Positions 1-64,000 of a DNA stretch of 64,000 nt are shown in pieces. The notes below the pieces were generated by a model. That model was not told the origin of the DNA and searched no databases. It saw nothing but the letters and a program-made list of their open reading frames with translations. The DNA comes from a virus. Location: positions 1 to 64,000 of the IMG/VR virus record IMGVR_UViG_3300027972_000001, one strand, 5' to 3'. The translations under genes were made by a program, and so were the position numbers. How positions within the stretch are numbered: position 1 is the stretch's first letter; each line of letters opens with the position of its first letter.

Positions 1-1382
1 CTATCACTATTCAATAATGATTGCGGAATAACTTGAATATATCCTTGATATTTAGCTATAGTACGTTCTTGCTGAAGAAGAATCATTCTATCTATAACCA
101 CATAAGGAATAAGACGTTTTGGAATAGGATTTTGTAATATATTACGAAGAATACCTTTTTTACCACCAACAGGAAGTTTAGGTGCAAGAGTATGTTTATC
201 ATACCGTTGTACATCACAAGGTTTAGGTTTAAGATAAATTCCACTTACAGCATTTCCAAATCTTTTACCTATATAAACCTCTTCTATCCATTCAGTAATA
301 ATTTCAGTATCAAATTCATTTTGAGTATAGTCTTCTGGAACAACTTCTTCTCTATTAATTCCAAGAGGATCAGTAAATCTTCTTATTTTAACAGGAACTT
401 CAGTTCTCCAAATAATAGTATATTCATCTAATGATTCAGAATTATCAGTTACATCAAATTCTGCATTATTATTAGAAACAAATTGACTATTTTGAGAAGC
501 ATCCCAATTTCTACTTATTAACCAAGTTCCTTTAGTAGAAAATGTACCATCTGTTCTACGAACAAGATTTTTTATATATTCTTTTTCAGTATTACTAAAA
601 TCCTTCCAATATAGTTCTTTAACTTTAGTTAGTGTTGTACGTTGTTTAATAACAAATCCTGTATAATCTTCAACAAATTGTTCATTATTATATATAGGAT
701 ATCCTTCAAGTGGAGATAAAACTGAAGTATAAACTTCATTATTTATAATTTCTCTATATGTATAAAATTCTTCAGTTGCCCACCAATAGAAAAATGCTTG
801 TATTCGTTTAGTATCAAAATCATTTATAGCATTTATAAGTTTTAAAATATTAAATCCATCAATAGCTCTTTTATCAATCCATTCTTCAATTTTTTTCTTA
901 GCAAATTTTTCTATATCAGGAACCTCTTTAGATGGAACACCAGTATTTACATCTGTATTATTATAATATTCATTTAACATATTAATAAGAGCTTGTTGCA
1001 TAAACTTATCAACTTCTTCACGTACTTCTAAATCACGTCTAAGTACACTATCTCCATTAAATACATTTACAGTAAATTTATATGGTAATCCAATATATTC
1101 ACCAATATTACGTTCTCTTACAGTATTAATTAAATCAGTATCTCTAAGTTCACCAGGAAGTTTAGCTAAAGTTTTTTTAGTTTCTGTATCTTTTAAAGGG
1201 CTTATTAAATAATCTAATGATGTAGTACTAATAATACCATTAGCAGCTTCTAACCATAATGTAATATCATCTTTCTTATTTAAAGAAATAGCTTTATTAA
1301 CAAGATAATCATATGTAGGTTTGTAAAAAGAATCTTCTTCTTTTGCACTTCTAGATATTCGTTGATTTAGAAACTCGGTCAT
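1..1382 (-). CDS. Portal protein, crAss-like (partial, C-terminus beyond window)
   Basis: The frame is open from the ATG at 1382 to the left edge, giving 460 residues with no stop, so the C-terminal part lies outside the window. It starts 6 bases after the terminase stop, and terminase followed by portal is the usual packaging-gene order in crAss-like phages. The sequence is hydrophilic and rich in acidic, aromatic and charged residues, with no signal peptide or membrane segment. The portal is the dodecameric ring at the capsid vertex through which DNA enters and leaves. The assignment rests on gene order, size and composition, not on a catalytic motif. Any other large virion protein next to the terminase is the main alternative. 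Confidence 0.72.
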   Translation of the reverse strand, partial: MTEFLNQRISRSAKEEDSFYKPTYDYLVNKAISLNKKDDITLWLEAANGIISTTSLDYLISPLKDTETKKTLAKLPGELRDTDLINTVRERNIGEYIGLPYKFTVNVFNGDSVLRRDLEVREEVDKFMQQALINMLNEYYNNTDVNTGVPSKEVPDIEKFAKKKIEEWIDKRAIDGFNILKLINAINDFDTKRIQAFFYWWATEEFYTYREIINNEVYTSVLSPLEGYPIYNNEQFVEDYTGFVIKQRTTLTKVKELYWKDFSNTEKEYIKNLVRRTDGTFSTKGTWLISRNWDASQNSQFVSNNNAEFDVTDNSESLDEYTIIWRTEVPVKIRRFTDPLGINREEVVPEDYTQNEFDTEIITEWIEEVYIGKRFGNAVSGIYLKPKPCDVQRYDKHTLAPKLPVGGKKGILRNILQNPIPKRLIPYVVIDRMILLQQERTIAKYQGYIQVIPQSLLNSD

Positions 1383-1388
1383 AATAGT

Positions 1389-3701
1389 TTAATTTACTGC
1401 ATATAATCCAAGATCACTTAAAAAAGTTTTTTGTCCTTGTTGATAACTAGGCTTTTTCTTCTTAATAACATAAGCCATTCTTTCAAATGTAAGAACTCGC
1501 AAAGCACTAATCCTATCAAAGTTACCTTTAATACTATATTGTTGTAGCTCTAATAATGTAGGTAAGTCAGGTATATAGTGTAAACGATACACATAACTAC
1601 CATCCTCATTGACATTAAGTATTTCATAAAGCCATTGTTTAAGTTGTATAAGACCATTTACTGCATTATCTCCTTGACCAATAAAAACTCCATATTCATT
1701 AAGTTTAGAATCAGTAATTTTATTATTAACAACAGCTAATGGATTTTTAATTAAACGTGATACTTTATTCCATCGTTTAAAATCTTGTATAACACTACCT
1801 CTATCTGTTTCAGGAAGAGCTTTAGCATTATAATATTCACAACCTTTTAATGCTTCAATAGAACAAGCCTCTTGGGAATCATTCCTTCTTCCAACATATA
1901 CAGCCTGTATTTGATCTCCTGGAACTCCCATATCATTAGGATATGAAAGAACAAATATTGCATTAAGAGAATTTTTAGTAGTTACTTCTTTTATAGTTTT
2001 ATCAATACCAACACTATCAATAACTTCATAATATAAATTATTTGGAATAAGACCATTAATTCTTTTTGGTTCATGATAAATTCTCCATGCTCCAAAAACA
2101 TCATCTTCTTTTTTAAAGGGAACATTAGTAATATATGGATGAATTTTCTCACCTTTATCTCGTAATTGATCATTTGTAAAAAAATCTACATATGATCTTT
2201 TTATACTTCCATCAGCACCTTTTTCTACAATATTATCAAATTGCCCTTCACGATATATTAATGTGCTTTCATTAGCTCTCATAAACTTAATAATATCATT
2301 TAATTCAGTACTACTGAATATATTTTCAGTTTCTAAATTAAATGCTTCACTTGGAGAATTAGCTCTTTGAGAACAATATACAGCATAATCTTCTCCTTTT
2401 AAATGTTTACGTTTAACTAATTTATCTTCAGCATCAAGTAAAAATGATTTAGTAAGAAAACTATTTCCATGTTCATCTATATATGGCTCATAATCCCAAA
2501 TCTGTGGATGAAAGAAACCACAAACAGCATGACGTAATCCTTTATCCCAAACATTTTCAAAAGGCATCATACCATTAATTATAGGATTAAAATATGTATT
2601 ACTAAAATCAACCCAATTTGCTCCTTTAGTACCACCAGTTCCATATACTCTTATAGTACCAACATGTTCAGCACCAGCTTCAGTAGCAGATAAAGTAACA
2701 TTAAGTGCTTGCTGTAGATTAGGAAACTTTCCTGATTCTTCAAAATCTATTTCAACAGCTGCTTTACCAATAGCAGCATCAGGATTATCTTTGCAAGTAA
2801 CACTTATTGCTTTACTTCTAAATCCATATTTTTTATTTCCAGTTTTAGTTAGTTTATAACCTAATTCAATTTGTGTTAAATCTTCACTAAGATAACCTCT
2901 TTTCCAATATGTATGATCTTCATACCAGTCAAGATTAGTTTTCAACATTGAACTAGTAGCACCTGGAGCAGTAAGATAAGATATATCATATGCAGCAAGA
3001 ACAATAGTTACTATAGGATTTAAATTTATAGTATTTGCACTTTGACTGCCTCTCTTATGAGAATATCCTTTACGTCTAGCTTTACCCTTACATAAATGAA
3101 GACCATTTTTAGCTATAAATTCATCAGTTTTAAAATTCCAATAATCTCCATCCCAAAATCTAGGAAAACCATCAACTAATTTTTGTTTAAATTTACCAGC
3201 TTTATCTAATTCATCACGTTCATTTTTTGTGGGTGTACGTTGAATACGACCATAATTTAAATAATTATAATGGTCACCAGTAATATGTAAAGGATGTAAA
3301 TAATCTAATCGTTCTTCATCTGTTGCACAATTATTATAAGCATCAATATCTTTACGATAAAGTTTACAAGGTGCAGTCATACCACCTCTACGGCGTTGTG
3401 TTTCACGCTTCCAAAACGTACTGTAACTTATAGTACCTTCTTTATCAAAACAATAAACTCTAAATAAATCACTCTTTGCACTTTCTTGGAAGATTTTAGC
3501 TACTTCATTAAATAGATGTGTATTAACAAACACAAAATCCATTTTCATTAAAAACCCACCAGAATCACCTACAAGAAAATCTGTATCAGAATCAATATAA
3601 CCTTTAGATGCAGCAGAAGAATAAAATGATTTATCTTCAAATACATAATCTATAAAAGGATGTAATCCAGGAATATATTTATATACTTCTTGATTAATCA
3701 T
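1389..3701 (-). CDS. terL: Terminase large subunit (packaging ATPase/nuclease)
   Basis: This 770-residue protein powers DNA translocation into the prohead and cuts the concatemer. A P-loop-like segment with the deviant form KGKARRKGYS lies near residues 205-214. A Walker B strand, VEIDFEE, lies near 316-322 and a GTGG turn near 354. In the C-terminal half, VIDSVGID (Asp about 562) is a good candidate for the first metal-binding acid of the RNase H-like nuclease. Length and organisation fit crAss-like terminases, which are longer than most. It is followed at once by the portal gene and preceded by a 56-residue ORF ending at the terminase start. The main uncertainty is exact motif assignment, because the P-loop is non-canonical. 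Confidence 0.9.
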   Translation of the reverse strand: MINQEVYKYIPGLHPFIDYVFEDKSFYSSAASKGYIDSDTDFLVGDSGGFLMKMDFVFVNTHLFNEVAKIFQESAKSDLFRVYCFDKEGTISYSTFWKRETQRRRGGMTAPCKLYRKDIDAYNNCATDEERLDYLHPLHITGDHYNYLNYGRIQRTPTKNERDELDKAGKFKQKLVDGFPRFWDGDYWNFKTDEFIAKNGLHLCKGKARRKGYSHKRGSQSANTINLNPIVTIVLAAYDISYLTAPGATSSMLKTNLDWYEDHTYWKRGYLSEDLTQIELGYKLTKTGNKKYGFRSKAISVTCKDNPDAAIGKAAVEIDFEESGKFPNLQQALNVTLSATEAGAEHVGTIRVYGTGGTKGANWVDFSNTYFNPIINGMMPFENVWDKGLRHAVCGFFHPQIWDYEPYIDEHGNSFLTKSFLLDAEDKLVKRKHLKGEDYAVYCSQRANSPSEAFNLETENIFSSTELNDIIKFMRANESTLIYREGQFDNIVEKGADGSIKRSYVDFFTNDQLRDKGEKIHPYITNVPFKKEDDVFGAWRIYHEPKRINGLIPNNLYYEVIDSVGIDKTIKEVTTKNSLNAIFVLSYPNDMGVPGDQIQAVYVGRRNDSQEACSIEALKGCEYYNAKALPETDRGSVIQDFKRWNKVSRLIKNPLAVVNNKITDSKLNEYGVFIGQGDNAVNGLIQLKQWLYEILNVNEDGSYVYRLHYIPDLPTLLELQQYSIKGNFDRISALRVLTFERMAYVIKKKKPSYQQGQKTFLSDLGLYAVN

Positions 3702-3872
3702 TTAATTCTTATTAAATGCAACAAAAAGTTTTTCAATATATTCTCTACCATCATATGAATTATGAACATACATTATATTACCATTATTTAAAAGATATGC
3801 AATAGGATTACAATCACAATTTTCATTTAAAGTATGTTCTTTAAGATCATTAATTGGAAATACATGCCACAT
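3702..3872 (-). CDS. Small hypothetical protein (56 aa)
   Basis: An ORF of 56 codons fills the gap between the terminase and the upstream 208-residue gene. Its ATG overlaps the upstream TAA (TAATG), and its stop is next to the terminase ATG. This translational coupling on both sides is the evidence for coding. The product begins MWHVFPINDL and has a central NCDCNP segment with two cysteines. It has no membrane segment. I do not recognise a family. Confidence 0.55.
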   Translation of the reverse strand: MWHVFPINDLKEHTLNENCDCNPIAYLLNNGNIMYVHNSYDGREYIEKLFVAFNKN

Positions 3873-4498
3873 TATGATTCAATTAGATTTCCAGGATCAA
3901 AACTAGATCCTTTTTCTTGTCCACCACGCATAACTGCTGTAACTTTTTCTTCCTCTTCTAAAAGATTCATAGCTTCTCTAAGTTTTTTAGCAGTACTAGG
4001 AACACTTACTGCAATTTCAATAAGTTGTTTTTGATAATTTATTAGTTCAGCAGTTTGTTGAGCATTTAACGTAGATAAATCTAAAGTAGCAGTAAGACTT
4101 TTTTCAATCTTCTCTACTATCTTTTCATTAAGAGTAAATACACGAATAAGTGTTTTAATAGCTTGTTTAGTTGCAGTAAGATGTTCACGTTCATATTGTT
4201 TAATAAATGTAAGTATTAATTCATCAGGTTCATAATCTTTACCAAGACCTGCTTGTTTAGCAGCATATACATGTGCTTCTTTTTCACTTAAACCATGTTG
4301 TGCAGGATATGCTTCAAAGTCACATCTAAAATAAATATATGTAAACTCTTTAAAAGCATAAAGTTTCAGACGACCATCAGGATCGCCTGTTACTTTACCA
4401 CCTCTGTCACGAGATAATATTTTCTTAACATTAGGATTTAATCCAATGCCATCATGATCAAGTTGTACTATCCCATCAACAAGTTTAAAATACTTCAT
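3872..4498 (-). CDS. Conserved-type hypothetical protein of the packaging/lysis cluster
   Basis: A 208-residue soluble protein between the amidase and terminase genes, 3 bases downstream of the amidase stop. The N-terminal 70 residues look like a compact beta-rich domain (KLVDGIVQLDHDG). Residues about 95-190 are mostly helical and charged, ending in an EEEEK run and a glycine-rich tail (MRGGQEKG). No catalytic motif or membrane segment is visible. Position in the packaging operon suggests a virion-associated or assembly role, but this is inference from context only. Confidence 0.8.
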   Translation of the reverse strand: MKYFKLVDGIVQLDHDGIGLNPNVKKILSRDRGGKVTGDPDGRLKLYAFKEFTYIYFRCDFEAYPAQHGLSEKEAHVYAAKQAGLGKDYEPDELILTFIKQYEREHLTATKQAIKTLIRVFTLNEKIVEKIEKSLTATLDLSTLNAQQTAELINYQKQLIEIAVSVPSTAKKLREAMNLLEEEEKVTAVMRGGQEKGSSFDPGNLIES

Positions 4499-4501
4499 AA
4501 A

Positions 4502-5062
4502 TTATTTAGTAAGATAATCAAATATACATTTAGCAACAATCTGAGCAAGTATTTGTTTTTTTGCAACATACATTAATATATCTGCTTTGTTAGTAATAAA
4601 ACAAATTTCAATTAATAAATTTTCACAATTTGGTGTCATAAACATAAGATGTTTTCTAACAGAATCAGCTTCAGTTTTAACACCTCTATTTTTAGTATTA
4701 AGACAAGCACTTATATTTTCAGCTAATACTGTACCAAGACCACGTTCAAATTCTGTAGATTTAAATGGAACTAATATTTCAGTTCCTCTAGCAGATTCTA
4801 TATTATATGCATTAAAATGAATATCTATTGCAATATCTCTAGATTTAAGCGTTGTATTAATAATAGCTACAGTTTCTCTAGTTACATATTCATCTGCATC
4901 ACTTAGTACAAGTTTATTAAGGTTATGTAATTCTTTAATAAGTAGATTACGAAATTCAACTGTTAAATTACCTTCTTTAATTCCACCTATACCATCTGCA
5001 CCCATATCTTTTCCAGGTACATTACTATGTCCAGCAGATATAAAAACATTTCTTGTTTCCAT
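4502..5062 (-). CDS. N-acetylmuramoyl-L-alanine amidase (Amidase_3 type endolysin)
   Basis: A 186-residue zinc amidase that cuts the bond between muramic acid and the stem peptide in peptidoglycan. It has the expected zinc-ligand pattern: SAGH near residue 12, an acidic residue in KEGNL near 30, DIHFNA near 80, and the catalytic Glu in LLIEICFITN near 150. It is a single catalytic domain with no signal peptide or wall-binding module, so release to the periplasm would need a holin; a two-helix candidate lies at 7327-7578. A second putative peptidoglycan hydrolase is encoded on the plus strand at 17810-18505. The ATG at 5062 lies 10 bases after the nuclease gene's stop. Confidence 0.9.
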   Translation of the reverse strand: METRNVFISAGHSNVPGKDMGADGIGGIKEGNLTVEFRNLLIKELHNLNKLVLSDADEYVTRETVAIINTTLKSRDIAIDIHFNAYNIESARGTEILVPFKSTEFERGLGTVLAENISACLNTKNRGVKTEADSVRKHLMFMTPNCENLLIEICFITNKADILMYVAKKQILAQIVAKCIFDYLTK

Positions 5063-5072
5063 AATACTAAGT

Positions 5073-6005
5073 TTAATTGAACATTTTTAATTGACCTTTA
5101 AGTGATCTATTATTAAAATGATGTTTAAACATCAAAGCACTATAATCTCTATAATCAAATAAACTAACTTTATCAACTTTCTCTACATAACCATCTTCAG
5201 TTTCTCTAATTTGATATATTATATTACCTATACTAGTAAATCCAAATTGTTCTAATTGCCAAGCATATCCACTTACTTGTAGATTATAATGAACACCAGT
5301 ACTATCCGCAAGAAAATGTAAAGGATATTTCATATACTTATTAGTATGAATAAAATTAGCAGTAGTCTTTCCATTTATATCTTTTTCAAAATAACCACTT
5401 TCATATCTAATATCATCTTTATTTGTTTTCCAATCTATAATAATAAATGTTTTATCTTTTACAGCAATAAGATCAATCTTACCAGAAATAAGAAAGTCAG
5501 TATTATATACTCCAACTTCAGCATAAAATTTAAAACCATTATTATGTAAAACAATTATAGCATTATATATAATTGGATATCTAAATGCTATACCACTAGT
5601 TAAAAACCATTCTATATCAATAGCGCCAAATGTATTATTAGCTATATCTTCTATAGTAAATAATCTATCTTGAATAAAATCTGTACCTTCTATTGTTCTA
5701 TAATGAGTAGCTTTCTTAACAGTATCTTCTAAATAATTATGTTTTTTATTTCCATTAACTAAAGCAACATCTTTTATTTTAGTCCATCCTAACTTAATTT
5801 CTTCAGCAGTTTTACCTTTATATTTTTGATAATTAGGGTGCATAGGATTTCTACCTATACGTTCACAAGCAAGAGCAACTTTATCGGTTTCAAATTCTTC
5901 ATAATATTTAGCAATTACTGTAGTAGTACTAGTATATTCATTACCGCGATTATCAGTATATTTATGAAGTCTTTCATCAAAAAATATAGTTTGATTAGTA
6001 GTCAT
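5073..6005 (-). CDS. PD-(D/E)XK superfamily nuclease (Cas4/RecB-like)
   Basis: A 310-residue protein with the core signature of the PD-(D/E)XK nuclease fold: GKIDLI supplies the first Asp, and about 12 residues later IIIDWKTNK supplies the D-x-K pair. The N-terminus (FFDERLHKYTDNRG, then a TSTTTVI strand) matches the opening seen in phage exonucleases of this group. A conserved QVSGYAWQLEQFG segment follows the active site, as in Cas4/RecB-like enzymes, where Q and Y complete it. It probably trims or processes DNA ends during recombination or packaging. No cysteines for an Fe-S cluster are visible. It overlaps the next upstream gene by 4 bases (ATGA). Confidence 0.8.
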   Translation of the reverse strand: MTTNQTIFFDERLHKYTDNRGNEYTSTTTVIAKYYEEFETDKVALACERIGRNPMHPNYQKYKGKTAEEIKLGWTKIKDVALVNGNKKHNYLEDTVKKATHYRTIEGTDFIQDRLFTIEDIANNTFGAIDIEWFLTSGIAFRYPIIYNAIIVLHNNGFKFYAEVGVYNTDFLISGKIDLIAVKDKTFIIIDWKTNKDDIRYESGYFEKDINGKTTANFIHTNKYMKYPLHFLADSTGVHYNLQVSGYAWQLEQFGFTSIGNIIYQIRETEDGYVEKVDKVSLFDYRDYSALMFKHHFNNRSLKGQLKMFN

Positions 6006-6448
6006 TTCTTTAGAAAATCAGGATTAATACTACTACCTTTAACACCATGTTGTTTGAAATATAAAGGAAGTAAAATTTCTTTTTTTCTAGCTTGAATTTT
6101 ATCATTAGCAATATTATAAATAGTCTGATCTACTTTACGAAGATCATCAATATCCATTTCCTTTTTAACATCATCTTTTATCTGTCGTATAATTTCTAAA
6201 GATTCACGATACTGAAAAGATCCTATATTAGGAATTGCAATATTTTTTTTATTACCAATAGCTTTAATAATACTTCTATTCTGTTGATGAAGTATTTCTT
6301 TTAAAATAAATTCTCTATCATTATCTGAAAATCCATTTAAAAAACGTTTAGCATATATTCTAGCTTTACGTTTATGAGAATGAAAAAAAGGTAGAGCCCG
6401 TTTTACAGACTCTACAATCTTTTCAAATACTTCATCATTAGTTTTCAC
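6002..6448 (-). CDS. Putative IHF/HU-like DNA-binding protein
   Basis: A 148-residue basic protein. The segment NRSIIKAIGNKKNIAIPNIGSFQYR resembles the HU/IHF core, in which a helix is followed by a turn and an 'I-P-x-x-G-x-F' strand. IHF-family proteins are known in crAss-like phages. The flanking N-terminal (HSHKRKARIYAKR) and C-terminal parts are strongly basic, which fits DNA binding. If correct it would bend DNA for packaging, replication or transcription. It overlaps neighbours by 4 bases on each side. The fold is inferred from a short motif and the family call is tentative. Confidence 0.6.
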   Translation of the reverse strand: MKTNDEVFEKIVESVKRALPFFHSHKRKARIYAKRFLNGFSDNDREFILKEILHQQNRSIIKAIGNKKNIAIPNIGSFQYRESLEIIRQIKDDVKKEMDIDDLRKVDQTIYNIANDKIQARKKEILLPLYFKQHGVKGSSINPDFLKK

Positions 6449-6792
6449 ACTTCAATATTATATACACCATTATTAAGAGTATAGTGAATATTATAATTAT
6501 TAGAATCTATATTAGCAGTATTTGAATCACAAATAATAATAGGATTACCCCACCAAGGATATGGGTAAGGAGTTATTGGACAAGGAGTTGGACAAGGATT
6601 AGGATATATAGAAATAGGATAAATAGGAATATTTATAGGATCATTCCATATTATTTTAGTATTAGTTTCAATACTAAATTTTTTCCATTCTCCTTGTGGA
6701 AAAAGTTTTTTTAGAACATCATATAATTCAGATAAATTAACTTTATCTTCTATACGAATAACTTTATTATCTAAATCTAATTGTAATTTCAT
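6445..6792 (-). CDS. Proline-rich hypothetical protein
   Basis: A 115-residue protein. The first 50 residues look folded (KLQLDLDNKVIRIEDKVNLSELYDVLKKLFPQG). A striking proline/tyrosine/cysteine-rich stretch near residues 53-80 follows, with repeats of the type YPNPCPTPCP and YPYPWW. The C-terminus is asparagine-rich. Such a linker suggests an extended or virion-surface segment, but no family is recognised. It is embedded in the packaging/lysis operon with 4-base overlap to the IHF-like gene and one base between it and the upstream gene. Confidence 0.75.
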   Translation of the reverse strand: MKLQLDLDNKVIRIEDKVNLSELYDVLKKLFPQGEWKKFSIETNTKIIWNDPINIPIYPISIYPNPCPTPCPITPYPYPWWGNPIIICDSNTANIDSNNYNIHYTLNNGVYNIEV

Positions 6793-6793
6793 A

Positions 6794-7186
6794 TTATTCT
6801 ATATGTGCTAAAATTTGAAATTCAGGAAATATACCATATTGAACAACATCAGCTTTATTATCACCAGTTTCAAGAAGAGCAGTAAGATCTTTCTTAGGCA
6901 TACTTCTATAAAAATCAATAAGACTTTTTATACTTCTTTCATTTCCTTTTACAGGGATATCTACATATTCTTGTGCAATTTTAAAATTGATTTCTTCTCC
7001 AAGAATAAGATCTTTAACAAGTGGTCCAATTCCAGCTACAATATATGTAACTTTTTCATCAGACTTTTCTTCAGGTTTTCCACTAGCAAGTGCAAGAATA
7101 CTTGCTTTAAAATTCATTCTTAGTAAAACATTATTTCCTCTAGGAATAACATTAACTAAAGATTTGCCACGTTCACTGTTTTCCAT
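6794..7186 (-). CDS. GroES/Cpn10-like protein (tentative)
   Basis: A 130-residue protein and probably the first gene of the leftward packaging unit. It begins a few bases after a leader element shared with the plus-strand gene at 25168. Features reminiscent of co-chaperonins are an early VIPRGNNVLLRM strand, a KVTYIVAGIGP strand-turn followed by LGEEINF (compare the 'avG.G...Gd.V' pattern), and an ending EFQILAHIE that resembles the GroES C-terminal strand. The middle does not show a clear mobile loop. If it is a co-chaperonin it would help the host GroEL fold virion proteins. A plain hypothetical protein is the alternative. Confidence 0.6.
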   Translation of the reverse strand: MENSERGKSLVNVIPRGNNVLLRMNFKASILALASGKPEEKSDEKVTYIVAGIGPLVKDLILGEEINFKIAQEYVDIPVKGNERSIKSLIDFYRSMPKKDLTALLETGDNKADVVQYGIFPEFQILAHIE

Positions 7187-7201
7187 TTTAATAATTAATT
7201 T

Positions 7202-7213
7202 AGTTTAACAATA
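7202..7213 (-). promoter_or_regulatory. Leader element TATTGTTAAACT (copy 1)
   Basis: On the minus strand TATTGTTAAACT starts 30 bases before the end of the ATG of the GroES-like gene. The identical 12-mer occurs at exactly the same distance from the ATG of the plus-strand gene at 25168. It lies just downstream of a minus-strand terminator, where a new transcript would be expected. A shared phage promoter -7 region or a leader/translation element are both possible. Confidence 0.4.
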
Positions 7214-7241
7214 CTTTATATAATATAATCTTTATTATCAT

Positions 7242-7278
7242 TAAAAGAAAAACCCCTAGATGCAAGAGCACTAGGGGT
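7242..7278 (-). terminator. Rho-independent terminator
   Basis: An 8-base perfect stem (ACCCCTAG at 7252-7259 with CTAGGGGT at 7271-7278) encloses an 11-base loop. Read on the minus strand it is followed by TTTTCTTTT. It lies 49 bases past the stop of the holin-like gene and would separate that gene from the packaging operon. Confidence 0.75.
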
Positions 7279-7326
7279 ATTCCCCTAACTAAAACCAATC
7301 AATGAAACATTAAATAGAGTGTAATC

Positions 7327-7578
7327 TCAAATCTTAGACATATCAGAGCCATTACCCGAATTATTAGTTCCACCTATTCTTAAATTACTAAAAGTATGTT
7401 TAAGAAAATAAAAAGCAATTATAAGATAAACACCACCCCAATATGCAGCAGGAACTTCAACTTTGAAATCATTAGCTATAGTAAAACTAATAATTAAATA
7501 AGCTAATAAACCAAGTGATAAATAACCACCAAATTTTCTAACACTATAAGTACCATCTGGATCTTTTAATGCTTGCAT
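7327..7578 (-). CDS. Holin-like small membrane protein
   Basis: An 83-residue protein with two predicted membrane helices at about residues 16-34 (GGYLSLGLLAYLIISFTIA) and 43-62 (AAYWGGVYLIIAFYFLKHTF). A short hydrophilic loop separates them, and the C-terminus is glycine/serine/asparagine-rich and polar. This is the general shape of a class II holin. It would let the cytoplasmic amidase reach the wall. It is the most upstream gene of the leftward block and has its own terminator at 7242-7278. No sequence motif proves the function; it could be another small membrane protein. Confidence 0.65.
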   Translation of the reverse strand: MQALKDPDGTYSVRKFGGYLSLGLLAYLIISFTIANDFKVEVPAAYWGGVYLIIAFYFLKHTFSNLRIGGTNNSGNGSDMSKI

Positions 7579-8102
7579 ACTATTATCCCTTCTTATTTAT
7601 TTTCTATAAATACTTGCGAAAGTTATAAAATTTTTTTAATATAAACAAATTTTTTTTAATATATTTTCATTAGCACTAGTAAATAAAGTTAATTCATAGA
7701 TAATTTAGTACTTATATTATAATTTATCTATTAATTTGAAAAATAAGAGATTTAGTACTAATATAAATGTTAAAATAAGATTTAAATTTAATTAAAATGA
7801 TAATAACATAATAAAATAAGATAAAAATATTGTAAATTATTGTAAAAATTAAAGTGATATAAATAATGATAAAAAATAATCAAATATAATTAAAAATTAT
7901 GATATTAAAAATTAACTTCTATAAGATTTACTAAAGTTAATTGAAATACCCCTTTAAAAAGAAAGATAGTGATAAAATGTAATTGTACTCATGAACCTCC
8001 TGATTCATTACCCCCTACTAGAGTTTGACAATGAAATGCCCCGTCATCATTTTCTGGGGTTAATCATAATTTTGTTTCTAAACATTTAAATTCTAAAACT
8101 TT
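7579..8102. other. Divergent intergenic region (524 bp), AT-rich, possible control/origin region
   Basis: No credible ORF. The left two thirds (7600-7930) is almost pure A/T and contains three related octamers, TTAGCACT at 7670, TTAGTACT at 7705 and TTAGTACT at 7752. The right part (7940-8060) holds several C-rich patches: ACCCCTTT, TTACCCCCTACTAG, and a CCCC...GGGG inverted repeat near 8039-8059. Rightward early genes and leftward genes diverge from it, so promoters for both are expected here, and a replication origin is possible. No iteron array was found. Confidence 0.5.
8067..8074 (+). promoter_or_regulatory. Candidate Bacteroidetes -7 box (TAATTTTG)
   Basis: TAATTTTG matches the Bacteroidetes primary-sigma -7 consensus TAnnTTTG and lies 28 bases before the ATG at 8103. 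No TTTG-type -33 element is found at the usual 19-21 base spacing. The only TTTG (8024-8027) is too far away. The match is therefore half a promoter and is kept at low confidence. Confidence 0.3.
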
Positions 8103-8618
8103 ATGAAAACAATTAAGACAGTTCGTGTTAATTTCCTTCGTGTTTATCCAACTGAACGTGAAGTTGAGAGTGCTGTTAACAAGGTCAAAGGTACACGGGC
8201 AGGAGCTCTTGTTCTTATGGACATTCTTCCGCATTCTGAAGGTCAGGCAGAGAACAATGCCATTGAGCTTTCAGGTAAACAGCTTAACAATCTTGCTAGC
8301 ATGCATGGTATCAGATCCGTTGGGCGTGAAGCATGGAATGATCTTGCTATTTACTTAGGTGTTGGCAAGAGTGTTGCTTCCCTTTCTTGCACTGAACATC
8401 AGAAGGGCGATAAGTATGTGGATGGTGAAGGTGTTGAACAGGAATACACCAAAACATCTACTAATTGCAATGTGGACAGTGTGATCCTTCCTGATAGTGT
8501 TACCAAGACTCTGGTTGATAAGACTATTGAGAAGAATATCAACTGGAAAGATCAGAACTCTCTGATTGACGAATTGTTGAAGGGAAAAAGTGAACCTGTA
8601 TTGGAAGGTGTTAAGTAG
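8103..8618 (+). CDS. Hypothetical protein, probably highly expressed, isolated transcription unit
   Basis: A 171-residue soluble protein that I do not recognise. It has no membrane segment. Three cysteines occur in the middle (SCTEHQKGD, TNCNVD), and the end is lysine-rich. Its base usage differs from nearly every neighbour: it uses CAG, AAG, GAG, CTT and TCC freely where surrounding genes use CAA, AAA and TTA, so it is clearly less AT-rich. It is the first rightward gene after the divergent region and ends in a strong terminator (8642-8673), so it is probably transcribed alone. Codon choice of this type fits very high expression early in infection, or recent acquisition. The stop is TAG. Confidence 0.85.
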   Translation: MKTIKTVRVNFLRVYPTEREVESAVNKVKGTRAGALVLMDILPHSEGQAENNAIELSGKQLNNLASMHGIRSVGREAWNDLAIYLGVGKSVASLSCTEHQKGDKYVDGEGVEQEYTKTSTNCNVDSVILPDSVTKTLVDKTIEKNINWKDQNSLIDELLKGKSEPVLEGVK

Positions 8619-8645
8619 GTTTGTTTTGTTATGGTTGGTTGAGGT
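8618..8645 (+). repeat. 28-base 3'-UTR module, copy 1
   Basis: Starting at the last base of the TAG stop, this segment (GGTTTGTTTT at the left end, TGAGGT at the right end) matches 38680-38707, just after the dUTPase gene, at 23 of 28 positions without gaps. Both copies sit between a stop codon and a terminator hairpin. The hairpins themselves are unrelated. See findings. Confidence 0.6.
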
Positions 8646-8673
8646 GCTGATAGTGATGTCAGCACCTTTTTTT
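8642..8673 (+). terminator. Rho-independent terminator
   Basis: A perfect 9-base stem (AGGTGCTGA at 8642-8650, TCAGCACCT at 8659-8667) with an 8-base loop is followed by a run of T to 8673. It is one of the strongest terminators in the window and closes the unit of the 8103 gene. Confidence 0.9.
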
Positions 8674-8723
8674 CATCGGCAAATGTGATATGAATTGATA
8701 TTTAAACACCTAATACAAAGGCT

Positions 8724-8933
8724 ATGATAATAACTGTTGGTAAACGTGAAATACATCTAGCACCTTTATGTGAAAGTAATAATATTATTATTAGCATGAA
8801 GAGAGTAGGATATGCTATAATTAATCAAGGTGATGAAGTGATTGATGTGATTGAAAATAGTATGGTAAATGAGATGATTAAGCAAGTTAAACAATTTGAT
8901 AATGTAGATGTGATATTACTTAATGCAAAGTAA
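8724..8933 (+). CDS. Small hypothetical protein (69 aa)
   Basis: A 69-residue protein starting MIITVGKREIHL, with alternating hydrophobic strands and a helix near the end (MVNEMIKQVKQF). Codon usage is typical of the AT-rich phage genes. It starts 50 bases after the strong terminator at 8642-8673. No family is recognised. Confidence 0.65.
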   Translation: MIITVGKREIHLAPLCESNNIIISMKRVGYAIINQGDEVIDVIENSMVNEMIKQVKQFDNVDVILLNAK

Positions 8934-9030
8934 ATGCGAAGGTCTATTACATCTCTACATTTCAGATCTATTCTAAATGCTACTTTTTCTCTTACTTACA
9001 TCTTGTTTAATCTTTAACACTTATATCATT

Positions 9031-9114
9031 AGAGCCAATAGCATCTAAATTATTACAATAGACATCTTCATTATAATTGTGATATGTTGTCTTTATAGAT
9101 CTATTGGCTCTTTT
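9031..9114 (+). terminator. Long stable hairpin with T-rich tail (structured intergenic element)
   Basis: AGAGCCAATAG (9031-9041) pairs perfectly with CTATTGGCTCT (9101-9111). A single bulged C at 9042 extends the stem with ATCTA (9043-9047) against TAGAT (9096-9100), for 16 base pairs. The 48-base apical region contains smaller complementary blocks (AGACA and TGTCT). TTTTATTTTAATT follows. It may be an elaborate terminator or the 3' end of a small RNA. The 8934-9188 gap holds no convincing gene, only a 27-codon ORF with atypical codons. Confidence 0.6.
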
Positions 9115-9188
9115 ATTTTAATTAAAATTGATAATAATTTCTATACTATATACAACTATTTTTATTAACGTTACTAAAACTATTTATT

Positions 9189-9509
9189 ATGGCACTTTCA
9201 AAAGCTAATACACAAAGATGTAATGAAGCATTAAAAGCTTTTCAAAAGCAATATCCTTCAATAACATCAGCTGATATACAAACATTTATATTAGGATTTA
9301 CAGCAGCAACTGAAATGTTATTATCACCTGAAGAAGTAAAAAATATGTTACTTGCTTGTTTTATGTATTCAAGTGCAAACAATAATCAAGGATTATCAAC
9401 TATAGAAGGATTTACATTTGGTGATCAAGTTCAACATATTATACATACAGTTCTTAATAATCCTACATTATCAATGTCAGGGATAGTTCCAAAATTAAGA
9501 AGAAAATAA
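9189..9509 (+). CDS. Hypothetical protein (106 aa)
   Basis: A 106-residue, mostly helical protein (ANTQRCNEALKAFQKQYPS, then TFILGFTAATEMLLSPEEVKNMLLACFM) with a basic C-terminus (KLRRK). It has no transmembrane pattern. An AACTATTTATT leader directly precedes the ATG. No family is recognised. Confidence 0.75.
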   Translation: MALSKANTQRCNEALKAFQKQYPSITSADIQTFILGFTAATEMLLSPEEVKNMLLACFMYSSANNNQGLSTIEGFTFGDQVQHIIHTVLNNPTLSMSGIVPKLRRK

Positions 9510-9523
9510 TCACTACAACTATA

Positions 9524-9748
9524 TCAATATCTATCTAAAGTAGTTCCAGTAAATCTATGAAGATAATATGATATAATATGAATAAATATAATATTGAATG
9601 TAACATCATATTGATGATACATTGCATTATACCATTCGGTATTACAATATTGATATTGATATAGTTGTTCTTTAATACTTACTGCTATGAATAAAATACC
9701 ACCACAAAGAACATTTGATTTAGATATCTCAATTAGATGCTTAAACAC
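9524..9748 (-). CDS. Candidate small antisense-strand protein (74 aa)
   Basis: This minus-strand ORF occupies the otherwise empty 9510-9686 gap and overlaps the start of the alpha-CTD-like gene by 62 bases. On its own it would be dismissed. However, its central part (FIAVSIKEQLYQY, then NTEWYNAMYH) aligns with the minus-strand ORF at 12823-13308 (SSIKEARERK, then NEEVNNTLYN), which also sits in an intergenic gap. The two share SIKE, N, E, N and Y at matching spacing. They may be a small gene family or decayed copies. Confidence 0.3.
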   Translation of the reverse strand: MFKHLIEISKSNVLCGGILFIAVSIKEQLYQYQYCNTEWYNAMYHQYDVTFNIIFIHIISYYLHRFTGTTLDRY

Positions 9749-10115
9749 ACTACATGTTAATAATATTGTATATGTTAAGCAATTAACAGATATGACACTG
9801 ACTGACCTTAAAGCACTGAAAACAATATCATCTAAAACTATTGAAGAGATAGTTAATATATTAGCTGATTATGGTTTAGCATTAAAAGACTTACCAAAAC
9901 TACCTAATTTATTTTTACAACCATTAGAAGTAAGATCAGAAGTAATAGATATTATTGGTTTTCATAGTGCATATCGTCATTCAGATATAACTTCAACGAG
10001 TCATGTAATAGATAAATCAATATTTTTACAAGTATTACCATATCTATTAGAAGCATTTAGTACAATGACTATTGAAATAAATCAAGAAGAAGTTAAAATA
10101 ACAATACCATATTAA
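9687..10115 (+). CDS. RNA polymerase alpha-subunit C-terminal-domain-like protein
   Basis: A 142-residue protein. Residues about 10-66 match the layout of the bacterial RpoA C-terminal domain: FDLDISIRCLNTLHVNNI (alpha-CTD 'L-x-V-R-x-x-N-C-L-k'), then VKQLTDMTLTDLKALKTIS (the 'tvgdLv..s..dLl.i' helix), then SKTIEEIVNILADYGLAL (the helix-hairpin-helix 'G-x-k-s-l-x-E-I' region). The Arg and Asn of the first helix, which contact DNA in RpoA, are present. The remaining 75 residues are unlike RpoA. The alpha assembly domain is absent, so this is a free CTD-like protein. It could bind UP-like DNA or occupy host activator contacts to redirect host RNA polymerase. The fold call is fairly firm; the role is inferred. 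Confidence 0.7.
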   Translation: MNKIPPQRTFDLDISIRCLNTLHVNNIVYVKQLTDMTLTDLKALKTISSKTIEEIVNILADYGLALKDLPKLPNLFLQPLEVRSEVIDIIGFHSAYRHSDITSTSHVIDKSIFLQVLPYLLEAFSTMTIEINQEEVKITIPY

Positions 10116-10166
10116 TTAATAATATGTGTAATTCCTTATTTATTAACTATTTAAAACTATTTAATT

Positions 10167-10778
10167 ATGTTTAAAAAATGTAAAGTAGTTATGCTTCCTA
10201 CTAATGAAAAAGCAAAGATATTATTTACTGGAAATTATATTAATTATAATCATTTAGGTTATAATAAATGTAAAGATTTACATAATCAACATCTTTATAT
10301 CTTATCTGATGATGAGATTAAGGAAGGTGATTGGTATTTGGTTATATCTGAAGACAGTGTAAGACAAGCACAACTGGACTTTCATCTTACAAGAGATTTT
10401 GCAAAGATTATTGCTTCAACTGATTCTTCTCTTAATATTTTTATTAAAGGAATTGGTAATTTAAGTCCATATTATAGTAGTCTTCCTTCTATTCCTCAAT
10501 CATTTATTAACTATTATGTCAGTGAATATAACAAAGGAAATAAAATTGAAGAAGTGATAGTTGAATATGATTCTGAATATGAAGATTGGAAAGATAATGT
10601 AGGTGCTATAATTCTTCCTGCTATTCTTAAACTCACTCCAAACAATACTATCATCATTAAAGCAGTTAAAGATAGCTGGACAAGAGAAGAAGTAATTGCT
10701 TTACATAAACGTAATTGTGAACGATTAACTAACTCTTATACATCAAATGATATTAATTGGATTGAATCTAACTTATAA
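10167..10778 (+). CDS. Hypothetical protein of a type common in Bacteroidetes phages (203 aa)
   Basis: A 203-residue protein beginning FKKCKVVMLPTNEKAKI, with a NLYILSDDEIKEGDWYLV-like segment near residues 48-62, an ASTD segment near 90, and a YYVSEYNKGNKIEEVIVEYD stretch near 118-137. Proteins with this arrangement are frequent in gut Bacteroidetes phages, but I know of no assigned function. The C-terminus (TREEVIALHKRN) is helical and polar. An AACTATTTAATT leader precedes the start. Confidence 0.8.
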   Translation: MFKKCKVVMLPTNEKAKILFTGNYINYNHLGYNKCKDLHNQHLYILSDDEIKEGDWYLVISEDSVRQAQLDFHLTRDFAKIIASTDSSLNIFIKGIGNLSPYYSSLPSIPQSFINYYVSEYNKGNKIEEVIVEYDSEYEDWKDNVGAIILPAILKLTPNNTIIIKAVKDSWTREEVIALHKRNCERLTNSYTSNDINWIESNL

Positions 10779-10798
10779 ACTATTTAAAACTTAAAACT

Positions 10799-10867
10799 AT
10801 GTGTTTACTTACTAGACAAATTAAACCTATCATAACTAAATTGGTAAAGTATTTAAACTATGTGTAA
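10799..10867 (+). CDS. 22-codon leader ORF upstream of the 10860 gene
   Basis: ATG at 10799 opens a 22-residue ORF that ends inside the next gene's start. Its first residues, MCLLTR, mirror MCNLTR at the start of the 10860 product, and its own leader carries AAACT before the ATG. It is either a leader peptide or the remnant of a third copy of the adjacent duplicated gene. Coding is not demonstrated. Confidence 0.3.
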   Translation: MCLLTRQIKPIITKLVKYLNYV

Positions 10868-11234
10868 TCTAACTAGAATTACTAAACGTAAAACTGCTAC
10901 TATTTATAAAGCAGTTGAAAAGTATGACGGTACTTATTATTCTTATTTTGTAGGATTTCCTATAAAGTTAGGAATAGTAGACGGTTCCACTATAGATACT
11001 GATTTAATTCCTAGACGCTTTGGTTTTATACCAGTTGGAAATAATCCATTAGCTATAAATAGAACTATGGGATATGTAAAATTAAAAGACGCTATTGCTG
11101 ATACAGTTAATTGTAATCATTTTCTTAAAATGAAAATTGGTGGTTCAATAGTTGAAGGTAAATTTAATAATAAATCTATTTTAGCTGGTAGTGAAATATT
11201 ATCATTTAAAGAAGTTAAATTTAAAAGAAAATAA
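10860..11234 (+). CDS. Hypothetical protein, tandem paralogue A (124 aa)
   Basis: A 124-residue protein with YKAVEKYDGTYYSYFVGFPIKLG near residues 17-40 and an ending GSEILSFKEVKF. The following gene shows the same landmarks (VEKDGKYYSYFTGHPINIG; GSKIISFKEVAI), so the two are tandem duplicates. The conserved N-terminal YYSYF...P block and C-terminal SFKEV block suggest one compact beta-rich domain. Function unknown. Confidence 0.75.
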   Translation: MCNLTRITKRKTATIYKAVEKYDGTYYSYFVGFPIKLGIVDGSTIDTDLIPRRFGFIPVGNNPLAINRTMGYVKLKDAIADTVNCNHFLKMKIGGSIVEGKFNNKSILAGSEILSFKEVKFKRK

Positions 11235-11235
11235 G

Positions 11236-11700
11236 ATGTGCGATATTGCTAATCCTACAAATTTAAAAACAATTACTGGTTATAAATTAGTAGTTGAAAA
11301 AGACGGTAAATATTATTCATATTTTACTGGGCATCCTATAAATATAGGTTATGTTGCTAAAAGAACTAGCTTATTATGTAAAACATTAAAATTAGAGTTA
11401 TTAGGAATTATTGAATGTAATGATGAAACTTGGGATGATAAATATTCTTATCATCCTATGTGTGGTAAAGTATCTTGTTTTGCTAGTATTTTTGCTGCTA
11501 GATTGTTATATTCTATAGCTATTAATTGGACTCAAAGAACATTTAATGTTTCTAAATTACGAATTATTCAGATAACATTAGGAGGAGAAATAATAGAAGG
11601 TACTAGTAAAAACATAGCTGATGAATTTTCTGAAAAATATAAGACTTATGCTGGTAGTAAAATAATTAGTTTTAAAGAAGTTGCTATTACTAAAAATTAA
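11236..11700 (+). CDS. Hypothetical protein, tandem paralogue B (154 aa)
   Basis: Start placed at the ATG at 11236, one base after the stop of paralogue A. The frame extends upstream inside that gene, but the MCDIANP start parallels the MC start of paralogue A. The protein has 154 residues with the paralogue signature YYSYFTGHP and the C-terminal GSKIISFKEV. The insert between the two blocks is about 30 residues longer than in paralogue A, with two cysteines (MCGKVSCF). Function unknown. Confidence 0.75.
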   Translation: MCDIANPTNLKTITGYKLVVEKDGKYYSYFTGHPINIGYVAKRTSLLCKTLKLELLGIIECNDETWDDKYSYHPMCGKVSCFASIFAARLLYSIAINWTQRTFNVSKLRIIQITLGGEIIEGTSKNIADEFSEKYKTYAGSKIISFKEVAITKN

Positions 11701-11711
11701 ATCTATTTATT

Positions 11712-11936
11712 ATGTTACAAATCTTACTCTATATCCTAATTTTAGGTGTTGTCTTTACACTTATTATGTATGTGGCTTATCGTACTCTTTGGAGTATTAT
11801 GCAACTCATTAATATTAGTAATAATCCATATAGAATTTATCATATAATTGCTTTCTTTGGAATAATACTAATGTGTGTATTTATTGTAGTAAAGTATTTT
11901 GAGATATTAATTAAACTTGCTAAACTTATAGACTAA
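11712..11936 (+). CDS. Small two-helix membrane protein (74 aa)
   Basis: Two hydrophobic segments, about residues 3-25 (QILLYILILGVVFTLIMYVA) and 43-66 (HIIAFFGIILMCVFIVVKYF), with a short polar loop between them. It overlaps the next gene's ATG by one base. It could be a holin-like or superinfection/host-membrane protein, but no motif distinguishes these. Confidence 0.65.
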   Translation: MLQILLYILILGVVFTLIMYVAYRTLWSIMQLINISNNPYRIYHIIAFFGIILMCVFIVVKYFEILIKLAKLID

Positions 11937-12409
11937 TGGAAACAATGAATGACTTCATAAATATAATGTATATTTTATTTATTGGAACAGTTATTCTATT
12001 TTGTATTAATGTAATTATTACAAATAGAAGAGGAAAGATTACTGATAAACAACTAAGTGAATTATTAGTTGATTTAATGATGAAAGAATTTGATATTGTT
12101 AAAGATAAAAGTAATAGTCAATTAACCAAATTATTTCATCCTAAAGTCATCGAACTTTATAGACAAATTATTGCTAATCCTAATTGTGCAATAGTTGATC
12201 CATTTTGTTTAAAAATACATAATACAGAAATTTGGATAGTTAATAGTGTATATGATAGACGTTTTTATAGTCATAAACTTGATACAAAAGAACAGCTTGA
12301 TAAAGAGATAAATCAATTTCTTTCTTATTATGATAAACTTCTTCTTGACAAACTTGCTAAAGCTATTAAAGCTAATCAAGATACAATGGTAACTAAATTA
12401 TTTATATAA
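11936..12409 (+). CDS. Membrane-anchored hypothetical protein (157 aa)
   Basis: One N-terminal membrane helix at about residues 9-29 (IMYILFIGTVILFCINVIIT) is followed by a charged, largely helical domain of about 125 residues. The pattern suggests a single-pass anchor with a cytoplasmic domain. Its start overlaps the stop of the preceding membrane protein, so the two are probably co-translated. No family is recognised. Confidence 0.7.
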   Translation: METMNDFINIMYILFIGTVILFCINVIITNRRGKITDKQLSELLVDLMMKEFDIVKDKSNSQLTKLFHPKVIELYRQIIANPNCAIVDPFCLKIHNTEIWIVNSVYDRRFYSHKLDTKEQLDKEINQFLSYYDKLLLDKLAKAIKANQDTMVTKLFI

Positions 12410-12412
12410 ACT

Positions 12413-12724
12413 ATGAAAATAAATAAACCTAATTTTGTAGTGAGAGTTCTTCGTAATGAAGAAATAACTCTTGCAGATCAATTAAGAGAAGATCTTCGTG
12501 ATGCTTGTCATGAGTTTCTTGGTAAAACTGATTGTCAAGATGATACATATCTCATTGAAGCATCTGAAAAACTTGCTATTGATCAACGTATAGCGCTTAA
12601 TCAGTATATTACTGGTTTAAAAATTCAGAATTTTGCTAATAATGCAGCAATTAATGATACTATTACTCTCAATGAAGAAATAAATGATTTTATAAAGAAA
12701 TTTAATAAAGTTACAAAATCATGA
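12413..12724 (+). CDS. Hypothetical protein (103 aa)
   Basis: A 103-residue soluble, highly charged and helical protein (EITLADQLREDLRDACHEFLG; DQRIALNQYITGLKIQ). It overlaps the following lipoprotein gene by 4 bases. The function is not recognised. Confidence 0.7.
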   Translation: MKINKPNFVVRVLRNEEITLADQLREDLRDACHEFLGKTDCQDDTYLIEASEKLAIDQRIALNQYITGLKIQNFANNAAINDTITLNEEINDFIKKFNKVTKS

Positions 12725-13083
12725 AAAGAAATGTACTTCCTATTATTTGTTTTGTAATTGCAATAGTATTTATTACTCTTGCTTTTACTAATTGTAGTCC
12801 TTCAACTTATGTTGATGTGTATTCAGCTACATATATGAATCCTGATTATGCTAAATGGAAGGCTGAACAAACAGCTAAACAAAAAGCAGTTTATGCTTAT
12901 ACTCAAAGTGATGAGTTTAAGAAAAAATATTGTGGTAAAAGTGAATCTAATAAACTTAGTGGTCCTGCTCCAAAATCTGTAACTGGAACTGCAAATGATC
13001 CTTTTAAAGAAGTTAAAGCATTTAGAATAGGTACACCTGCTAATTTGTCTACACAATATCATAGTATAACTATTAAGTATTAA
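12721..13083 (+). CDS. Putative lipoprotein (120 aa)
   Basis: The N-terminus has a positively charged start (MKRN), a hydrophobic stretch (VLPIICFVIAIVFITLAF) and then TNC, a lipobox-like site with Cys about 25. This predicts export and lipid modification. The mature part is polar, with KWKAEQTAKQKAVYAYTQSDEFKKKYC. A phage lipoprotein could act as an outer-membrane spanin partner for the inner-membrane coiled-coil protein at 21461, or in superinfection exclusion. Neither role is shown by the sequence. Confidence 0.7.
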   Translation: MKRNVLPIICFVIAIVFITLAFTNCSPSTYVDVYSATYMNPDYAKWKAEQTAKQKAVYAYTQSDEFKKKYCGKSESNKLSGPAPKSVTGTANDPFKEVKAFRIGTPANLSTQYHSITIKY

Positions 13084-13308
13084 TTTGAAAACAATATGGG
13101 CAAGAGAATTATAAAGAGTATTATTAACTTCTTCATTATATATACTTTTGCGTTCTCTTGCTTCTTTAATTGAGGAAATATGGAGAATAATAAATACTAT
13201 ATTATTAATATATTCATAATTATTAAGTAATCCAAAAATAACAAAAGTTCTATTTTCTATAAATGATTTTGCTTCTGTTATTACTTGTTGAACTTCAATT
13301 TTTATCAT
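12823..13308 (-). CDS. Candidate minus-strand ORF, probably C-terminally decayed
   Basis: The first 75 codons (13308 to 13084) fill a gap between plus-strand genes and encode a plausible protein (MIKIEVQQVITEAKSFIENR, then SIKEARERK and NEEVNNTLYN). It resembles the minus-strand ORF at 9524-9748. The remaining 86 codons are antisense to the putative lipoprotein gene and look like run-on. I read it as either a small gene that lost its stop or a decayed copy. Coding is uncertain. Confidence 0.3.
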   Translation of the reverse strand: MIKIEVQQVITEAKSFIENRTFVIFGLLNNYEYINNIVFIILHISSIKEARERKSIYNEEVNNTLYNSLAHIVFKLILNSYTMILCRQISRCTYSKCFNFFKRIICSSSYRFWSRTTKFIRFTFTTIFFLKLITLSISINCFLFSCLFSLPFSIIRIHICS

Positions 13309-13410
13309 ACATATAGTGTAAAATATAAAATATTTTTATTAGCACTATCAAATAAGTAGTACCTCTAGATCATTTATTCAAAATTTTGTTTTAACTTTAA
13401 ACTATTTAAA
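13309..13410 (+). other. Leader region of the 13411 gene
   Basis: A 102-base AT-rich stretch with TTAGCACT at 13339-13346, in a context (ATTTTTATTAGCACTATCAAATAAGT) that closely resembles 7661-7688. Near its end is the AACTTTAAACTATTTAAA leader pattern just before the ATG. AAATTTTG at about 13381 is one base off the -7 consensus, with no good -33 partner. Confidence 0.35.
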
Positions 13411-13953
13411 ATGATAACATTTAGACTTAGTAAACAGAATTTTAGTAAGAATACATTTATTACTGCTAAAACTACTCCAATATCTAAAACTTTAAATAGT
13501 TTTGGATATATACATCATTTTACAAATAAAGAACTTGCTATTGTATATTGGTATGATGATTTTATTAAATCTGAATTAAATTTTAGGCTTAAAGATTTAA
13601 TTGCTAATTACAAGAATATATATCCCTATTACAATACTTCTTATTTAAGAGGTAATATTTGGAAATACAGTTATTCAACATTATTATCTAAAATTGATCC
13701 TAATAAAGGTTTTGGCCAAATTACTGTTGATAAAATGACTTATAAGAAAACACCTATAAAAGGGAACAATGTGATTATAACTGATGCTGTATATGTTCTT
13801 GCTAATGGTATTACTAAACTTGAAGGAGTTATTAGTAAATTAGACAAACATTATTATACAATTAATACTGAAGAAGGTAAGTTTATTTTAACTCGTAATT
13901 CTTTTACATTATTACCTCAAGATTATTTTATACTATTATCAATAAGATGTTAA
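13411..13953 (+). CDS. Hypothetical protein (180 aa)
   Basis: A 180-residue protein rich in tyrosine, asparagine and lysine, predicted mixed alpha/beta. It has a KNTFITAKTTPISKTLN segment early and a series of short strands after residue 110 (NNVIITDAVYVLANGITK, then HYYTINTEEGKFILTR). No membrane segment or catalytic motif is seen. It follows the 13309-13410 leader and probably begins a transcription unit. Confidence 0.75.
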   Translation: MITFRLSKQNFSKNTFITAKTTPISKTLNSFGYIHHFTNKELAIVYWYDDFIKSELNFRLKDLIANYKNIYPYYNTSYLRGNIWKYSYSTLLSKIDPNKGFGQITVDKMTYKKTPIKGNNVIITDAVYVLANGITKLEGVISKLDKHYYTINTEEGKFILTRNSFTLLPQDYFILLSIRC

Positions 13954-13956
13954 ATT

Positions 13957-14346
13957 ATGTTTACATTTATAGGTAAAACAATTAAAGCTCCAGAACAAAT
14001 TCCAAAACTTCTAGGTAAAAGAGTTAAAGTTAAAGCTATCTGGAAAAATGGTAAGTTTGTAGGTAGAGTAGATAATAAGACTATAGTTGAAATTGATGGT
14101 TGGGATGATCTTACTAATTGTAAATGGATATATGCTCTACCTACAAATACTTATTTTACTCCTTGGCATAGAAAACCTTATATGCCACCTGAACAACCTG
14201 ATAAAGATGTTCTTGAAATGACTTTAAGATTTTGGGGTAAATATTGGCATAATATGACTATATATGGTAAGATAGTTAATGGTGTATTTTATCAATCTAA
14301 ATCTAGAAATCATGAATCAGTTATTTCAGAAACTATTAGTCAATAA
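13957..14346 (+). CDS. Hypothetical protein (129 aa)
   Basis: A 129-residue basic protein with a small beta-barrel-like N-terminal half (LGKRVKVKAIWKNGKFVGRV) and a tryptophan-rich middle (DGWDDL, CKWIYA, TPWHRKPYMPPEQP). Three bases separate it from the preceding gene. No family is recognised. Confidence 0.7.
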   Translation: MFTFIGKTIKAPEQIPKLLGKRVKVKAIWKNGKFVGRVDNKTIVEIDGWDDLTNCKWIYALPTNTYFTPWHRKPYMPPEQPDKDVLEMTLRFWGKYWHNMTIYGKIVNGVFYQSKSRNHESVISETISQ

Positions 14347-14662
14347 AAGTGCTATGCGACCATTTATACAATGGTATGATGGTCGTTATCCTAATTCATT
14401 GAGTGTATTTCAGGATTTACCATTTACTATGCAGTTAGGTGTATATCTAGAATATTTTGAAACATTATATCATTTAATTATTATAGTTAATACAAAAGGA
14501 TATATAATTCAATTTAGTGATGATAGAAAAATTCCTATTCATGGTGTGAATAATATGCAATATAATCATTATAAATTTGAATATAATGAAGTTAAAACTA
14601 TTATTCATGGTTATGAACTTGGAATTGCTTGGTTATTTGAAAATTATGATGTTCCATTTTAA
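14312..14662 (+). CDS. Hypothetical protein (116 aa)
   Basis: The frame is open from 14279, but starts before 14312 lie deep inside the preceding gene. The ATG at 14312 (MNQLFQKL) or the one at 14354 (MRPFIQWYDG), just after the preceding stop, are the likely starts. The product is acidic/aromatic with a hydrophobic strand LYHLIIIVNTKGYIIQF. Function unknown. Confidence 0.6.
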   Translation: MNQLFQKLLVNKSAMRPFIQWYDGRYPNSLSVFQDLPFTMQLGVYLEYFETLYHLIIIVNTKGYIIQFSDDRKIPIHGVNNMQYNHYKFEYNEVKTIIHGYELGIAWLFENYDVPF

Positions 14663-14674
14663 ACTATTTAAATT

Positions 14675-14818
14675 ATGACAAAAAATATAGATGTTGCACG
14701 AAAAGTTGCTAAATTAGTAGTATCTGAACTTGCTTCTAATTTTAAAACAGAAAATGAACTTAATCAAGTTGTATATAAAACTAGAAAAGGACAAATAAGA
14801 ACTGTTTATTATAACTAA
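14675..14818 (+). CDS. Small hypothetical protein (47 aa)
   Basis: A 47-residue ORF with a clear AACTATTTAAATT leader before its ATG, the pattern used by longer genes nearby. The product begins MTKNIDVARKVAKLVVSELA (amphipathic helix) and ends in a basic tail (KTRKGQIRTVYYN). The leader and typical codon usage support it as real. Confidence 0.55.
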   Translation: MTKNIDVARKVAKLVVSELASNFKTENELNQVVYKTRKGQIRTVYYN

Positions 14819-14830
14819 AATACTAAAATC

Positions 14831-15073
14831 ATGACTTACTTAGAAAAGAAAGCAATAGCTGATACTTATTTAGAGAAGAAAGCAGGAACAACATGGGATA
14901 ATCTTCCAGACATCAATAGTTTACATAATTGTGATGATGAAGATGATGTAATCGCAATGTGTGATGCTAGATTGCGAGAAGAAGGTTTTCCATTTGAAAC
15001 CGATAAAGATATTGAAAATCTTGATATTGATGATGATGAAGATGAAGGAGAATTAGACTTTATAGATCTTTAG
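14831..15073 (+). CDS. Acidic small protein upstream of the SF1 helicase
   Basis: An 80-residue protein. A short internal repeat (TYLEKKA at residues 2-8 and 13-19) opens it. The C-terminal third is strongly acidic (DIDDDEDEGELDF). It ends in TAG two bases before the helicase ATG. Acidic small proteins beside replication helicases sometimes bind SSB-like or helicase partners or mimic DNA; nothing proves that here. Confidence 0.7.
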   Translation: MTYLEKKAIADTYLEKKAGTTWDNLPDINSLHNCDDEDDVIAMCDARLREEGFPFETDKDIENLDIDDDEDEGELDFIDL

Positions 15074-15075
15074 TT

Positions 15076-16563
15076 ATGCAAAACTTTGTAGATAAAGTAG
15101 CTAAATATGGTGGTTATGGATTTACATCAGATCAAGAGAAAGCTCTTGATTTACTTGCTGATTGGTATAATAATCCTAAAGATCTTCTGTTTGTTTTAGC
15201 TGGTAGAGCAGGTACAGGAAAAACTTATCTTCTTAAATATTTTATAGATAAGATTGTTAAACATCCTATTTGTGTATCTGCTCCTACTCATAAAGCTGTA
15301 AGACAAGTTGAAAGAAGTACTGGAAGAAAGGGCAAAACATTACAAAGTTTGCATGGTCTTCGTCCTAATATTAATCTAGAAGATTTTGATTTAAATAATG
15401 TAAAATTTGATGCCCTTGGTAATCCTACTATGAATAATTATAAGATAGTAGTTATTGACGAATGTAGTATGGTTAATGCATCATTACATGATTTGAATGT
15501 AAGAAGAGCTAGAGATTTAGGAGTAAAACTTCTTTATGTTGGTGATCCAAAGCAATTACCACCTGTTAATAAATACAATGATAATGATGTTACAATCAGT
15601 CCTACATTCAATCTTAAAAACAAATATGAATTAGTAGAAATAATACGACAAAATACTGATAATCCATTAACAGAATTACTTGAAGTTATTGTTAAAGATA
15701 TAGATACTGATGGTGTTAAGCATCTTCAATATTTACTTGATAATCCTACTAGAATAAATCCTGTTGGAGAGGGATATAAAGTATATACTAATCGTACTGA
15801 ATTTTTAAACAATGCAATAGATTGTTTTAAAAGTACTGAATTTAGTGATGATCCTGATCATGGTAGAGTTGCAGCATGGAAAAATGATACTGTTTTTGCA
15901 TATAATACTGAAATTAGAAAAGCTGTATCAGCTCATTTCAATAATGGTATACCTACAGATGAATTAATTGATATAAATGATCTTCTTATTGGATATAAAA
16001 CTATTACTGATGAATTCAATGAAACAGTAATTATCAATAGTGAAGATTATGTTGTTATTCAAGTAATTCCTAGAATGTCAGAAGAAGGATTTAAATCCTA
16101 TGCTGTTAAAATTATGCCTAGACATGGTGGTACTAAAGTTGATCTTAATATAGTAGATCATCGGGATACATCATTTTTAGTATATTATAATCTAGTTAAA
16201 CGCAAATATTATAATGCTTTATATGCTCACTATAGTAATAAATCTGCTAAATGGAGAGAATATTATAAATATAAAGATTCTAATTTGAATTTAGTTACCT
16301 TTCCAATTAAAGATGGTGATAATATAAAAGCATATGTAACTAAGGATATTGATTATGCGTTTAGTTTAACTGTTCATAAACTACAAGGTAGTACCATTGC
16401 AAATACTTTTATTGATCTTAATGATATGTTATATTATACTAGTGGTAAGCCTGTAGTGAATAGTCATTTTGCACCTAGAGCAATAGAAGTAAGAAATAAA
16501 CTTATTTATACTGCTATTTCTCGTACTTCCAAATTCTGTAATATTTACTTAAATTTAAAATGA
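15076..16563 (+). CDS. SF1 DNA helicase (Dda/RecD2-like)
   Basis: A 495-residue ATP-dependent DNA helicase. Walker A is AGRAGTGKT (residues about 42-50), motif Ia SAPTHKAVRQ (68-77), Walker B VVIDECSM (125-132) and motif III GDPKQLPPV (156-164). Motif V/VI is represented by FSLTVHKLQGST and by YTAISRT near the C-terminus. This set is typical of T4 Dda-like and RecD2-like 5'-3' helicases, which remodel replication forks and recombination intermediates. The TVHKLQGS box and the terminal AISR are especially diagnostic. It is two bases downstream of the acidic small protein and next to the split zinc-ribbon ORF. Confidence 0.9.
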   Translation: MQNFVDKVAKYGGYGFTSDQEKALDLLADWYNNPKDLLFVLAGRAGTGKTYLLKYFIDKIVKHPICVSAPTHKAVRQVERSTGRKGKTLQSLHGLRPNINLEDFDLNNVKFDALGNPTMNNYKIVVIDECSMVNASLHDLNVRRARDLGVKLLYVGDPKQLPPVNKYNDNDVTISPTFNLKNKYELVEIIRQNTDNPLTELLEVIVKDIDTDGVKHLQYLLDNPTRINPVGEGYKVYTNRTEFLNNAIDCFKSTEFSDDPDHGRVAAWKNDTVFAYNTEIRKAVSAHFNNGIPTDELIDINDLLIGYKTITDEFNETVIINSEDYVVIQVIPRMSEEGFKSYAVKIMPRHGGTKVDLNIVDHRDTSFLVYYNLVKRKYYNALYAHYSNKSAKWREYYKYKDSNLNLVTFPIKDGDNIKAYVTKDIDYAFSLTVHKLQGSTIANTFIDLNDMLYYTSGKPVVNSHFAPRAIEVRNKLIYTAISRTSKFCNIYLNLK

Positions 16564-16564
16564 T

Positions 16565-16729
16565 ATGAAAACAACAAAACAAGATAAAATATGTGAACTT
16601 TGTGATACTCCTGTAGGAGATCCTAAATGTGTTGATTGTTTAAAAGTTAAAATTCCTATGATAAAAAAGAAATTTGGTGGACTTGTTGCTAATATTCCAA
16701 GTGATAATCCAATAGTAGAAGAAAATTGA
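16565..16729 (+). CDS. Zinc-ribbon small protein ending at an in-frame TGA (54 aa)
   Basis: ATG at 16565, one base after the helicase stop. It has two CxxC knuckles, CELC near residue 10 and CVDC near residue 22, suggesting a small zinc ribbon. The frame is closed by TGA at 16727-16729 but continues for 69 more sense codons to the next gene. See the next entry. Elsewhere in the window TGA acts as a stop at ATGA overlaps. Confidence 0.55.
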   Translation: MKTTKQDKICELCDTPVGDPKCVDCLKVKIPMIKKKFGGLVANIPSDNPIVEEN

Positions 16730-16939
16730 TTTACTATAGTAGAGCTTATTTACAAAGATGGAAGTAGAAGTTTACATCGTTATAATACTGGATTTGAGGG
16801 ATTTAAACTTTTAGGTATTCTTGACTTTATAATGTCAGAAGTTAGAAAAATGCTTTGTCCAAATGATACTGAATTTAAACATATTACTAGAAAAGTTCAT
16901 GTTAAAGGAAAAGAAACAACTAATATAGTAAAAAAATGA
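16730..16939 (+). pseudogene. In-frame continuation after TGA (69 codons): readthrough or nonsense-mutated 3' half
   Basis: This is the same frame as the zinc-ribbon ORF. The codons after the TGA read FTIVELIYKDGSRSLHRY and so on, with normal phage codon usage, to a TGA at 16937-16939 that overlaps the next ATG (ATGA). No ATG, GTG or TTG occurs at its beginning; the first ATG is at 16832. The two halves therefore look like one 124-residue gene with TGA at codon 55. Explanations are a recent nonsense mutation, a sequencing error, or TGA read as Trp. Confidence 0.45.
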
Positions 16940-17172
16940 GTAGTATTTGTTGTATTCCAGCTGATAATGATGGAAATAAACTATATTTAAAAGATCTTAG
17001 ACTTGATAAAGATCGAATATTTGTTAAATATCGTTCTACATACAATGATATTCCTTTTGTAGAAACAGAATTATTTACTGATCTTATGGGAAACTGTATT
17101 ATCACTGGAGAAGATGGTACAGTATTATGGAGATTTAGAAAAAAACTATTAGAAAAATTAGATGTAATATGA
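16936..17172 (+). CDS. Hypothetical protein (78 aa)
   Basis: A 78-residue protein beginning MSSICCIPADND, with beta-rich character (RIFVKYRSTYNDIPFVETELF). The ATG overlaps the preceding TGA, and its own TGA overlaps the UDG start (4 bases). It resembles many small phage proteins, and no family is recognised. Confidence 0.7.
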   Translation: MSSICCIPADNDGNKLYLKDLRLDKDRIFVKYRSTYNDIPFVETELFTDLMGNCIITGEDGTVLWRFRKKLLEKLDVI

Positions 17173-17744
17173 CAGAATTTACTTGTTCTAAATGTGATAT
17201 TTGCCTTATAAATAATCATCATCCACTTCTTGGTGATGGCAATTTAAATGCTAATATTATGTTTATCGCTAGAAATCCAAGTGCTTTTGAAATTAAAAAC
17301 AATATTCCCCTTATATCAAAAGAAGGAATGTTATTTCAGAGATACTTAGATTTATTTAATTTTAGTAGAGATGATATTTATATTACTAATGTTGTTAAAT
17401 GTAGAACTCCAAGTCATAGACATCCTACAGATAATGAAATATATAATTGTAGAGGATATTTAGAAAATGAAATTATTTCCATAAATCCTAAAATTATAGT
17501 TCTTGTAGGTAATACTGCTTTGAGATCATATTTTAAATTAGCATTTACAAATACTTTTATTGATATAGCAACAATTAATTCTAAATATATTGCTCATAAT
17601 AACAGAGTTATATTATTTATGATTGATCCTAGTCATGCTATCAATTCTAATGAAAATAGAATTGCTATTTATCATGCGTTTTTATCTTTACTAACATTAT
17701 ATAGAAATATTAATCCAGGTCATACTATTAATTTCAATTTATAA
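17169..17744 (+). CDS. Uracil-DNA glycosylase, family 4-like
   Basis: A 191-residue enzyme that removes uracil from DNA. The N-terminus has CSKCDIC followed by LGDGNLNANIMFIARNPSAFE, which corresponds to the family 4/5 active-site loop (G-x-G...I-m-F-I-g-x-x-P-s-x-x-E). ITNVVKCRTPSHRHPT (about residues 75-90) is the characteristic 'itN-v-K-C-r-p-P-x-n-R-x-P' block, and CRGYLENEI contributes the last Fe-S cysteine. PKIIVLVGNTA follows. A terminal DPSHAIN segment fits the second catalytic loop (HPS-like). With the dUTPase (38194) and ThyX (31623) the phage appears to exclude uracil from its DNA. Family members are typically about 200 residues, so it is complete. Confidence 0.8.
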   Translation: MTEFTCSKCDICLINNHHPLLGDGNLNANIMFIARNPSAFEIKNNIPLISKEGMLFQRYLDLFNFSRDDIYITNVVKCRTPSHRHPTDNEIYNCRGYLENEIISINPKIIVLVGNTALRSYFKLAFTNTFIDIATINSKYIAHNNRVILFMIDPSHAINSNENRIAIYHAFLSLLTLYRNINPGHTINFNL

Positions 17745-17809
17745 TTTATTATTTTATTCAATATATTATCTGAACAATATAAAGTTTAATATTCACTAAA
17801 TAATTAATT

Positions 17810-18505
17810 ATGGATACACCAAAAAAGACACGATGGAAATGGTTATTAATATTATGGCTTCCTATTATTGCTATAGTTACATCATTATTTACTGAAAATG
17901 ATGTGGTAGCTAGCAAAAGTAATAGTCCAATTATTGTCCGAGATACTATTACAATTGTAGAAACTGTAATAAAAGATGACCTTCCCGTTTATCTTTATGC
18001 TCTTAGATCATTAGAAGCTAATTTGAATTATAAAGCTAGAAGAATAAATACTGATAAAAATGGAAAAAAATCAGGTAGCCAATATATAGGAGCTTATCAG
18101 ATGGGCAATAGTGCTAGAGAGCAAATAGGTCTTGCACATTTAAATAATGAAGGGGGATATAAAATTATCTTAAATGATAGTACCCTTCAAGACATTATAA
18201 TGATGCAATATCTAAAAGATCAAGTAATAGAAATGCAACCATACTTTAAAAAGTATAATAATACTAAAGTTGGTAAATGGTTTATTACTAATAGTGGCAT
18301 ACTTGCTATGTCACATTTACTTGGTACTGAAAATACCAAAGCATTTCTAGATAGTAAAGGACAGAAAATTAGTAAGGATGGCAATGGTCGTCCAATTACT
18401 GATTATCTTCAACTTAATAATTTTGATATTTTTGTAGATAGTATTCCAAATGAAAAATATCTACAAAGAGTTCTTAGTTTTAGTAATTTTAGTAGACCTT
18501 TTTAA
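17810..18505 (+). CDS. Membrane-anchored or secreted lysozyme/transglycosylase-like protein
   Basis: A 231-residue protein. Residues 9-27 (WKWLLILWLPIIAIVTSLF) form a signal anchor after a basic start. The C-terminal domain resembles a lysozyme/lytic transglycosylase fold: a candidate catalytic Glu in ALRSLEANLNY, then YIGAYQMG ('G-x-Y-Q-m', common in this superfamily), then SGILAMSHLLGTENTKAFL (the 'AHL.G...a..fl' motif). It would cleave glycan strands in the periplasm. It lies in the rightward replication block, away from the amidase, so it may act in lysis or in wall remodelling. The family call is moderate. The ATG at 17810 has an A/T-rich leader. Confidence 0.6.
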   Translation: MDTPKKTRWKWLLILWLPIIAIVTSLFTENDVVASKSNSPIIVRDTITIVETVIKDDLPVYLYALRSLEANLNYKARRINTDKNGKKSGSQYIGAYQMGNSAREQIGLAHLNNEGGYKIILNDSTLQDIIMMQYLKDQVIEMQPYFKKYNNTKVGKWFITNSGILAMSHLLGTENTKAFLDSKGQKISKDGNGRPITDYLQLNNFDIFVDSIPNEKYLQRVLSFSNFSRPF

Positions 18506-18515
18506 ATTGATTCAT

Positions 18516-20612
18516 ATGGTAGGTGCGTATTATGATATAGAGGTGTTTAATAATTATGTGAGTTTCTTGTTTCTCAACATGACTACTAAACAAGAGTGGA
18601 TTGATATGTATATTGAAGCTGATATTAATAAAGATGTTCAGACTAAAAAATACGCACTTTCCCATATGGATTACAAACAATTTGTATTACATAGTGATAG
18701 ATATGATGCTATTGAATTTTATGATTTTATGAAAGATATTAAATTACTTATAGGATTTAATAATATAAGATTTGATGATCTTTTTTTAATGAAAATGTAT
18801 ATATTAAAAGATGTTGTACTTGATCCATCTACTCATTGGTGGGCTATTGATAGAATTAAAATATTAGCTGATGAAATTATAAATAACAATGATATTAATT
18901 ATAGATGGTTTGATGAAGAATTAAAAACGTTTAAACAATGGTGGACAAGTATAGATTTATTCATGGCATTATTTGAAACTATTTCTAGAAAAAGTTTAAA
19001 ACAATCAGCAATTAATATAAAGTGGTATAGAATAGAAGATTTACCACTTAAACCAAATAGTATTGTGACTAATGATCAATTTCAGTTAATTTTTGATTAT
19101 AATATGAATGATGTTCTTATTACTAGAGCATTACATTTAAAAAAGAAAGCTGAATTTGAATTGAGAATAGATATTGGAGCTAAATATGGGGTTAATGTAT
19201 TAAGCTCAAATAGAAGTAGTATAGCTGATAGATTGATGGCTAAATTTTATCAGGAATATACTGGTTTAAAATATTTTCAATTTAAAGATAAAAGAACTCT
19301 TAGAACAACCATAAATTTTGGAGAAATATTAAATCCAAAAATAAATTTTGTAACATCTAATTTAAAGCAAGTTTATGATGAAATATTAAATACTGAATTT
19401 TATATTGATAAAGAGTTTGTTAAAACTGTATTATTTAAAGAAAAAGGATATAAAATTAGAACTGGTGGATTACATAGTATTGATCGTCCAGCTAGATATG
19501 AAGCAGATTGTAAAAATGTATTTATGCGGGATGCCGATGTTAGTAGTTATTATCCTAGTCTTATATATAATGAGGGTGTATGTCCAGCACATTTAGCTCC
19601 TGTTGCATTCAGTCATATTGTAAATATGATAAAAACTGATAAAGCTAAATATAAAATAGAAGCTAAACAATTAAAAGCAGAAGGTAGATTAGCTGAAGCT
19701 AAATTTGCTAAAACTGGTGAAGCTGCTGTTAAGATTGTTGCTAATAGCGGATTGTTTGGTAAAATGGGATATGATGGTTGGTTATTTGATCTGAAAGCTA
19801 TGTATCAAGTTACATTAAATGGTCAATTATATCTTATGATGATGATTGAGCAACTTGAAGAAGCTGGAATTGAAGTTATAAGTGCAAATACTGATGGTAT
19901 TTTAGCTAGATTTAGTAAAGACAAATTTGATAGTTATAATAAAATTGTTACTGCTTGGCAACAATATACTAAACTTGAACTTGAATTTGTTAATTATATT
20001 AAATATGTCAGAACATCTGTTAATTCATATATTGCTATAAAAGAAGATTGGTTAACTAATCCTACTGGAGAAGATGTTATTAAAAGAAAAGATGAATTCA
20101 ATATAGAAATTGAATTATCTAAAGGATTTAATGCTCCAGTTGTAGCAATTGCAATTGATAAATGGATTGTAAATGGCATACGAGTTGAAGATACTATACG
20201 TAGTCACACTGACATTTATGATTATTGTATTAGTGTAAAAACCGGTGAGGTTTATGATAAACAATTACATACTACTCAAAATGGTAATTATACTGTAACT
20301 CCTTTATCTAAAAACTTAAGATATTATGTATCTAATAGTGGTGGTACATTACTTAAACACAAAGTAGATGGTGATAATATTGATAAATATGCTCAAATGA
20401 TTAAAGGAGTTTTAATTACTCCGTTTAATGATTATTTTAAAGTTGCTGATATGAGTGATTATGATATTAATTATCAATATTATATTAAACGAGCTATGGA
20501 TATTCTTCTAAAAATTGAAGGAGAATATAAACGTCCTGGAGCTAGCAGAATAGCTAGAACTAATAGAAAGAAAGGTGTTTCACAAATTGGTAAATTATTT
20601 GATAATATTTAA
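18516..20612 (+). CDS. DNA polymerase, family B
   Basis: A 698-residue replicative polymerase with a 3'-5' exonuclease. The frame is open from 18450, but the ATG at 18516 lies just after the preceding stop and gives MVGAYYDIEVF, with the Exo I Asp-x-Glu at residues 7-9. Exo II is FNNIRFDD (81-88) and Exo III is FDYNMNDVLI. Motif A is DADVSSYYPSL (339-349), motif B KIVANSGLFGKMGY (about 406-419) and motif C SANTDGI with the catalytic Asp at 460. All catalytic residues are present. The length is on the short side for PolB and fits crAss-like phages that carry PolB instead of PolA. It sits in an operon of replication genes. Confidence 0.93.
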   Translation: MVGAYYDIEVFNNYVSFLFLNMTTKQEWIDMYIEADINKDVQTKKYALSHMDYKQFVLHSDRYDAIEFYDFMKDIKLLIGFNNIRFDDLFLMKMYILKDVVLDPSTHWWAIDRIKILADEIINNNDINYRWFDEELKTFKQWWTSIDLFMALFETISRKSLKQSAINIKWYRIEDLPLKPNSIVTNDQFQLIFDYNMNDVLITRALHLKKKAEFELRIDIGAKYGVNVLSSNRSSIADRLMAKFYQEYTGLKYFQFKDKRTLRTTINFGEILNPKINFVTSNLKQVYDEILNTEFYIDKEFVKTVLFKEKGYKIRTGGLHSIDRPARYEADCKNVFMRDADVSSYYPSLIYNEGVCPAHLAPVAFSHIVNMIKTDKAKYKIEAKQLKAEGRLAEAKFAKTGEAAVKIVANSGLFGKMGYDGWLFDLKAMYQVTLNGQLYLMMMIEQLEEAGIEVISANTDGILARFSKDKFDSYNKIVTAWQQYTKLELEFVNYIKYVRTSVNSYIAIKEDWLTNPTGEDVIKRKDEFNIEIELSKGFNAPVVAIAIDKWIVNGIRVEDTIRSHTDIYDYCISVKTGEVYDKQLHTTQNGNYTVTPLSKNLRYYVSNSGGTLLKHKVDGDNIDKYAQMIKGVLITPFNDYFKVADMSDYDINYQYYIKRAMDILLKIEGEYKRPGASRIARTNRKKGVSQIGKLFDNI

Positions 20613-20615
20613 ATT

Positions 20616-20765
20616 ATGGAAATAATAGAAATTGATACAGCAAATATAAGTTATGATGAAAATGGTGCTAGTTATGTTTGTACTAATCCTGATTGTGAGT
20701 ATGATGATATAAAACCTAGTCATAATTATTGTCCTAATTGTGGTGCAAAAATAAATTGGATTTAA
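20616..20765 (+). CDS. Small zinc-ribbon protein (49 aa)
   Basis: A 49-residue ORF three bases after the polymerase stop. It contains CTNPDC and CPNCGAK, the two halves of a rubredoxin-type zinc ribbon, ending INWI. The conserved metal ligands and coupling to the polymerase gene support it as real. It may bind nucleic acid or a replisome partner. Confidence 0.6.
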   Translation: MEIIEIDTANISYDENGASYVCTNPDCEYDDIKPSHNYCPNCGAKINWI

Positions 20766-20783
20766 CATTTAAAATATGAAGAA

Positions 20784-21017
20784 ATGATAAAACTAGAAAA
20801 TACAACAGTAAATTACACAACTGCTATTATTGGGTTACCTGATTTTACTAAATTTACAATTAAATTGGAATATGAAAACAAGAGAATTGTACAGATAATA
20901 ATGGTTGATCTTAATAATGATTCAGTACTTAAATTAAATAATGAAACAGAACAATTAAGTGCTTTTTTACTTTTAATGAGAGAATATACACATAATATAG
21001 AAGAAGGAAAATTATGA
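20784..21017 (+). CDS. Hypothetical protein (77 aa)
   Basis: A 77-residue protein with alternating strands (TTAIIGLPDFTKFTIKLEYENKRIVQIIMVDL) and a C-terminal helix. It ends in TGA overlapping the next ATG. Function unknown. Confidence 0.65.
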   Translation: MIKLENTTVNYTTAIIGLPDFTKFTIKLEYENKRIVQIIMVDLNNDSVLKLNNETEQLSAFLLLMREYTHNIEEGKL

Positions 21018-21445
21018 GTAAAAAAGAAACCTATAATTGTATTCTCTATGAAATTGGAGATAAAGTTAAAGAGAAATATGGTAGTGATGAAGTATTAGAA
21101 ATTGAATTTACTGATCTTAGACAAGTTGGCATTTATCCTACTTTATTTCTCAAATTTAAAGGAAAAGAACTTGATCCTACTAATTTCAGTAATCTTTATA
21201 TTCCTGCCGAAGAAACTATAGAAAAATATAAAGATGGATTAAAATATTTCAATGAAGTAAAAGTTAAATCACAAACTGAAAAAAGAGGATTTAGAGATCA
21301 TACTAGAAGTCATGAATCAATAACATTTACTAGACGTTTTAATCCAAAAACTGATAAACTCACTGAAGAAGATTTACGTCCTAAAATTGCTCCTAAAGGA
21401 TTATTTATTGGAAGACCCCCTATAAAAGAAAATGATGTTAAATAA
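21014..21445 (+). CDS. Hypothetical protein (143 aa)
   Basis: A 143-residue charged protein with an EKRGFRDHTRSHESITFTRRF stretch near residues 92-112 rich in Arg/His, followed by KTDKLTEEDLRPKIAPKG. It has no membrane segment. It is coupled to the preceding gene by a 4-base overlap. Function unknown. Confidence 0.7.
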   Translation: MSKKETYNCILYEIGDKVKEKYGSDEVLEIEFTDLRQVGIYPTLFLKFKGKELDPTNFSNLYIPAEETIEKYKDGLKYFNEVKVKSQTEKRGFRDHTRSHESITFTRRFNPKTDKLTEEDLRPKIAPKGLFIGRPPIKENDVK

Positions 21446-21460
21446 TTAAATTAAATCACT

Positions 21461-22177
21461 ATGGAAGATAAATTTAAAACTTTACTTGTTAAAGCACTTG
21501 CTATATTTAGTGCTTTTGTTACTATTCTATTAGTTCTTTTATTTTATTTTGGTAGTAAAAGACTTAAAAATCTTGAACAAACTGAACAACTCTATATAGT
21601 TGCAACTGATAGTCTAAAGTTAGTTAGAAATGAACTTGGACAACAGAAAGCTACTATTGAAGTATTACAATCTGATAATGCTACTATGTTTATTAGTTTA
21701 GCTAGTAAAGATAATGACATAATTAGATTACAAAATCTTGTAAAAAGATATAAGAAAGAAAATGGTGATTTAAATACTGCATTAATTCTTAGTAATGAAA
21801 CTAATATTCATTTAGAAGATAGTATAAGAAACTTAATTTTAAATTGGAAACCTGATCCTACTACTGGAATATTATATCCCACATATACAAGACCATTAGT
21901 TAATGATTGGTATAGTGGTAATATGACTATGGGATTAGATACTACATCACTAGATATTAAAATTAAGAATGATTATGATATTACTATTGGCAATGAAAAA
22001 GTAAGTTTATTTAAGAAGAAATATTATGCTAATATTACTAATCTTAATCCTGATACTGAAACTAAAGTAATGAAGGTATATCAAAAGAAAGAGGTTAAAA
22101 CTAAAATTATAACTTTTAAAGATATTGTTGATACTGGAATTGGTGTGGTAATTGGTTATTTGTTATTTAATAATTAA
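21461..22177 (+). CDS. Inner-membrane coiled-coil protein, spanin-like
   Basis: A 238-residue protein with an N-terminal membrane helix at about residues 10-31 (VKALAIFSAFVTILLVLLFYFG). A long predicted coiled coil follows at about 37-120 (LEQTEQLYIVATDSLKLVR; KDNDIIRLQNLVKRYKKENG), then a beta-rich periplasmic domain (PTTGILYPTYTRPLVNDWYS). A second hydrophobic stretch closes the C-terminus (IVDTGIGVVIGYLLF). This is the shape of an inner-membrane spanin that bridges to an outer-membrane partner, possibly the lipoprotein at 12721. A general periplasmic structural protein is the alternative. Confidence 0.6.
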   Translation: MEDKFKTLLVKALAIFSAFVTILLVLLFYFGSKRLKNLEQTEQLYIVATDSLKLVRNELGQQKATIEVLQSDNATMFISLASKDNDIIRLQNLVKRYKKENGDLNTALILSNETNIHLEDSIRNLILNWKPDPTTGILYPTYTRPLVNDWYSGNMTMGLDTTSLDIKIKNDYDITIGNEKVSLFKKKYYANITNLNPDTETKVMKVYQKKEVKTKIITFKDIVDTGIGVVIGYLLFNN

Positions 22178-22182
22178 ATGTT

Positions 22183-22437
22183 ATGTTTAATAAAAAAAGA
22201 ACTGAAAGATTAATTAAAGAAATTAATCAACACTTACAGATTAAACCAATTAATATTAGCTGGTTTAATAACAATTCTGTAAGAGTACATATTAGAAGAA
22301 TTAATACATTACATCGTATTCTTAGATATGTAGATTTAATAGAATTTCCAGATGCAAAAGTTGATAATATAAAAGATCATTATTGGTTAGATCTTATATC
22401 CTTTGATAAAACTGTTTTTATAACATATCATATATAA
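22183..22437 (+). CDS. Hypothetical protein (84 aa)
   Basis: An 84-residue basic protein (NKKRTERLIKEINQHLQ; VHIRRINTLHRILRYVDL) directly before the SF2 helicase, with three bases between the stop and the helicase ATG. It may be a small DNA-binding partner, but no motif is recognised. Confidence 0.65.
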   Translation: MFNKKRTERLIKEINQHLQIKPINISWFNNNSVRVHIRRINTLHRILRYVDLIEFPDAKVDNIKDHYWLDLISFDKTVFITYHI

Positions 22438-22440
22438 ACT

Positions 22441-23952
22441 ATGGAATTAGATGTATCAAGACGTGATAGACAAATAGAAGGAGCTAATAAATGGCGTAAT
22501 GCTAGAGGTAAAGGAACATTAGTTCATCCAATGAGATTTGGTAAAACATTTGAAGCTATTGAATTTATTATCAATCCTCATTTAAATATAAATATTACCA
22601 ATAGTGTTATTGTTATTGTTCCTTCTGAAATAATCTTAAAACATTGGGAAGACAATCTTAAAAGTTATTGCAGTGATTTATTAAGAATCAATATAGTTAC
22701 TGCAAATTTTCTTTCTGTAAATCCTGATTATCAATATGAATGCAGTTTATTAGTTGTTGATGAACTTCAGAAATATCTTACACCTGAAAGAAAAAACATG
22801 ATTGATGGTACAAGAATTAAACATCATTATAGATTAGCTTTAACTGGAACATATCCTTCTGGTATTCAATGGATAGAAGAATTATATCCTATTATAGATG
22901 TTATTAATGAAGAAGAAGCAATAACTAATAAATGGATTAGTCCTTTTATTGAATATAATTGGCTTCTTGATCTTAATGCTACAGATAAAGCTAAATATGA
23001 AAAATTCAGTAAACCTATTACTGAATCATTAACTATGTTTAAATCTATATTAAACTTATTAGTTAGAGAAAATAATCAACGAATATTTAATGATGAATTT
23101 TCTTTATTACAAGCATGTAGTAGTGGATTTAAAACTGTCAGTCTATCTGGACAAGATAAATGGGTTACATATGATCAATTATGTAATACTATAGCATTAA
23201 TGTTAGGTTGGCATACTAATTTAGATATCAGTGTTCCAGTAAATGAAGAATTACATAAATTATGGAGTCCTATTGCTATTCATACTAGAGCTAAAACATT
23301 TGTAGATTATGTAAGAAAACGTAATGACATTCTTATTGATAATAATATTAAATTAGAAGCTGTAGCTGAAATTATATCTAGGAACTTTGTACCTACTATT
23401 ATTTTTAATGAAAGCACAATATTTGCAGATAGAATAACAGAATATCTTAATGCAAGATTTAATGGTGTTTATAAAGTTGCTTGTTACCATTCTAGAATTG
23501 ATTCTAGAATAATGATTGATCCTACTACTGGAGATTATTTTAAGTTTGCTACTGGTGATAGAAAAGGATTACCTAAAATGCTAGGTAAAGATAGTATAAA
23601 AAGAATAGTGATAGAAGGATTTAAGAATGGATATTACCAAGCATTATCTACTGCAAAAGCTCTTGATGAAGGATTAGACGTTCCTATAATTGAACAAGTA
23701 ATATGTACAGGTGGCACTACTAATCCAATGACCTATCAACAAAGAACTGCAAGAGGAAAGACTGTTGATTTTTATAATCCTGATAAACTTACTAAAATAT
23801 ATAATCTTGTTTTTGATGATTTTAGTAATAGTGAAGGAGAATTAATTAAAAGTAGAGATAAAACTAAGCTAATTTTAAGGCAACAAACAGCCGGATCGTC
23901 AATAAAATGGCTAAGAAATTTGGATGAAATAAATTTACCCACACCTGAATAA
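22441..23952 (+). CDS. SF2 DEAD/SNF2-like helicase
   Basis: A 503-residue ATPase of superfamily 2. Motif I is the shortened form HPMRFGKT (residues 29-36), as in many phage SNF2/DEAD-like proteins. SVIVIVPSEIILKHWEDNL is motif Ia, LLVVDELQK motif II (DE-x-Q in place of DEAH/DEAD) and LALTGTYPSG motif III. In the second RecA lobe, STAKALDEGLDVP (motif V) and TYQQRTARGKT (motif VI) are clear. Roles of relatives include replication-fork remodelling and recombination. The C-terminus ends about 30 bases before a strong promoter, so this gene closes its transcription unit or is read through. Confidence 0.88.
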   Translation: MELDVSRRDRQIEGANKWRNARGKGTLVHPMRFGKTFEAIEFIINPHLNINITNSVIVIVPSEIILKHWEDNLKSYCSDLLRINIVTANFLSVNPDYQYECSLLVVDELQKYLTPERKNMIDGTRIKHHYRLALTGTYPSGIQWIEELYPIIDVINEEEAITNKWISPFIEYNWLLDLNATDKAKYEKFSKPITESLTMFKSILNLLVRENNQRIFNDEFSLLQACSSGFKTVSLSGQDKWVTYDQLCNTIALMLGWHTNLDISVPVNEELHKLWSPIAIHTRAKTFVDYVRKRNDILIDNNIKLEAVAEIISRNFVPTIIFNESTIFADRITEYLNARFNGVYKVACYHSRIDSRIMIDPTTGDYFKFATGDRKGLPKMLGKDSIKRIVIEGFKNGYYQALSTAKALDEGLDVPIIEQVICTGGTTNPMTYQQRTARGKTVDFYNPDKLTKIYNLVFDDFSNSEGELIKSRDKTKLILRQQTAGSSIKWLRNLDEINLPTPE

Positions 23953-23968
23953 AAAAAGTGAAGTTTTT

Positions 23969-24000
23969 CTTGCATATATCAAATATATAATTTATCTTTG
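23969..24000 (+). promoter_or_regulatory. Bacteroidetes-type promoter for the RecT-like gene
   Basis: CTTG at 23969-23972, a 20-base spacer (23973-23992) and TATCTTTG at 23993-24000. This fits the Bacteroidetes primary-sigma consensus (TTTG at -33, 19-21 bases, TAnnTTTG at -7) at all but one position. It lies 27 bases before the ATG at 24028, in one of the few real gaps of the rightward block. Confidence 0.7.
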
Positions 24001-24027
24001 AATAACTAAACTAATCAATAAAACAAA

Positions 24028-24987
24028 ATGAATAATGAAATAAGTGTCATTAAAAGAGATTTAGATTCTACAATCAAAGATTTTGAAAGAGTTAAAGAAG
24101 TAGCTGTTTATGTAGCTACAAGTGAAGTTTTTTCAAAAGGTTTTGAAAGTAAGAATGCTGATGGTACTACAAAAATCGATGAAACTACTGGTAAGCCATT
24201 AATTAATGTTGCTGATGTAGCATTATGTATAATGACTGGTTTGGAACTTGGTCTTAATCTCGCAGGTTCTCTTCTTTATGGTAAAAAATTGAATCAAGCT
24301 ACTTATATGTCAGTAATGAAGGGTAAAAGTCTAGGTATTGACATTGCTACTGCTATTGAAAAAGTTGTTTCAATTCCTACTAAAAATGGTTATGTTAGTT
24401 ATACAATGGTAGATATTATAAGTGCTAAATTAATGCAAGCACAAATTGAATTTTTACCATTTTTACGTAATTATGCTCCATTTTATATTTACCGTGATGC
24501 TGATAATAATGAATTAGATTTAGATAAAATTCTTGATGAAAATGATGATTTGAAATCTGAATATGTTGTAGTTGATACAACTGCTAAACCTGATGATATA
24601 AAGAAACAAGTTAGTGATATTAAAGCATCTGGCAAAATTGTAGTTACTAAAGAACGTCATGGATATTTTACTAAAGCTAAATTTGTTCGTAAATATCCTG
24701 ATGGTAGAACAGTAACTCATTTTCAAAGATTTAGCACTTTAGATGCTGAAAGAGCAGAATTACTTCCTACTTACGATGCTAAAGGAACAGTAATTCAAAA
24801 TGGTAAAGACAATTGGATTCATGGTACTCCACAAATGATGGCTAATAGAACTATTAGTATTGGTGGTAGAATTATAGCAGCAGATCTTCTTAATGGTGTT
24901 TATACTAGAGAAGAAGTTGTAAATAGTGGACTAATTAAAGAAGCAGATGCTCCAATTGTTGATACAGTTGCAGAAGTTATTAATTAA
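24028..24987 (+). CDS. RecT-like single-strand annealing protein
   Basis: A 319-residue protein. The region MTGLELGLNLAGSLLYGKKL (about residues 71-90) resembles the RecT 'a...gLeLgL.p..s' helix, and a YTMVDIISAKLMQAQIE segment follows. The C-terminal HGTPQMMANRTISIGGRIIAADLLNGVYTREEV (residues about 270-300) matches the RecT-family ending, in which a tryptophan/proline block and a run of small residues lead to 'd.l.GvyT.eE'. It would anneal single strands in recombination-dependent replication. It has a promoter of its own at 23969-24000. The following gene region carries an SSB-like candidate. The family is inferred from motifs. Confidence 0.65.
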   Translation: MNNEISVIKRDLDSTIKDFERVKEVAVYVATSEVFSKGFESKNADGTTKIDETTGKPLINVADVALCIMTGLELGLNLAGSLLYGKKLNQATYMSVMKGKSLGIDIATAIEKVVSIPTKNGYVSYTMVDIISAKLMQAQIEFLPFLRNYAPFYIYRDADNNELDLDKILDENDDLKSEYVVVDTTAKPDDIKKQVSDIKASGKIVVTKERHGYFTKAKFVRKYPDGRTVTHFQRFSTLDAERAELLPTYDAKGTVIQNGKDNWIHGTPQMMANRTISIGGRIIAADLLNGVYTREEVVNSGLIKEADAPIVDTVAEVIN

Positions 24988-24996
24988 CTAAAATAG

Positions 24997-25098
24997 ATGA
25001 TAAGTAATTATTTTCTAAAAGTAAAATCGCAATATAAAAGGAAATATCCTAAAACTGCATTAATGCAAATTGGCGATACTTTACATAATCAAAAATAA
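24997..25098 (+). CDS. Small basic protein (33 aa)
   Basis: A 33-residue ORF nine bases after the RecT-like gene. The product is MISNYFLKVKSQYKRKYPKT followed by ALMQIGDTLHNQK, basic and without a membrane segment. It is supported only by position and codon usage. Confidence 0.4.
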   Translation: MISNYFLKVKSQYKRKYPKTALMQIGDTLHNQK

Positions 25099-25140
25099 AA
25101 GACTAATCATCAAAATTCTTTTCTTCTTATTATTAATTTT

Positions 25141-25152
25141 TATTGTTAAACT
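25141..25152 (+). promoter_or_regulatory. Leader element TATTGTTAAACT (copy 2)
   Basis: An exact match to the 12-mer before the GroES-like gene on the other strand (7213-7202). It is placed identically, with 30 bases from its first base to the last base of the ATG. The following bases are also similar (TAAT versus AAAT). The gene it precedes is probably among the most strongly expressed of the phage. Confidence 0.4.
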
Positions 25153-25167
25153 TAATGTAAATTAAAC

Positions 25168-25788
25168 ATGGAATTATCTAGATTTTCTACATCTTTCGTT
25201 GGAAAGGCAGTTCAGAGTGGTAGTAAGGTTCAGGGAAGTGCATATCCTACACTTACAGTAACATCCACAAAAGACAAATTTGTTCTTAATAATAAAGCTC
25301 AGGCACTTTTGGGCTTGTCAGAAGGTTCTAATATTGTAATGATTGACCTTAATAGAGGTTCAGTAGTTACAGAGGATTCTAATGCACGTTGGTATCTTAC
25401 AGGTGGATGGGATAAAGGTAAAGGTCAGACTGAAGGTGCTAAACTTGGAAAAGGTGGAAGTTTCTCATATGCTGGAATTTATTCAGCAATTCAGATGAAT
25501 AAACCTGACATTTCTGAAGCTAGTGTTAAAGATATGGTAGCTGCTGGAAAAGGCATCACACGTGTTACAGGAACTAAAGAAGACCCTAAAGAAGCATTTA
25601 TTGCTCTTCAGAAGGTTACTTTTAAAGTTGAAAAACTTGTTCAGCCTAATGAAGTTGAAGGTGAACCTGATTTGACAGAATTTGAAGTTTCTAAGGGTAT
25701 ATTCCAGCCGGTTTATGCTCTTACTGAAATGGATGTTGTTGCTCATACTCCACGTGCTGAAGGTGAATCTGAAGGTGAAGACGAATAA
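25168..25788 (+). CDS. Hypothetical protein with acidic tail; possible single-strand DNA-binding protein
   Basis: A 206-residue protein with predominantly beta character (SAYPTLTVTSTKDKFVL; SNIVMIDLNRGSVVT), glycine-rich middle loops (GGWDKGKGQ, KLGKGGSFSY) and a very acidic C-terminal tail (EGESEGEDE). An acidic tail and the position after a RecT-like gene are what a phage SSB would show, but no OB-fold motif is certain. Codon usage is atypical for the window: CAG, AAG and CTT are common, as in the 8103 gene. It has its own leader element and a strong terminator, so it is an isolated, probably high-level unit. Confidence 0.8.
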   Translation: MELSRFSTSFVGKAVQSGSKVQGSAYPTLTVTSTKDKFVLNNKAQALLGLSEGSNIVMIDLNRGSVVTEDSNARWYLTGGWDKGKGQTEGAKLGKGGSFSYAGIYSAIQMNKPDISEASVKDMVAAGKGITRVTGTKEDPKEAFIALQKVTFKVEKLVQPNEVEGEPDLTEFEVSKGIFQPVYALTEMDVVAHTPRAEGESEGEDE

Positions 25789-25825
25789 CTAGTCCTTTCT
25801 AACAAATTTTTGAATATTCATTATG

Positions 25826-25869
25826 ATAGGGATAGTTATTTTAAAGTAGCTATCCCTATATTTCTTTTT
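25826..25869 (+). terminator. Rho-independent terminator
   Basis: A perfect 10-base stem (ATAGGGATAG at 25826-25835, CTATCCCTAT at 25850-25859) with a 14-base loop is followed by ATTTCTTTTT. It closes the unit of the acidic-tail gene. It also shows that the upstream TTG at 25810 is not the start of the next gene. Confidence 0.8.
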
Positions 25870-25890
25870 ATTAATTTAATTTTTATACTT

Positions 25891-26721
25891 ATGCCATTAC
25901 TTGATATTAATACACAAACAACTAGTAGACTAGGATTAGAACCAATAAAGAATCCAGCAGGTGGATATTTATATGAAGGTTGTATTCCTACTAGAGTTAT
26001 AGATTTCCATGTAACTCAGCAAGATCATACAAAAGGTGAATTTAAAGATCTTAAAGTACCTGTTTTACAAGTTGAATTTGAGAATTTCAAACTCAATGTT
26101 AATGATCCTGATCGTTTTTATACTCATTCATTTAAAGTAGTAGGAACTAAACAACTTGTTCAAGGTACTACTGATCAGTATGAAAATAGAAAAGCTGAAG
26201 AAATTGATGTTGATACTCAAACATTATGGAAAGCTATTAAACATTTTCTTGAAAATCTAACAGGAAGTCCTAATTATAGAAATATAGTTAATATTCCTAA
26301 AGCAGATCAAATTAAATATCTTGATCTTCCTGGTATCGCTGCTCCTGCAGAAAGAATTAAAGGATATGAAAATTTCTTTAATTATCTTGTTGCTTTTGTT
26401 AATGGAGATGGAAAAGACATCAAATCTCAAATTCTTGATGCAGAAGGAAAAGGACTTTCAATGTGGTTAAAAATGCTTCCTAATTATGATAAAGATCCTA
26501 AGAGAAATGCTAAATACTATGCTATCTCTAGATTTATTAATCAAGGGGTATTTGAACCTATGAAAGTTGATAAAGGACTTCCTGCTGGTGGACCTAAAAT
26601 TATTAGAGTTAAACCAACAGAATCTTTAGCTCTTGTAGCAACTTTAGTTCCATCTGGTAATACAGTTATACCTGGACATGGTGGTGGATTATCTCCTGAA
26701 GTTGCAAATCTTTTAAAATAA
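25891..26721 (+). CDS. Hypothetical protein (276 aa), isolated between terminators
   Basis: The frame is open from a TTG at 25810, but that part encodes the terminator hairpin. The ATG at 25891 (MPLLDINTQTTSRLG) is the likely start. The 276-residue product has a beta-rich first half (VPVLQVEFENFKLNVNDPD, then HSFKVVGTKQLV) and a helical middle (LWKAIKHFLENLTG). A glycine-rich C-terminal tail (GHGGGLSP) closes it. Having terminators on both sides implies separate, strong expression. It could be a second nucleic-acid-binding protein of the RecT/SSB group, but no motif supports this. No family is recognised. Confidence 0.8.
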   Translation: MPLLDINTQTTSRLGLEPIKNPAGGYLYEGCIPTRVIDFHVTQQDHTKGEFKDLKVPVLQVEFENFKLNVNDPDRFYTHSFKVVGTKQLVQGTTDQYENRKAEEIDVDTQTLWKAIKHFLENLTGSPNYRNIVNIPKADQIKYLDLPGIAAPAERIKGYENFFNYLVAFVNGDGKDIKSQILDAEGKGLSMWLKMLPNYDKDPKRNAKYYAISRFINQGVFEPMKVDKGLPAGGPKIIRVKPTESLALVATLVPSGNTVIPGHGGGLSPEVANLLK

Positions 26722-26737
26722 AATTGTAGTATTAATA

Positions 26738-26770
26738 AAGGGGTAGTAAATAATACTATCCCTTTTTTTT
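26738..26770 (+). terminator. Rho-independent terminator
   Basis: An 11-base stem with one G-T pair (AAGGGGTAGTA at 26738-26748 with TACTATCCCTT at 26754-26764) and a 5-base loop is followed by six more T residues. It lies 17 bases past the stop of the 25891 gene and 12 bases before the primase gene. Confidence 0.85.
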
Positions 26771-26781
26771 ATATTTTATAT

Positions 26782-27897
26782 ATGCAATTACTTGATAACA
26801 GTAACCTAAAAAAATACATTCTGGAAACATTTGATCAAGTTGAAATCTTTGCTACATATTTAGAAGTTCCTGAAACTGATATTAATTATTGTTTAAATAA
26901 TAAAAATTATAAAATTAGTAATCCCCTTAGAGATGATAGAGATCCTTCATTAGGTTTTATGGCTGTAATGGATAGAACTACTAATCTATATAAATTGAAA
27001 ATGTATGATTGGGCTGATCCTAGTTATAGAGGAGATTGTTTTGATTTAGTTGGTAAAGTACGTTCATTAAATCCTAATAAAAGTATTGAATTTATTACCA
27101 TATGTAAAGATATTATATATAGTATGAAAAATAAGACTTTACAACAAAATACTAATTTAATAGTTAATCTTAAACAAGAACTTTTTACTCAAATACATAT
27201 TGAACCTAGATTATGGAATAGCAAAGATATTAATTTGTGGAATAGTTTTGGACTCCCATTTAATGAATATAAACATATAATATTTCCTTTACAACATAGT
27301 TTTATTTCCAATTATTGTGATTATACGTATGAAGAAAATGATCCTGGTTATGCATGGATAAGCGGATATTATGAAAACAAGACATTATATACTCTTTATT
27401 TTCCATTTAGAGATGGTAAAGATAAATATAAACCAAGATTTAAAAAGAATAATAAATTTTATCCTATAGAATGTATTCATGAATTAAAACCAGCAGATAT
27501 TTTAGTAATCACAAAAGCATATAAAGAAAAATTACTTATTAGTAGATTATTATTTAAAATTAAAAAAGTACATACTATACAAGTTACTAATCTGACATCT
27601 GAAAGTATAATATTATCTGATAATTTTGTAATGAAATTATATGATATTTATCCTACAATTGTTACAAATAGTGACTTTGATTATACAGGTTTAAAAACTA
27701 GTGGAGAACATAAAAGAAAGTATGGTATGATAAGATTTATTCCTACTAATGGTAAATATGGAACATATGATTTTGGAGGTAAAGATTTATGTGATATTCA
27801 TGCTGCTAAAGGTATTGATTATGCAATAAATTTATTGCAAGAAGCATATACTTATTTAAGAACTGAAATTGAAATAGAAAATGAAATTAATTTATAA
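26782..27897 (+). CDS. DnaG-type primase (Toprim)
   Basis: A 371-residue protein with the two-part layout of phage primases. Near residue 46, ISNPLRDDRDPSLGF corresponds to the 'CPFH.dkTPSf' block, but the zinc-binding cysteines are absent. KLKMYDWADPSYRGDCFDLVG follows, as in the zinc-domain tail. The Toprim part has ILVITKAYKEKLLISRLL (the K-containing variant seen in phage primases) and TNSDFDYTGLKTSG, the D-x-D-x-x-G metal motif. It makes RNA primers for the family B polymerase. It starts just after a terminator, so it opens a new unit, yet no promoter match was found in the short gap. Confidence 0.75.
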   Translation: MQLLDNSNLKKYILETFDQVEIFATYLEVPETDINYCLNNKNYKISNPLRDDRDPSLGFMAVMDRTTNLYKLKMYDWADPSYRGDCFDLVGKVRSLNPNKSIEFITICKDIIYSMKNKTLQQNTNLIVNLKQELFTQIHIEPRLWNSKDINLWNSFGLPFNEYKHIIFPLQHSFISNYCDYTYEENDPGYAWISGYYENKTLYTLYFPFRDGKDKYKPRFKKNNKFYPIECIHELKPADILVITKAYKEKLLISRLLFKIKKVHTIQVTNLTSESIILSDNFVMKLYDIYPTIVTNSDFDYTGLKTSGEHKRKYGMIRFIPTNGKYGTYDFGGKDLCDIHAAKGIDYAINLLQEAYTYLRTEIEIENEINL

Positions 27898-27904
27898 ATT
27901 AATT

Positions 27905-28393
27905 ATGAAAAATATTTATCCTTCTAACCCTGTAGTAGAACAATTAATTATTAAAGAAGATAAAACTAATATTCTTAAAATAATATTGTTTACGCCACTT
28001 ACAAAACAACAATGTGATGAATTTATAATTACTTTAGATAAATATTTAGTATTTCCTAAATTAAGTAATAAAAGAATAGAATTAAATAATTTATTATATA
28101 AATATCATAACTTCACATTTGATGATATTATTGGATTAGGAGATACTAAATTAGATACTAGATCAGTCAATTCTTATATTGAATCTGTTCCTGTAAAATT
28201 AAATGATACAGTAAAAAAATCATTTAAATGTTTTGTCAATAAAGACTGGAGAGAACCAAAATTTAATGTTGTTTATCATGAAGATGGTGGTTGTAGTTGG
28301 AATTGTTTAATGCAAAAATTAAGAAATCCAGAATATGGTATTGTTTTTAGTATTCCTTATACTGATAAATCTAAATTCAAGATCAATGATTAA
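27905..28393 (+). CDS. Hypothetical protein (162 aa)
   Basis: The frame is open from 27881 inside the primase gene. The ATG at 27905, preceded by AATTAATT and lying after the primase stop, is preferred. The protein is soluble, with EQLIIKEDKTNILKIILFTPL near the start and a cysteine/tryptophan block CSWNC near residue 130. Function unknown. Confidence 0.7.
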   Translation: MKNIYPSNPVVEQLIIKEDKTNILKIILFTPLTKQQCDEFIITLDKYLVFPKLSNKRIELNNLLYKYHNFTFDDIIGLGDTKLDTRSVNSYIESVPVKLNDTVKKSFKCFVNKDWREPKFNVVYHEDGGCSWNCLMQKLRNPEYGIVFSIPYTDKSKFKIND

Positions 28394-28739
28394 TTTTGAT
28401 GTTACAGATGAACATTTAGAAGTAATGTATGAAATGAGTATAACTCAATATAGAACATTACGTAATATAAAAGTTCATAATGGACATGAAATGTTCAAAA
28501 TGAATATAAATGATGGAGTAATTAGTAAAGCTAATTGTACTATTCTTAATAAACATATTTCCTTAAAATATGAAGTTGGACATTTATATATAGCTGCTTT
28601 AAATCTTAATAATGCACATAATAAATTTGATAAAATACTTAATCAAATAAATATTATTGCTAAACGTAGAGCAATCGCTAATTTAATGCACATTCTTTCT
28701 TTAAAGGGGAGTGGACAAATTAATCTTAATAAATCTTAA
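28389..28739 (+). CDS. Hypothetical protein (116 aa)
   Basis: The start is set at the ATG at 28389 (MINFDVTDEHLEVMYE), overlapping the preceding stop by 5 bases. An upstream ATG at 28335 would add a hydrophobic 18-residue piece lying wholly inside the preceding gene. The protein is mostly helical, with GHLYIAALNLNNAHNKFDK. No family is recognised. Confidence 0.65.
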   Translation: MNFDVTDEHLEVMYEMSITQYRTLRNIKVHNGHEMFKMNINDGVISKANCTILNKHISLKYEVGHLYIAALNLNNAHNKFDKILNQINIIAKRRAIANLMHILSLKGSGQINLNKS

Positions 28740-28740
28740 T

Positions 28741-29067
28741 ATGCAGACATTATATACTGTAGAAGATAAAGAAACTGGAGGTGTAAAAACATTACTTCAT
28801 GTATCTAGTTATACTAGTATTGGGTTAGTAGTTGTTATTTATATGTCAGATGAATATGGTACTCATAAAGGTACTGTACGTCGTATTTTTGCTAATATGA
28901 TAGATGTTGCTTACCATAATGCGTTAAGAAAGAAAATTAAAGCACAAGGTGGTATAATTCATAAACGAATATCTTATACTCCTTTACCTAAAACTATTCA
29001 AAATTTAAGTGATTATCCAAATAGAGATAATAAAGGTAGATTTTGTTCAATTAAAAATAAGAAATAA
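28741..29067 (+). CDS. Hypothetical protein (108 aa)
   Basis: Start at the ATG at 28741, one base after the preceding stop. The product is basic, beginning MQTLYTVEDKETGGVKTLLH, with a KKIKAQGGIIHKRISYTPL segment and a KNKK end. It could bind nucleic acid. Function unknown. Confidence 0.7.
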   Translation: MQTLYTVEDKETGGVKTLLHVSSYTSIGLVVVIYMSDEYGTHKGTVRRIFANMIDVAYHNALRKKIKAQGGIIHKRISYTPLPKTIQNLSDYPNRDNKGRFCSIKNKK

Positions 29068-29324
29068 TGAAATATTTAGTTATTGAATTAGAGGAAAGTC
29101 CTCACATTTTATGTAATTATAAATTTAGTGATGGTCCATATGAGCCTATTATTTATGAAGATAAGAATAGTGCTTTTAGAGATGCTAGTAAATGTAAAAA
29201 AGGATTAGTATATCCTATTACAGATATTATGAAAATGTTTGAAAGAATAAAATTAATAGCTAAAGAACATGATGCTATTGATATTCTTGATGAACTAATG
29301 GCATTAGTAAATGAAGTAGTTTAA
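29067..29324 (+). CDS. Hypothetical protein (85 aa)
   Basis: An 85-residue acidic protein (MKYLVIELEESPHILCNY), with a YPITDIMKMFERIKLIAKEH helix. It overlaps the preceding stop by one base. No family is recognised. Confidence 0.65.
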   Translation: MKYLVIELEESPHILCNYKFSDGPYEPIIYEDKNSAFRDASKCKKGLVYPITDIMKMFERIKLIAKEHDAIDILDELMALVNEVV

Positions 29325-29339
29325 TATTAATAATATAAA

Positions 29340-29567
29340 ATGAAAGTATTTGATATTGAACTTATTGTAGCATATGATATTGGCGCTAATGAAATAATAG
29401 AAATATCACAAGGAACTCTTCCAACAGATACATTTAATTTTCATATCTTAGATAAAGATAGAGAAAAAAGTACTGGCAGAACTACTATAAGATTTGAAAA
29501 TATAAATGATCTTCGTAAATGTTTAAATGATTTTGAAAAGAGGTTTAATCTAATAAAGAAAAAATGA
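29340..29567 (+). CDS. Hypothetical protein (75 aa)
   Basis: A 75-residue protein with a MKVFDIELIVAYDIGANEII opening and a helical end (INDLRKCLNDFEKRFNLI). Its general layout, strands followed by a Glu/Lys-rich helix near the C-terminus, recalls the small proteins at 35436 and 35690. It overlaps the HD-like gene by 4 bases. Confidence 0.65.
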   Translation: MKVFDIELIVAYDIGANEIIEISQGTLPTDTFNFHILDKDREKSTGRTTIRFENINDLRKCLNDFEKRFNLIKKK

Positions 29568-30211
29568 AAATAGGTACTAAAAGTCTTTTATTTGGTGCGC
29601 ATCAATTTATAATACATCCTATTATTGTATTTATAGCTTGGTGGAAACTTTATGGTTTTCCTTTTGATCCTAGATTATGGGTTGCTTTTATAGTACATGA
29701 CTGGGGATATTGGGGTAAATCTAATATGGATGGTGATGAAGGTGAAATACATGTTTTTCTTGGAGCCGACATAATGCATAAATTATTTGATAGAAAACAT
29801 AAAACTACTAATATTGGTAGAGGACAAACTATTATGATAGGTGGTACTTACACATGGTATAATTTTACCTTATTTCATTCTCGTTTTTATGCTAAGAAAA
29901 ATAATCATCCTATATCTAAACTTTGTGTAGCTGATAAATATGCTATTGTACTTGATCCTTGGTGGTTCTATCTTATTAGAGCTAGTTTAAGTAGTGAGAT
30001 TAAAGAATATAGAGATCATCATTATAAACAAACTGGTGAATTATATATAACTAATAAACATTGGTTAATTAGTATTAAAACATATCTTAATTTATGGGTT
30101 ATACAGCATAAAAACAATTTAAATGATACATGGACTAAAAATAATGATCTTAGTCCAGATGGTACAATAGGATTTCATGAAACTATAAAAAGAGAACTAT
30201 ATGGAAAATAA
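29564..30211 (+). CDS. HD-domain-like protein
   Basis: A 215-residue protein with a histidine/aspartate pattern of the HD phosphohydrolase type: HQFIIHP near residue 13, VAFIVHDWGYWG near 41-52 (HD pair), EGEIHVFLGADIM near 60-72, and SKLCVADKYAIVLDPWW near 117-133 (second Asp). Related phage proteins keep the same order. HD enzymes cleave phosphate esters of nucleotides, so a role in nucleotide metabolism beside the dNMP kinase is plausible. The family assignment is by motif spacing only. Confidence 0.6.
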   Translation: MKIGTKSLLFGAHQFIIHPIIVFIAWWKLYGFPFDPRLWVAFIVHDWGYWGKSNMDGDEGEIHVFLGADIMHKLFDRKHKTTNIGRGQTIMIGGTYTWYNFTLFHSRFYAKKNNHPISKLCVADKYAIVLDPWWFYLIRASLSSEIKEYRDHHYKQTGELYITNKHWLISIKTYLNLWVIQHKNNLNDTWTKNNDLSPDGTIGFHETIKRELYGK

Positions 30212-30431
30212 TAATCCTAATCAAGGTTTACCTTTAGTATTTATGTACGAAGGTTTTATATATTCTAAAGAAGTAGATGGAATGTATCATGTATTTTTAG
30301 CTAATTATCCTAGAATACCATCTAATAGTGTCAATATAATATCAATTGCAAAAGCTAGAGAATTATTTGCTACTGCTAAATTTATAAGTAGTATAATAGT
30401 ATTAACAAATAATGTAAATTTAAAAGTATGA
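30201..30431 (+). CDS. Hypothetical protein (76 aa)
   Basis: A 76-residue protein (QGLPLVFMYEGFIYSKEVDG). It overlaps the HD-like gene by 11 bases and the kinase gene by 4 bases, so it is translationally coupled to both. No family is recognised. Confidence 0.6.
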   Translation: MENNNPNQGLPLVFMYEGFIYSKEVDGMYHVFLANYPRIPSNSVNIISIAKARELFATAKFISSIIVLTNNVNLKV

Positions 30432-31273
30432 TAATAGGTATTAGTGGTAAAATAGGAAGTGGTAAGGATACTATAGGAAAGATTATACAATATCTTACTA
30501 TGGTTGATTTTAAAACAATGAATTTATTAAGAAATGAAGATGGTAGTAAAGTTACATTTGAACAACATTTTCTTAATAATATATATCTTCAATCATATTC
30601 CAATTGGCAAATTAAAAAGTTTGCAGATAAACTTAAAGAATGTGTTAGTCTAATTCTTAATATTTCTAGAGAAGATTTAGAGAAGATTGAAGTTAAAAAT
30701 AGAATATTAGGAGAAGAATGGACTAGATATGGTTATGCTGATTATTTTTATAGAGATATGAATGGTACTCCTATTATGAACAATAAACAATGTTCTAAAG
30801 AAGAATATGAAGAGCATTATAAAATTAATTGGCAAACTACATATAAACACGAATATACTGTTAGAGATATTCTTCAATTGTTTGGTACTGAAGCTTGTAG
30901 AAATCAAATACATACTAATTTTTGGGTTAATGCTTTATTTAGTGAATATACAGGTAAAACTGAAAAATGGGATTGTGATGGAAATAGTATATTAGATATT
31001 TATCCTAATTGGATTATTACTGATATGCGATTTCCTAATGAACTTGAAGCAGTAAAGAAAAGAGAGGGAATTACTATTAGATGCAATAGAACTGTTTTTG
31101 AACAAAATGGAATTAAATATAAACTCAATTCTAATATGGATAGTCAAAGTAATCATCCTTCTGAAATTGCTCTAGATAATGCTACTTTTGACTATACTAT
31201 TGACAATAATGGTACTATTGGAGAATTAATTGTAAAAGTAAAGGAAATATTAATTAAAGAAAGGATAATATAA
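30428..31273 (+). CDS. Deoxynucleoside monophosphate kinase-like protein
   Basis: A 281-residue protein opening with IIGISGKIGSGKDTIGKII, a P-loop of the T4 gp1-type dNMP kinase (G-x-x-G-S-G-K-D-T at about residues 7-15). TVRDILQLFGTEACRNQIH (about 140-158) is the conserved 'R-x-x-L-Q-x-x-G-t-e-x-x-R' substrate block. ITDMRFPNELEAVKK (about 197-211) is the 'D-v-R-f-x-n-E' block. These support phosphorylation of dNMPs for phage DNA synthesis. It neighbours ThyX and the HD-like protein. Confidence 0.85.
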   Translation: MIIGISGKIGSGKDTIGKIIQYLTMVDFKTMNLLRNEDGSKVTFEQHFLNNIYLQSYSNWQIKKFADKLKECVSLILNISREDLEKIEVKNRILGEEWTRYGYADYFYRDMNGTPIMNNKQCSKEEYEEHYKINWQTTYKHEYTVRDILQLFGTEACRNQIHTNFWVNALFSEYTGKTEKWDCDGNSILDIYPNWIITDMRFPNELEAVKKREGITIRCNRTVFEQNGIKYKLNSNMDSQSNHPSEIALDNATFDYTIDNNGTIGELIVKVKEILIKERII

Positions 31274-31443
31274 TGGAAATATTAATTAAATCAAACAAAC
31301 CAGAATTTATTAAAGAACTAGCTGATGCTTTTTCTAGTGGTTGTTATATTGAAAATCTTCGTGAAGATATTCTTATAGAAAGTACAGATGTTATTGTAGA
31401 AACAGATAAGGATTTAATAATAATTAATATTGAAAGAAAATGA
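31273..31443 (+). CDS. Small hypothetical protein (56 aa)
   Basis: A 56-residue ORF whose ATG overlaps the kinase stop and whose TGA overlaps the next ATG. The product is MEILIKSNKPEFIKELADAF followed by an acidic strand-rich tail. The two-sided coupling is the evidence for coding. Confidence 0.55.
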   Translation: MEILIKSNKPEFIKELADAFSSGCYIENLREDILIESTDVIVETDKDLIIINIERK

Positions 31444-31619
31444 AAAAATATGCTATTCAAGACGTTACTGACAAACAGTATTATGCTGATAATAACCAAT
31501 GGAGTAGTTCTATTGAAGATGCTTTACATTTTAATAATGAAGATGAAGCTTGGGAAATAGCGATTGTATTGAATCGTGATTTTAGTTTTACATTAACTGT
31601 TATACCCATAATCTATTAA
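31440..31619 (+). CDS. Small hypothetical protein (59 aa)
   Basis: A 59-residue ORF (MKKYAIQDVTDKQYYADNNQ, then EDALHFNNEDEAWEIAI), coupled to the preceding ORF by 4 bases and ending 3 bases before thyX. The composition and a 'strand-helix' layout suggest a small folded domain. Function unknown. Confidence 0.55.
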   Translation: MKKYAIQDVTDKQYYADNNQWSSSIEDALHFNNEDEAWEIAIVLNRDFSFTLTVIPIIY

Positions 31620-31622
31620 ATT

Positions 31623-32546
31623 ATGGAATTAATTAAATCTTCTTCACAAATTATGCCTTATGATTCTAATCCTCTAAAGCATATTGAATTAGTAGCTAGA
31701 AACTGTTATAAATCTGAAGATAAAATAACAGATAATAGTTATACTAAATTTGTACAAAAATTAAAGGATAGAAAACATATGGCTATGTTAGAATTTTATC
31801 CTTTTTATTTTCATGTTAGTACTAGTGTTGCAACACAATTATTATACATTAATAATCAACCAGAAATTAATGGTGACTTAATGATAAATGACGATAGAAC
31901 TAAATCATATATGGAAGTTAGTTGTAATTTAAGAACAGCTATTATGATTAGTAAAGAATATGGTGGTCTCGCATATTCTATTTCTCAAGTATATCCTCAA
32001 TTATTATTTTTATTTGAATCTATAAATAAAGACAATAATGTGACATTAGTAACAGATATGGAAGTTGATATGTTTCTTCAATATCTTACAGCTAGATTTA
32101 TATGTGATCGTGGCGTTACTCATGAATTAGTTAGACATAGAATGTGTAGTTTTGCACAAGAGAGTACCAGATATTGTAATTATGGAAAAGAAGATGTTAA
32201 ATTTATTATTCCTAGTTGGACTAAATATGAAGAAGGAATACAAGAAAATGTAACATTTGATAGTGAAGAAGCAGAAGGAATTATGAGATTTAATATGTTA
32301 TCAGTAGAAGAAGATTATCAAACATTAATTAATACTCATAAATATACACCACAACAAGCTAGAGCTATTCTTCCTAATTGTCTTAAAACTGAAATTATTG
32401 TTCAAGCTAGATTATCAGAATGGAAACATATTTTTGAACAAAGATGTTCTAAATCTGCACATCCTGATATGCAAGAATTAATGATTCCCTTTAAAAAGAA
32501 AGTATGTGAAATAAGTAGTGAGTATAATGATTATTTTAATTCTTAA
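31623..32546 (+). CDS. thyX: Flavin-dependent thymidylate synthase
   Basis: A 307-residue enzyme that methylates dUMP to dTMP using FAD, NADPH and methylene-tetrahydrofolate. The diagnostic ThyX motif RHRMCSFAQESTRY starts at residue 171 (R-H-R-x-x-S-x-x-x-x-S-x-R). A second conserved region, HKYTPQQARAILPN, lies near residue 240, followed by RLSEWKHIFEQRCSKSAHPDMQELM, which carries the conserved C-terminal Arg and His. It is larger than the typical enzyme (about 220-250 residues), with extra sequence near residues 85-150. It joins the dNMP kinase and dUTPase in supplying dTTP. Confidence 0.95.
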   Translation: MELIKSSSQIMPYDSNPLKHIELVARNCYKSEDKITDNSYTKFVQKLKDRKHMAMLEFYPFYFHVSTSVATQLLYINNQPEINGDLMINDDRTKSYMEVSCNLRTAIMISKEYGGLAYSISQVYPQLLFLFESINKDNNVTLVTDMEVDMFLQYLTARFICDRGVTHELVRHRMCSFAQESTRYCNYGKEDVKFIIPSWTKYEEGIQENVTFDSEEAEGIMRFNMLSVEEDYQTLINTHKYTPQQARAILPNCLKTEIIVQARLSEWKHIFEQRCSKSAHPDMQELMIPFKKKVCEISSEYNDYFNS

Positions 32547-32549
32547 TTT

Positions 32550-32744
32550 ATGGCAACTGCTAAAGAAACTGTTTATAATGAACTTTATGGACTTCTTGCT
32601 GATGACTCTGAATGTCCTAGTGATGTAGATCAAATTATTAAATATTTATGTGATTATTTCAGTACTACTGAATTAGCTGGATTAATTGAACATATAAAAG
32701 AAGAAAAAGGAATTGAAATTGATAATGACAATGATGATGAATAA
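32550..32744 (+). CDS. Small acidic protein (64 aa)
   Basis: A 64-residue acidic protein beginning MATAKETVYNELYGLLADD and ending in DNDNDDE. It has no cysteine pair or membrane segment. It is 3 bases downstream of thyX. No family is recognised. Confidence 0.65.
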   Translation: MATAKETVYNELYGLLADDSECPSDVDQIIKYLCDYFSTTELAGLIEHIKEEKGIEIDNDNDDE

Positions 32745-32765
32745 ATTAATTTAAAACCTAACGAA

Positions 32766-33029
32766 ATGAAAAAGTACAATTTTAACTTTATGAAAGAAAT
32801 GAGAACTTTCTTTAATCTTACTGATCTTGCTACAAAATTTAAAAGTTTAAAAGGCAAATTTCGTGCTATAAAAGATAAAGATGAAGAAGGTCGTGATGTC
32901 TATTGTCGTAGATTTAAATATCCTAAATTAGTAGGTGCTATCATAATAGATGGAAAATATTCTTATAAAGTTATTACAACTCCAGATATAAATGGAGAAC
33001 AATTAATGGAAAGAAAAATAAGGAGGTAA
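32766..33029 (+). CDS. Hypothetical basic protein (87 aa)
   Basis: An 87-residue protein with KSLKGKFRAIKDKDEEGRDVYCRRFKYPK, strongly basic. Its last codons (KIRR and the stop) contain the Shine-Dalgarno sequence of the ligase gene, so the two are translationally linked. Function unknown. Confidence 0.65.
   Translation: MKKYNFNFMKEMRTFFNLTDLATKFKSLKGKFRAIKDKDEEGRDVYCRRFKYPKLVGAIIIDGKYSYKVITTPDINGEQLMERKIRR
33021..33026 (+). promoter_or_regulatory. Canonical Shine-Dalgarno AGGAGG for the ligase gene
   Basis: AGGAGG lies 5 bases before the ATG at 33032 and fixes that start. It stands out because almost every other gene in the window has an A/T-only leader, which is normal for Bacteroidetes translation. 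Confidence 0.65.
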
Positions 33030-33031
33030 AT

Positions 33032-34213
33032 ATGAGATTATTTGCAAGAGATATTAAAGGTAATATTAGGGAATATAATATTAATCAAATAGAAGATACT
33101 AATTGTGCTACTATTAGAACCGGTAGATTAAATGGTAATCTTATTCAAACAATTATAGAACACCCTTTTATACAAAAAGAGATTGCTAGTAGAATTGCTA
33201 AAAAGAGAAAGGAAGGATATGTTAGTTTAAAAGATTTAGGATATAATGAATCTAATACAGCTATTTCAGATCTTAATTTATTTTTAACTAATATTCTTCC
33301 TAAATGTAATACTGATGATAATAACAATCTTAAACCTATGAAATGTCAAAAATTTCAAGAAGGTAAGATTAAATATCCAGCTTTAGCTCAACCTAAATTA
33401 AATGGTCTTCGGTGTGTTCTCAGATGGGAAATTAGAAAAGAAGGAGAAGGATTATTTGGAAGAGATGTAGAACAAGCAGTATTACGAACTAAAGAAGGTC
33501 TTGAATATTATATGCCACATATTACAAAAGATCTTACTAAAGATATGTTTGAATCTGAAATAGGAGAATTAGTATTTGATGGTGAATTATATAAACATCA
33601 TATACCATTGAATGAAATTAAAGCTAGTTGCCCTATGATAAATAGTAGAGGTACATTAAGTAAACCTTCTGGTAATCCATTAGATATTTCATTTCATGTT
33701 TTTGATTTAGCTATTCCAGATGTTGTTCAAGATGCTAGACTTGCGACATTAAGTAGTGTTAAACTTTTTGATGCATTTACAATTAAATATGTAAATCATA
33801 TATGTATTAATAGTGATCAGGAAGCAATGGAATTTAGAGATGAAATGATTAAAGTAGGTTATGAAGGATGTGTAATTAGAGAAATTGATGCTGAATATGC
33901 TTTTGGATTTAGACCTTCTTTTATACGCAAATTTAAAACTCATATGGATAGTGAATTTCTTATTATTAATCTCATTCCTAAACCTAGTGATCCTACTCTT
34001 CCATTGTTTATTCTTAAAAATGATATAAATGATGAACAATTTGAATGTAATCCTAGTGGTAATTGGAAATATCAAAGAGATTTAATGGAAAATGCTCATG
34101 AACTTATTGGTATGTATGCTACAGTAAGATATAGAGAACGTACTGGAACTGAAAAGAAACTTCCGTTTCATGCTAATGTTATTGGAATTAGAAAAACTAA
34201 AAATGAAGGATAA
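33032..34213 (+). CDS. ATP-dependent DNA ligase
   Basis: A 393-residue ligase that seals nicks. The adenylation motif is PKLNGLR with Lys 122 as the nucleotidyl acceptor (K-x-N-G form). Motif III is VFDGELYKH, motif IV EGCVIRE and motif V FIRKFKTHMDSEFLI. The C-terminal part (ATVRYRERTGTEKKLPFHANV) fits the OB domain. The N-terminal about 100 residues (RDIKGNIREYNINQIED, TGRLNGNLIQT) form an extra domain of the WGR-like type seen in some phage ligases. It has a canonical Shine-Dalgarno sequence. The motifs are complete, so it should be active. Confidence 0.88.
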   Translation: MRLFARDIKGNIREYNINQIEDTNCATIRTGRLNGNLIQTIIEHPFIQKEIASRIAKKRKEGYVSLKDLGYNESNTAISDLNLFLTNILPKCNTDDNNNLKPMKCQKFQEGKIKYPALAQPKLNGLRCVLRWEIRKEGEGLFGRDVEQAVLRTKEGLEYYMPHITKDLTKDMFESEIGELVFDGELYKHHIPLNEIKASCPMINSRGTLSKPSGNPLDISFHVFDLAIPDVVQDARLATLSSVKLFDAFTIKYVNHICINSDQEAMEFRDEMIKVGYEGCVIREIDAEYAFGFRPSFIRKFKTHMDSEFLIINLIPKPSDPTLPLFILKNDINDEQFECNPSGNWKYQRDLMENAHELIGMYATVRYRERTGTEKKLPFHANVIGIRKTKNEG

Positions 34214-35452
34214 ATGTCAAAAATAAATACTACTGAATTATTTCATCATTTTGCGAATAGAGTAGCAAAAAGTGAAAATCATGGAATGTATAGTTATCGT
34301 AATGATACTTTATTTTATGGTACTCATTGTATTACTAAAATATTATCAGTTAAGAAAAAAGTTGTTATAATTGATAAGGAATTCAATAGAGTTGGTTCTT
34401 TTGGAAATGGTTATGCATATTGGGATATTGAACATTCTTTTAGTAAAGATTGGACAATTTTATATGGAAAACCAAATGAATATGATAAATGTAATACAAA
34501 AACTATCTATAAATATATTCTATCTACTGCTCTTCCAATAGTTGAAAGTTATGCACAAAAATATATTATAGAAAGAGAATTAGTTAAAAATTCACGAGCT
34601 TTTACTGGTAACTATTATTCTCTAGGATCACTTGAAAAGATAAAAGAATTATTTGTTAAATTTAATATTAATTCTAAAAAGTTTTATAAACATATTTACA
34701 ATACAGTTTATAGTTGTCCAATTAGATATCATGGTTGGAGAAAACCTGAATATGATAGTGTTAAATTAGATAAACCTATTTCTTTTTGGTTAGATGAAAC
34801 TAAATGGTTTGATGAAAGTGAAAGAAGAATAATAGAATTTAAAAATTGGAAAAATAAAAATGCAACTCATATAGAAAAAAGAGGTATATTTAGATATAAA
34901 ACTTACAAAGAAATATGGGCAAATGAAGAATTACGTATAAATTTTGAAGAACTCGTTAAAGATACTCTTGCTCATAAAGCATTAGAGCAACAAGAACGTG
35001 AAAGAAAAATGAATGAATCACGTATTCTTGAAAATAAAATGCAATTAGAAGAATGGTTCAATGGTAAATCTACTACTTTATGGTATATTCCAATTGAACT
35101 TCGTTTAAGTGTAAAAGCAAAAATAGCTTCAATGCCAGATGGTGTATTTAAAATTCCAGCTGATATTCTTGAATATGAAGTAGAAACTACTAAAGGTGCT
35201 AGAGTTCCACTTCATCATGCTGAAAGATTATTTAAGTTTTTCAAAAAATGTATAGCTGAAAATAAAGTATATATTGCTCCAGTTGGTAAACATACTGATT
35301 CAGTAGATACTATCGGTGTATATCATTTAAAAGAAATTAATAAAAATGAAACTGGTTGGTTTATTCTTGCTGGCTGTCATACTATTTATAAAGATGCTAT
35401 TGATAGATTTATTGAACGTTATAAACTAAATTGGAATGCAAAAAGTAACTAA
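34214..35452 (+). CDS. Hypothetical protein (412 aa)
   Basis: Starts at the base after the ligase stop. It is a 412-residue soluble protein rich in Trp, Tyr and Lys. The middle (residues about 195-290) is a long charged helical region (HKALEQQERERKMNESRILENK), suggesting a coiled coil. The C-terminal part has KIPADILEYEVETTKGARVPLHHAERL, conserved-looking but not recognised. It may be a nucleic-acid-associated protein given its ligase neighbour. No catalytic motif is seen. Confidence 0.8.
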   Translation: MSKINTTELFHHFANRVAKSENHGMYSYRNDTLFYGTHCITKILSVKKKVVIIDKEFNRVGSFGNGYAYWDIEHSFSKDWTILYGKPNEYDKCNTKTIYKYILSTALPIVESYAQKYIIERELVKNSRAFTGNYYSLGSLEKIKELFVKFNINSKKFYKHIYNTVYSCPIRYHGWRKPEYDSVKLDKPISFWLDETKWFDESERRIIEFKNWKNKNATHIEKRGIFRYKTYKEIWANEELRINFEELVKDTLAHKALEQQERERKMNESRILENKMQLEEWFNGKSTTLWYIPIELRLSVKAKIASMPDGVFKIPADILEYEVETTKGARVPLHHAERLFKFFKKCIAENKVYIAPVGKHTDSVDTIGVYHLKEINKNETGWFILAGCHTIYKDAIDRFIERYKLNWNAKSN

Positions 35453-35693
35453 AGATTTATTTCTTAGATTAAAAGCTGTACGACCTATTATACACAGTAT
35501 TAGTTATTATTATGGTATTCATTGGGCAAGTGATAGGTTAGTTGAAATATGGTATCTTGAATATCCTACTAAACATATTGAATTTAAAAGTGAAAAGGAA
35601 TTACAAGATGCCATACGTGTTATGATAAAAAGTACTGAAAGTGATCTTGGATTTAGATTTCCAGAAACAACTAAAAAATTTAAATTAGAATGA
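35436..35693 (+). CDS. Hypothetical protein, possible paralogue pair A (85 aa)
   Basis: An 85-residue protein overlapping the preceding gene by 17 bases and the next by 4. The pattern is a paired strand region (HSISYYYGIHWASDRLVEIWY) followed by HIEFKSEKELQDAIRVMIK, in which 'F-x-x-E-x-x-l-x-x-A' resembles the next gene's FPTERAFENALDDL. Possibly a small duplicated domain. Function unknown. Confidence 0.6.
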   Translation: MQKVTKDLFLRLKAVRPIIHSISYYYGIHWASDRLVEIWYLEYPTKHIEFKSEKELQDAIRVMIKSTESDLGFRFPETTKKFKLE

Positions 35694-35953
35694 ATATAGA
35701 TGTTATTAAAAAAGCAGCAGATATTAATAAGTATAACAATGATATACCTATTATAACAAATATTGCTGAAAGGTTTATATATAAACCACGTATTGGTGCA
35801 TTTGACAGTTATATAAGTGTAGTAATTAGAAGTTTAAGTGGTTATTATAAAACTTTTAATTTTCCTACTGAACGTGCTTTTGAAAATGCTTTAGATGATC
35901 TTGCTAAAAACGGTATTGGTGATCTAAAACGTATTAAAAAATATACTAAATAA
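35690..35953 (+). CDS. Hypothetical protein, possible paralogue pair B (87 aa)
   Basis: An 87-residue protein with the same two-part layout as its neighbour (RIGAFDSYISVVIRSL, then FNFPTERAFENALDDLAK) and a basic end (KRIKKYTK). It is coupled to its neighbour by 4 bases. Function unknown. Confidence 0.6.
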   Translation: MNIDVIKKAADINKYNNDIPIITNIAERFIYKPRIGAFDSYISVVIRSLSGYYKTFNFPTERAFENALDDLAKNGIGDLKRIKKYTK

Positions 35954-35979
35954 AATATTTTAAAATAGTACGTTTTTTA

Positions 35980-36011
35980 TTTGGAAATGTCAATAAAATT
36001 GTGTAAATTTA
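35980..36011 (+). promoter_or_regulatory. Candidate Bacteroidetes promoter for the Gp157-like gene
   Basis: TTTG at 35980-35983, a 20-base spacer and TAAATTTA at 36004-36011, which differs from TAnnTTTG only in the last base. It lies in an 81-base gap, 23 bases before the ATG at 36035. This supports a new transcription unit here. Confidence 0.45.
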
Positions 36012-36034
36012 AATTAAATTAAACTGATAATCTT

Positions 36035-36724
36035 ATGAATAATGTTTTTACTATTGTTAATGATTATGAGAATCTACTTAAAGAAGTAGAGGATCTTGGT
36101 GGAGAGATTACACCTGAACTTGAAGAACAACTTGTTATTAAAGAACAAGAGGTCGCTAAAAAAGTTAGAGGATATTATTATGTTATTAAGACTTTAGATA
36201 GTCAAATACTTCTAGCTAAAGATGAAATTGAAAGATTAAATGGACGAATTAAAGTTAAAGATAATCTTATTAAACGTCTTAAATCTTATGTTAATTTAGC
36301 AGTTGAAGCATTTGGTATTATAAAACCTAAAGCTGTTGGCAAAAGTCTTGATCTTGGTGATCTTAAAGTTTGGCAAAAGAAAACTGAAGCTCTTGATGTT
36401 ACTGGTGAAATTGATGATGCTAGATTTTGTAATAAACATATTAAATTTGAATTATCTTATGAAGAAACTAAAAAAGTTTTGCAGATATTAACTAGTTCTG
36501 ATTATAAAGGAGCGTTTCCTATAATTTCTATTATTCCTCTTAAAGATAAACTTAAACAATGGCTTATTGATAATGAAGAAGAACATAAAAAAACAATATC
36601 TGAATATAAAGAGAAAGTAAATACATTAGTTCCTACTACTCCTAATGTTAATCTTCTTACACCAGATATTAAAATTCTTCTTAATACAGATCTTAAACAT
36701 AATAGTACTGTAATATTCAAATAA
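36035..36724 (+). CDS. Gp157-like protein (siphovirus Gp157 family type)
   Basis: A 229-residue protein. The first 110 residues follow the Gp157 pattern: ENLLKEVEDLGGEITPELEEQL, then EVAKKVRGYYYVIKTLDSQILLAKDEIERLNGRIKVK (a long heptad-containing helix), then LKSYVNLAVEAFG. A strand, LDLGDLKVWQKKT, follows. Gp157 proteins were linked to phage resistance in Streptococcus thermophilus and often lie near recombination genes; their biochemical role is unclear. The C-terminal 100 residues are charged and helical. A promoter candidate precedes it. The family call rests on pattern and length. Confidence 0.65.
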   Translation: MNNVFTIVNDYENLLKEVEDLGGEITPELEEQLVIKEQEVAKKVRGYYYVIKTLDSQILLAKDEIERLNGRIKVKDNLIKRLKSYVNLAVEAFGIIKPKAVGKSLDLGDLKVWQKKTEALDVTGEIDDARFCNKHIKFELSYEETKKVLQILTSSDYKGAFPIISIIPLKDKLKQWLIDNEEEHKKTISEYKEKVNTLVPTTPNVNLLTPDIKILLNTDLKHNSTVIFK

Positions 36725-36730
36725 TTTATT

Positions 36731-37054
36731 ATGACTAAAAAAGCATTTACTAATTTATTTAATATTTATTATAAGCAAGGACTTAAATCATCAAGTATTG
36801 ATAGTATGCATAAAATTACTAAATTAAGTGTAGATTTATGCACTAAACTTATAACTAATATTTGGGGATGTACTGATCCTGATTATTTTGGTCAAAATAT
36901 ATATCAATTACTTGAAGCTAGTGCTGATAGTGATGGAAATATTCAATTTGAACCAAAACTAAAAACATCATCTTGTTGTATGTATATTATATATCCTGAT
37001 GAACATGCTGCTGTATTTGCTTTATATAAAATTAAAAAATATAAACATGTCTAA
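36731..37054 (+). CDS. Hypothetical protein (107 aa)
   Basis: A 107-residue protein, helical at first (KKAFTNLFNIYYKQGLKSSS), with cysteines at CTKLITNIWGC and SSCCMYIIY. No metal-site pattern is certain. It overlaps the small membrane ORF at 37047. Function unknown. Confidence 0.65.
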   Translation: MTKKAFTNLFNIYYKQGLKSSSIDSMHKITKLSVDLCTKLITNIWGCTDPDYFGQNIYQLLEASADSDGNIQFEPKLKTSSCCMYIIYPDEHAAVFALYKIKKYKHV

Positions 37055-37151
37055 TTTACTGCAATTATTGAAAGAACTATGGTTATTAGATATAATAGTC
37101 GTAGTGTTAATGATATTAATAATAATAACTAAAGAAAATAAAAATGGCTGA
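37047..37151 (+). CDS. Single-pass membrane micropeptide (34 aa)
   Basis: A 34-residue ORF overlapping the preceding gene's stop (8 bases) and the next gene's ATG (8 bases). It is one hydrophobic helix (LWLLDIIVVVLMILIII) with polar ends. Overlap on both sides and a strict membrane-helix pattern make it a plausible real small membrane protein. Confidence 0.45.
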   Translation: MSNLLQLLKELWLLDIIVVVLMILIIITKENKNG

Positions 37152-38187
37152 TAATCTAAATGTTAATCGTTTTACAAAGACAGTGTCTTTTGTAAGTGCT
37201 ATCGAACCTGCTTGGCACCGTAAAGGAACTATACTTCCTGGCAAGTTTACTGCTGAAGAAGCAATGAAATATGCTAATATGGGATATATAGTTGCTTTAG
37301 CTCCTATATATGCAAAATTTTCTGATGATAAAACATTATCTGAAAGAGAAAGAGGTGTTAAATTAACTGAAAATTTTGCTACATATCGTACTGATACTAA
37401 AGAAGTGTTTGGAGTTGTAGGAAATAGATATGAAATTGTTCAGAATACTGCCGCATTTAGTTTCTTTGATAGTATTGTTGGTGAAGGTAAAGCAATATAT
37501 GAAACTGCTGGAGTATTAGGTATAGGTGAAACAATATTTCTTACTGCTAAATTACCTAATAGTATTGTACTTCCAGGTAATGATTTAGTAGATCAATATA
37601 TACTATTTACTATGTCACATGATGGTACTAAACCAGTAAGTGCTATGTTCACTCCTACTAGAGTTGTTTGTGCTAATACTTTAGCAATTGCTCTTAGTAA
37701 TAATAGTAATAAAGTAGTTATTAAACATACTAAATCAGCATTAGATAAAATTAAAGAAGCTGGAAAACTTATGGGATTAGTTAATAAACGTAGTGAAGCT
37801 ACAGTAGAAATTCTTAATGCTATGGCTAAAGTACAAATTACTGATGATCAATTGACTGAATATATTAAACTTGTATTTCTTACTAAAGAAGAAATGAAAC
37901 GTCTTGCAGAAACAGGAGATCATAGAAAAGCTGAAATACCTACAAGAACTATTGGTGTAATGGAACAAGTTGCTGATTTTACATTAACTGGAGTTGGACA
38001 AGATGTATTAAGTACTAAAGGAACTTTATTTGGTGCATATAGCGGTGTTACTGGTTGGCTTTATAATAAAAAAGAATATAAGAATGATGATGCACGAATG
38101 AAAAGTTTAGTTTTAGAAGGTACTGATTATCAACTTAATAATAGAGCATTTTTGACTGCTGAATTACTAATTAATCAATGGAGATAA
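37144..38187 (+). CDS. DUF932 (phage/plasmid-like) protein
   Basis: A 347-residue protein with the features of the DUF932 phage/plasmid-like family: AWHRKGTILPGKFTAEEAMKYA near residue 20, TYRTDTKEVFGVVGNRYEIVQN near 85-106, FDSIVGEGKAIYETAGVL, then TPTRVVCANTLAIAL near 175-190. Members are widespread on phages and plasmids and have no settled function. It starts in an ATG overlapping the micropeptide's stop region. The family call is firm. Confidence 0.85.
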   Translation: MADNLNVNRFTKTVSFVSAIEPAWHRKGTILPGKFTAEEAMKYANMGYIVALAPIYAKFSDDKTLSERERGVKLTENFATYRTDTKEVFGVVGNRYEIVQNTAAFSFFDSIVGEGKAIYETAGVLGIGETIFLTAKLPNSIVLPGNDLVDQYILFTMSHDGTKPVSAMFTPTRVVCANTLAIALSNNSNKVVIKHTKSALDKIKEAGKLMGLVNKRSEATVEILNAMAKVQITDDQLTEYIKLVFLTKEEMKRLAETGDHRKAEIPTRTIGVMEQVADFTLTGVGQDVLSTKGTLFGAYSGVTGWLYNKKEYKNDDARMKSLVLEGTDYQLNNRAFLTAELLINQWR

Positions 38188-38193
38188 ATTATT

Positions 38194-38676
38194 ATGAAAG
38201 AAATAGAAGTTCAAATTATAAATAAAAGCAATAATAATCTTCCTAGTTATGCTACTAATTTCTCAGCAGGAGTTGATCTTATGGTTTGGAATCCTAAACT
38301 TGGTATAGATGATAAAATATTGGTTCATCCACATCAACGTTTACTTATTGGCACTGGGTTATATGTTGCTATTCCTGAAGGATATGAAATACAGATAAGA
38401 CCTAGAAGTGGTTTAGCTCTTAAAAAAGGTATTACTGTACTCAATACTCCAGGCACTATTGATTCTGATTATAGAGGTGAAATAGGTGTAATAATTATGA
38501 ATCATAGTGATGAATCTGTAGCTTTTAGCAATGGTGATAAAATTGCTCAAGCAATTCTTACTCCAGTTGAACAAATTAAATGGAGACCTGTTGAAGTATT
38601 ACCTACTACTGAAAGAGGAGAAGGTGGATTTGGTAGCAGTGATATAAATAAATCATTAGAAAAACCTGTATATTAA
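38194..38676 (+). CDS. dut: dUTPase
   Basis: A 160-residue trimeric dUTP pyrophosphatase. Motif I is FSAGVDLMVW. Motif II/III is RPRSGLALKKGITVLNTPGTIDSDYRGEI, with the uracil-binding hairpin Asp and Tyr. Motif IV is GDKIAQAIL and motif V RGEGGFGSS at the C-terminal arm. All five motifs are present, so it should be active. It lowers dUTP and provides dUMP for ThyX. It is followed by a terminator, so it is the last gene of its unit. Confidence 0.95.
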   Translation: MKEIEVQIINKSNNNLPSYATNFSAGVDLMVWNPKLGIDDKILVHPHQRLLIGTGLYVAIPEGYEIQIRPRSGLALKKGITVLNTPGTIDSDYRGEIGVIIMNHSDESVAFSNGDKIAQAILTPVEQIKWRPVEVLPTTERGEGGFGSSDINKSLEKPVY

Positions 38677-38679
38677 GCT

Positions 38680-38707
38680 GGTTTGTTTTCGTAAGGTTAG
38701 ATGAGGT
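38680..38707 (+). repeat. 28-base 3'-UTR module, copy 2
   Basis: Matches 8618-8645 at 23 of 28 positions, beginning GGTTTGTTTT and ending TGAGGT, and starting a few bases after the dUTPase stop. The coding ends just upstream also share AACCTGTAT. A terminator follows 29 bases later. Confidence 0.6.
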
Positions 38708-38735
38708 AACTCTATTTATCATTGTCTTGATTTTT

Positions 38736-38765
38736 GAGAGGGAGTTACAGCTCCCTCTCTTTTTA
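38736..38765 (+). terminator. Rho-independent terminator
   Basis: A perfect 9-base stem (GAGAGGGAG at 38736-38744 and CTCCCTCTC at 38751-38759) with a 6-base loop is followed by TTTTT. It closes the dUTPase unit. Confidence 0.9.
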
Positions 38766-38785
38766 TTAATTAAATTATAAATAAT

Positions 38786-39067
38786 ATGTATATAGAAATA
38801 TTACACGAAGTAGTTGCTGAATATTTAGCTAAAGAAGGAGATAAGAAAAGTGTTATTACTATTGAACTTACTCCTTTCATATATAAAACATTGCAACTAG
38901 AAATTAATAGTATCAGCACTTTTAATACAACTGTACCTATAGAAGGTTTTACATTTAGTTCTTTAATCTTTTACAAAAGAAGTGTTACTATTATAAATGG
39001 TAAAACATTAGATGATACATTTGAAAGAAAGATGGTTGAACAATTAGCTAAGTTATCTAATAGATAA
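38786..39067 (+). CDS. Hypothetical protein (93 aa)
   Basis: A 93-residue protein (MYIEILHEVVAEYLAKEGDK, then KSVITIELTPFIYKTLQLEI) with alpha/beta character, lying between a terminator and the homing-type endonuclease. No motif is recognised. Confidence 0.65.
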   Translation: MYIEILHEVVAEYLAKEGDKKSVITIELTPFIYKTLQLEINSISTFNTTVPIEGFTFSSLIFYKRSVTIINGKTLDDTFERKMVEQLAKLSNR

Positions 39068-39256
39068 ATTAGTACTATTAATACTAAGTCTATAATAAAA
39101 TATAATATTTAGTTTGTTTCAGTCAAAATTTGAACATATTCATGGGCAACTTCCCAAGAGGTAAAGAAATAACAAATTGTCAGCAACCGAAACTATATAA
39201 AAAATTAGCACTTGTTTAATTACATCTAAAATTAATACTAATTAAATATAAAAATT
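39068..39256 (+). other. Intergenic element upstream of the GIY-YIG gene
   Basis: A 189-base gap with a compositionally unusual core. From 39113 to 39191 it is less AT-rich than the flanks and carries short complementary blocks: GTTTC with the later GAAAC, TCAAA with TTTGA, and a TGGG/CCCA hairpin at 39143-39156. TTAGTACT (39069) and TTAGCACT (39205) flank the core. No ORF of note is seen. It may be an RNA leader or an intron/homing remnant; no known RNA class was matched with confidence. Confidence 0.4.
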
Positions 39257-40003
39257 ATGGGAATCTCTAAAACCTTCTTTATTGATAATCCTAGTACTAT
39301 TTGTACTACTAATAATCCATATTCCATTATAAATCATTCCACTATAATTAGTCCTGAACTATTAGAAAAAATTAATTCATTTAATTTTGCAGGTGCTTAT
39401 CAGATTTCATCCAATATATTAAATATTATATTATATGTTGGTACTAGTGTTAATATTTTTAAAAGAATTCAACAACATATAAGTGGAATAGTACAAGATG
39501 GAGAATATAGTAATTTTCAACTAAGAGAACATTGTAAAAAGTTTGGAATTGATGATCTAGATTTTGATGTACTTGAAAAATTAGAAAATGGTGATTCAAA
39601 TGATCTCAATTTATTAGAAAGAGAATATAGTGAAAAATTAGAACCTTTATTTAATAGAAACAACAATAGACCGATATATTTATATAATAAAAAATATACA
39701 AATGATTATGAACCTACTGATTACTATGTTAATGATAAAATATTAAATGAATTTGGTAATCCAATAGTAACTAGAAAAAGTATTAATTTTGCTTATGGTA
39801 TAGTTAAAAGAAGAAAGATTCAACCTCTTGATCCAAGGTATGAAGGTTGGACTCCAACATATATTTTATTTGATGAAAACGGAGAGATTACTAGAATAAG
39901 AGGTGATGTTACTAATCTTCCTAAAGTTAAAAAGTTTCATTCTGATACTGAAGTTACTGAAATTACTATTGTTAGAAGAAATATGGGATTTATTGGACGT
40001 TAA
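39257..40003 (+). CDS. GIY-YIG endonuclease domain protein
   Basis: A 248-residue protein. Residues about 46-125 form a GIY-YIG nuclease module: GAYQIS for the first motif, LYVGTSVNIFKRIQQH for the YIG motif and catalytic Arg, and LLEREYSEKLEPLFNRN with the catalytic Glu and downstream Asn. The C-terminal 120 residues (YLYNKKYTNDYEPTDYYV; GWTPTYILFDENGEITRIRG) are probably target recognition. Free-standing GIY-YIG enzymes of this size are typical phage homing endonucleases. It is the last rightward gene and faces the giant gene across a bidirectional terminator. Confidence 0.8.
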   Translation: MGISKTFFIDNPSTICTTNNPYSIINHSTIISPELLEKINSFNFAGAYQISSNILNIILYVGTSVNIFKRIQQHISGIVQDGEYSNFQLREHCKKFGIDDLDFDVLEKLENGDSNDLNLLEREYSEKLEPLFNRNNNRPIYLYNKKYTNDYEPTDYYVNDKILNEFGNPIVTRKSINFAYGIVKRRKIQPLDPRYEGWTPTYILFDENGEITRIRGDVTNLPKVKKFHSDTEVTEITIVRRNMGFIGR

Positions 40004-40051
40004 AGTACCAGTTTTGAAATAGATTTTAAGTAATCTATAATATAAAAAAAT

Positions 40052-40079
40052 AGCCCTACTATCTTTACTTAGTAGGGCT
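40052..40079. terminator. Bidirectional terminator between convergent genes
   Basis: A perfect 9-base stem (AGCCCTACT at 40052-40060 and AGTAGGGCT at 40071-40079) encloses a 10-base loop. On the minus strand it is followed by ATTTTTTTATATTA, a strong tail for the giant gene. On the plus strand TCTTCATTCTTATT follows, a weaker tail for the endonuclease gene. Confidence 0.85.
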
Positions 40080-40098
40080 TCTTCATTCTTATTATTAT

Positions 40099-43000
40099 CT
40101 ATCCTCGGAAAAGTATATAATACTTATTGGTTTTGTTTATTCGTTGCATCTGTTGTATTTTATTCCAAATCGGCACTAACTTAATAGCATTAACTTTAAT
40201 TTTAAGTTCTTTTGCATATGCACCAGTAACATATCTTCTTTCCTTATCAGTTTGGAAAGGATAGCCAACAAGATTAGATATTAATTTATAAGTATCAAGT
40301 ATAGTACCTTGTACAGCAGCAGGAGATTTTAACATCTTTTGACCTTCATTTATAAGTCCAAATGGAGTAAACATCATTACTTCACTTAATAACTTATCTA
40401 TTTCATAAACACTTAAATCATAAGCAAAGTTTTCATCATCATCATCATCAGGTTTAAGATTCTTTAATATAAGTCCAACAACAAGAACTGTAGCAAGATA
40501 AATATGATCCAATACGGCTCTCTTAACATTACCTTTTTCAAAATCATCTAATGTATTCCAATAAAGACCAATATTAGTAGCAAAATGATGCATATCTTCA
40601 AGTATTCTACCCATCATACCATGAAACTGTTTAGCTTCATCAACATCTAAATATTTATGTCTACTAAATGGACTTGCTAAAAACTTAAATAAACTAACAT
40701 ATGCTCCCTTATTCCATTCATCTCTACTTTCTGTCCAAAAACTCTTCCAAAATTTAGCACCAAATCTTTTATTCCAACCAGGACGAACATGTTTTTTAAA
40801 TTGCATACCCATTCTACCTATAACCCATCTACTTATAGTAGCAGCATCTTCTTTATTATAAATACCTTGTTGTTTTTGAACTACTTTCAATGCTTTAATT
40901 CTAAATAAAGCATATTCATTATCATCTAATTTAGTATTATATTTCTTTCCATCTATTTCAATTTCATCTTTTAAATCGGCATAACCATCGTCATTTAGAT
41001 AAAAAGCATCAATAAGTTTAGGATTAGATTCAAAATTAGTAAAAGTAGTCTTATCTAATTCTTTTTTAGCTTCAACAAATGCATTTCCTTTTATTATAGG
41101 GAGATTTAGTATAAAATCACGAAGATAATCTTTTTTAGACTCTTTAAATTCTTCTTTTTTATATCTTTCTTTTAAATATTCAGCTAAACGTGTTTTTTCA
41201 GTATCATCAAGTATTTTATTTAAAGCATCTATATAATTTTGCTGTTGATATTCAGCTAAAGACATTATTTTACCATTAATAATTCTATGATGATCTAACA
41301 TAGATAAAGTACTAACATTCTGCATATAGTGTTCACCTATATCATTAAGAAAATAAGCAGAACTCCAACTAAGTAAGTTAGATTTTAACATACCAGTTGT
41401 AAAGTCACGTTCATTAGTATTTTGAGCAATATTAAGTTTCTTAATAATTGCATTAGTTAAAGTTCCAGCTTTAGTGCTTCCTAAATTAATAAGCATATCA
41501 GGAATAGCACTCATATACATTTTATCTGCCTTAACTAAATTATTATGTTTAAAATACCATCCAGCAAATGCTTCCAGCTGAACTTGTATTTTACCAATCA
41601 TAACGTTATTAATACCTGCTGTAACATTAAACCACATATTTTTAGCAGATGTAAATTTAAGTAACATATTACCAATGACAGTCCATGCACCTTCATCTAT
41701 ATCAAAATTGCCATAAAATATAGCTTCAAGCCATTCAGCAAAATGTTGTTCAAGATTAGTACCTTCTCCACCAGTAGTTCCTATTACCTCTTTATCTAAT
41801 GCTTTACTACCAGCTTTATTTTTAAGAAGTTCTCTTTTACTATTTCGTTTAGTAAATTCCATATTACGTATCTGATATAAACCAAGATCAAATTCATGTT
41901 TCATATCAGCTTTTACTTTATACATAGTAGCTTCTCTAATAAATTGAGAAAATACTTCTCCAAGATTATAATTTATTTTACCAGCGTGTTCTTCATCATT
42001 AAGTTTTCTAATTCTCTTATTTTCAACATATATAGCACCAAGAGTATTAAATTTACCTTTTCCTGCTACAGCAACATCTTGAATAACTCTTCTTTCGTAA
42101 TCACTTTCTAATTCATCTTTTTCTTTAGGAGCAATCTTAATTTCTTCAGTAGTTCCAAAATAATTTACCATAGGAACAGTAAGAAGATAAACCATTTCAT
42201 TATTTTCTCCTACAAAACTATCACTTTGTTTTCTAGCTTTATGGATATCAATCCAATGTTTAACTTTTTCAGCAATAGTAATATTTTCCTTTTCCTCATT
42301 ACTTAAACTAGGAATAAATCCTCTATTAAGAATAGTAGCTTTACCAAAATAGTCAGTATATTTATCAATTATTTCTACAAACTTTTGATAAAGTTCATCA
42401 TCTTTAATAGCAATCCAAGCTGGATTAAGATATTTATCAGAAGGAACAGACAGTAAACTATCACTTACTAAAAATTGCATTTTACCATCATATTCTCTAA
42501 CATTACGATATTTCCAAGCATTAAATTCAGGAGTACTTAATTCTTCTTGTTTTCTACGAACTAAGTTATTAAATTCTTCCTCAGTTATATTTTGAATTTC
42601 ATTATCTCTATACCATGCATCTCTACCATTATAATAACTTTGACTATTTCTACCATAAGTCTTAATTAAATATTTAAATTTAGCATTTTTATCAGTATAG
42701 AATTTATCCCAATCATATTTTTGAATAAGTTTACCTGTAGGTTTACCATTTTTGCGTTCAAGATACTTATTAAAATCAGCAGTTGTTAAACTAGTAATAT
42801 TACGTCCACCAAAAGTTTTTCTTAATAATGCTTCAAACTTACCAATTTCTTTACTAGATTCATCTTCACCATTTGATACTTTTACCATATATTTTTTGAC
42901 CATTAATGCAGCAAAAGCATTATTAGTATCAGCAAGTGAATCAAGTTTTAGTTGAATAAGATTTTCATCATCACCTATATCTATAATTCTTCTAAGACCG

Positions 43001-46000
43001 GCAACTATTTCAGGATTCTTAGTATATTGGTAAAGATCTCGTTCTTCAAAATCATTCCATAATTTAGCAACTTTAGTTTCAACATTTTTAATACTAGGAA
43101 TTAAGTTTTGAAGTTGTTTTATAAGATCATTAATTACTTTTTCTTCTTCAATAAATTCATTTCCATCTACAGATGTTAAAACATCAAACGAAGTTACCCC
43201 TTTAATAAAAGAAGTTGCCCATTTAATAAAGCCGGTAAACTCTTTTCTAACAACAGGATCACTAATAATAACATTCATATCCATATTTTCAAACTCCTGA
43301 ACTCTAGCTATAATACCACCTTTTCTAGTTTCAGTTTTAGGATCATTAAGATCAAAATCATATTGTTTAAGAACTGTAATTAATCCTTTAGCAAGATTAG
43401 CCAAATCATTTTGACCTATAAGTTTTTGAAAATTTTTATCATTTAAAAGATTGGCAGCATCACTAAGAGTTCCAGCTTTCTTAAATTCTTTAAGAAATTG
43501 TATTCTATTAGCATAACTAGTAGTAGTTTTTTCTATGAATTTATTAGCAGAATCAATAGCATTATTAATACCTTGATTAGTAGAAGAAGTATAAGAAACA
43601 AACTTAATATCTAATTGTCCTTCTTTTTGAGTTTCATTGAGAATTTGTGCTAATGCTCTAGCTTGATTAATATCACTAGTAGCAAATTTATCAGTAAGTA
43701 TTTCATTTTTAACAAGAGATCTTAATTCCTCAATTAGTTCTGGATTTTGTTTAGCCCATTCTCTCCATCCATCTAAATAATATTGCCATTGTTGTTCTCT
43801 AGTTATATCTGTAAGTGCTGGTTTACCTTTACCCTCTTTAATACTATTATATCCTTTAATATCAATTTGATAATGTTCTTCAATTGACATACTACGCATT
43901 AAAGTACTTAATTCTCCAGTGGTATCACTAACTTGCATTAATTTAGCTCCTGGTTTTAAAATAGCATAGAAAGCACTAAATCTTTTGTCTCCAGCACTAG
44001 ATACTTCATATCCTCGTGTACTAAAACGTGACCAATTATATTTATTTTCAATTATAAGTTCATTATCATCTTCAGTAACTTCTCCTTCTTCACTAATTCC
44101 AGTATTACTATCTTTCATTACATCTTGTAAAGTACCAATATACTCATATTCAAACTGAAATAGATCAGTTCTTTTTTCAAGAGGATGTGAAACAGTAATA
44201 TCCCAACCTTCTTTCTTACTCCATTCTTCTCTAGCAGGAAGAGAACTAAGATCAATATGAGTTAATTTTTTAGTAACTTTTACATATTCATCAGTTCCTT
44301 TAAGTCTAATATATGTTCCAACTTTAGCTAATTCCCATTTCTGAGCTTCTCCTGTATCAGCATATCTAGTTGTAGCAGTTCTTTCTCCTGCTCTAACTAA
44401 ATCTAAAGTACTATTATATTGTTCTAATCCATCTCTGAATGCATCATGAGTTCTAGTATAACTCATAGGAAGTGGTTCTTTATATATTACTTCATTAACT
44501 TGTCTTTGTTTTTCAAGAACATTAATTATTCCAATATAATCATCGGGACTTTGTAATTCACTTCCATTGAAATCTTGATTATTATCTTCAAATACACTTT
44601 GCTCTTCATTTTCAGAATATTCAAGTTTATTTATAGGATAATAATAAAATACACCAAATCTATTGCCAAATGTATCTACATTTACAAAATTATCATATCT
44701 TTGAAACAATTGATATTTAACTCCATCTTTAGTTGTTTTTCCTAATTTTATAACTTGTCTTTCTTTAACTCTATTGGCTATACGACCAGTAGGAATATTA
44801 TCAAGAGTTTTAGCAGGTATAGATATTATACCTTGTTTATTTACTTGAAAATATCTAACTTTACCACCTGTTGTTCCATCTTCATTTTGTGTAGTATTAT
44901 CTATATATTTTAATCCACTTGCATCTGGAACAATTTTATCTTCTGTCCAATGAGATTTAATATATCTTTCTTTATAGTTACTATTAAATATAAGTTGGCT
45001 ACCAGCATCTAAATCTGCATCTAAATCTTTTTCATCAAATAATAAACGATTTACAAGATTTAATTTTCCATATAAATGAGTACTTAATCCAATACCTTTT
45101 TCATTATAACTACCTTCCATAAATGGTTCATTACCATAATAGAAAACAGTATTTGGAATTATTTTACTAAATGAACTAAATCCAAATCCAAATCCATTAG
45201 TAATATATTCATATTTAAGTAAATTTCTAGCAACAATTTTTTCAAGTATATTTTCACTATACCAAAGATCATTAAAAGATTGACTTACTTTATCTAGATT
45301 CTCATTATTAATATACTCAACTTTATAATGACGATTACGTTTTAATTCTTGTGCTTGTGTACTAACTTTTAAACTATTAATAATATGATTTTCATCATAT
45401 TTAAGTTGATCATGTAAAAGTATAATTTGATTAGCAAGACTAAGTTGTTCAAAATCAGTAATACTTTCAGGATTTTTTAAATCTAAATTTAAATTTAATT
45501 CAGTATTAATACCAAGAAGAGTTCTTTTTTCTTCAATACTAATATCATTTAACCAAGGAAGATCTTTAAGTAAACTATTATTTAAATAACTAGTAATAGA
45601 TTCAGCTAATTTTTTATCATATTTTTTATCAGTAACATAATCATTTAATTTACTTTTAATAAATCTATATAATTCACTTTGACCAATAAAATATTCTCCA
45701 AATGCTTTGACACTTAATTGATTAGAAAATATAAAAAATTGTTCAAGAGTAGGATAAACACTTGGTTTAGTTAAATTAAAAAATTTAGGAAATATTTGGT
45801 GCATAGCACTTGTATCATTTATTTCAAGTATACCTACCTTTTCAGTTCTATTTATATCAAATTCAAGAGAATGAGTAACATCAAATGTAGGTCCAGCACC
45901 TAGAGTATCAGTATTCAATACATGAGTACCATCAGTAATTGCATCTGAATATGCTTTATAATGTTTAAAAGTTTCAATAATTTGAAGTTGGTAACGAAGA

Positions 46001-49000
46001 TGATTTTCAATTTCTTTAAGTCTATTAGTATCTGGATTTTCACTTGCAAGAATATCATTAATTTCTTGCATATTACCAAAATCATCTAACGTAACTGTAT
46101 TTACATTGTTAAGTAATGTTTCATGATTTAATGTAATTCCTAAATTATTTTTATAACCTAAATAGTCATATTGTTGATTTCTAACTGCATCTTTACCGCC
46201 AATAAAAATTGACTGTTTATTATTAATCTTTTCATCCCAACCTTTATTATGTTCTGCATCACCTTTAATCATTACACGATATAAAAGTGTTTGAAATTTA
46301 CGTTTAGTTTGTTCAATTTCACTACCACGTTTAACATTATTTAAATTAGCAAATAAAGTATTAACAAGATCATGTATAATAGGTTGATTAATAAATGCTG
46401 TACTTACTTTAAATGTAGAACCTAAACTAACAAGCATTTTCCAAATATTAACAGTATATTCATTAACATTTCTTGGAAGAGGAAATGCTACATTATCAAG
46501 AATATTTGCAGTAGTTTGTGCTGAATATGAACTTATGAGTTGTCCTTCAACATTTTTAAAAGTATTATTAGGATTATTATTAATAAATCTATGAGTTACT
46601 ATTGCATATTCTTTAGTATTATTTGTAGTGCCTCTAGTTTCAAATCTAACATCTTTACCATAATTTTCAATAAGTTGTTTTTTCTGTTCAGGATTAACAA
46701 TATATTCAATAATAGGTAGAGTAATGTTATTATTTATATTATTTTTTTCATCTTTGAGTCTTTCTGTAAGATGTATTCTTGCAACTTGAGCAATAGAATT
46801 AAATCTATCTGATGCTAAACTAATACCTTTCAAATCTCTACCTTGATGTGATTTATCTCTATAATGTTGCTGACCATCAAAAGTAAGGTTATTAACTCTT
46901 TGATCAATAACATTGAATTTTTCATCAATCTCTTTTTTAGATTCAGTAATAGATTTAAAGTTAGATGTAGCTATAGTTTCTGCATAATGATATTTATTAG
47001 TTAAAATACCATAATATATATTTAGAATTTGATTTTCTCTAGCTTTTCTAGTATTTTGTTCAAGTATTGGTAAAGAAGATATAATTTCTTTAACTCTAGC
47101 TTTCACATTTATATATTCAACTTTATCTTTAAAATATATATATGCTTCATCACTCATTATTTGAGCAAATACTTCAGCTTTTTCTAAATATAATGCTTTC
47201 TTCTCTTTACCTTTAGCTTTACTAATTCTTTTATTTATAGAATCAATTTTATCAAATTGCGGTTTATGTTTTTTATTAACTTCAGAAGTTTTATCAAGAC
47301 TATCATAATATTCTTGTTTAGCTTCATCTAATGAAGTAACTATATCAATTAATTTATCATTATTTAATTTAAGAGCTAGTATATGAACTAATTGAGAATG
47401 ATCTTCCATTATAGCTTGAGCTCTACTATCAAGATTATTATCTTCTGTATAGGGAATACGTTCTACAGTATATATAGAAGTAGGTTTATTATCAACTATT
47501 TCAGTAGTTACTTTAGTATGCAAATTATATATAAATGCATATACATGATCCATATCAAAATCAGATCCTGTTTGAGTTACAAAATCATCAGGAAGAACAA
47601 TACTTGGACCATTATCATCAGGAAGAAAACCAACAACTTTAAATACATAAGCACTATATTTGGCTTCCATAGGAATACGATAACCAACCATAGTTCTAAC
47701 TTCATCAGATAAAGTATTTATATCAACATATTCTCCATCTTTATAAAATTGTTTTGCCCATCTTGGAAGTAATACTTCAGCTTCTTGTACCATTCCTTCT
47801 TTTTCATCAAAAAGAATAGTAGAACGAAGTTTAATATCATTACGATTAATAACTTTACCAGCAGGATTAGTTTTAACACCTACGCTTTTGTGCCAGTTAA
47901 TTCCATCAATAGATTCAAGATCTGACCATTTAACACCTTGTTTCTTATTCATGAATAAACTAGACATTTGAGCACCATGAAGTCCAGGAAACTTCTGGTT
48001 AGTTACACCATTAGTAAATAATGATGTAAGAATATGTTCACATTGAGCACTTTGAGTATTAAAGAAAATAGGAACTCTGGAATCACCAGTATCTCCAATT
48101 TGAACACTAAATAATAAGTTTTTACTTAAATTACGATCAATTCCTTCTTTTTCAAGAATATCTACAATTACATTATAATCTATATCACCTATAATATTTC
48201 CATCTTTATCAACTCTAACATCAAATGGTAATAAAGTTTTAATAGCACTTTGAAATACATTACTATTAATAAGTTCAAAGTAATGATTTTTTAATTCAAC
48301 GCCATTTAAAGTTTTACCATTGACTATATAATCAACACCAGTATCAGGAATATTTTCTATTATTTTTTTAGCAAATTGTCTACTTAAAGTAATAGTTTCT
48401 TCAAAAATAGCATCAGGAACTTCTAATTGCATACGTAATCCTTCATAATTATAATTACGTTTAGCTTTAATAAGTTCTTTTTCTAAAGTATCATCGTCTA
48501 CTATATTACCATCTTCATCAGCAATAGTTGCAATATATAATGAACCAATTTTTTCAGCACTTCCAAGATTTATTTGAGGAATATCTAATTTTATCATTAT
48601 CTTATTAAGACTATCTAGTTGAAGATCTTTAATAAGAGCTGGTGTTAATATAATCTCTGCATTCTTAACTTGAGTGGGAATCATTTTTTGTAAATCATCA
48701 TTACGATCTATACTATAATAAAAGTTCTTTTGCATAGATGCAAAACGCATAGTATCTTCTCTATTTAATTCTCCACCATTTCTAACTTTATTTAAAATAG
48801 TAGAATACTGTTCAGTTAATCCAAATCCATGAATACGTTTTTCAAATTCATCAAAGGTAACAAATGATACAGCATTAGCACTATCATTAGATAGATATGG
48901 AGAAACTAAATTGTATATTTCTTTTTCTTCAGGTCTAAATAATGTCTGTTCTTTATCATTAATAACTATTTTATTAGTTGATAATTCTTTATCAGTATAG

Positions 49001-52000
49001 ATTTTTTCAAGTCTACTAATACGAACTTTATCTTTATTAATATTAAGAGCATAAAGTAAAGTATTAATTTTATGTCTATATATTTTAGATTTTAATTTAA
49101 CATCAGAAATTGTTGCTCCAGAATAAAATCCTTTATGTACACTTGGAATACCATTTGCGATAATTTGTCTACCACGTTTATTTAAATCAATATTACTCTT
49201 GTAGTCAGCTACACTACCATAAAATAATCTAACTTGTTCTACATTAAAAAGATAAGTATTAAGAGCATATTCAGCAATAGCATTATTAAAATTTTTATCT
49301 TTTAATATAAATGTTTTATCTTCTCTACCTACATTCTCTTTTTTAACATATGCTGTTGTTAAAAAATCTTTATATACACTTAATTTTTCATCAGCAATAT
49401 TAATTTGTTGTGAAATAAAACGTAATATAAATTGTTCTAATCTATTTTTAAAGGTAGAATTAGGATCACCTTCAATAAGTGGAGTATGAATAGCAGAATT
49501 TAAAGAATTAGATAACATTAAATATTTAATAAAATTAGTGTTATTAATAAAAATACTATTAAAAGTAATTTGTTTATTACCCATAGTAACAGTAAGATTA
49601 TTAATATCAAAAATGTTGCCACTACTTGTTGTATCTAATCTATAAGTTCCGTCTGTATCTTTAGTGAAAGTTAAATATTTCTTAACACCATCTTTAAGTT
49701 TATAATGATAAAATAATTGTCCAGATTTAACATCATTTTGAAATTCTTTTTTAAGTACAAATCCAAAATTACCATCATCAATAGCTTTACCATCTTTAAG
49801 TTCAAATAATACTTGTTTTGCAGTATTCATTGCTATTAGTTCATCAATAGCATTTAAATATATTGCTTTAAAAATTGGAATTTCTCTTACTAATTCAAGT
49901 GATTTATTAATATCAGTTTCTTTTTTAGCAAGTAGTAATTTAGTATAGTCTACAAAATTTAATTCAATGATAGGTGCTTCAAATAATCTAGTATTTTTTC
50001 CATCTGAAGGATTTATCATTGGAAAAATAGCTGTAAGTTTTTCATTAACTTCTTTTTTAGTAGTAATTTTACCACCACCAAAATAATAAATTAAATTTCT
50101 TAATGTCCAATCATATTTAGTAAGTTTATGATATTCAGTAGCAATTCCCTCAGTAAGATCTTTGGTACCACTATATCTAAAACTCTTAAAATTACTAAGA
50201 TTAGTAGTATTTATAGTAGTTGCTTTTCTTATTCCGTCTACTATTTTATAATCAAATATACCTCTACCTTTCTTAACAATTTCATTATCTATATATTCAT
50301 CCCCCCATAAAAGAAGAGAGTGTTGATTAGATAGAATTGTTGTATAATTAATTAGAGCATTATAAACACTATCATCACCACCTTCAAGTTTCTTAAAGAA
50401 ATTACTTAAAGAATCTGGTTTATTAGCATCAAACACTAAATTACCAGTAACATTTATATTGCTAAAACTGAAATGATCTTCTCTAAAATATTTAACTTTC
50501 TTAGCTAAACGAAGAAGATTACCAAATTCATTAAATATTGTTTTAGGTGTGGCTTGTAATCTATCAATATAAGGTGTTTCATATAGTTTATATTTTACTC
50601 CAGGAATACCTTTAATATTACGAAGTGGAGTAATTATTCCATTAATAAATTCATTTCTATTGTTTAAATATTCATAATTAATACTATCTAAAGTAATATC
50701 AATTCCAACTAAATAATATAATTGAACTATATTAGCACCAATTTCAGGATCTAATTTAGTAAAATTAGAACTAAGTGTTGCAGTTTCTTTATATAATTTA
50801 TCATAATTTTCAATCCAATCTTTATCATAAAAATTATTTTCACCTCTACTAATAATTAAATTAGCCCATTTATCAGCGATATGATATTCAACTGCATTTC
50901 TATTAACATTAGTTAAGGTAAGTTCTGTAGTTTCATAATCTCCAGTATAGTCAGTTCTAATTAAATCTCTATATGAATCAATAATAGCTTTATCAAAAGA
51001 TACAAACCAAGCATTAAGTAAATCTGGATTATTACTAAGTTCTTTATGAATACTATATAAACTTTTAGCAAATACACTTTCTTTATTAGTAGCATAATTA
51101 AATAATGCGGTAAGCATATCTTCTTTAGTAAGACAACCACGCATTAAATCCATTATCTTATTTCCTCTTTCAGCATAAACAAGAGTATTAGCAAAACCAG
51201 TAGGAGTATTAGTATTAGTTCTCCATATAATTTTACCATCTATTATTTGAATACTATTAGGATCTAATTCATATGTTTTATTAATAAGATTTTTAATTTG
51301 ATCATTTACTGTAATTAAAGGGTTAACAATAACTACATCACTACTATCCCAAGATTTATCAAGTAATTCAACATCTTCTATATACTCTTCTTTTTCATTT
51401 ATTTTATAACCATATTGATTACTTAAATGAATTCTAAAATATTTCCAAAATCTATCATTACTACTAAGTTCTTCAAGAACTTTAGTAATAAGAACTTTTT
51501 GATCATAAGTGAGAGTGCCTTCATTTTTACGAAGAGTAGCTTGTTTAGCTAGTTCTCTAACTAAATCACTTCTAATTGCATTAGGATCAATATCTTTACC
51601 TTTAACTCCTTTATAAGAAGCACTTACTTTTTCAATAAATAAGTTACTAAGAACATTAAGAACATTAACTTCTTGGTCTAATTCAAATGGAGAACCAGTA
51701 AGTTCTTTATTAACAGTAGAAGAATAAGAAATTGATTTAACATCTTTTTCAGAAATTATTGTATGAATTTGTTCAGGTTTGAATACTATATATTCTTTTA
51801 TTTTTATATTAAGATCTGTTGTGTTTAAAATTATACTGTCATATCCTTCTCTTTTAGCTCTTTCTATTACTTGTGGTTTAGTTTCTTTAATATTAATACT
51901 TGGAGTGAAATCTTCTATTAATGGATTAATGATATTTAATACTACTTCAGTAATAAAAGGAGTTCCTGCTCTATATTCAGACATTTTTTTAGCATGTTCT

Positions 52001-55000
52001 ATAGAATCTGAAAAGAAAAATCCTTTTGATATATATTGTTTATTTTCTGTAAAAGTTTTTATTTCTCCTTCTGGACTACCATGATAAAGAATATCTTTTA
52101 TTTTGCTATCTGGAAAAATATTATTTAATTCATTTTTAGTCTCACTAGTAAAACTAACTATAGGTTTTTCAACAGGTTCATCTTCTGCAAATTTATCAAG
52201 AATATCATCATATTCATCACGATTAGAAACTTCACCTAATGTTGTTTTATCTATAGTACTTTTAATATCTCCACCAGTAATAAATTGTTCAAATATATAA
52301 TTTAATTCATCAAGTTTAGTACTAATGCCAAAAGTTTGTGCAAGTTCTCTTATTATCTGTTTTAATTTAGCCCAAAAACTAGTAGTAACTTTACCTTCAG
52401 TAGTTTTAACTGTATCAAGAAATTTAGCAAAATCAGTATCAGTAAGACCATATGTAAGAAGTTCTTCAACATCTTTCATATTTAAAATGCTGATTAATTT
52501 ATTTTCTATTTCAGTTCTATCTTTTTTCTCATTTAATAATTTATATTCAGGAGTAGTAAATAAATCAGATTTAAATTTGTTAAGTTGTTCAATTAATTTA
52601 GTTTGTTCTTCTTTACTTCTAGTTCCAACTAAAGCATGTATAGTATCATGTACTAAAGCAAGAGTTGCATCAACTTTATTTTTCTTATATAACTCAACCC
52701 AGGTTTTAGTTACTGTTATAGATTTATTAGAAGGTGTGTAATACACCATAGATTTTCTACCAGTTTCTTTATCAGTTTTAGTAACATCTAATGCACCATT
52801 AAATGTAATTTTACCACTTTTAATAAAAGTATCAAGAATTTTAAATATAAAGTCATATCTTTTATCAAATTCATATTCACTACTAAATTTAGCAAAACTT
52901 GGAGTTTTAGTAACATTGGTCTTTAAATGACTTGTATCTATATTTACAATTAAAGGTACACCACCAACACCATCATATTGAGATAAAGTGAAATTACTAA
53001 TCTTCTTACCATTTTTATCAACTAATTGTCCAACATCTGTAAGAATAGTATTACTACTAATTAAATATTCTTCATATGAATTGTGTTTATTACCAAGAAT
53101 ATCAGTAAATATATTTCCATCAAAATAATCATAATTAATATTTCTTTCAAGAGAACCTAATTCATCTCTAAATTCTCTCTCATTTATTGGTTTAGTTATT
53201 TTAGTATTACCTTCAATACGTTCGTATCTAAATTTATTATTATAAAAATCATAAACAAAATAAGTTCCATTACTATTAAATCTAATATCTCTATTAGTAA
53301 CCATTAGAACATTAAAATGTTCTTGTTCATGTTGAATATTGATAATCTTTTTAAGTTCTGTAATTATATTACTTGCAGTAAGATTATGTCCCTCAACAAC
53401 AACTTGATCATTAATTCTAAATGCTTCACGAGCAAGTGCTTGTGTTTTACCAAGTTCAATAATTAAATCTCCAATTTTTTCATGTAATTGTTTAACATTA
53501 TCATCTTTAATTAAATTACTATCAATGCTATTTAATTTTATTGGAACAGGAGTAACTTTACCACTTCTACCTACAACCCCAACAAGAAAAGAAGATGCAA
53601 ATGTTGGAATAGTTCCTTGTTTAGTTATAGTTTCATTCTTATCTCTAGTATTTTCAATTACAGTTTTATTAGAATTATTTTGTATTTTAAATAATTTAAC
53701 TTTACTAGGATTATCAATTACAGAAAGATTTCTATATTTAACATTTCCTTTCTCATCTTTACTTTTAACTAAAGTTCCATCAGTAATATATGTAATTTTA
53801 CTTTCAACAATTTTATCAATATCTATTCCAATAATTTCTCTAAGTTTAGTATTCTGAATATGATCTCTAGTAAGTTTATCTTTCCAACGAACTATATTTG
53901 CAATAATTTCATTTCTTCTTAATTCAATAGGAGTAACACCATCTGTATTCTGTCCATAAAACATAACACGAGCAATATGAGTAAAAGCTTTCATACCTTG
54001 CTCACTTCTAATATCAATATCTCTACCTACTAAATCATAAAGAAGTTCACGAATATCAGCATCTATAAGTTCCAAATATATTCTAGAAATAGTAGTCTTG
54101 CTTTCATTCATTTTTTTAGCATTAAAAAATGTTTGAATAAGTGGGAGCAATCTACCAATATATTCTATTTTATTATTACTAGTACTTATATCATTAATTA
54201 TAACGTCTGTCCAGTCTTTACCATTAAAACGATACTTAACTCCGGCATGCATACCACTTAAAGTACTGACTGCAGCAATAGGAGTACGTTTATTTCCACT
54301 TATTGCTTCAATTATAATAGGTATAGTTTCTTGGTTATTCTTATTTTGGTTGAACCCCTGATCTCCGGACAATTCAGTATTGACATGGGCAACTACCTGT
54401 GAATTTTCAGCCAAAGAGTTCAAAAGAGCATTAACACGTTCAATATCTTTATCATCTACAACCTGATCACCATTATCATTACGAGTAGTTTCTAAATTAT
54501 AAAGAAATGCTCCTAATACTTCTTCACCACCAGTAGGAGTTACATTATTTATATTACTAATTTGAGCTTCTTTAAATTCATCTTTAAGTCCATAAGATTC
54601 AATAATCTTATTAACATCAGTCTTTTTTAAATTATCATCAGTATTATAAATACGTTTCTGACCTTCTTCACCTATTTTACTACTTCTAATAATACTATAC
54701 GCCTGTTTAAGATATTCAAAATCTTCTTTTAATCTTTGAACACCAACTAGTTTACCATATTTAGCAGCAATAAGTTCAAATTTAAAGAATGTACCATGTT
54801 CTGCAGATTCAACAAATAAAGGAGTACCATCATTTATAATTCTAGTTATCCATCTATTTGCCCTTGCAACTATATTTTTTGTTATGGGGTTTTGGGAAGT
54901 AAAATCAACAACAGATAGAGTTAAATCAGTAATATTAGTAGATTTATCTGTAAGTTTAGAGATTTCTGCATCATATTTAGTATTAATTTTAGCTTTTAAA

Positions 55001-58000
55001 TATTTTTCAGAAATTTCTATTGCTTTATTTAGAGCAGTTTCACGATTTTTTTCTAGTTGTTGTAAATTTTTATCATAAATAGCACCTTTATTAGCTCCAG
55101 ATTTTACAAAATATTCATCAAATTCAGTTTTTGCTTTTGTATAATCATCTATTAAATCTTTTGACATACCACTTTTTAAAGCACTTTCTATATTAAATAA
55201 TGTGGTTTTTAATTCTTCTTGTCTACGTTTTTCAATATCAACTATTAAACTAGAAAAATTATTAGATGATTCTTGTTTATACGCTTGTTCTTTAATTTCT
55301 TTTTCTATTTCATCTAATTCTTTGCCATTCAATGCAGATTTAAATTCTTCAGCATTATTAATATGTTCTTGTGATTTATTACTTCCAGTAGGAGTAGTTG
55401 TTTCAGTATTAGTTATATATCCAGCAATAACAAGAAATTCATTTATAAATTCTTCTATTACATTTCCTTTAGTAAGAGCATTAAACATATTATTTAAAGC
55501 ATCTCTTAACTGATTTCTAGTTGCCTGACCATACATATCAAATAAACTAGGATCAGATAACATAGCAAAGAAATCACCAATACTATTAAGTGTATTAGGA
55601 TCTGTAGGTTTTGCTATTTCTTTAAGAATAGTATTTGCAAAATGTGTACTACGTTTTCCAGTGAATTGACTTTTAACACCTACAACACCTAACTTAAGAA
55701 AAGCATCAGATAATTTATTAACAAGTGCTGTATTTTTGACTTCTACATTACTACTACTTTGTTCATCAGCAATCATTAATGTTTTTTGATTTACTAATAT
55801 ACTTCTTCTTTTTTCAAGAACATCAATATATGCTTCTAATCTATCTTTATTTAATTTCTTAGTAGGTTTAGCTTCAGTAACAAAAGGATCTAAATTATCT
55901 TTTTTAAGTTGTTCTAAAGTATCATCAATAACTTTAATTTTAGCATCCATTGTAGAACTAGTATCTACTTTAGGATCTACTTTAGTATTCTCACCTATTT
56001 TAACTCTAAATGTCTCAAATTGTTTACTATATTCTTTATCAGTTTCAACTTTAAGTTTATTCTCAATAGTAGGAATACTCTTGTTAGTATTCATTACTTC
56101 TTCATATAAACTATTATCAACATGAAGAAATAATTCATAAACTTTAGCTTCTGCTTCAGCTTTTATAATATCATTAATAGAATCAAAGTCACCTACTGCT
56201 TTATTATCTCCTAACTCTTTATCATGAAGTTTAAATTCATCTTTATATTGCTTAACTTTCTCTTTAGCAATATTCTTAGCAATTGGATCACCCCACTCTT
56301 CTACTTCAGTGTCAAGATATTTAATAACTTCAGCATTAATAAGATTATCTAAAGTTCCCTCAAAATCTTTATCTTTATTTTGTTCTTTAAGAGCATCTAA
56401 AGCTGGATTATTAGTTCGTAAATTAGTTGCTCTTTGTTTAGCATTATTACGCAATTTAGTTGTTTGTTCAACTTCAAATTTCTTATTTATTGCTTCATTA
56501 ATAATGAGATTTCTTAAATGTGGTTTACTACTTGTTGCAGTAAATATTTTGTTATATGTTGCTTTAAAAGTATGTTCGGCATCAAGAATATTCTTTTTAA
56601 GACTGACTAAATCTTTACTAAAATTAACTTCATCTGTCAATCCAAGTTCAATCATTTTCTTTTTAAATCCTTCATGTTCAACCATCTCAAGTAATGAATT
56701 AATATTACCTGAAAGTGAAGCATTAAATCCAAGATCATATCCTAATACTGTTTTGACTCTATCAATCATATCCTTTTGAGACTGTTCAATAGTTTCTTTA
56801 TCACCAACAAAAGGAGTATTAGTATTTATATTAATTCCTTTTTGAATGTCACTAATATTATTAGCACGATTAGCAAGTTTAATATATCTATTTTGAATTT
56901 CACCAATCTTCATTTCAGTACTATGAGGATCTTTGAAATCATTAATAGTTTCTTTTATAGAACCAATAGTACGTGCACCACCACTGAATGCTACACCACC
57001 AGCAAATCCCCAAAATGCTTGTTCCCAACTACTAGGATCTTGAAGATATTCATGTATTCTATCTACAAAATCTTTATCTTTTTCACTACCTAATAGATGT
57101 TTACCATACCAATTAGCATCAGATTGAGAAATAGCATTTACAAGTTCTTCTACTCCTTCTGTCATTTGCTCACCAACTAACACAGTTCCCCCCTTAAAAA
57201 AAGAAGATGCGTTGAAACGTGGTTTAGTAATAACGCCAGGTTCTAATATATTAGCTTGTGCAGCTTTTACTTTAGCACTTTCTAGCCAACCTGCAGTTCT
57301 AGTTTTAACTTTAAATCCTTTAAATATTGGAGCAAGTTGCATTGCATCAAATATAACATTGACTGCATTCATACCATAATCTTTCCATGCTCCTTTACTA
57401 GCTATAAAATTAGCAAGTTCAAGTTTATCTGGAGTTCTACCTTCTGCAAGAAACTCTTGTCCAACTTCAGAATTTAGAACTTTTTGATATTCTTCATCAT
57501 CTTGAAATAATTTAAATGCTTCTTCTTTAAGCGTATTAAATACTCCACTAGCTTCTCTCATATTTTCTGCATTACGCATAGCAATAGCAGAATGAGTAAG
57601 ACCTTGCCAATATTTTTCAGTAGCAAATATATCAGATGCAGCAATAAATGCTTTAGAAACACCTGTCATTTTATTAAGTCTACTAAGTGCAGCAATTTTT
57701 TGAAGTCCTTTACTAAAATAACCAGCAGCTTTAGCTTCACCAAGTGCAGGAATTAACATTCCTAAAGTACTAAATACACTAACAGCATTGCTAGTCCACC
57801 ATCCAAAATCTTTCCAATCAAATGATTTACCAGGATTATATCTAAATATAGGAGTTTTATTTCCTAATTCTTCGGTAATATTATCTGCAAATTTAGTCAT
57901 AAAATTACTAAAATCTGCATCTCTTCCTGCTATTTCATCTGCAATAGCATCAGGTAATTCCAATAACCCACCAACACCACCAATAACTCCTTGAGCAAGT

Positions 58001-58290
58001 ATTTCTCCTATTACACCTTGACTAAACATATTACCTACTTTACTCCAAGCAGATTGATTCTGAGCAGCCTGACGTTCTAAATTAACATTAGGATATATTT
58101 CATCTATAAAACGTTTATATTTATCACTATTTGGCTGGTATAAACTTAAATCAGAACTAATATTATTCATATTAGTATCAATCTTAAATTTACTATTAAT
58201 TGGTGCTATTTTTTCAACACTTTTTGGAGTAACAGTAAGAGAAGGATTAATCTTTAACCCTTTATTAATAGGAGTAAGTTCGTTAGTCAT
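40099..58290 (-). CDS. Giant virion protein with crAss-like RNA polymerase core (6063 aa)
   Basis: One uninterrupted frame of 18.2 kb. The polymerase core is marked by GSDFDMDHVY with the metal-binding Asp residues at 3577, 3579 and 3581, in a context (YRIPMEAKYSAYVF, then VLPDDFVTQTG) like the catalytic double-psi beta-barrel of crAss and YonO-type polymerases. Other domains are: a hydrophobic N-terminal region near 165-195; a metallopeptidase-like domain from about 1870 with HDTIH at 1881-1885; an ADP-ribosyltransferase-like domain at about 2060-2180 starting LYHGSP; an ASCH-like domain at about 4620-4715; an unnamed module at about 4750-4890; and a C-terminal membrane-like helix near 5930. 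In relatives the polymerase is carried in the virion, enters the cell with DNA and transcribes early genes. Homologous regions are often split over several genes. Only three bases separate it from the upstream gene. Confidence 0.88.
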   Translation of the reverse strand: MTNELTPINKGLKINPSLTVTPKSVEKIAPINSKFKIDTNMNNISSDLSLYQPNSDKYKRFIDEIYPNVNLERQAAQNQSAWSKVGNMFSQGVIGEILAQGVIGGVGGLLELPDAIADEIAGRDADFSNFMTKFADNITEELGNKTPIFRYNPGKSFDWKDFGWWTSNAVSVFSTLGMLIPALGEAKAAGYFSKGLQKIAALSRLNKMTGVSKAFIAASDIFATEKYWQGLTHSAIAMRNAENMREASGVFNTLKEEAFKLFQDDEEYQKVLNSEVGQEFLAEGRTPDKLELANFIASKGAWKDYGMNAVNVIFDAMQLAPIFKGFKVKTRTAGWLESAKVKAAQANILEPGVITKPRFNASSFFKGGTVLVGEQMTEGVEELVNAISQSDANWYGKHLLGSEKDKDFVDRIHEYLQDPSSWEQAFWGFAGGVAFSGGARTIGSIKETINDFKDPHSTEMKIGEIQNRYIKLANRANNISDIQKGININTNTPFVGDKETIEQSQKDMIDRVKTVLGYDLGFNASLSGNINSLLEMVEHEGFKKKMIELGLTDEVNFSKDLVSLKKNILDAEHTFKATYNKIFTATSSKPHLRNLIINEAINKKFEVEQTTKLRNNAKQRATNLRTNNPALDALKEQNKDKDFEGTLDNLINAEVIKYLDTEVEEWGDPIAKNIAKEKVKQYKDEFKLHDKELGDNKAVGDFDSINDIIKAEAEAKVYELFLHVDNSLYEEVMNTNKSIPTIENKLKVETDKEYSKQFETFRVKIGENTKVDPKVDTSSTMDAKIKVIDDTLEQLKKDNLDPFVTEAKPTKKLNKDRLEAYIDVLEKRRSILVNQKTLMIADEQSSSNVEVKNTALVNKLSDAFLKLGVVGVKSQFTGKRSTHFANTILKEIAKPTDPNTLNSIGDFFAMLSDPSLFDMYGQATRNQLRDALNNMFNALTKGNVIEEFINEFLVIAGYITNTETTTPTGSNKSQEHINNAEEFKSALNGKELDEIEKEIKEQAYKQESSNNFSSLIVDIEKRRQEELKTTLFNIESALKSGMSKDLIDDYTKAKTEFDEYFVKSGANKGAIYDKNLQQLEKNRETALNKAIEISEKYLKAKINTKYDAEISKLTDKSTNITDLTLSVVDFTSQNPITKNIVARANRWITRIINDGTPLFVESAEHGTFFKFELIAAKYGKLVGVQRLKEDFEYLKQAYSIIRSSKIGEEGQKRIYNTDDNLKKTDVNKIIESYGLKDEFKEAQISNINNVTPTGGEEVLGAFLYNLETTRNDNGDQVVDDKDIERVNALLNSLAENSQVVAHVNTELSGDQGFNQNKNNQETIPIIIEAISGNKRTPIAAVSTLSGMHAGVKYRFNGKDWTDVIINDISTSNNKIEYIGRLLPLIQTFFNAKKMNESKTTISRIYLELIDADIRELLYDLVGRDIDIRSEQGMKAFTHIARVMFYGQNTDGVTPIELRRNEIIANIVRWKDKLTRDHIQNTKLREIIGIDIDKIVESKITYITDGTLVKSKDEKGNVKYRNLSVIDNPSKVKLFKIQNNSNKTVIENTRDKNETITKQGTIPTFASSFLVGVVGRSGKVTPVPIKLNSIDSNLIKDDNVKQLHEKIGDLIIELGKTQALAREAFRINDQVVVEGHNLTASNIITELKKIINIQHEQEHFNVLMVTNRDIRFNSNGTYFVYDFYNNKFRYERIEGNTKITKPINEREFRDELGSLERNINYDYFDGNIFTDILGNKHNSYEEYLISSNTILTDVGQLVDKNGKKISNFTLSQYDGVGGVPLIVNIDTSHLKTNVTKTPSFAKFSSEYEFDKRYDFIFKILDTFIKSGKITFNGALDVTKTDKETGRKSMVYYTPSNKSITVTKTWVELYKKNKVDATLALVHDTIHALVGTRSKEEQTKLIEQLNKFKSDLFTTPEYKLLNEKKDRTEIENKLISILNMKDVEELLTYGLTDTDFAKFLDTVKTTEGKVTTSFWAKLKQIIRELAQTFGISTKLDELNYIFEQFITGGDIKSTIDKTTLGEVSNRDEYDDILDKFAEDEPVEKPIVSFTSETKNELNNIFPDSKIKDILYHGSPEGEIKTFTENKQYISKGFFFSDSIEHAKKMSEYRAGTPFITEVVLNIINPLIEDFTPSINIKETKPQVIERAKREGYDSIILNTTDLNIKIKEYIVFKPEQIHTIISEKDVKSISYSSTVNKELTGSPFELDQEVNVLNVLSNLFIEKVSASYKGVKGKDIDPNAIRSDLVRELAKQATLRKNEGTLTYDQKVLITKVLEELSSNDRFWKYFRIHLSNQYGYKINEKEEYIEDVELLDKSWDSSDVVIVNPLITVNDQIKNLINKTYELDPNSIQIIDGKIIWRTNTNTPTGFANTLVYAERGNKIMDLMRGCLTKEDMLTALFNYATNKESVFAKSLYSIHKELSNNPDLLNAWFVSFDKAIIDSYRDLIRTDYTGDYETTELTLTNVNRNAVEYHIADKWANLIISRGENNFYDKDWIENYDKLYKETATLSSNFTKLDPEIGANIVQLYYLVGIDITLDSINYEYLNNRNEFINGIITPLRNIKGIPGVKYKLYETPYIDRLQATPKTIFNEFGNLLRLAKKVKYFREDHFSFSNINVTGNLVFDANKPDSLSNFFKKLEGGDDSVYNALINYTTILSNQHSLLLWGDEYIDNEIVKKGRGIFDYKIVDGIRKATTINTTNLSNFKSFRYSGTKDLTEGIATEYHKLTKYDWTLRNLIYYFGGGKITTKKEVNEKLTAIFPMINPSDGKNTRLFEAPIIELNFVDYTKLLLAKKETDINKSLELVREIPIFKAIYLNAIDELIAMNTAKQVLFELKDGKAIDDGNFGFVLKKEFQNDVKSGQLFYHYKLKDGVKKYLTFTKDTDGTYRLDTTSSGNIFDINNLTVTMGNKQITFNSIFINNTNFIKYLMLSNSLNSAIHTPLIEGDPNSTFKNRLEQFILRFISQQINIADEKLSVYKDFLTTAYVKKENVGREDKTFILKDKNFNNAIAEYALNTYLFNVEQVRLFYGSVADYKSNIDLNKRGRQIIANGIPSVHKGFYSGATISDVKLKSKIYRHKINTLLYALNINKDKVRISRLEKIYTDKELSTNKIVINDKEQTLFRPEEKEIYNLVSPYLSNDSANAVSFVTFDEFEKRIHGFGLTEQYSTILNKVRNGGELNREDTMRFASMQKNFYYSIDRNDDLQKMIPTQVKNAEIILTPALIKDLQLDSLNKIMIKLDIPQINLGSAEKIGSLYIATIADEDGNIVDDDTLEKELIKAKRNYNYEGLRMQLEVPDAIFEETITLSRQFAKKIIENIPDTGVDYIVNGKTLNGVELKNHYFELINSNVFQSAIKTLLPFDVRVDKDGNIIGDIDYNVIVDILEKEGIDRNLSKNLLFSVQIGDTGDSRVPIFFNTQSAQCEHILTSLFTNGVTNQKFPGLHGAQMSSLFMNKKQGVKWSDLESIDGINWHKSVGVKTNPAGKVINRNDIKLRSTILFDEKEGMVQEAEVLLPRWAKQFYKDGEYVDINTLSDEVRTMVGYRIPMEAKYSAYVFKVVGFLPDDNGPSIVLPDDFVTQTGSDFDMDHVYAFIYNLHTKVTTEIVDNKPTSIYTVERIPYTEDNNLDSRAQAIMEDHSQLVHILALKLNNDKLIDIVTSLDEAKQEYYDSLDKTSEVNKKHKPQFDKIDSINKRISKAKGKEKKALYLEKAEVFAQIMSDEAYIYFKDKVEYINVKARVKEIISSLPILEQNTRKARENQILNIYYGILTNKYHYAETIATSNFKSITESKKEIDEKFNVIDQRVNNLTFDGQQHYRDKSHQGRDLKGISLASDRFNSIAQVARIHLTERLKDEKNNINNNITLPIIEYIVNPEQKKQLIENYGKDVRFETRGTTNNTKEYAIVTHRFINNNPNNTFKNVEGQLISSYSAQTTANILDNVAFPLPRNVNEYTVNIWKMLVSLGSTFKVSTAFINQPIIHDLVNTLFANLNNVKRGSEIEQTKRKFQTLLYRVMIKGDAEHNKGWDEKINNKQSIFIGGKDAVRNQQYDYLGYKNNLGITLNHETLLNNVNTVTLDDFGNMQEINDILASENPDTNRLKEIENHLRYQLQIIETFKHYKAYSDAITDGTHVLNTDTLGAGPTFDVTHSLEFDINRTEKVGILEINDTSAMHQIFPKFFNLTKPSVYPTLEQFFIFSNQLSVKAFGEYFIGQSELYRFIKSKLNDYVTDKKYDKKLAESITSYLNNSLLKDLPWLNDISIEEKRTLLGINTELNLNLDLKNPESITDFEQLSLANQIILLHDQLKYDENHIINSLKVSTQAQELKRNRHYKVEYINNENLDKVSQSFNDLWYSENILEKIVARNLLKYEYITNGFGFGFSSFSKIIPNTVFYYGNEPFMEGSYNEKGIGLSTHLYGKLNLVNRLLFDEKDLDADLDAGSQLIFNSNYKERYIKSHWTEDKIVPDASGLKYIDNTTQNEDGTTGGKVRYFQVNKQGIISIPAKTLDNIPTGRIANRVKERQVIKLGKTTKDGVKYQLFQRYDNFVNVDTFGNRFGVFYYYPINKLEYSENEEQSVFEDNNQDFNGSELQSPDDYIGIINVLEKQRQVNEVIYKEPLPMSYTRTHDAFRDGLEQYNSTLDLVRAGERTATTRYADTGEAQKWELAKVGTYIRLKGTDEYVKVTKKLTHIDLSSLPAREEWSKKEGWDITVSHPLEKRTDLFQFEYEYIGTLQDVMKDSNTGISEEGEVTEDDNELIIENKYNWSRFSTRGYEVSSAGDKRFSAFYAILKPGAKLMQVSDTTGELSTLMRSMSIEEHYQIDIKGYNSIKEGKGKPALTDITREQQWQYYLDGWREWAKQNPELIEELRSLVKNEILTDKFATSDINQARALAQILNETQKEGQLDIKFVSYTSSTNQGINNAIDSANKFIEKTTTSYANRIQFLKEFKKAGTLSDAANLLNDKNFQKLIGQNDLANLAKGLITVLKQYDFDLNDPKTETRKGGIIARVQEFENMDMNVIISDPVVRKEFTGFIKWATSFIKGVTSFDVLTSVDGNEFIEEEKVINDLIKQLQNLIPSIKNVETKVAKLWNDFEERDLYQYTKNPEIVAGLRRIIDIGDDENLIQLKLDSLADTNNAFAALMVKKYMVKVSNGEDESSKEIGKFEALLRKTFGGRNITSLTTADFNKYLERKNGKPTGKLIQKYDWDKFYTDKNAKFKYLIKTYGRNSQSYYNGRDAWYRDNEIQNITEEEFNNLVRRKQEELSTPEFNAWKYRNVREYDGKMQFLVSDSLLSVPSDKYLNPAWIAIKDDELYQKFVEIIDKYTDYFGKATILNRGFIPSLSNEEKENITIAEKVKHWIDIHKARKQSDSFVGENNEMVYLLTVPMVNYFGTTEEIKIAPKEKDELESDYERRVIQDVAVAGKGKFNTLGAIYVENKRIRKLNDEEHAGKINYNLGEVFSQFIREATMYKVKADMKHEFDLGLYQIRNMEFTKRNSKRELLKNKAGSKALDKEVIGTTGGEGTNLEQHFAEWLEAIFYGNFDIDEGAWTVIGNMLLKFTSAKNMWFNVTAGINNVMIGKIQVQLEAFAGWYFKHNNLVKADKMYMSAIPDMLINLGSTKAGTLTNAIIKKLNIAQNTNERDFTTGMLKSNLLSWSSAYFLNDIGEHYMQNVSTLSMLDHHRIINGKIMSLAEYQQQNYIDALNKILDDTEKTRLAEYLKERYKKEEFKESKKDYLRDFILNLPIIKGNAFVEAKKELDKTTFTNFESNPKLIDAFYLNDDGYADLKDEIEIDGKKYNTKLDDNEYALFRIKALKVVQKQQGIYNKEDAATISRWVIGRMGMQFKKHVRPGWNKRFGAKFWKSFWTESRDEWNKGAYVSLFKFLASPFSRHKYLDVDEAKQFHGMMGRILEDMHHFATNIGLYWNTLDDFEKGNVKRAVLDHIYLATVLVVGLILKNLKPDDDDDENFAYDLSVYEIDKLLSEVMMFTPFGLINEGQKMLKSPAAVQGTILDTYKLISNLVGYPFQTDKERRYVTGAYAKELKIKVNAIKLVPIWNKIQQMQRINKTNKYYILFRG

Positions 58291-58293
58291 TAA

Positions 58294-60687
58294 TTATTTA
58301 TTAGAAAAATAAGAATCTTTAAAATAATTTTCAACACTTTCTAATGAATCAAATATACTAGGAACTCCTTGTGGAATACCAGCAACATCTGTCTGATATA
58401 ATAACAATCCACCTTTAGGATTACTAGTTAATTTAAAATTATATCTATTTCCATCTGCCCAAGGAACGTTAGTAAAATATTGTTCTCCTATATCATTAAA
58501 AGAAACATTTGGATTAAATTCTCTAGCTCTAGCTAATGTATTTTCAATTTCTTCAAAATAATGACGATACATATTATTTGCTACAGTCTGTTGTACCCAA
58601 TCATTAGCCTCTCCAGTAGCGACATTACTATTAGCAACATTTGCTAAAAAATTCATAAATTCAAATCTAATTCCAACATTAGGTTCAATAATATATGTAT
58701 CTTGCTCTAATGGAGTAACTTCTTTATTTTTAGGTGTAATACGTAAAAAGAAATTTGTTCCATTATGTTGTCCTTTAGGAACTTCTAAATTAAAATTATA
58801 TAATGCTGGATTTCCATCTTGTAAATCTTGAGATATTACTTGTCCTAAATTTTCTCTACCATCTTTATACTTTGTTGCTTGATTTTTAATACTAAATTCA
58901 CTAGCATTAGTTTGTGCGAAATTATTTAAACTTTCAATAAGTTTAGAAGGTTTTCCATCACTGTCAGTTAAAATAGCAGTTTCATATGAAACCTTTACAC
59001 CTTTTTCTTGTATTGCTTTAGTAAGAGCATAATTGAAAGATTTTCTTGTTCTAGCCATATCAGAATCAGTATATACACTTAAATCTTTATCTGATTTATA
59101 TTGACGTACAAGAAACCCAACATCTTGTGTTTCTTTTTCATTAGGTTCAAAAAGATATTTTGGTAAAGTAGAATTAACATCTTCAGTTTGTCCACTAATA
59201 TACTTAATAATATAATCTTTATTTTTTATAATTAAATCTCTATCGATTTTATTTCTAGCATTTTTAGTAAATTCTTTAAATAATTCGTCTGCATATACAC
59301 CACCTTCTACAGATTTTAAATAAGAACTTCTTAATATTCTTTCCTGATTTCTAATATTTTTTATTTCATAGTCCAATTGATTATATCTAGTATAATCTTC
59401 ATTTTTTCTAGTAATTGGATCAACATTTATTGAAGATCGTTCTTCAATTAATTTTCCCAATAGATCTTGTGTTTCAGTAGCATTATAGTCATTTAATTTG
59501 ACATTTGTTGTAAGTCCAGGATTAACATAATAAAAATCTTGATCATCTCTCAATTTATCAGCTCTTGCCATGTTATAGAAAAACATTTCATCTTTAATTA
59601 CTTTATGATCTATTTCATTATATCCAAATTGTCTACCAAAATTAACTATTTTATCAGTATCTAAATCAGTAAGTACTTTTTTATACATTTGTTGTACTGC
59701 TTCTCTATCACTTAATCCTTGTTCACGTAAATTACCATATAATCCAGTTTCCTTTAAATTAGGTGACATAGCTTTAACAACCATACTAGTAATAATACCA
59801 TTTATTCCAGGAAGATGAACTTTATTGCTCCAAGTATTCCATTTATCATCAACATCAATACCTAATGCTCTAAAATCAGAAGGAGTTAAATCTTTTTGTA
59901 TAAAGTCACCATACTCATCTTGTAAATAATTACCTTTTTCATCACGTTCAGTTACAGCATTGAATATTTCACTGTCATTAATATAATCATAATATTGTTT
60001 AACTTCTGGGGTACTATTAATCCATGCTTTAACAGCTTCTCCTAATTTATTAGGATCTTTACCTTTATTTGTATATAAATCTACATACCCTCTAAGATTA
60101 CCATTAGATTTGTATATTTCCATTATATCAGTGCCAGGCATTGCCAAAGTATCAGCATGTTGATTAAGTAATGTAACAATTTCTAATACTTTCTTTTCAG
60201 TATCTACTTTAGGTGGTGGTACAGGTGCTGCCCATCTATTTATTGCTTGACCATTTTCATCAAGTTCAATAGCTTTAGTATTATATCTTTTAGTATTAGT
60301 ATAAAAAGCATCTAAAGCTTTTTTATCAATCTTACCTTCTTCAAATTGTTTTTGAACATCTTGTTTAGTCGCTTGTTCTTTAGCATAATCTTCCATTGAA
60401 GCATTTAATGCTTTATCATTAGTTAATCTATCTTTAGCATTATATAAAATATTACTAGCATAATGCCATTTACCATTAACTTCATTAAGCATATTTTCAA
60501 CATCAGTAGTTGCTTTAGCTAAATGTCCAATATTCCTATCTTCAACTTTAACATTAGCCATAGCTTGTCGCAATAAACTAGATTGTTCTCTATTTCTATA
60601 ATATTTAGATTCAAGTAACTCACCAGTTCTTTCATAAGTTGAAATAGGAAGAGGCTTATAAGTAGATTGAAATTGAGCAAATTTCAT
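58294..60687 (-). CDS. Large virion cargo-like protein (797 aa)
   Basis: A 797-residue, highly charged, mostly helical protein with coiled-coil tendency (GHLAKATTDVENMLNEVNGK; TKQDVQKQFEEGKIDKKALD). It has no catalytic motif. Its position, directly upstream of the polymerase gene and downstream of another large helical protein, corresponds to the ejected cargo proteins described for crAss-like virions. These fill the capsid or tail and enter the cell with the DNA. The function is therefore inferred from gene order. The ATG at 60687 is followed by KFAQFQSTYKPLP. Confidence 0.72.
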   Translation of the reverse strand: MKFAQFQSTYKPLPISTYERTGELLESKYYRNREQSSLLRQAMANVKVEDRNIGHLAKATTDVENMLNEVNGKWHYASNILYNAKDRLTNDKALNASMEDYAKEQATKQDVQKQFEEGKIDKKALDAFYTNTKRYNTKAIELDENGQAINRWAAPVPPPKVDTEKKVLEIVTLLNQHADTLAMPGTDIMEIYKSNGNLRGYVDLYTNKGKDPNKLGEAVKAWINSTPEVKQYYDYINDSEIFNAVTERDEKGNYLQDEYGDFIQKDLTPSDFRALGIDVDDKWNTWSNKVHLPGINGIITSMVVKAMSPNLKETGLYGNLREQGLSDREAVQQMYKKVLTDLDTDKIVNFGRQFGYNEIDHKVIKDEMFFYNMARADKLRDDQDFYYVNPGLTTNVKLNDYNATETQDLLGKLIEERSSINVDPITRKNEDYTRYNQLDYEIKNIRNQERILRSSYLKSVEGGVYADELFKEFTKNARNKIDRDLIIKNKDYIIKYISGQTEDVNSTLPKYLFEPNEKETQDVGFLVRQYKSDKDLSVYTDSDMARTRKSFNYALTKAIQEKGVKVSYETAILTDSDGKPSKLIESLNNFAQTNASEFSIKNQATKYKDGRENLGQVISQDLQDGNPALYNFNLEVPKGQHNGTNFFLRITPKNKEVTPLEQDTYIIEPNVGIRFEFMNFLANVANSNVATGEANDWVQQTVANNMYRHYFEEIENTLARAREFNPNVSFNDIGEQYFTNVPWADGNRYNFKLTSNPKGGLLLYQTDVAGIPQGVPSIFDSLESVENYFKDSYFSNK

Positions 60688-60705
60688 AGTAATATATTTA
60701 ATAAA

Positions 60706-62778
60706 TTAACGAGCAAATGAATATCTTCTTTTTCTTCTTACAATTTTACCACCACGTTTATATTCTTCTTTTAATCCAAAAGCATCAGTTCCAATACTAT
60801 CTTTCCATCTAGCTTTTAAACTGTTCATCATATCTTTATCACGAAGAATAGTATTAAATTCACTTATAGCACCTTGAACATTTCCTAATTTAGCACTTTC
60901 AAGATCACCCATCTGTTCATTAGCACTAATTTTAGCATTAAGTTTCATTAATGATGTTTGATTAAGAGTATCATTATTAGCTGCATTATTCTGCATAATA
61001 CCAATAGTATTTTGATTTCTTAATCCAGTTCTAATATTATTACGATTAGCATATACAGAACCTAATTGATTAACTCTATTTCTATTTGCACTATTTTTTA
61101 ATGCACTAGCAATAGCAGGATCAACACCTTGTAATCCAGATATAGAAGAAGTGTATCCTTGATTAATACTACTTACCTGATCATTTACATCTACATTTTC
61201 ATTTAGTAAATAATTCTTATTTAATGTAGGAGTATATGCAAGTGCATCATTAAGACTATTCTGTATTAAATTTCCTTGACGTTTAGTAGCACGATTACTC
61301 ATTAAAAGATTACCTACTGTACCTGCTGCACCCATAATAGTATTCATATCTAACTCTTTTTCTTTAAGTTTACTAAAATCAAATTTAGTTTTACCTTTTT
61401 TAGCAAGAGCATGAACTTGTTTAGCAGATGAAGCATAAGGATTAGTCATTACTTCTCCTAGTTTACTAGTAGAATATTGTACTTGACCTAGTTTAGAAGT
61501 ACTATATAATGGAGTACCAATAGTAAGAGGTTTCTTTTTAGGATGTAGTTCATTATATAGATTTATGCCATCAGGAACTCTTTTTCCTTTTCCAGCAACT
61601 TTATTATTCATAATAATTAAATTAGCTTGTTGATCTTCAATACTATTCTTATTATTCTTATTCTTTAATTTCTCAAGTGCTAAATATCTTTGAGCAAATC
61701 CAAGACGTTTACTAAGAACAAATGGAGTTAATGGCATATTTTTATCATTAACTAGAACTTCACCAGGTTCACCAATAGCTAATGTCTTACCATTCTTTTT
61801 TAAAGGGATATTTTGTCCAGATTCATGTGTACCTGTAAATCCACCAGATTTGTTAGTAAGAATTTTATCTCCTTGTCCTAAATTAATACCTTTACCAGCT
61901 ATTTTGCCACCAAATTGTTTCATACCAGTAAGTTTATAATATTCTTTATTTGCTTTAAACTTCTGATTAGAATTAGATACTTCCATAGGAACAATTTCCC
62001 ATATTTTTCCTTCTTCATTTGCTGTTCCTATTTTAAGAGGTTCGCCTTTTTTATTTACAGGTCTTGGTATATATTTATAACGATTAGAATTTGCATCCAT
62101 ATATGCTCTTCTCATTTCTGTAGTTATTGGAGTAGTAGTATCTTTAATATATCCTGAAGCTATCATATCAGCATTAACTTCTAATATTGCACGAGGACGT
62201 ACAATATTATTTTTAACAATCATTTTAGTTGATTGTTTAGTCAATCTAGTAGGATTTTCTAATTGTCCACCTTCTGGTCTATGTTTAGCCATTTTTCTAA
62301 ATGTTTTAGCTAGATTATATCTTTTAGAACCTGGAGGACAAGAAGAACTTCCAAATTTACTTCCAGTACAAACACCTTCTGTTCCTCTGCGTTTTATACT
62401 AGCAGTAGCCTTTTGTATCCAACCACCTTTCTTCATAAATAAACTATTTTGATTTGAAAGATCAAGACCAGCTAAATAATTAGTATCATTAGCTCTAGTT
62501 TGTTTCTTTTGCATTTGTAATGCTCTAACACGTTCTTCTTCTTTAGCTTGAGCAATAAGAGCATCTTGCTCTTTCTGTGCTTTTATTTTTTTATTTTCTG
62601 CTTTATTTCCAGTTAAAGCACCAATTATTAATCCAGCACCACCTGCAATTTTACCAGCAACTGGTCCAAACATAGAACCAATACTAGAACCCATTTGATA
62701 TCCAGTACTAGCACCAGTTAATGCACCACCCCAGTCTTTGCGAGGAAATTTACTATAATAACCAGCAGTATATCTCAT
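60706..62778 (-). CDS. Virion cargo-like protein with glycine-rich amphipathic N-terminus (690 aa)
   Basis: The frame opens at 62808 inside the upstream gene, but the ATG at 62778 lies just after that gene's TGA (TGATATGA) and is preferred, giving 690 residues. Residues about 15-55 (GALTGASTGYQMGSSIGSMF, then GGAGLIIGALTG) are glycine/alanine-rich and membrane-active in character, typical of ejection proteins that form a channel. A helical charged segment follows (QKEQDALIAQAKEEERVRAL). Near residue 355 NDKNMPLTPFVLSKRLGFAQ looks well structured. The C-terminus is basic (RRKRRYSFAR). The context is between a muzzle-like protein and another cargo-like protein. Confidence 0.72.
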   Translation of the reverse strand: MRYTAGYYSKFPRKDWGGALTGASTGYQMGSSIGSMFGPVAGKIAGGAGLIIGALTGNKAENKKIKAQKEQDALIAQAKEEERVRALQMQKKQTRANDTNYLAGLDLSNQNSLFMKKGGWIQKATASIKRRGTEGVCTGSKFGSSSCPPGSKRYNLAKTFRKMAKHRPEGGQLENPTRLTKQSTKMIVKNNIVRPRAILEVNADMIASGYIKDTTTPITTEMRRAYMDANSNRYKYIPRPVNKKGEPLKIGTANEEGKIWEIVPMEVSNSNQKFKANKEYYKLTGMKQFGGKIAGKGINLGQGDKILTNKSGGFTGTHESGQNIPLKKNGKTLAIGEPGEVLVNDKNMPLTPFVLSKRLGFAQRYLALEKLKNKNNKNSIEDQQANLIIMNNKVAGKGKRVPDGINLYNELHPKKKPLTIGTPLYSTSKLGQVQYSTSKLGEVMTNPYASSAKQVHALAKKGKTKFDFSKLKEKELDMNTIMGAAGTVGNLLMSNRATKRQGNLIQNSLNDALAYTPTLNKNYLLNENVDVNDQVSSINQGYTSSISGLQGVDPAIASALKNSANRNRVNQLGSVYANRNNIRTGLRNQNTIGIMQNNAANNDTLNQTSLMKLNAKISANEQMGDLESAKLGNVQGAISEFNTILRDKDMMNSLKARWKDSIGTDAFGLKEEYKRGGKIVRRKRRYSFAR

Positions 62779-62779
62779 A

Positions 62780-64000
62780 TCATAAAATATTTTTGGCTTC
62801 AATACCAATATTAGAAATACGAATCTTTTTATTACTAGAACTATTAGTATATATTAATCTCATTACTATAAATTTAGTAATAAATTTTGACTTTTCATAA
62901 TAAAGTTTAGATAAATTTAATGCAGAACTTAATAAATTATAATTAGCATCTAGAAAAACACTATTTGGAGTACTTAAATAATCTTTAATATCGTCAAATA
63001 CCCATTCGCCATCTTTAAACATTGCATTACCAGTATCTTCCATGACATATGTACCGCCATTATAACTATAACTTCTTTTAGCAATAGTTATTTCTTCAGT
63101 ACATAAATTTTTAGAATATATAAGTAATTTACTAATAGTTTCATTCCAATAATTAATTTCTCCAGATTCTATATTACTAACCCATTTAACATGTCTAAGA
63201 AGGAATCTTTCAGCTGTATTACTATTAAAAATAAAATCTGTACTACTTGGAAAATATACACCTTCATATAGTCCATAATTACTAGATAACATTTTATATA
63301 TAATACCATTATTAAAACAATATAGACCATTACTATTCCATGTATATTTATCAGGAATATAATCATGAAAAGCAATCCAATTCATTTTTTCAAATTGGAA
63401 ACTTAAAGTAAAATCATTAATTGTTAATATTCCACCCGTAATTGCACCAGTAGTTGAAGCAGTTGTAGTGTATGTAAAAGTTTTATCTCCAGTTACAGTA
63501 ATAGAAAATACGCCATTACATACTGTAACATCCCAATTTAACATTCTTATAAAATTACCACTACTAAGTCCATGATTACTAACAGTAGTAACAGTTACTG
63601 TAATACCACCAGTTCCACTTCTAATAGCTGATGTTACTGCAATAGGAGAATTTCTTAAAGTAATAAGTAATCTTTTATAAATATCATCATATCCTAAAGC
63701 AACTCCACTTCCAATGCCTTCTTTAGTAGCACTAAAGGACATAACACTCTTAATTCTATTTCTAAACCAATCTTCAATACCAAGTTTAGTAATTTCATTA
63801 GCTTTATCAGATATAACATAAATACTACCTTTATCTAGATCAACTGTTACTAAACCATATGGAGTAAGAATAGTACCTTCCTTATTCCAAGGTCTAATAT
63901 AAGCACCATCTGCATCTAGTAATTCTTCTAATGGTCTATCAAATATTTCTGAACTTTTAAGTGCAACATCTATATTTCCAGTAACAAGTTTATCAACAAT
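62780..64000 (-). CDS. Tail muzzle/nozzle-like protein (partial, N-terminus beyond window)
   Basis: An internal ATG at 63742 gives 320 residues, but the same frame is open for 86 more codons to the right edge (ending LGIEDWFRNRIKSVM before it), so that ATG is not the true start. At least 406 C-terminal residues are present. The visible part is beta-rich with repeated blade-like strands: TPYGLVTVDLDKGSIYVIS, DKANEITKLGIEDWF, KRLLITLRNSP and GLYCFNNGIIYKML. This recalls P22-like tail-nozzle propellers and the muzzle protein of crAss-like tails. It contains an Ig-like insert of about 65 residues (GGITVTVTTVSNHGLSSG). Gene order (muzzle, cargo, cargo, polymerase) supports the call. Confidence 0.65.
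   Translation of the reverse strand: MVDKLVTGNIDVALKSSEIFDRPLEELLDADGAYIRPWNKEGTILTPYGLVTVDLDKGSIYVISDKANEITKLGIEDWFRNRIKSVMSFSATKEGIGSGVALGYDDIYKRLLITLRNSPIAVTSAIRSGTGGITVTVTTVSNHGLSSGNFIRMLNWDVTVCNGVFSITVTGDKTFTYTTTASTTGAITGGILTINDFTLSFQFEKMNWIAFHDYIPDKYTWNSNGLYCFNNGIIYKMLSSNYGLYEGVYFPSSTDFIFNSNTAERFLLRHVKWVSNIESGEINYWNETISKLLIYSKNLCTEEITIAKRSYSYNGGTYVMEDTGNAMFKDGEWVFDDIKDYLSTPNSVFLDANYNLLSSALNLSKLYYEKSKFITKFIVMRLIYTNSSSNKKIRISNIGIEAKNIL

Follow-up and report, generated by a model that had tools for sequence, protein, structure and literature searches.

The window described here is the whole stretch of 64,000 nucleotides that was analysed, and it is part of a virus record in IMG/VR that has 92,168 bases and represents a gut-type phage. 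On its minus strand it carries one giant open reading frame (ORF) with an ATG start, and the product is a single chain in which three modules, A, B and C, of a predicted crAss-type virion RNA polymerase are joined (Table 1). By comparison with annotated phages, module A extends from residue 20 to about residue 2030 (counterparts, phi14:2 gp67 and Carjivirus gp45), module B from about 2180 to 4600 (phi14:2 gp66) and module C from about 4900 to 6060 (phi14:2 gp65). The genome contains a crAss-type TerL (phrog_6681), 48% identical to that of the crAss-like phage cr127_1, and a crAss-type MCP (phrog_11589), and the polymerase block adjoins crAss structural genes. The ORF immediately upstream of the giant ORF encodes a probable cargo protein, and the same strand carries further probable cargo genes upstream. 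An ORF similar to GIY-YIG homing endonucleases (39257-40003, plus strand) faces the end of the giant ORF in convergent orientation.

Table 1. Features of the giant ORF and its upstream neighbour (positions in the window; residues in the giant chain)
Feature	Residues	Position	Strand	Evidence or remark
ORF of 797 aa immediately upstream of the giant ORF		58294..60687	(-)	41% identity with the module A neighbour of L010
Giant ORF, crAss virion RNA polymerase modules A-B-C in one chain		40099..58290	(-)	6,063 aa, 694 kDa
Module A, conserved part	20-660	56311..58233	(-)	BLAST/HMM; homologue of phi14:2 gp67, Carjivirus gp45 and crAss002 gp32
Insertion, helical/charged	989-1120	54931..55326	(-)	Missing from L009, L010 and L013
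Zincin-like metallopeptidase domain	1690-2030	52201..53223	(-)	Alignment A3; profile match 9sfn_G, E=0.003
HDTIH motif	1881-1885	52636..52650	(-)	Asp (codon GAT) in place of the HExxH Glu
ART-PolyVal ADP-ribosyltransferase domain (PF18760)	2052-2181	51748..52137	(-)	Pfam; A|B junction
Catalytic RNA polymerase core	2900-4060	46111..49593	(-)	AlphaFold + Foldseek
DFDMD metal-binding motif	3577-3581	47548..47562	(-)	Alignment, 48 sequences
ASCH-like domain (tentative)	4630-4720	44131..44403	(-)	Weak Foldseek matches 1t62 and 9kyf; precedes the NADAR-like domain
Divergent NADAR-like domain (phrog_9995)	4751-4886	43633..44040	(-)	B|C junction; E4804, K4812 and D4867 conserved
Module C, conserved part	5380-6060	40111..42153	(-)	Homologue of the C-terminal part of phi14:2 gp65
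Hydrophobic segment in module C	5925-5943	40462..40518	(-)	Hydropathy

The stop-free frame of 18.2 kb on which the initial annotation was based is confirmed. At the stop-trinucleotide density observed on the minus strand, a random frame of 6,063 codons has a probability of about 10^-242, and the codon-position composition is uniform and coding-like over the full chain. A megablast search of a phage collection with the giant ORF gave no DNA relative. The contig is derived from a metagenome and stops lie between the modules in most relatives, so an artefact of assembly or sequencing, by which stops were lost and three genes joined, has to be considered; its probability is, however, negligible, and this reading was rejected because the nearest relative, L009, which comes from an independent contig and shares 62% protein identity over the core, has the same single collinear frame of 5,824 aa, and two more single-chain cases are found in L013 and the L109 record. 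Therefore, the long frame is conserved and is not an error. The mass had been given as about 680 kDa and is computed as 694 kDa, but the view that this size is extreme does not hold: the virions of crAss001 contain the polymerase-associated proteins gp47, gp49 and gp50, whose total of 693.9 kDa (PMC10172136) is about the mass of the giant chain, single ORFs covering A, B and C are present in L009, L013 and the L109 record, and crAss polymerases of up to ~6000 aa are described in a review (PMC10136315). Fusion itself is thus already known, and the giant ORF is a further member near the upper end of the known size range.

Module B contains the catalytic core and is homologous to phi14:2 gp66 (24% identity, E=2e-24). 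The AlphaFold model of residues 2900-4060 (pLDDT 82.5, pTM 0.83) was matched by Foldseek to 6VR4, the virion polymerase of phi14:2 (E=4.8e-34, probability 1.00, TMq 0.60, 1,175 alignment columns), and to nothing else in the PDB at E<=0.001, while the viral library returned crAss proteins. A PDB search with the single polymerase sequence gave no match and a profile was needed; the family profile matches 6VR4 across 1,047 positions with E=9.7e-238, a value which is partly circular because the profile contains relatives of phi14:2. The DFDMD motif lies where it had been reported, in a loop of the strand-rich part of the model (model residues 591-712, that is, residues 3490-3611 of the chain), and D3577, D3579 and D3581 are invariant in 48 aligned polymerases, in the conserved context GYRIP...TGSDFD. 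Since the model matches 6VR4 and the profile agrees, the double-psi beta-barrel and the Asp triad expected around this motif are borne out by homology and modelling, the geometry of the metal site being predicted by homology. Module B can therefore be assigned firmly, on the grounds of sequence and predicted structure, as a DNA-dependent RNA polymerase in a single chain, of the phi14:2 gp66 type and with all three Asp of the triad in place, and the earlier proposal that a virion RNA polymerase of crAss type is joined here to accessory domains is supported. The same proposal had drawn attention to Met at the fourth position of the motif, where other crAss polymerases were said to have Ile or Gly. 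Met is indeed present and both other residues occur, yet so do Val and Thr (Ile 29, Val 14, Met 3, Thr 1 and Gly 1 among the 48), and the three sequences with Met are the window and its nearest relatives L009 and L010. A functional meaning of Met was accordingly dropped; it is a neutral variant of the clade at a position which varies among I, V, M, T and G. As a separate observation, a stretch of about 55 bases of module B (46001-46054, minus strand) has a 79% identical copy at 67522-67578 of the record.

Relatives of the chain were collected by several searches. The middle part of the chain gave 87 records by tblastn, nearly all crAss-like, at 24-30% identity; among viral contigs a single-sequence query with the core gave no relative, while an alignment (profile) query gave 128, and 80 loci were obtained. 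When HMMs of A, B and C were run on all loci, the order A-B-C was identical in all of them. The gene boundaries, on the other hand, differ: among 64 scored loci, some of which were scored from the place of B within its ORF, A not being seen, because the flanks were limited to 10 kb, the arrangement is AB|C in 26, A|B|C in 23, A|BC in 12 and ABC in three, namely the window, L009 (5,824 aa) and L013 (5,642 aa). The splitting over several ORFs which had been stated for relatives is hence found at 61 of the 64 loci, as two or three ORFs, and the polymerase tree implies no fewer than 11 changes of the A-B boundary and no fewer than two of the B-C boundary. The close relative L010, 49% identical over B-C, has A (1,988 aa) and BC (4,410 aa) apart, with tail-fibre-like ORFs between them, so that fusion is not essential. 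Such ORFs between A and BC are seen at 209-4734 of L010 (51% identity) and in L094; the junction therefore takes up whole genes too. A single chain still longer than that of the window, 6,677 aa, is found in the L109 record, with the order A, NADAR-like domain, B (DFDVD), C (L168/L169, joined coordinates 7595-27628).

In comparison with L009, the chain of the window differs by three insertions or replacements, at residues 989-1120, 2052-2181 and 4745-4893. The hydrophobic segment of module C lies about 139 residues from the C-terminus and has a comparable counterpart at a similar distance in most relatives; contact with the membrane during ejection is possible. In L031, L067, L070, L079 and L080, the polymerase region consists of many short ORFs under table 11, which suggests stop reassignment or introns, both of which are described for other crAss groups.

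A peptidase-like domain in the same chain had been proposed together with proteolytic processing of the chain. The domain is present as a zincin-like domain, but its motif is not the canonical HExxH. All nine aligned zincin sequences share the zinc ligands H1881, H1885 and E1943; the catalytic position is Asp, encoded by GAT, in the window (HDTIH) and in L009 (HDMIH), whereas the other seven have Glu there, among them the A protein that L010 encodes as an ORF of its own (HEILH). The single chain of L013, which is outside the clade, has HELVH. Asp at the position of the HExxH Glu cripples zincins. The best PDB match of the zincin profile is 9sfn_G (E=0.003), and because this protein is internal to the virion of a different phage, the zincin type is present in ejected proteins beyond the crAss group. 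The Glu of zincins is predicted to be the general base, and self-cutting has been proposed as a general idea for zincins with N4-type polymerases (PMC5512222).

If the chain were a self-cutting polyprotein, the zincin would free the three modules, either within the capsid or following ejection. Such a scheme would suit a domain that retains its three zinc ligands and is situated shortly ahead of the A|B junction, and also the fact that A, B and C are made as separate proteins in relatives. Nevertheless, self-cutting is improbable: the general-base Glu is replaced by Asp in both single-chain members of the clade, the window and L009, while L010, with its separate ORFs, keeps HEILH, although the HELVH of the fused chain of L013 means that this argument is not decisive for all fused chains. 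In addition, an HExxH domain is still present in relatives which have A, B and C as separate ORFs (in gp65 in the case of phi14:2), so it is not kept for the separation of the modules, and the same zincin type occurs in the internal virion protein 9sfn of another phage. Because its catalytic Glu is Asp, the internal zincin is probably not cutting the chain, though an HDxxH motif could keep weak activity. Another protease, of phage head maturation or of the host, may be thought to cut the two linkers (A|B and B|C) instead, since the junctions are poorly conserved linkers which accept insertions of more than 100 residues. This is unlikely as well, as neither a candidate protease nor a cleavage motif was identified in this analysis and the crAss001 proteins are separate already at the gene level; moreover, the boundaries differ among relatives and no conserved cleavage site is therefore to be expected.

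The module junctions carry accessory domains, a part of the chain that the initial annotation overlooked; neither the ART nor the NADAR-like domain was identified there. Pfam and NCBIfam scans of the chain named with confidence only one domain, the ART-PolyVal ADP-ribosyltransferase (matches of 4.1e-11 and 6.2e-13; 44.2 bits against a cut-off of 31.2), and residues H2070, F2091-F2093 and E2173 are located in the predicted ART domain. Relative to L009, it is inserted cleanly between A and B (gap 6811->6818 in L009). It is absent in the five relatives checked, a tblastn search of phages and plasmids gave no match, and domain scans of the A|B junctions of other loci gave no named domain. UniProt already annotates ART-PolyVal in a crAss polymerase-like protein (cr116_1). 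By analogy with Alt of phage T4, which modifies host targets (PMC9503650), the ART domain could modify targets in the host. The ASCH-like domain is tentative, with a Pfam ASCH match in one homologue at E=0.086.

At the B|C junction, residues 4745-4893 are replaced by an unrelated sequence in L009. In L010, the phrog_9995 domain is retained and is 75% identical, versus about 49% for the surrounding chain. Homologues of phrog_9995 that are not part of long chains are encoded by phiKZ-like phages and also by Achromobacter N4-like phages, where they lie close to the end of the genome. The domain of the window gave no direct match to Pfam NADAR-DarT1 (PF22397), but 19 of 56 homologues match this family, the best at 4e-10 and above the cut-off, and the close and far sets of homologues form one family (hhalign 99.8%, E=7e-28). 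A profile of four phrog_9995 sequences had only an insignificant match in the PDB and the profile of the far relatives was needed; its best PDB match is the NADAR protein of Geobacter lovleyi, 8bat (E=3e-4), where the catalytic E, K and D line up via A6. The catalytic residues of NADAR in E. coli C7 are E88, K95 and D171 (PMC11543638). To these correspond E4804, K4812 and D4867 of the window, which are invariant in alignment A7 as E60/K68/D123; the spacing from E to K is 8 in the window versus 7. With regard to the YbiA-like fold of NADAR, the model of the domain has a local pLDDT of about 96 and a plausible order of elements, and Foldseek at E<=0.001 gave no NADAR structure. The label "NADAR-like" is used because of the lack of a direct Pfam match, the lack of a NADAR structure in Foldseek and the E-K spacing which is one residue longer. 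These same three points would suit an unrelated small domain which shares a short motif and is no NADAR enzyme, but that reading is considered rather unlikely, since the domain is profile-linked to a set which matches PF22397 and whose best PDB match aligns the catalytic E, K and D.

The NADAR-like domain recurs in long polymerase chains from several further crAss lineages, at three kinds of position. It lies at the B|C junction in the window, in L010 and in the L105 and L100 records, and between A and B in the L109 record and in L048/L053, in the latter of which the motif Gln is changed. In the L101 and L116 records, it lies inside the core at profile positions of about 457-485, which correspond to residues of about 3460-3490 of the window, about 90-120 before the Asp triad; the insert, shortly before the catalytic barrel, covers residues 2833-2953 of L170 and 2393-2512 of L172. 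On the polymerase tree, the presence of the domain changed at least seven times; because the NADAR search recruited some of the records, the positions and the repeated gain and loss can be read from them but not frequencies. NADAR-like domains are also seen at the start of mid-sized ORFs (L138, 595 aa; L139, 607 aa) and twice in long ORFs (L108 and L121), in records with no match to a crAss polymerase. That the domain recurs at three kinds of position, and that its presence changed no fewer than seven times, points to functional coupling and not to accident. A NADAR-like domain which is tethered to or inserted in the polymerase may, as a tentative proposal, remove guanine ADP-ribose of the DarT1 type from the entering phage DNA and so permit the first transcription. 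A literature search found no description of NADAR within a virion polymerase and gave one co-occurrence, a jumbo-phage review.

Taken together, it is highly probable that the window encodes a virion polymerase with A, B and C in one chain, in which fusion would alter the covalent linkage of the cargo and not its content, the module junctions would gain and lose host-conflict domains (ART, ASCH-like and NADAR-like) and the zincin probably does not cut. Packaging in the virion and transcription of early genes are known from papers on phi14:2 and crAss001. By analogy with these relatives, the chain would be expressed late, packed in the capsid, threaded through the tail in a partly unfolded state and refolded in the cell, where it would transcribe the early phage genes. 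The ART and NADAR-like domains may find their substrate in the host or in modified phage DNA immediately upon entry, and the NADAR-like domain might clear guanine ADP-ribose left by DarT1-type defence. The question posed by giant crAss polymerases thereby shifts from size to modular design: whether made as one chain, as two or as three, the polymerase is the same, and domains acting on NAD+/ADP-ribose chemistry gather at its junctions. The novelty rests on the recurrent, built-in NADAR-like domain and not on the fusion. If this domain is active, DNA repair against an anti-phage toxin would be delivered in the very molecule which reads that DNA, and this would connect virion polymerases with host defence in a way that is open to direct test, in a phage group that is abundant.

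Among the known systems, phi14:2 gp66 (6VR4) with gp67 and gp65 shares with the window the catalytic core, DFDxD, the order A-B-C and the place by the structural genes; however, it uses three ORFs (1797, 2180 and 1421 aa), where the window has one with ART, ASCH-like and NADAR-like domains in addition, and its HExxH is in gp65, whereas the zincin of the window is in the A part and has HDxxH. The Intestiviridae pair (Carjivirus communis gp45/gp44, crAss002 gp32/gp33 and Rudgehvirus) is about 25-31% identical to the window in the aligned parts and has the zincin in A and B+C fused (4070-4245 aa), but its A is a separate ORF of about 2,000 aa with an intact HExxH. L009 (IMGVR_UViG_3300045973_000209) is, like the window, a single ORF with DFDMD and a zincin motif with Asp, but lacks the ART domain, the NADAR-like domain and the 989-1120 insertion, all three of which are present in the window. 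The polyvalent proteins that phages and conjugative elements encode (PMC5512222), among them N4-type virion polymerases joined to a zincin, resemble the window as injected multidomain chains with polymerase, zincin and ADP-ribosyltransferase; those polymerases are of the T7 type while that of the window is of the crAss type with two barrels, and the main text of that paper makes no mention of crAss or NADAR. Finally, the virion RNA polymerase of P23-45 (PMC10770324) is a giant chain too, of 5,002 aa, but unlike that of the window it is fused to the tail tape measure of a long-tailed phage.
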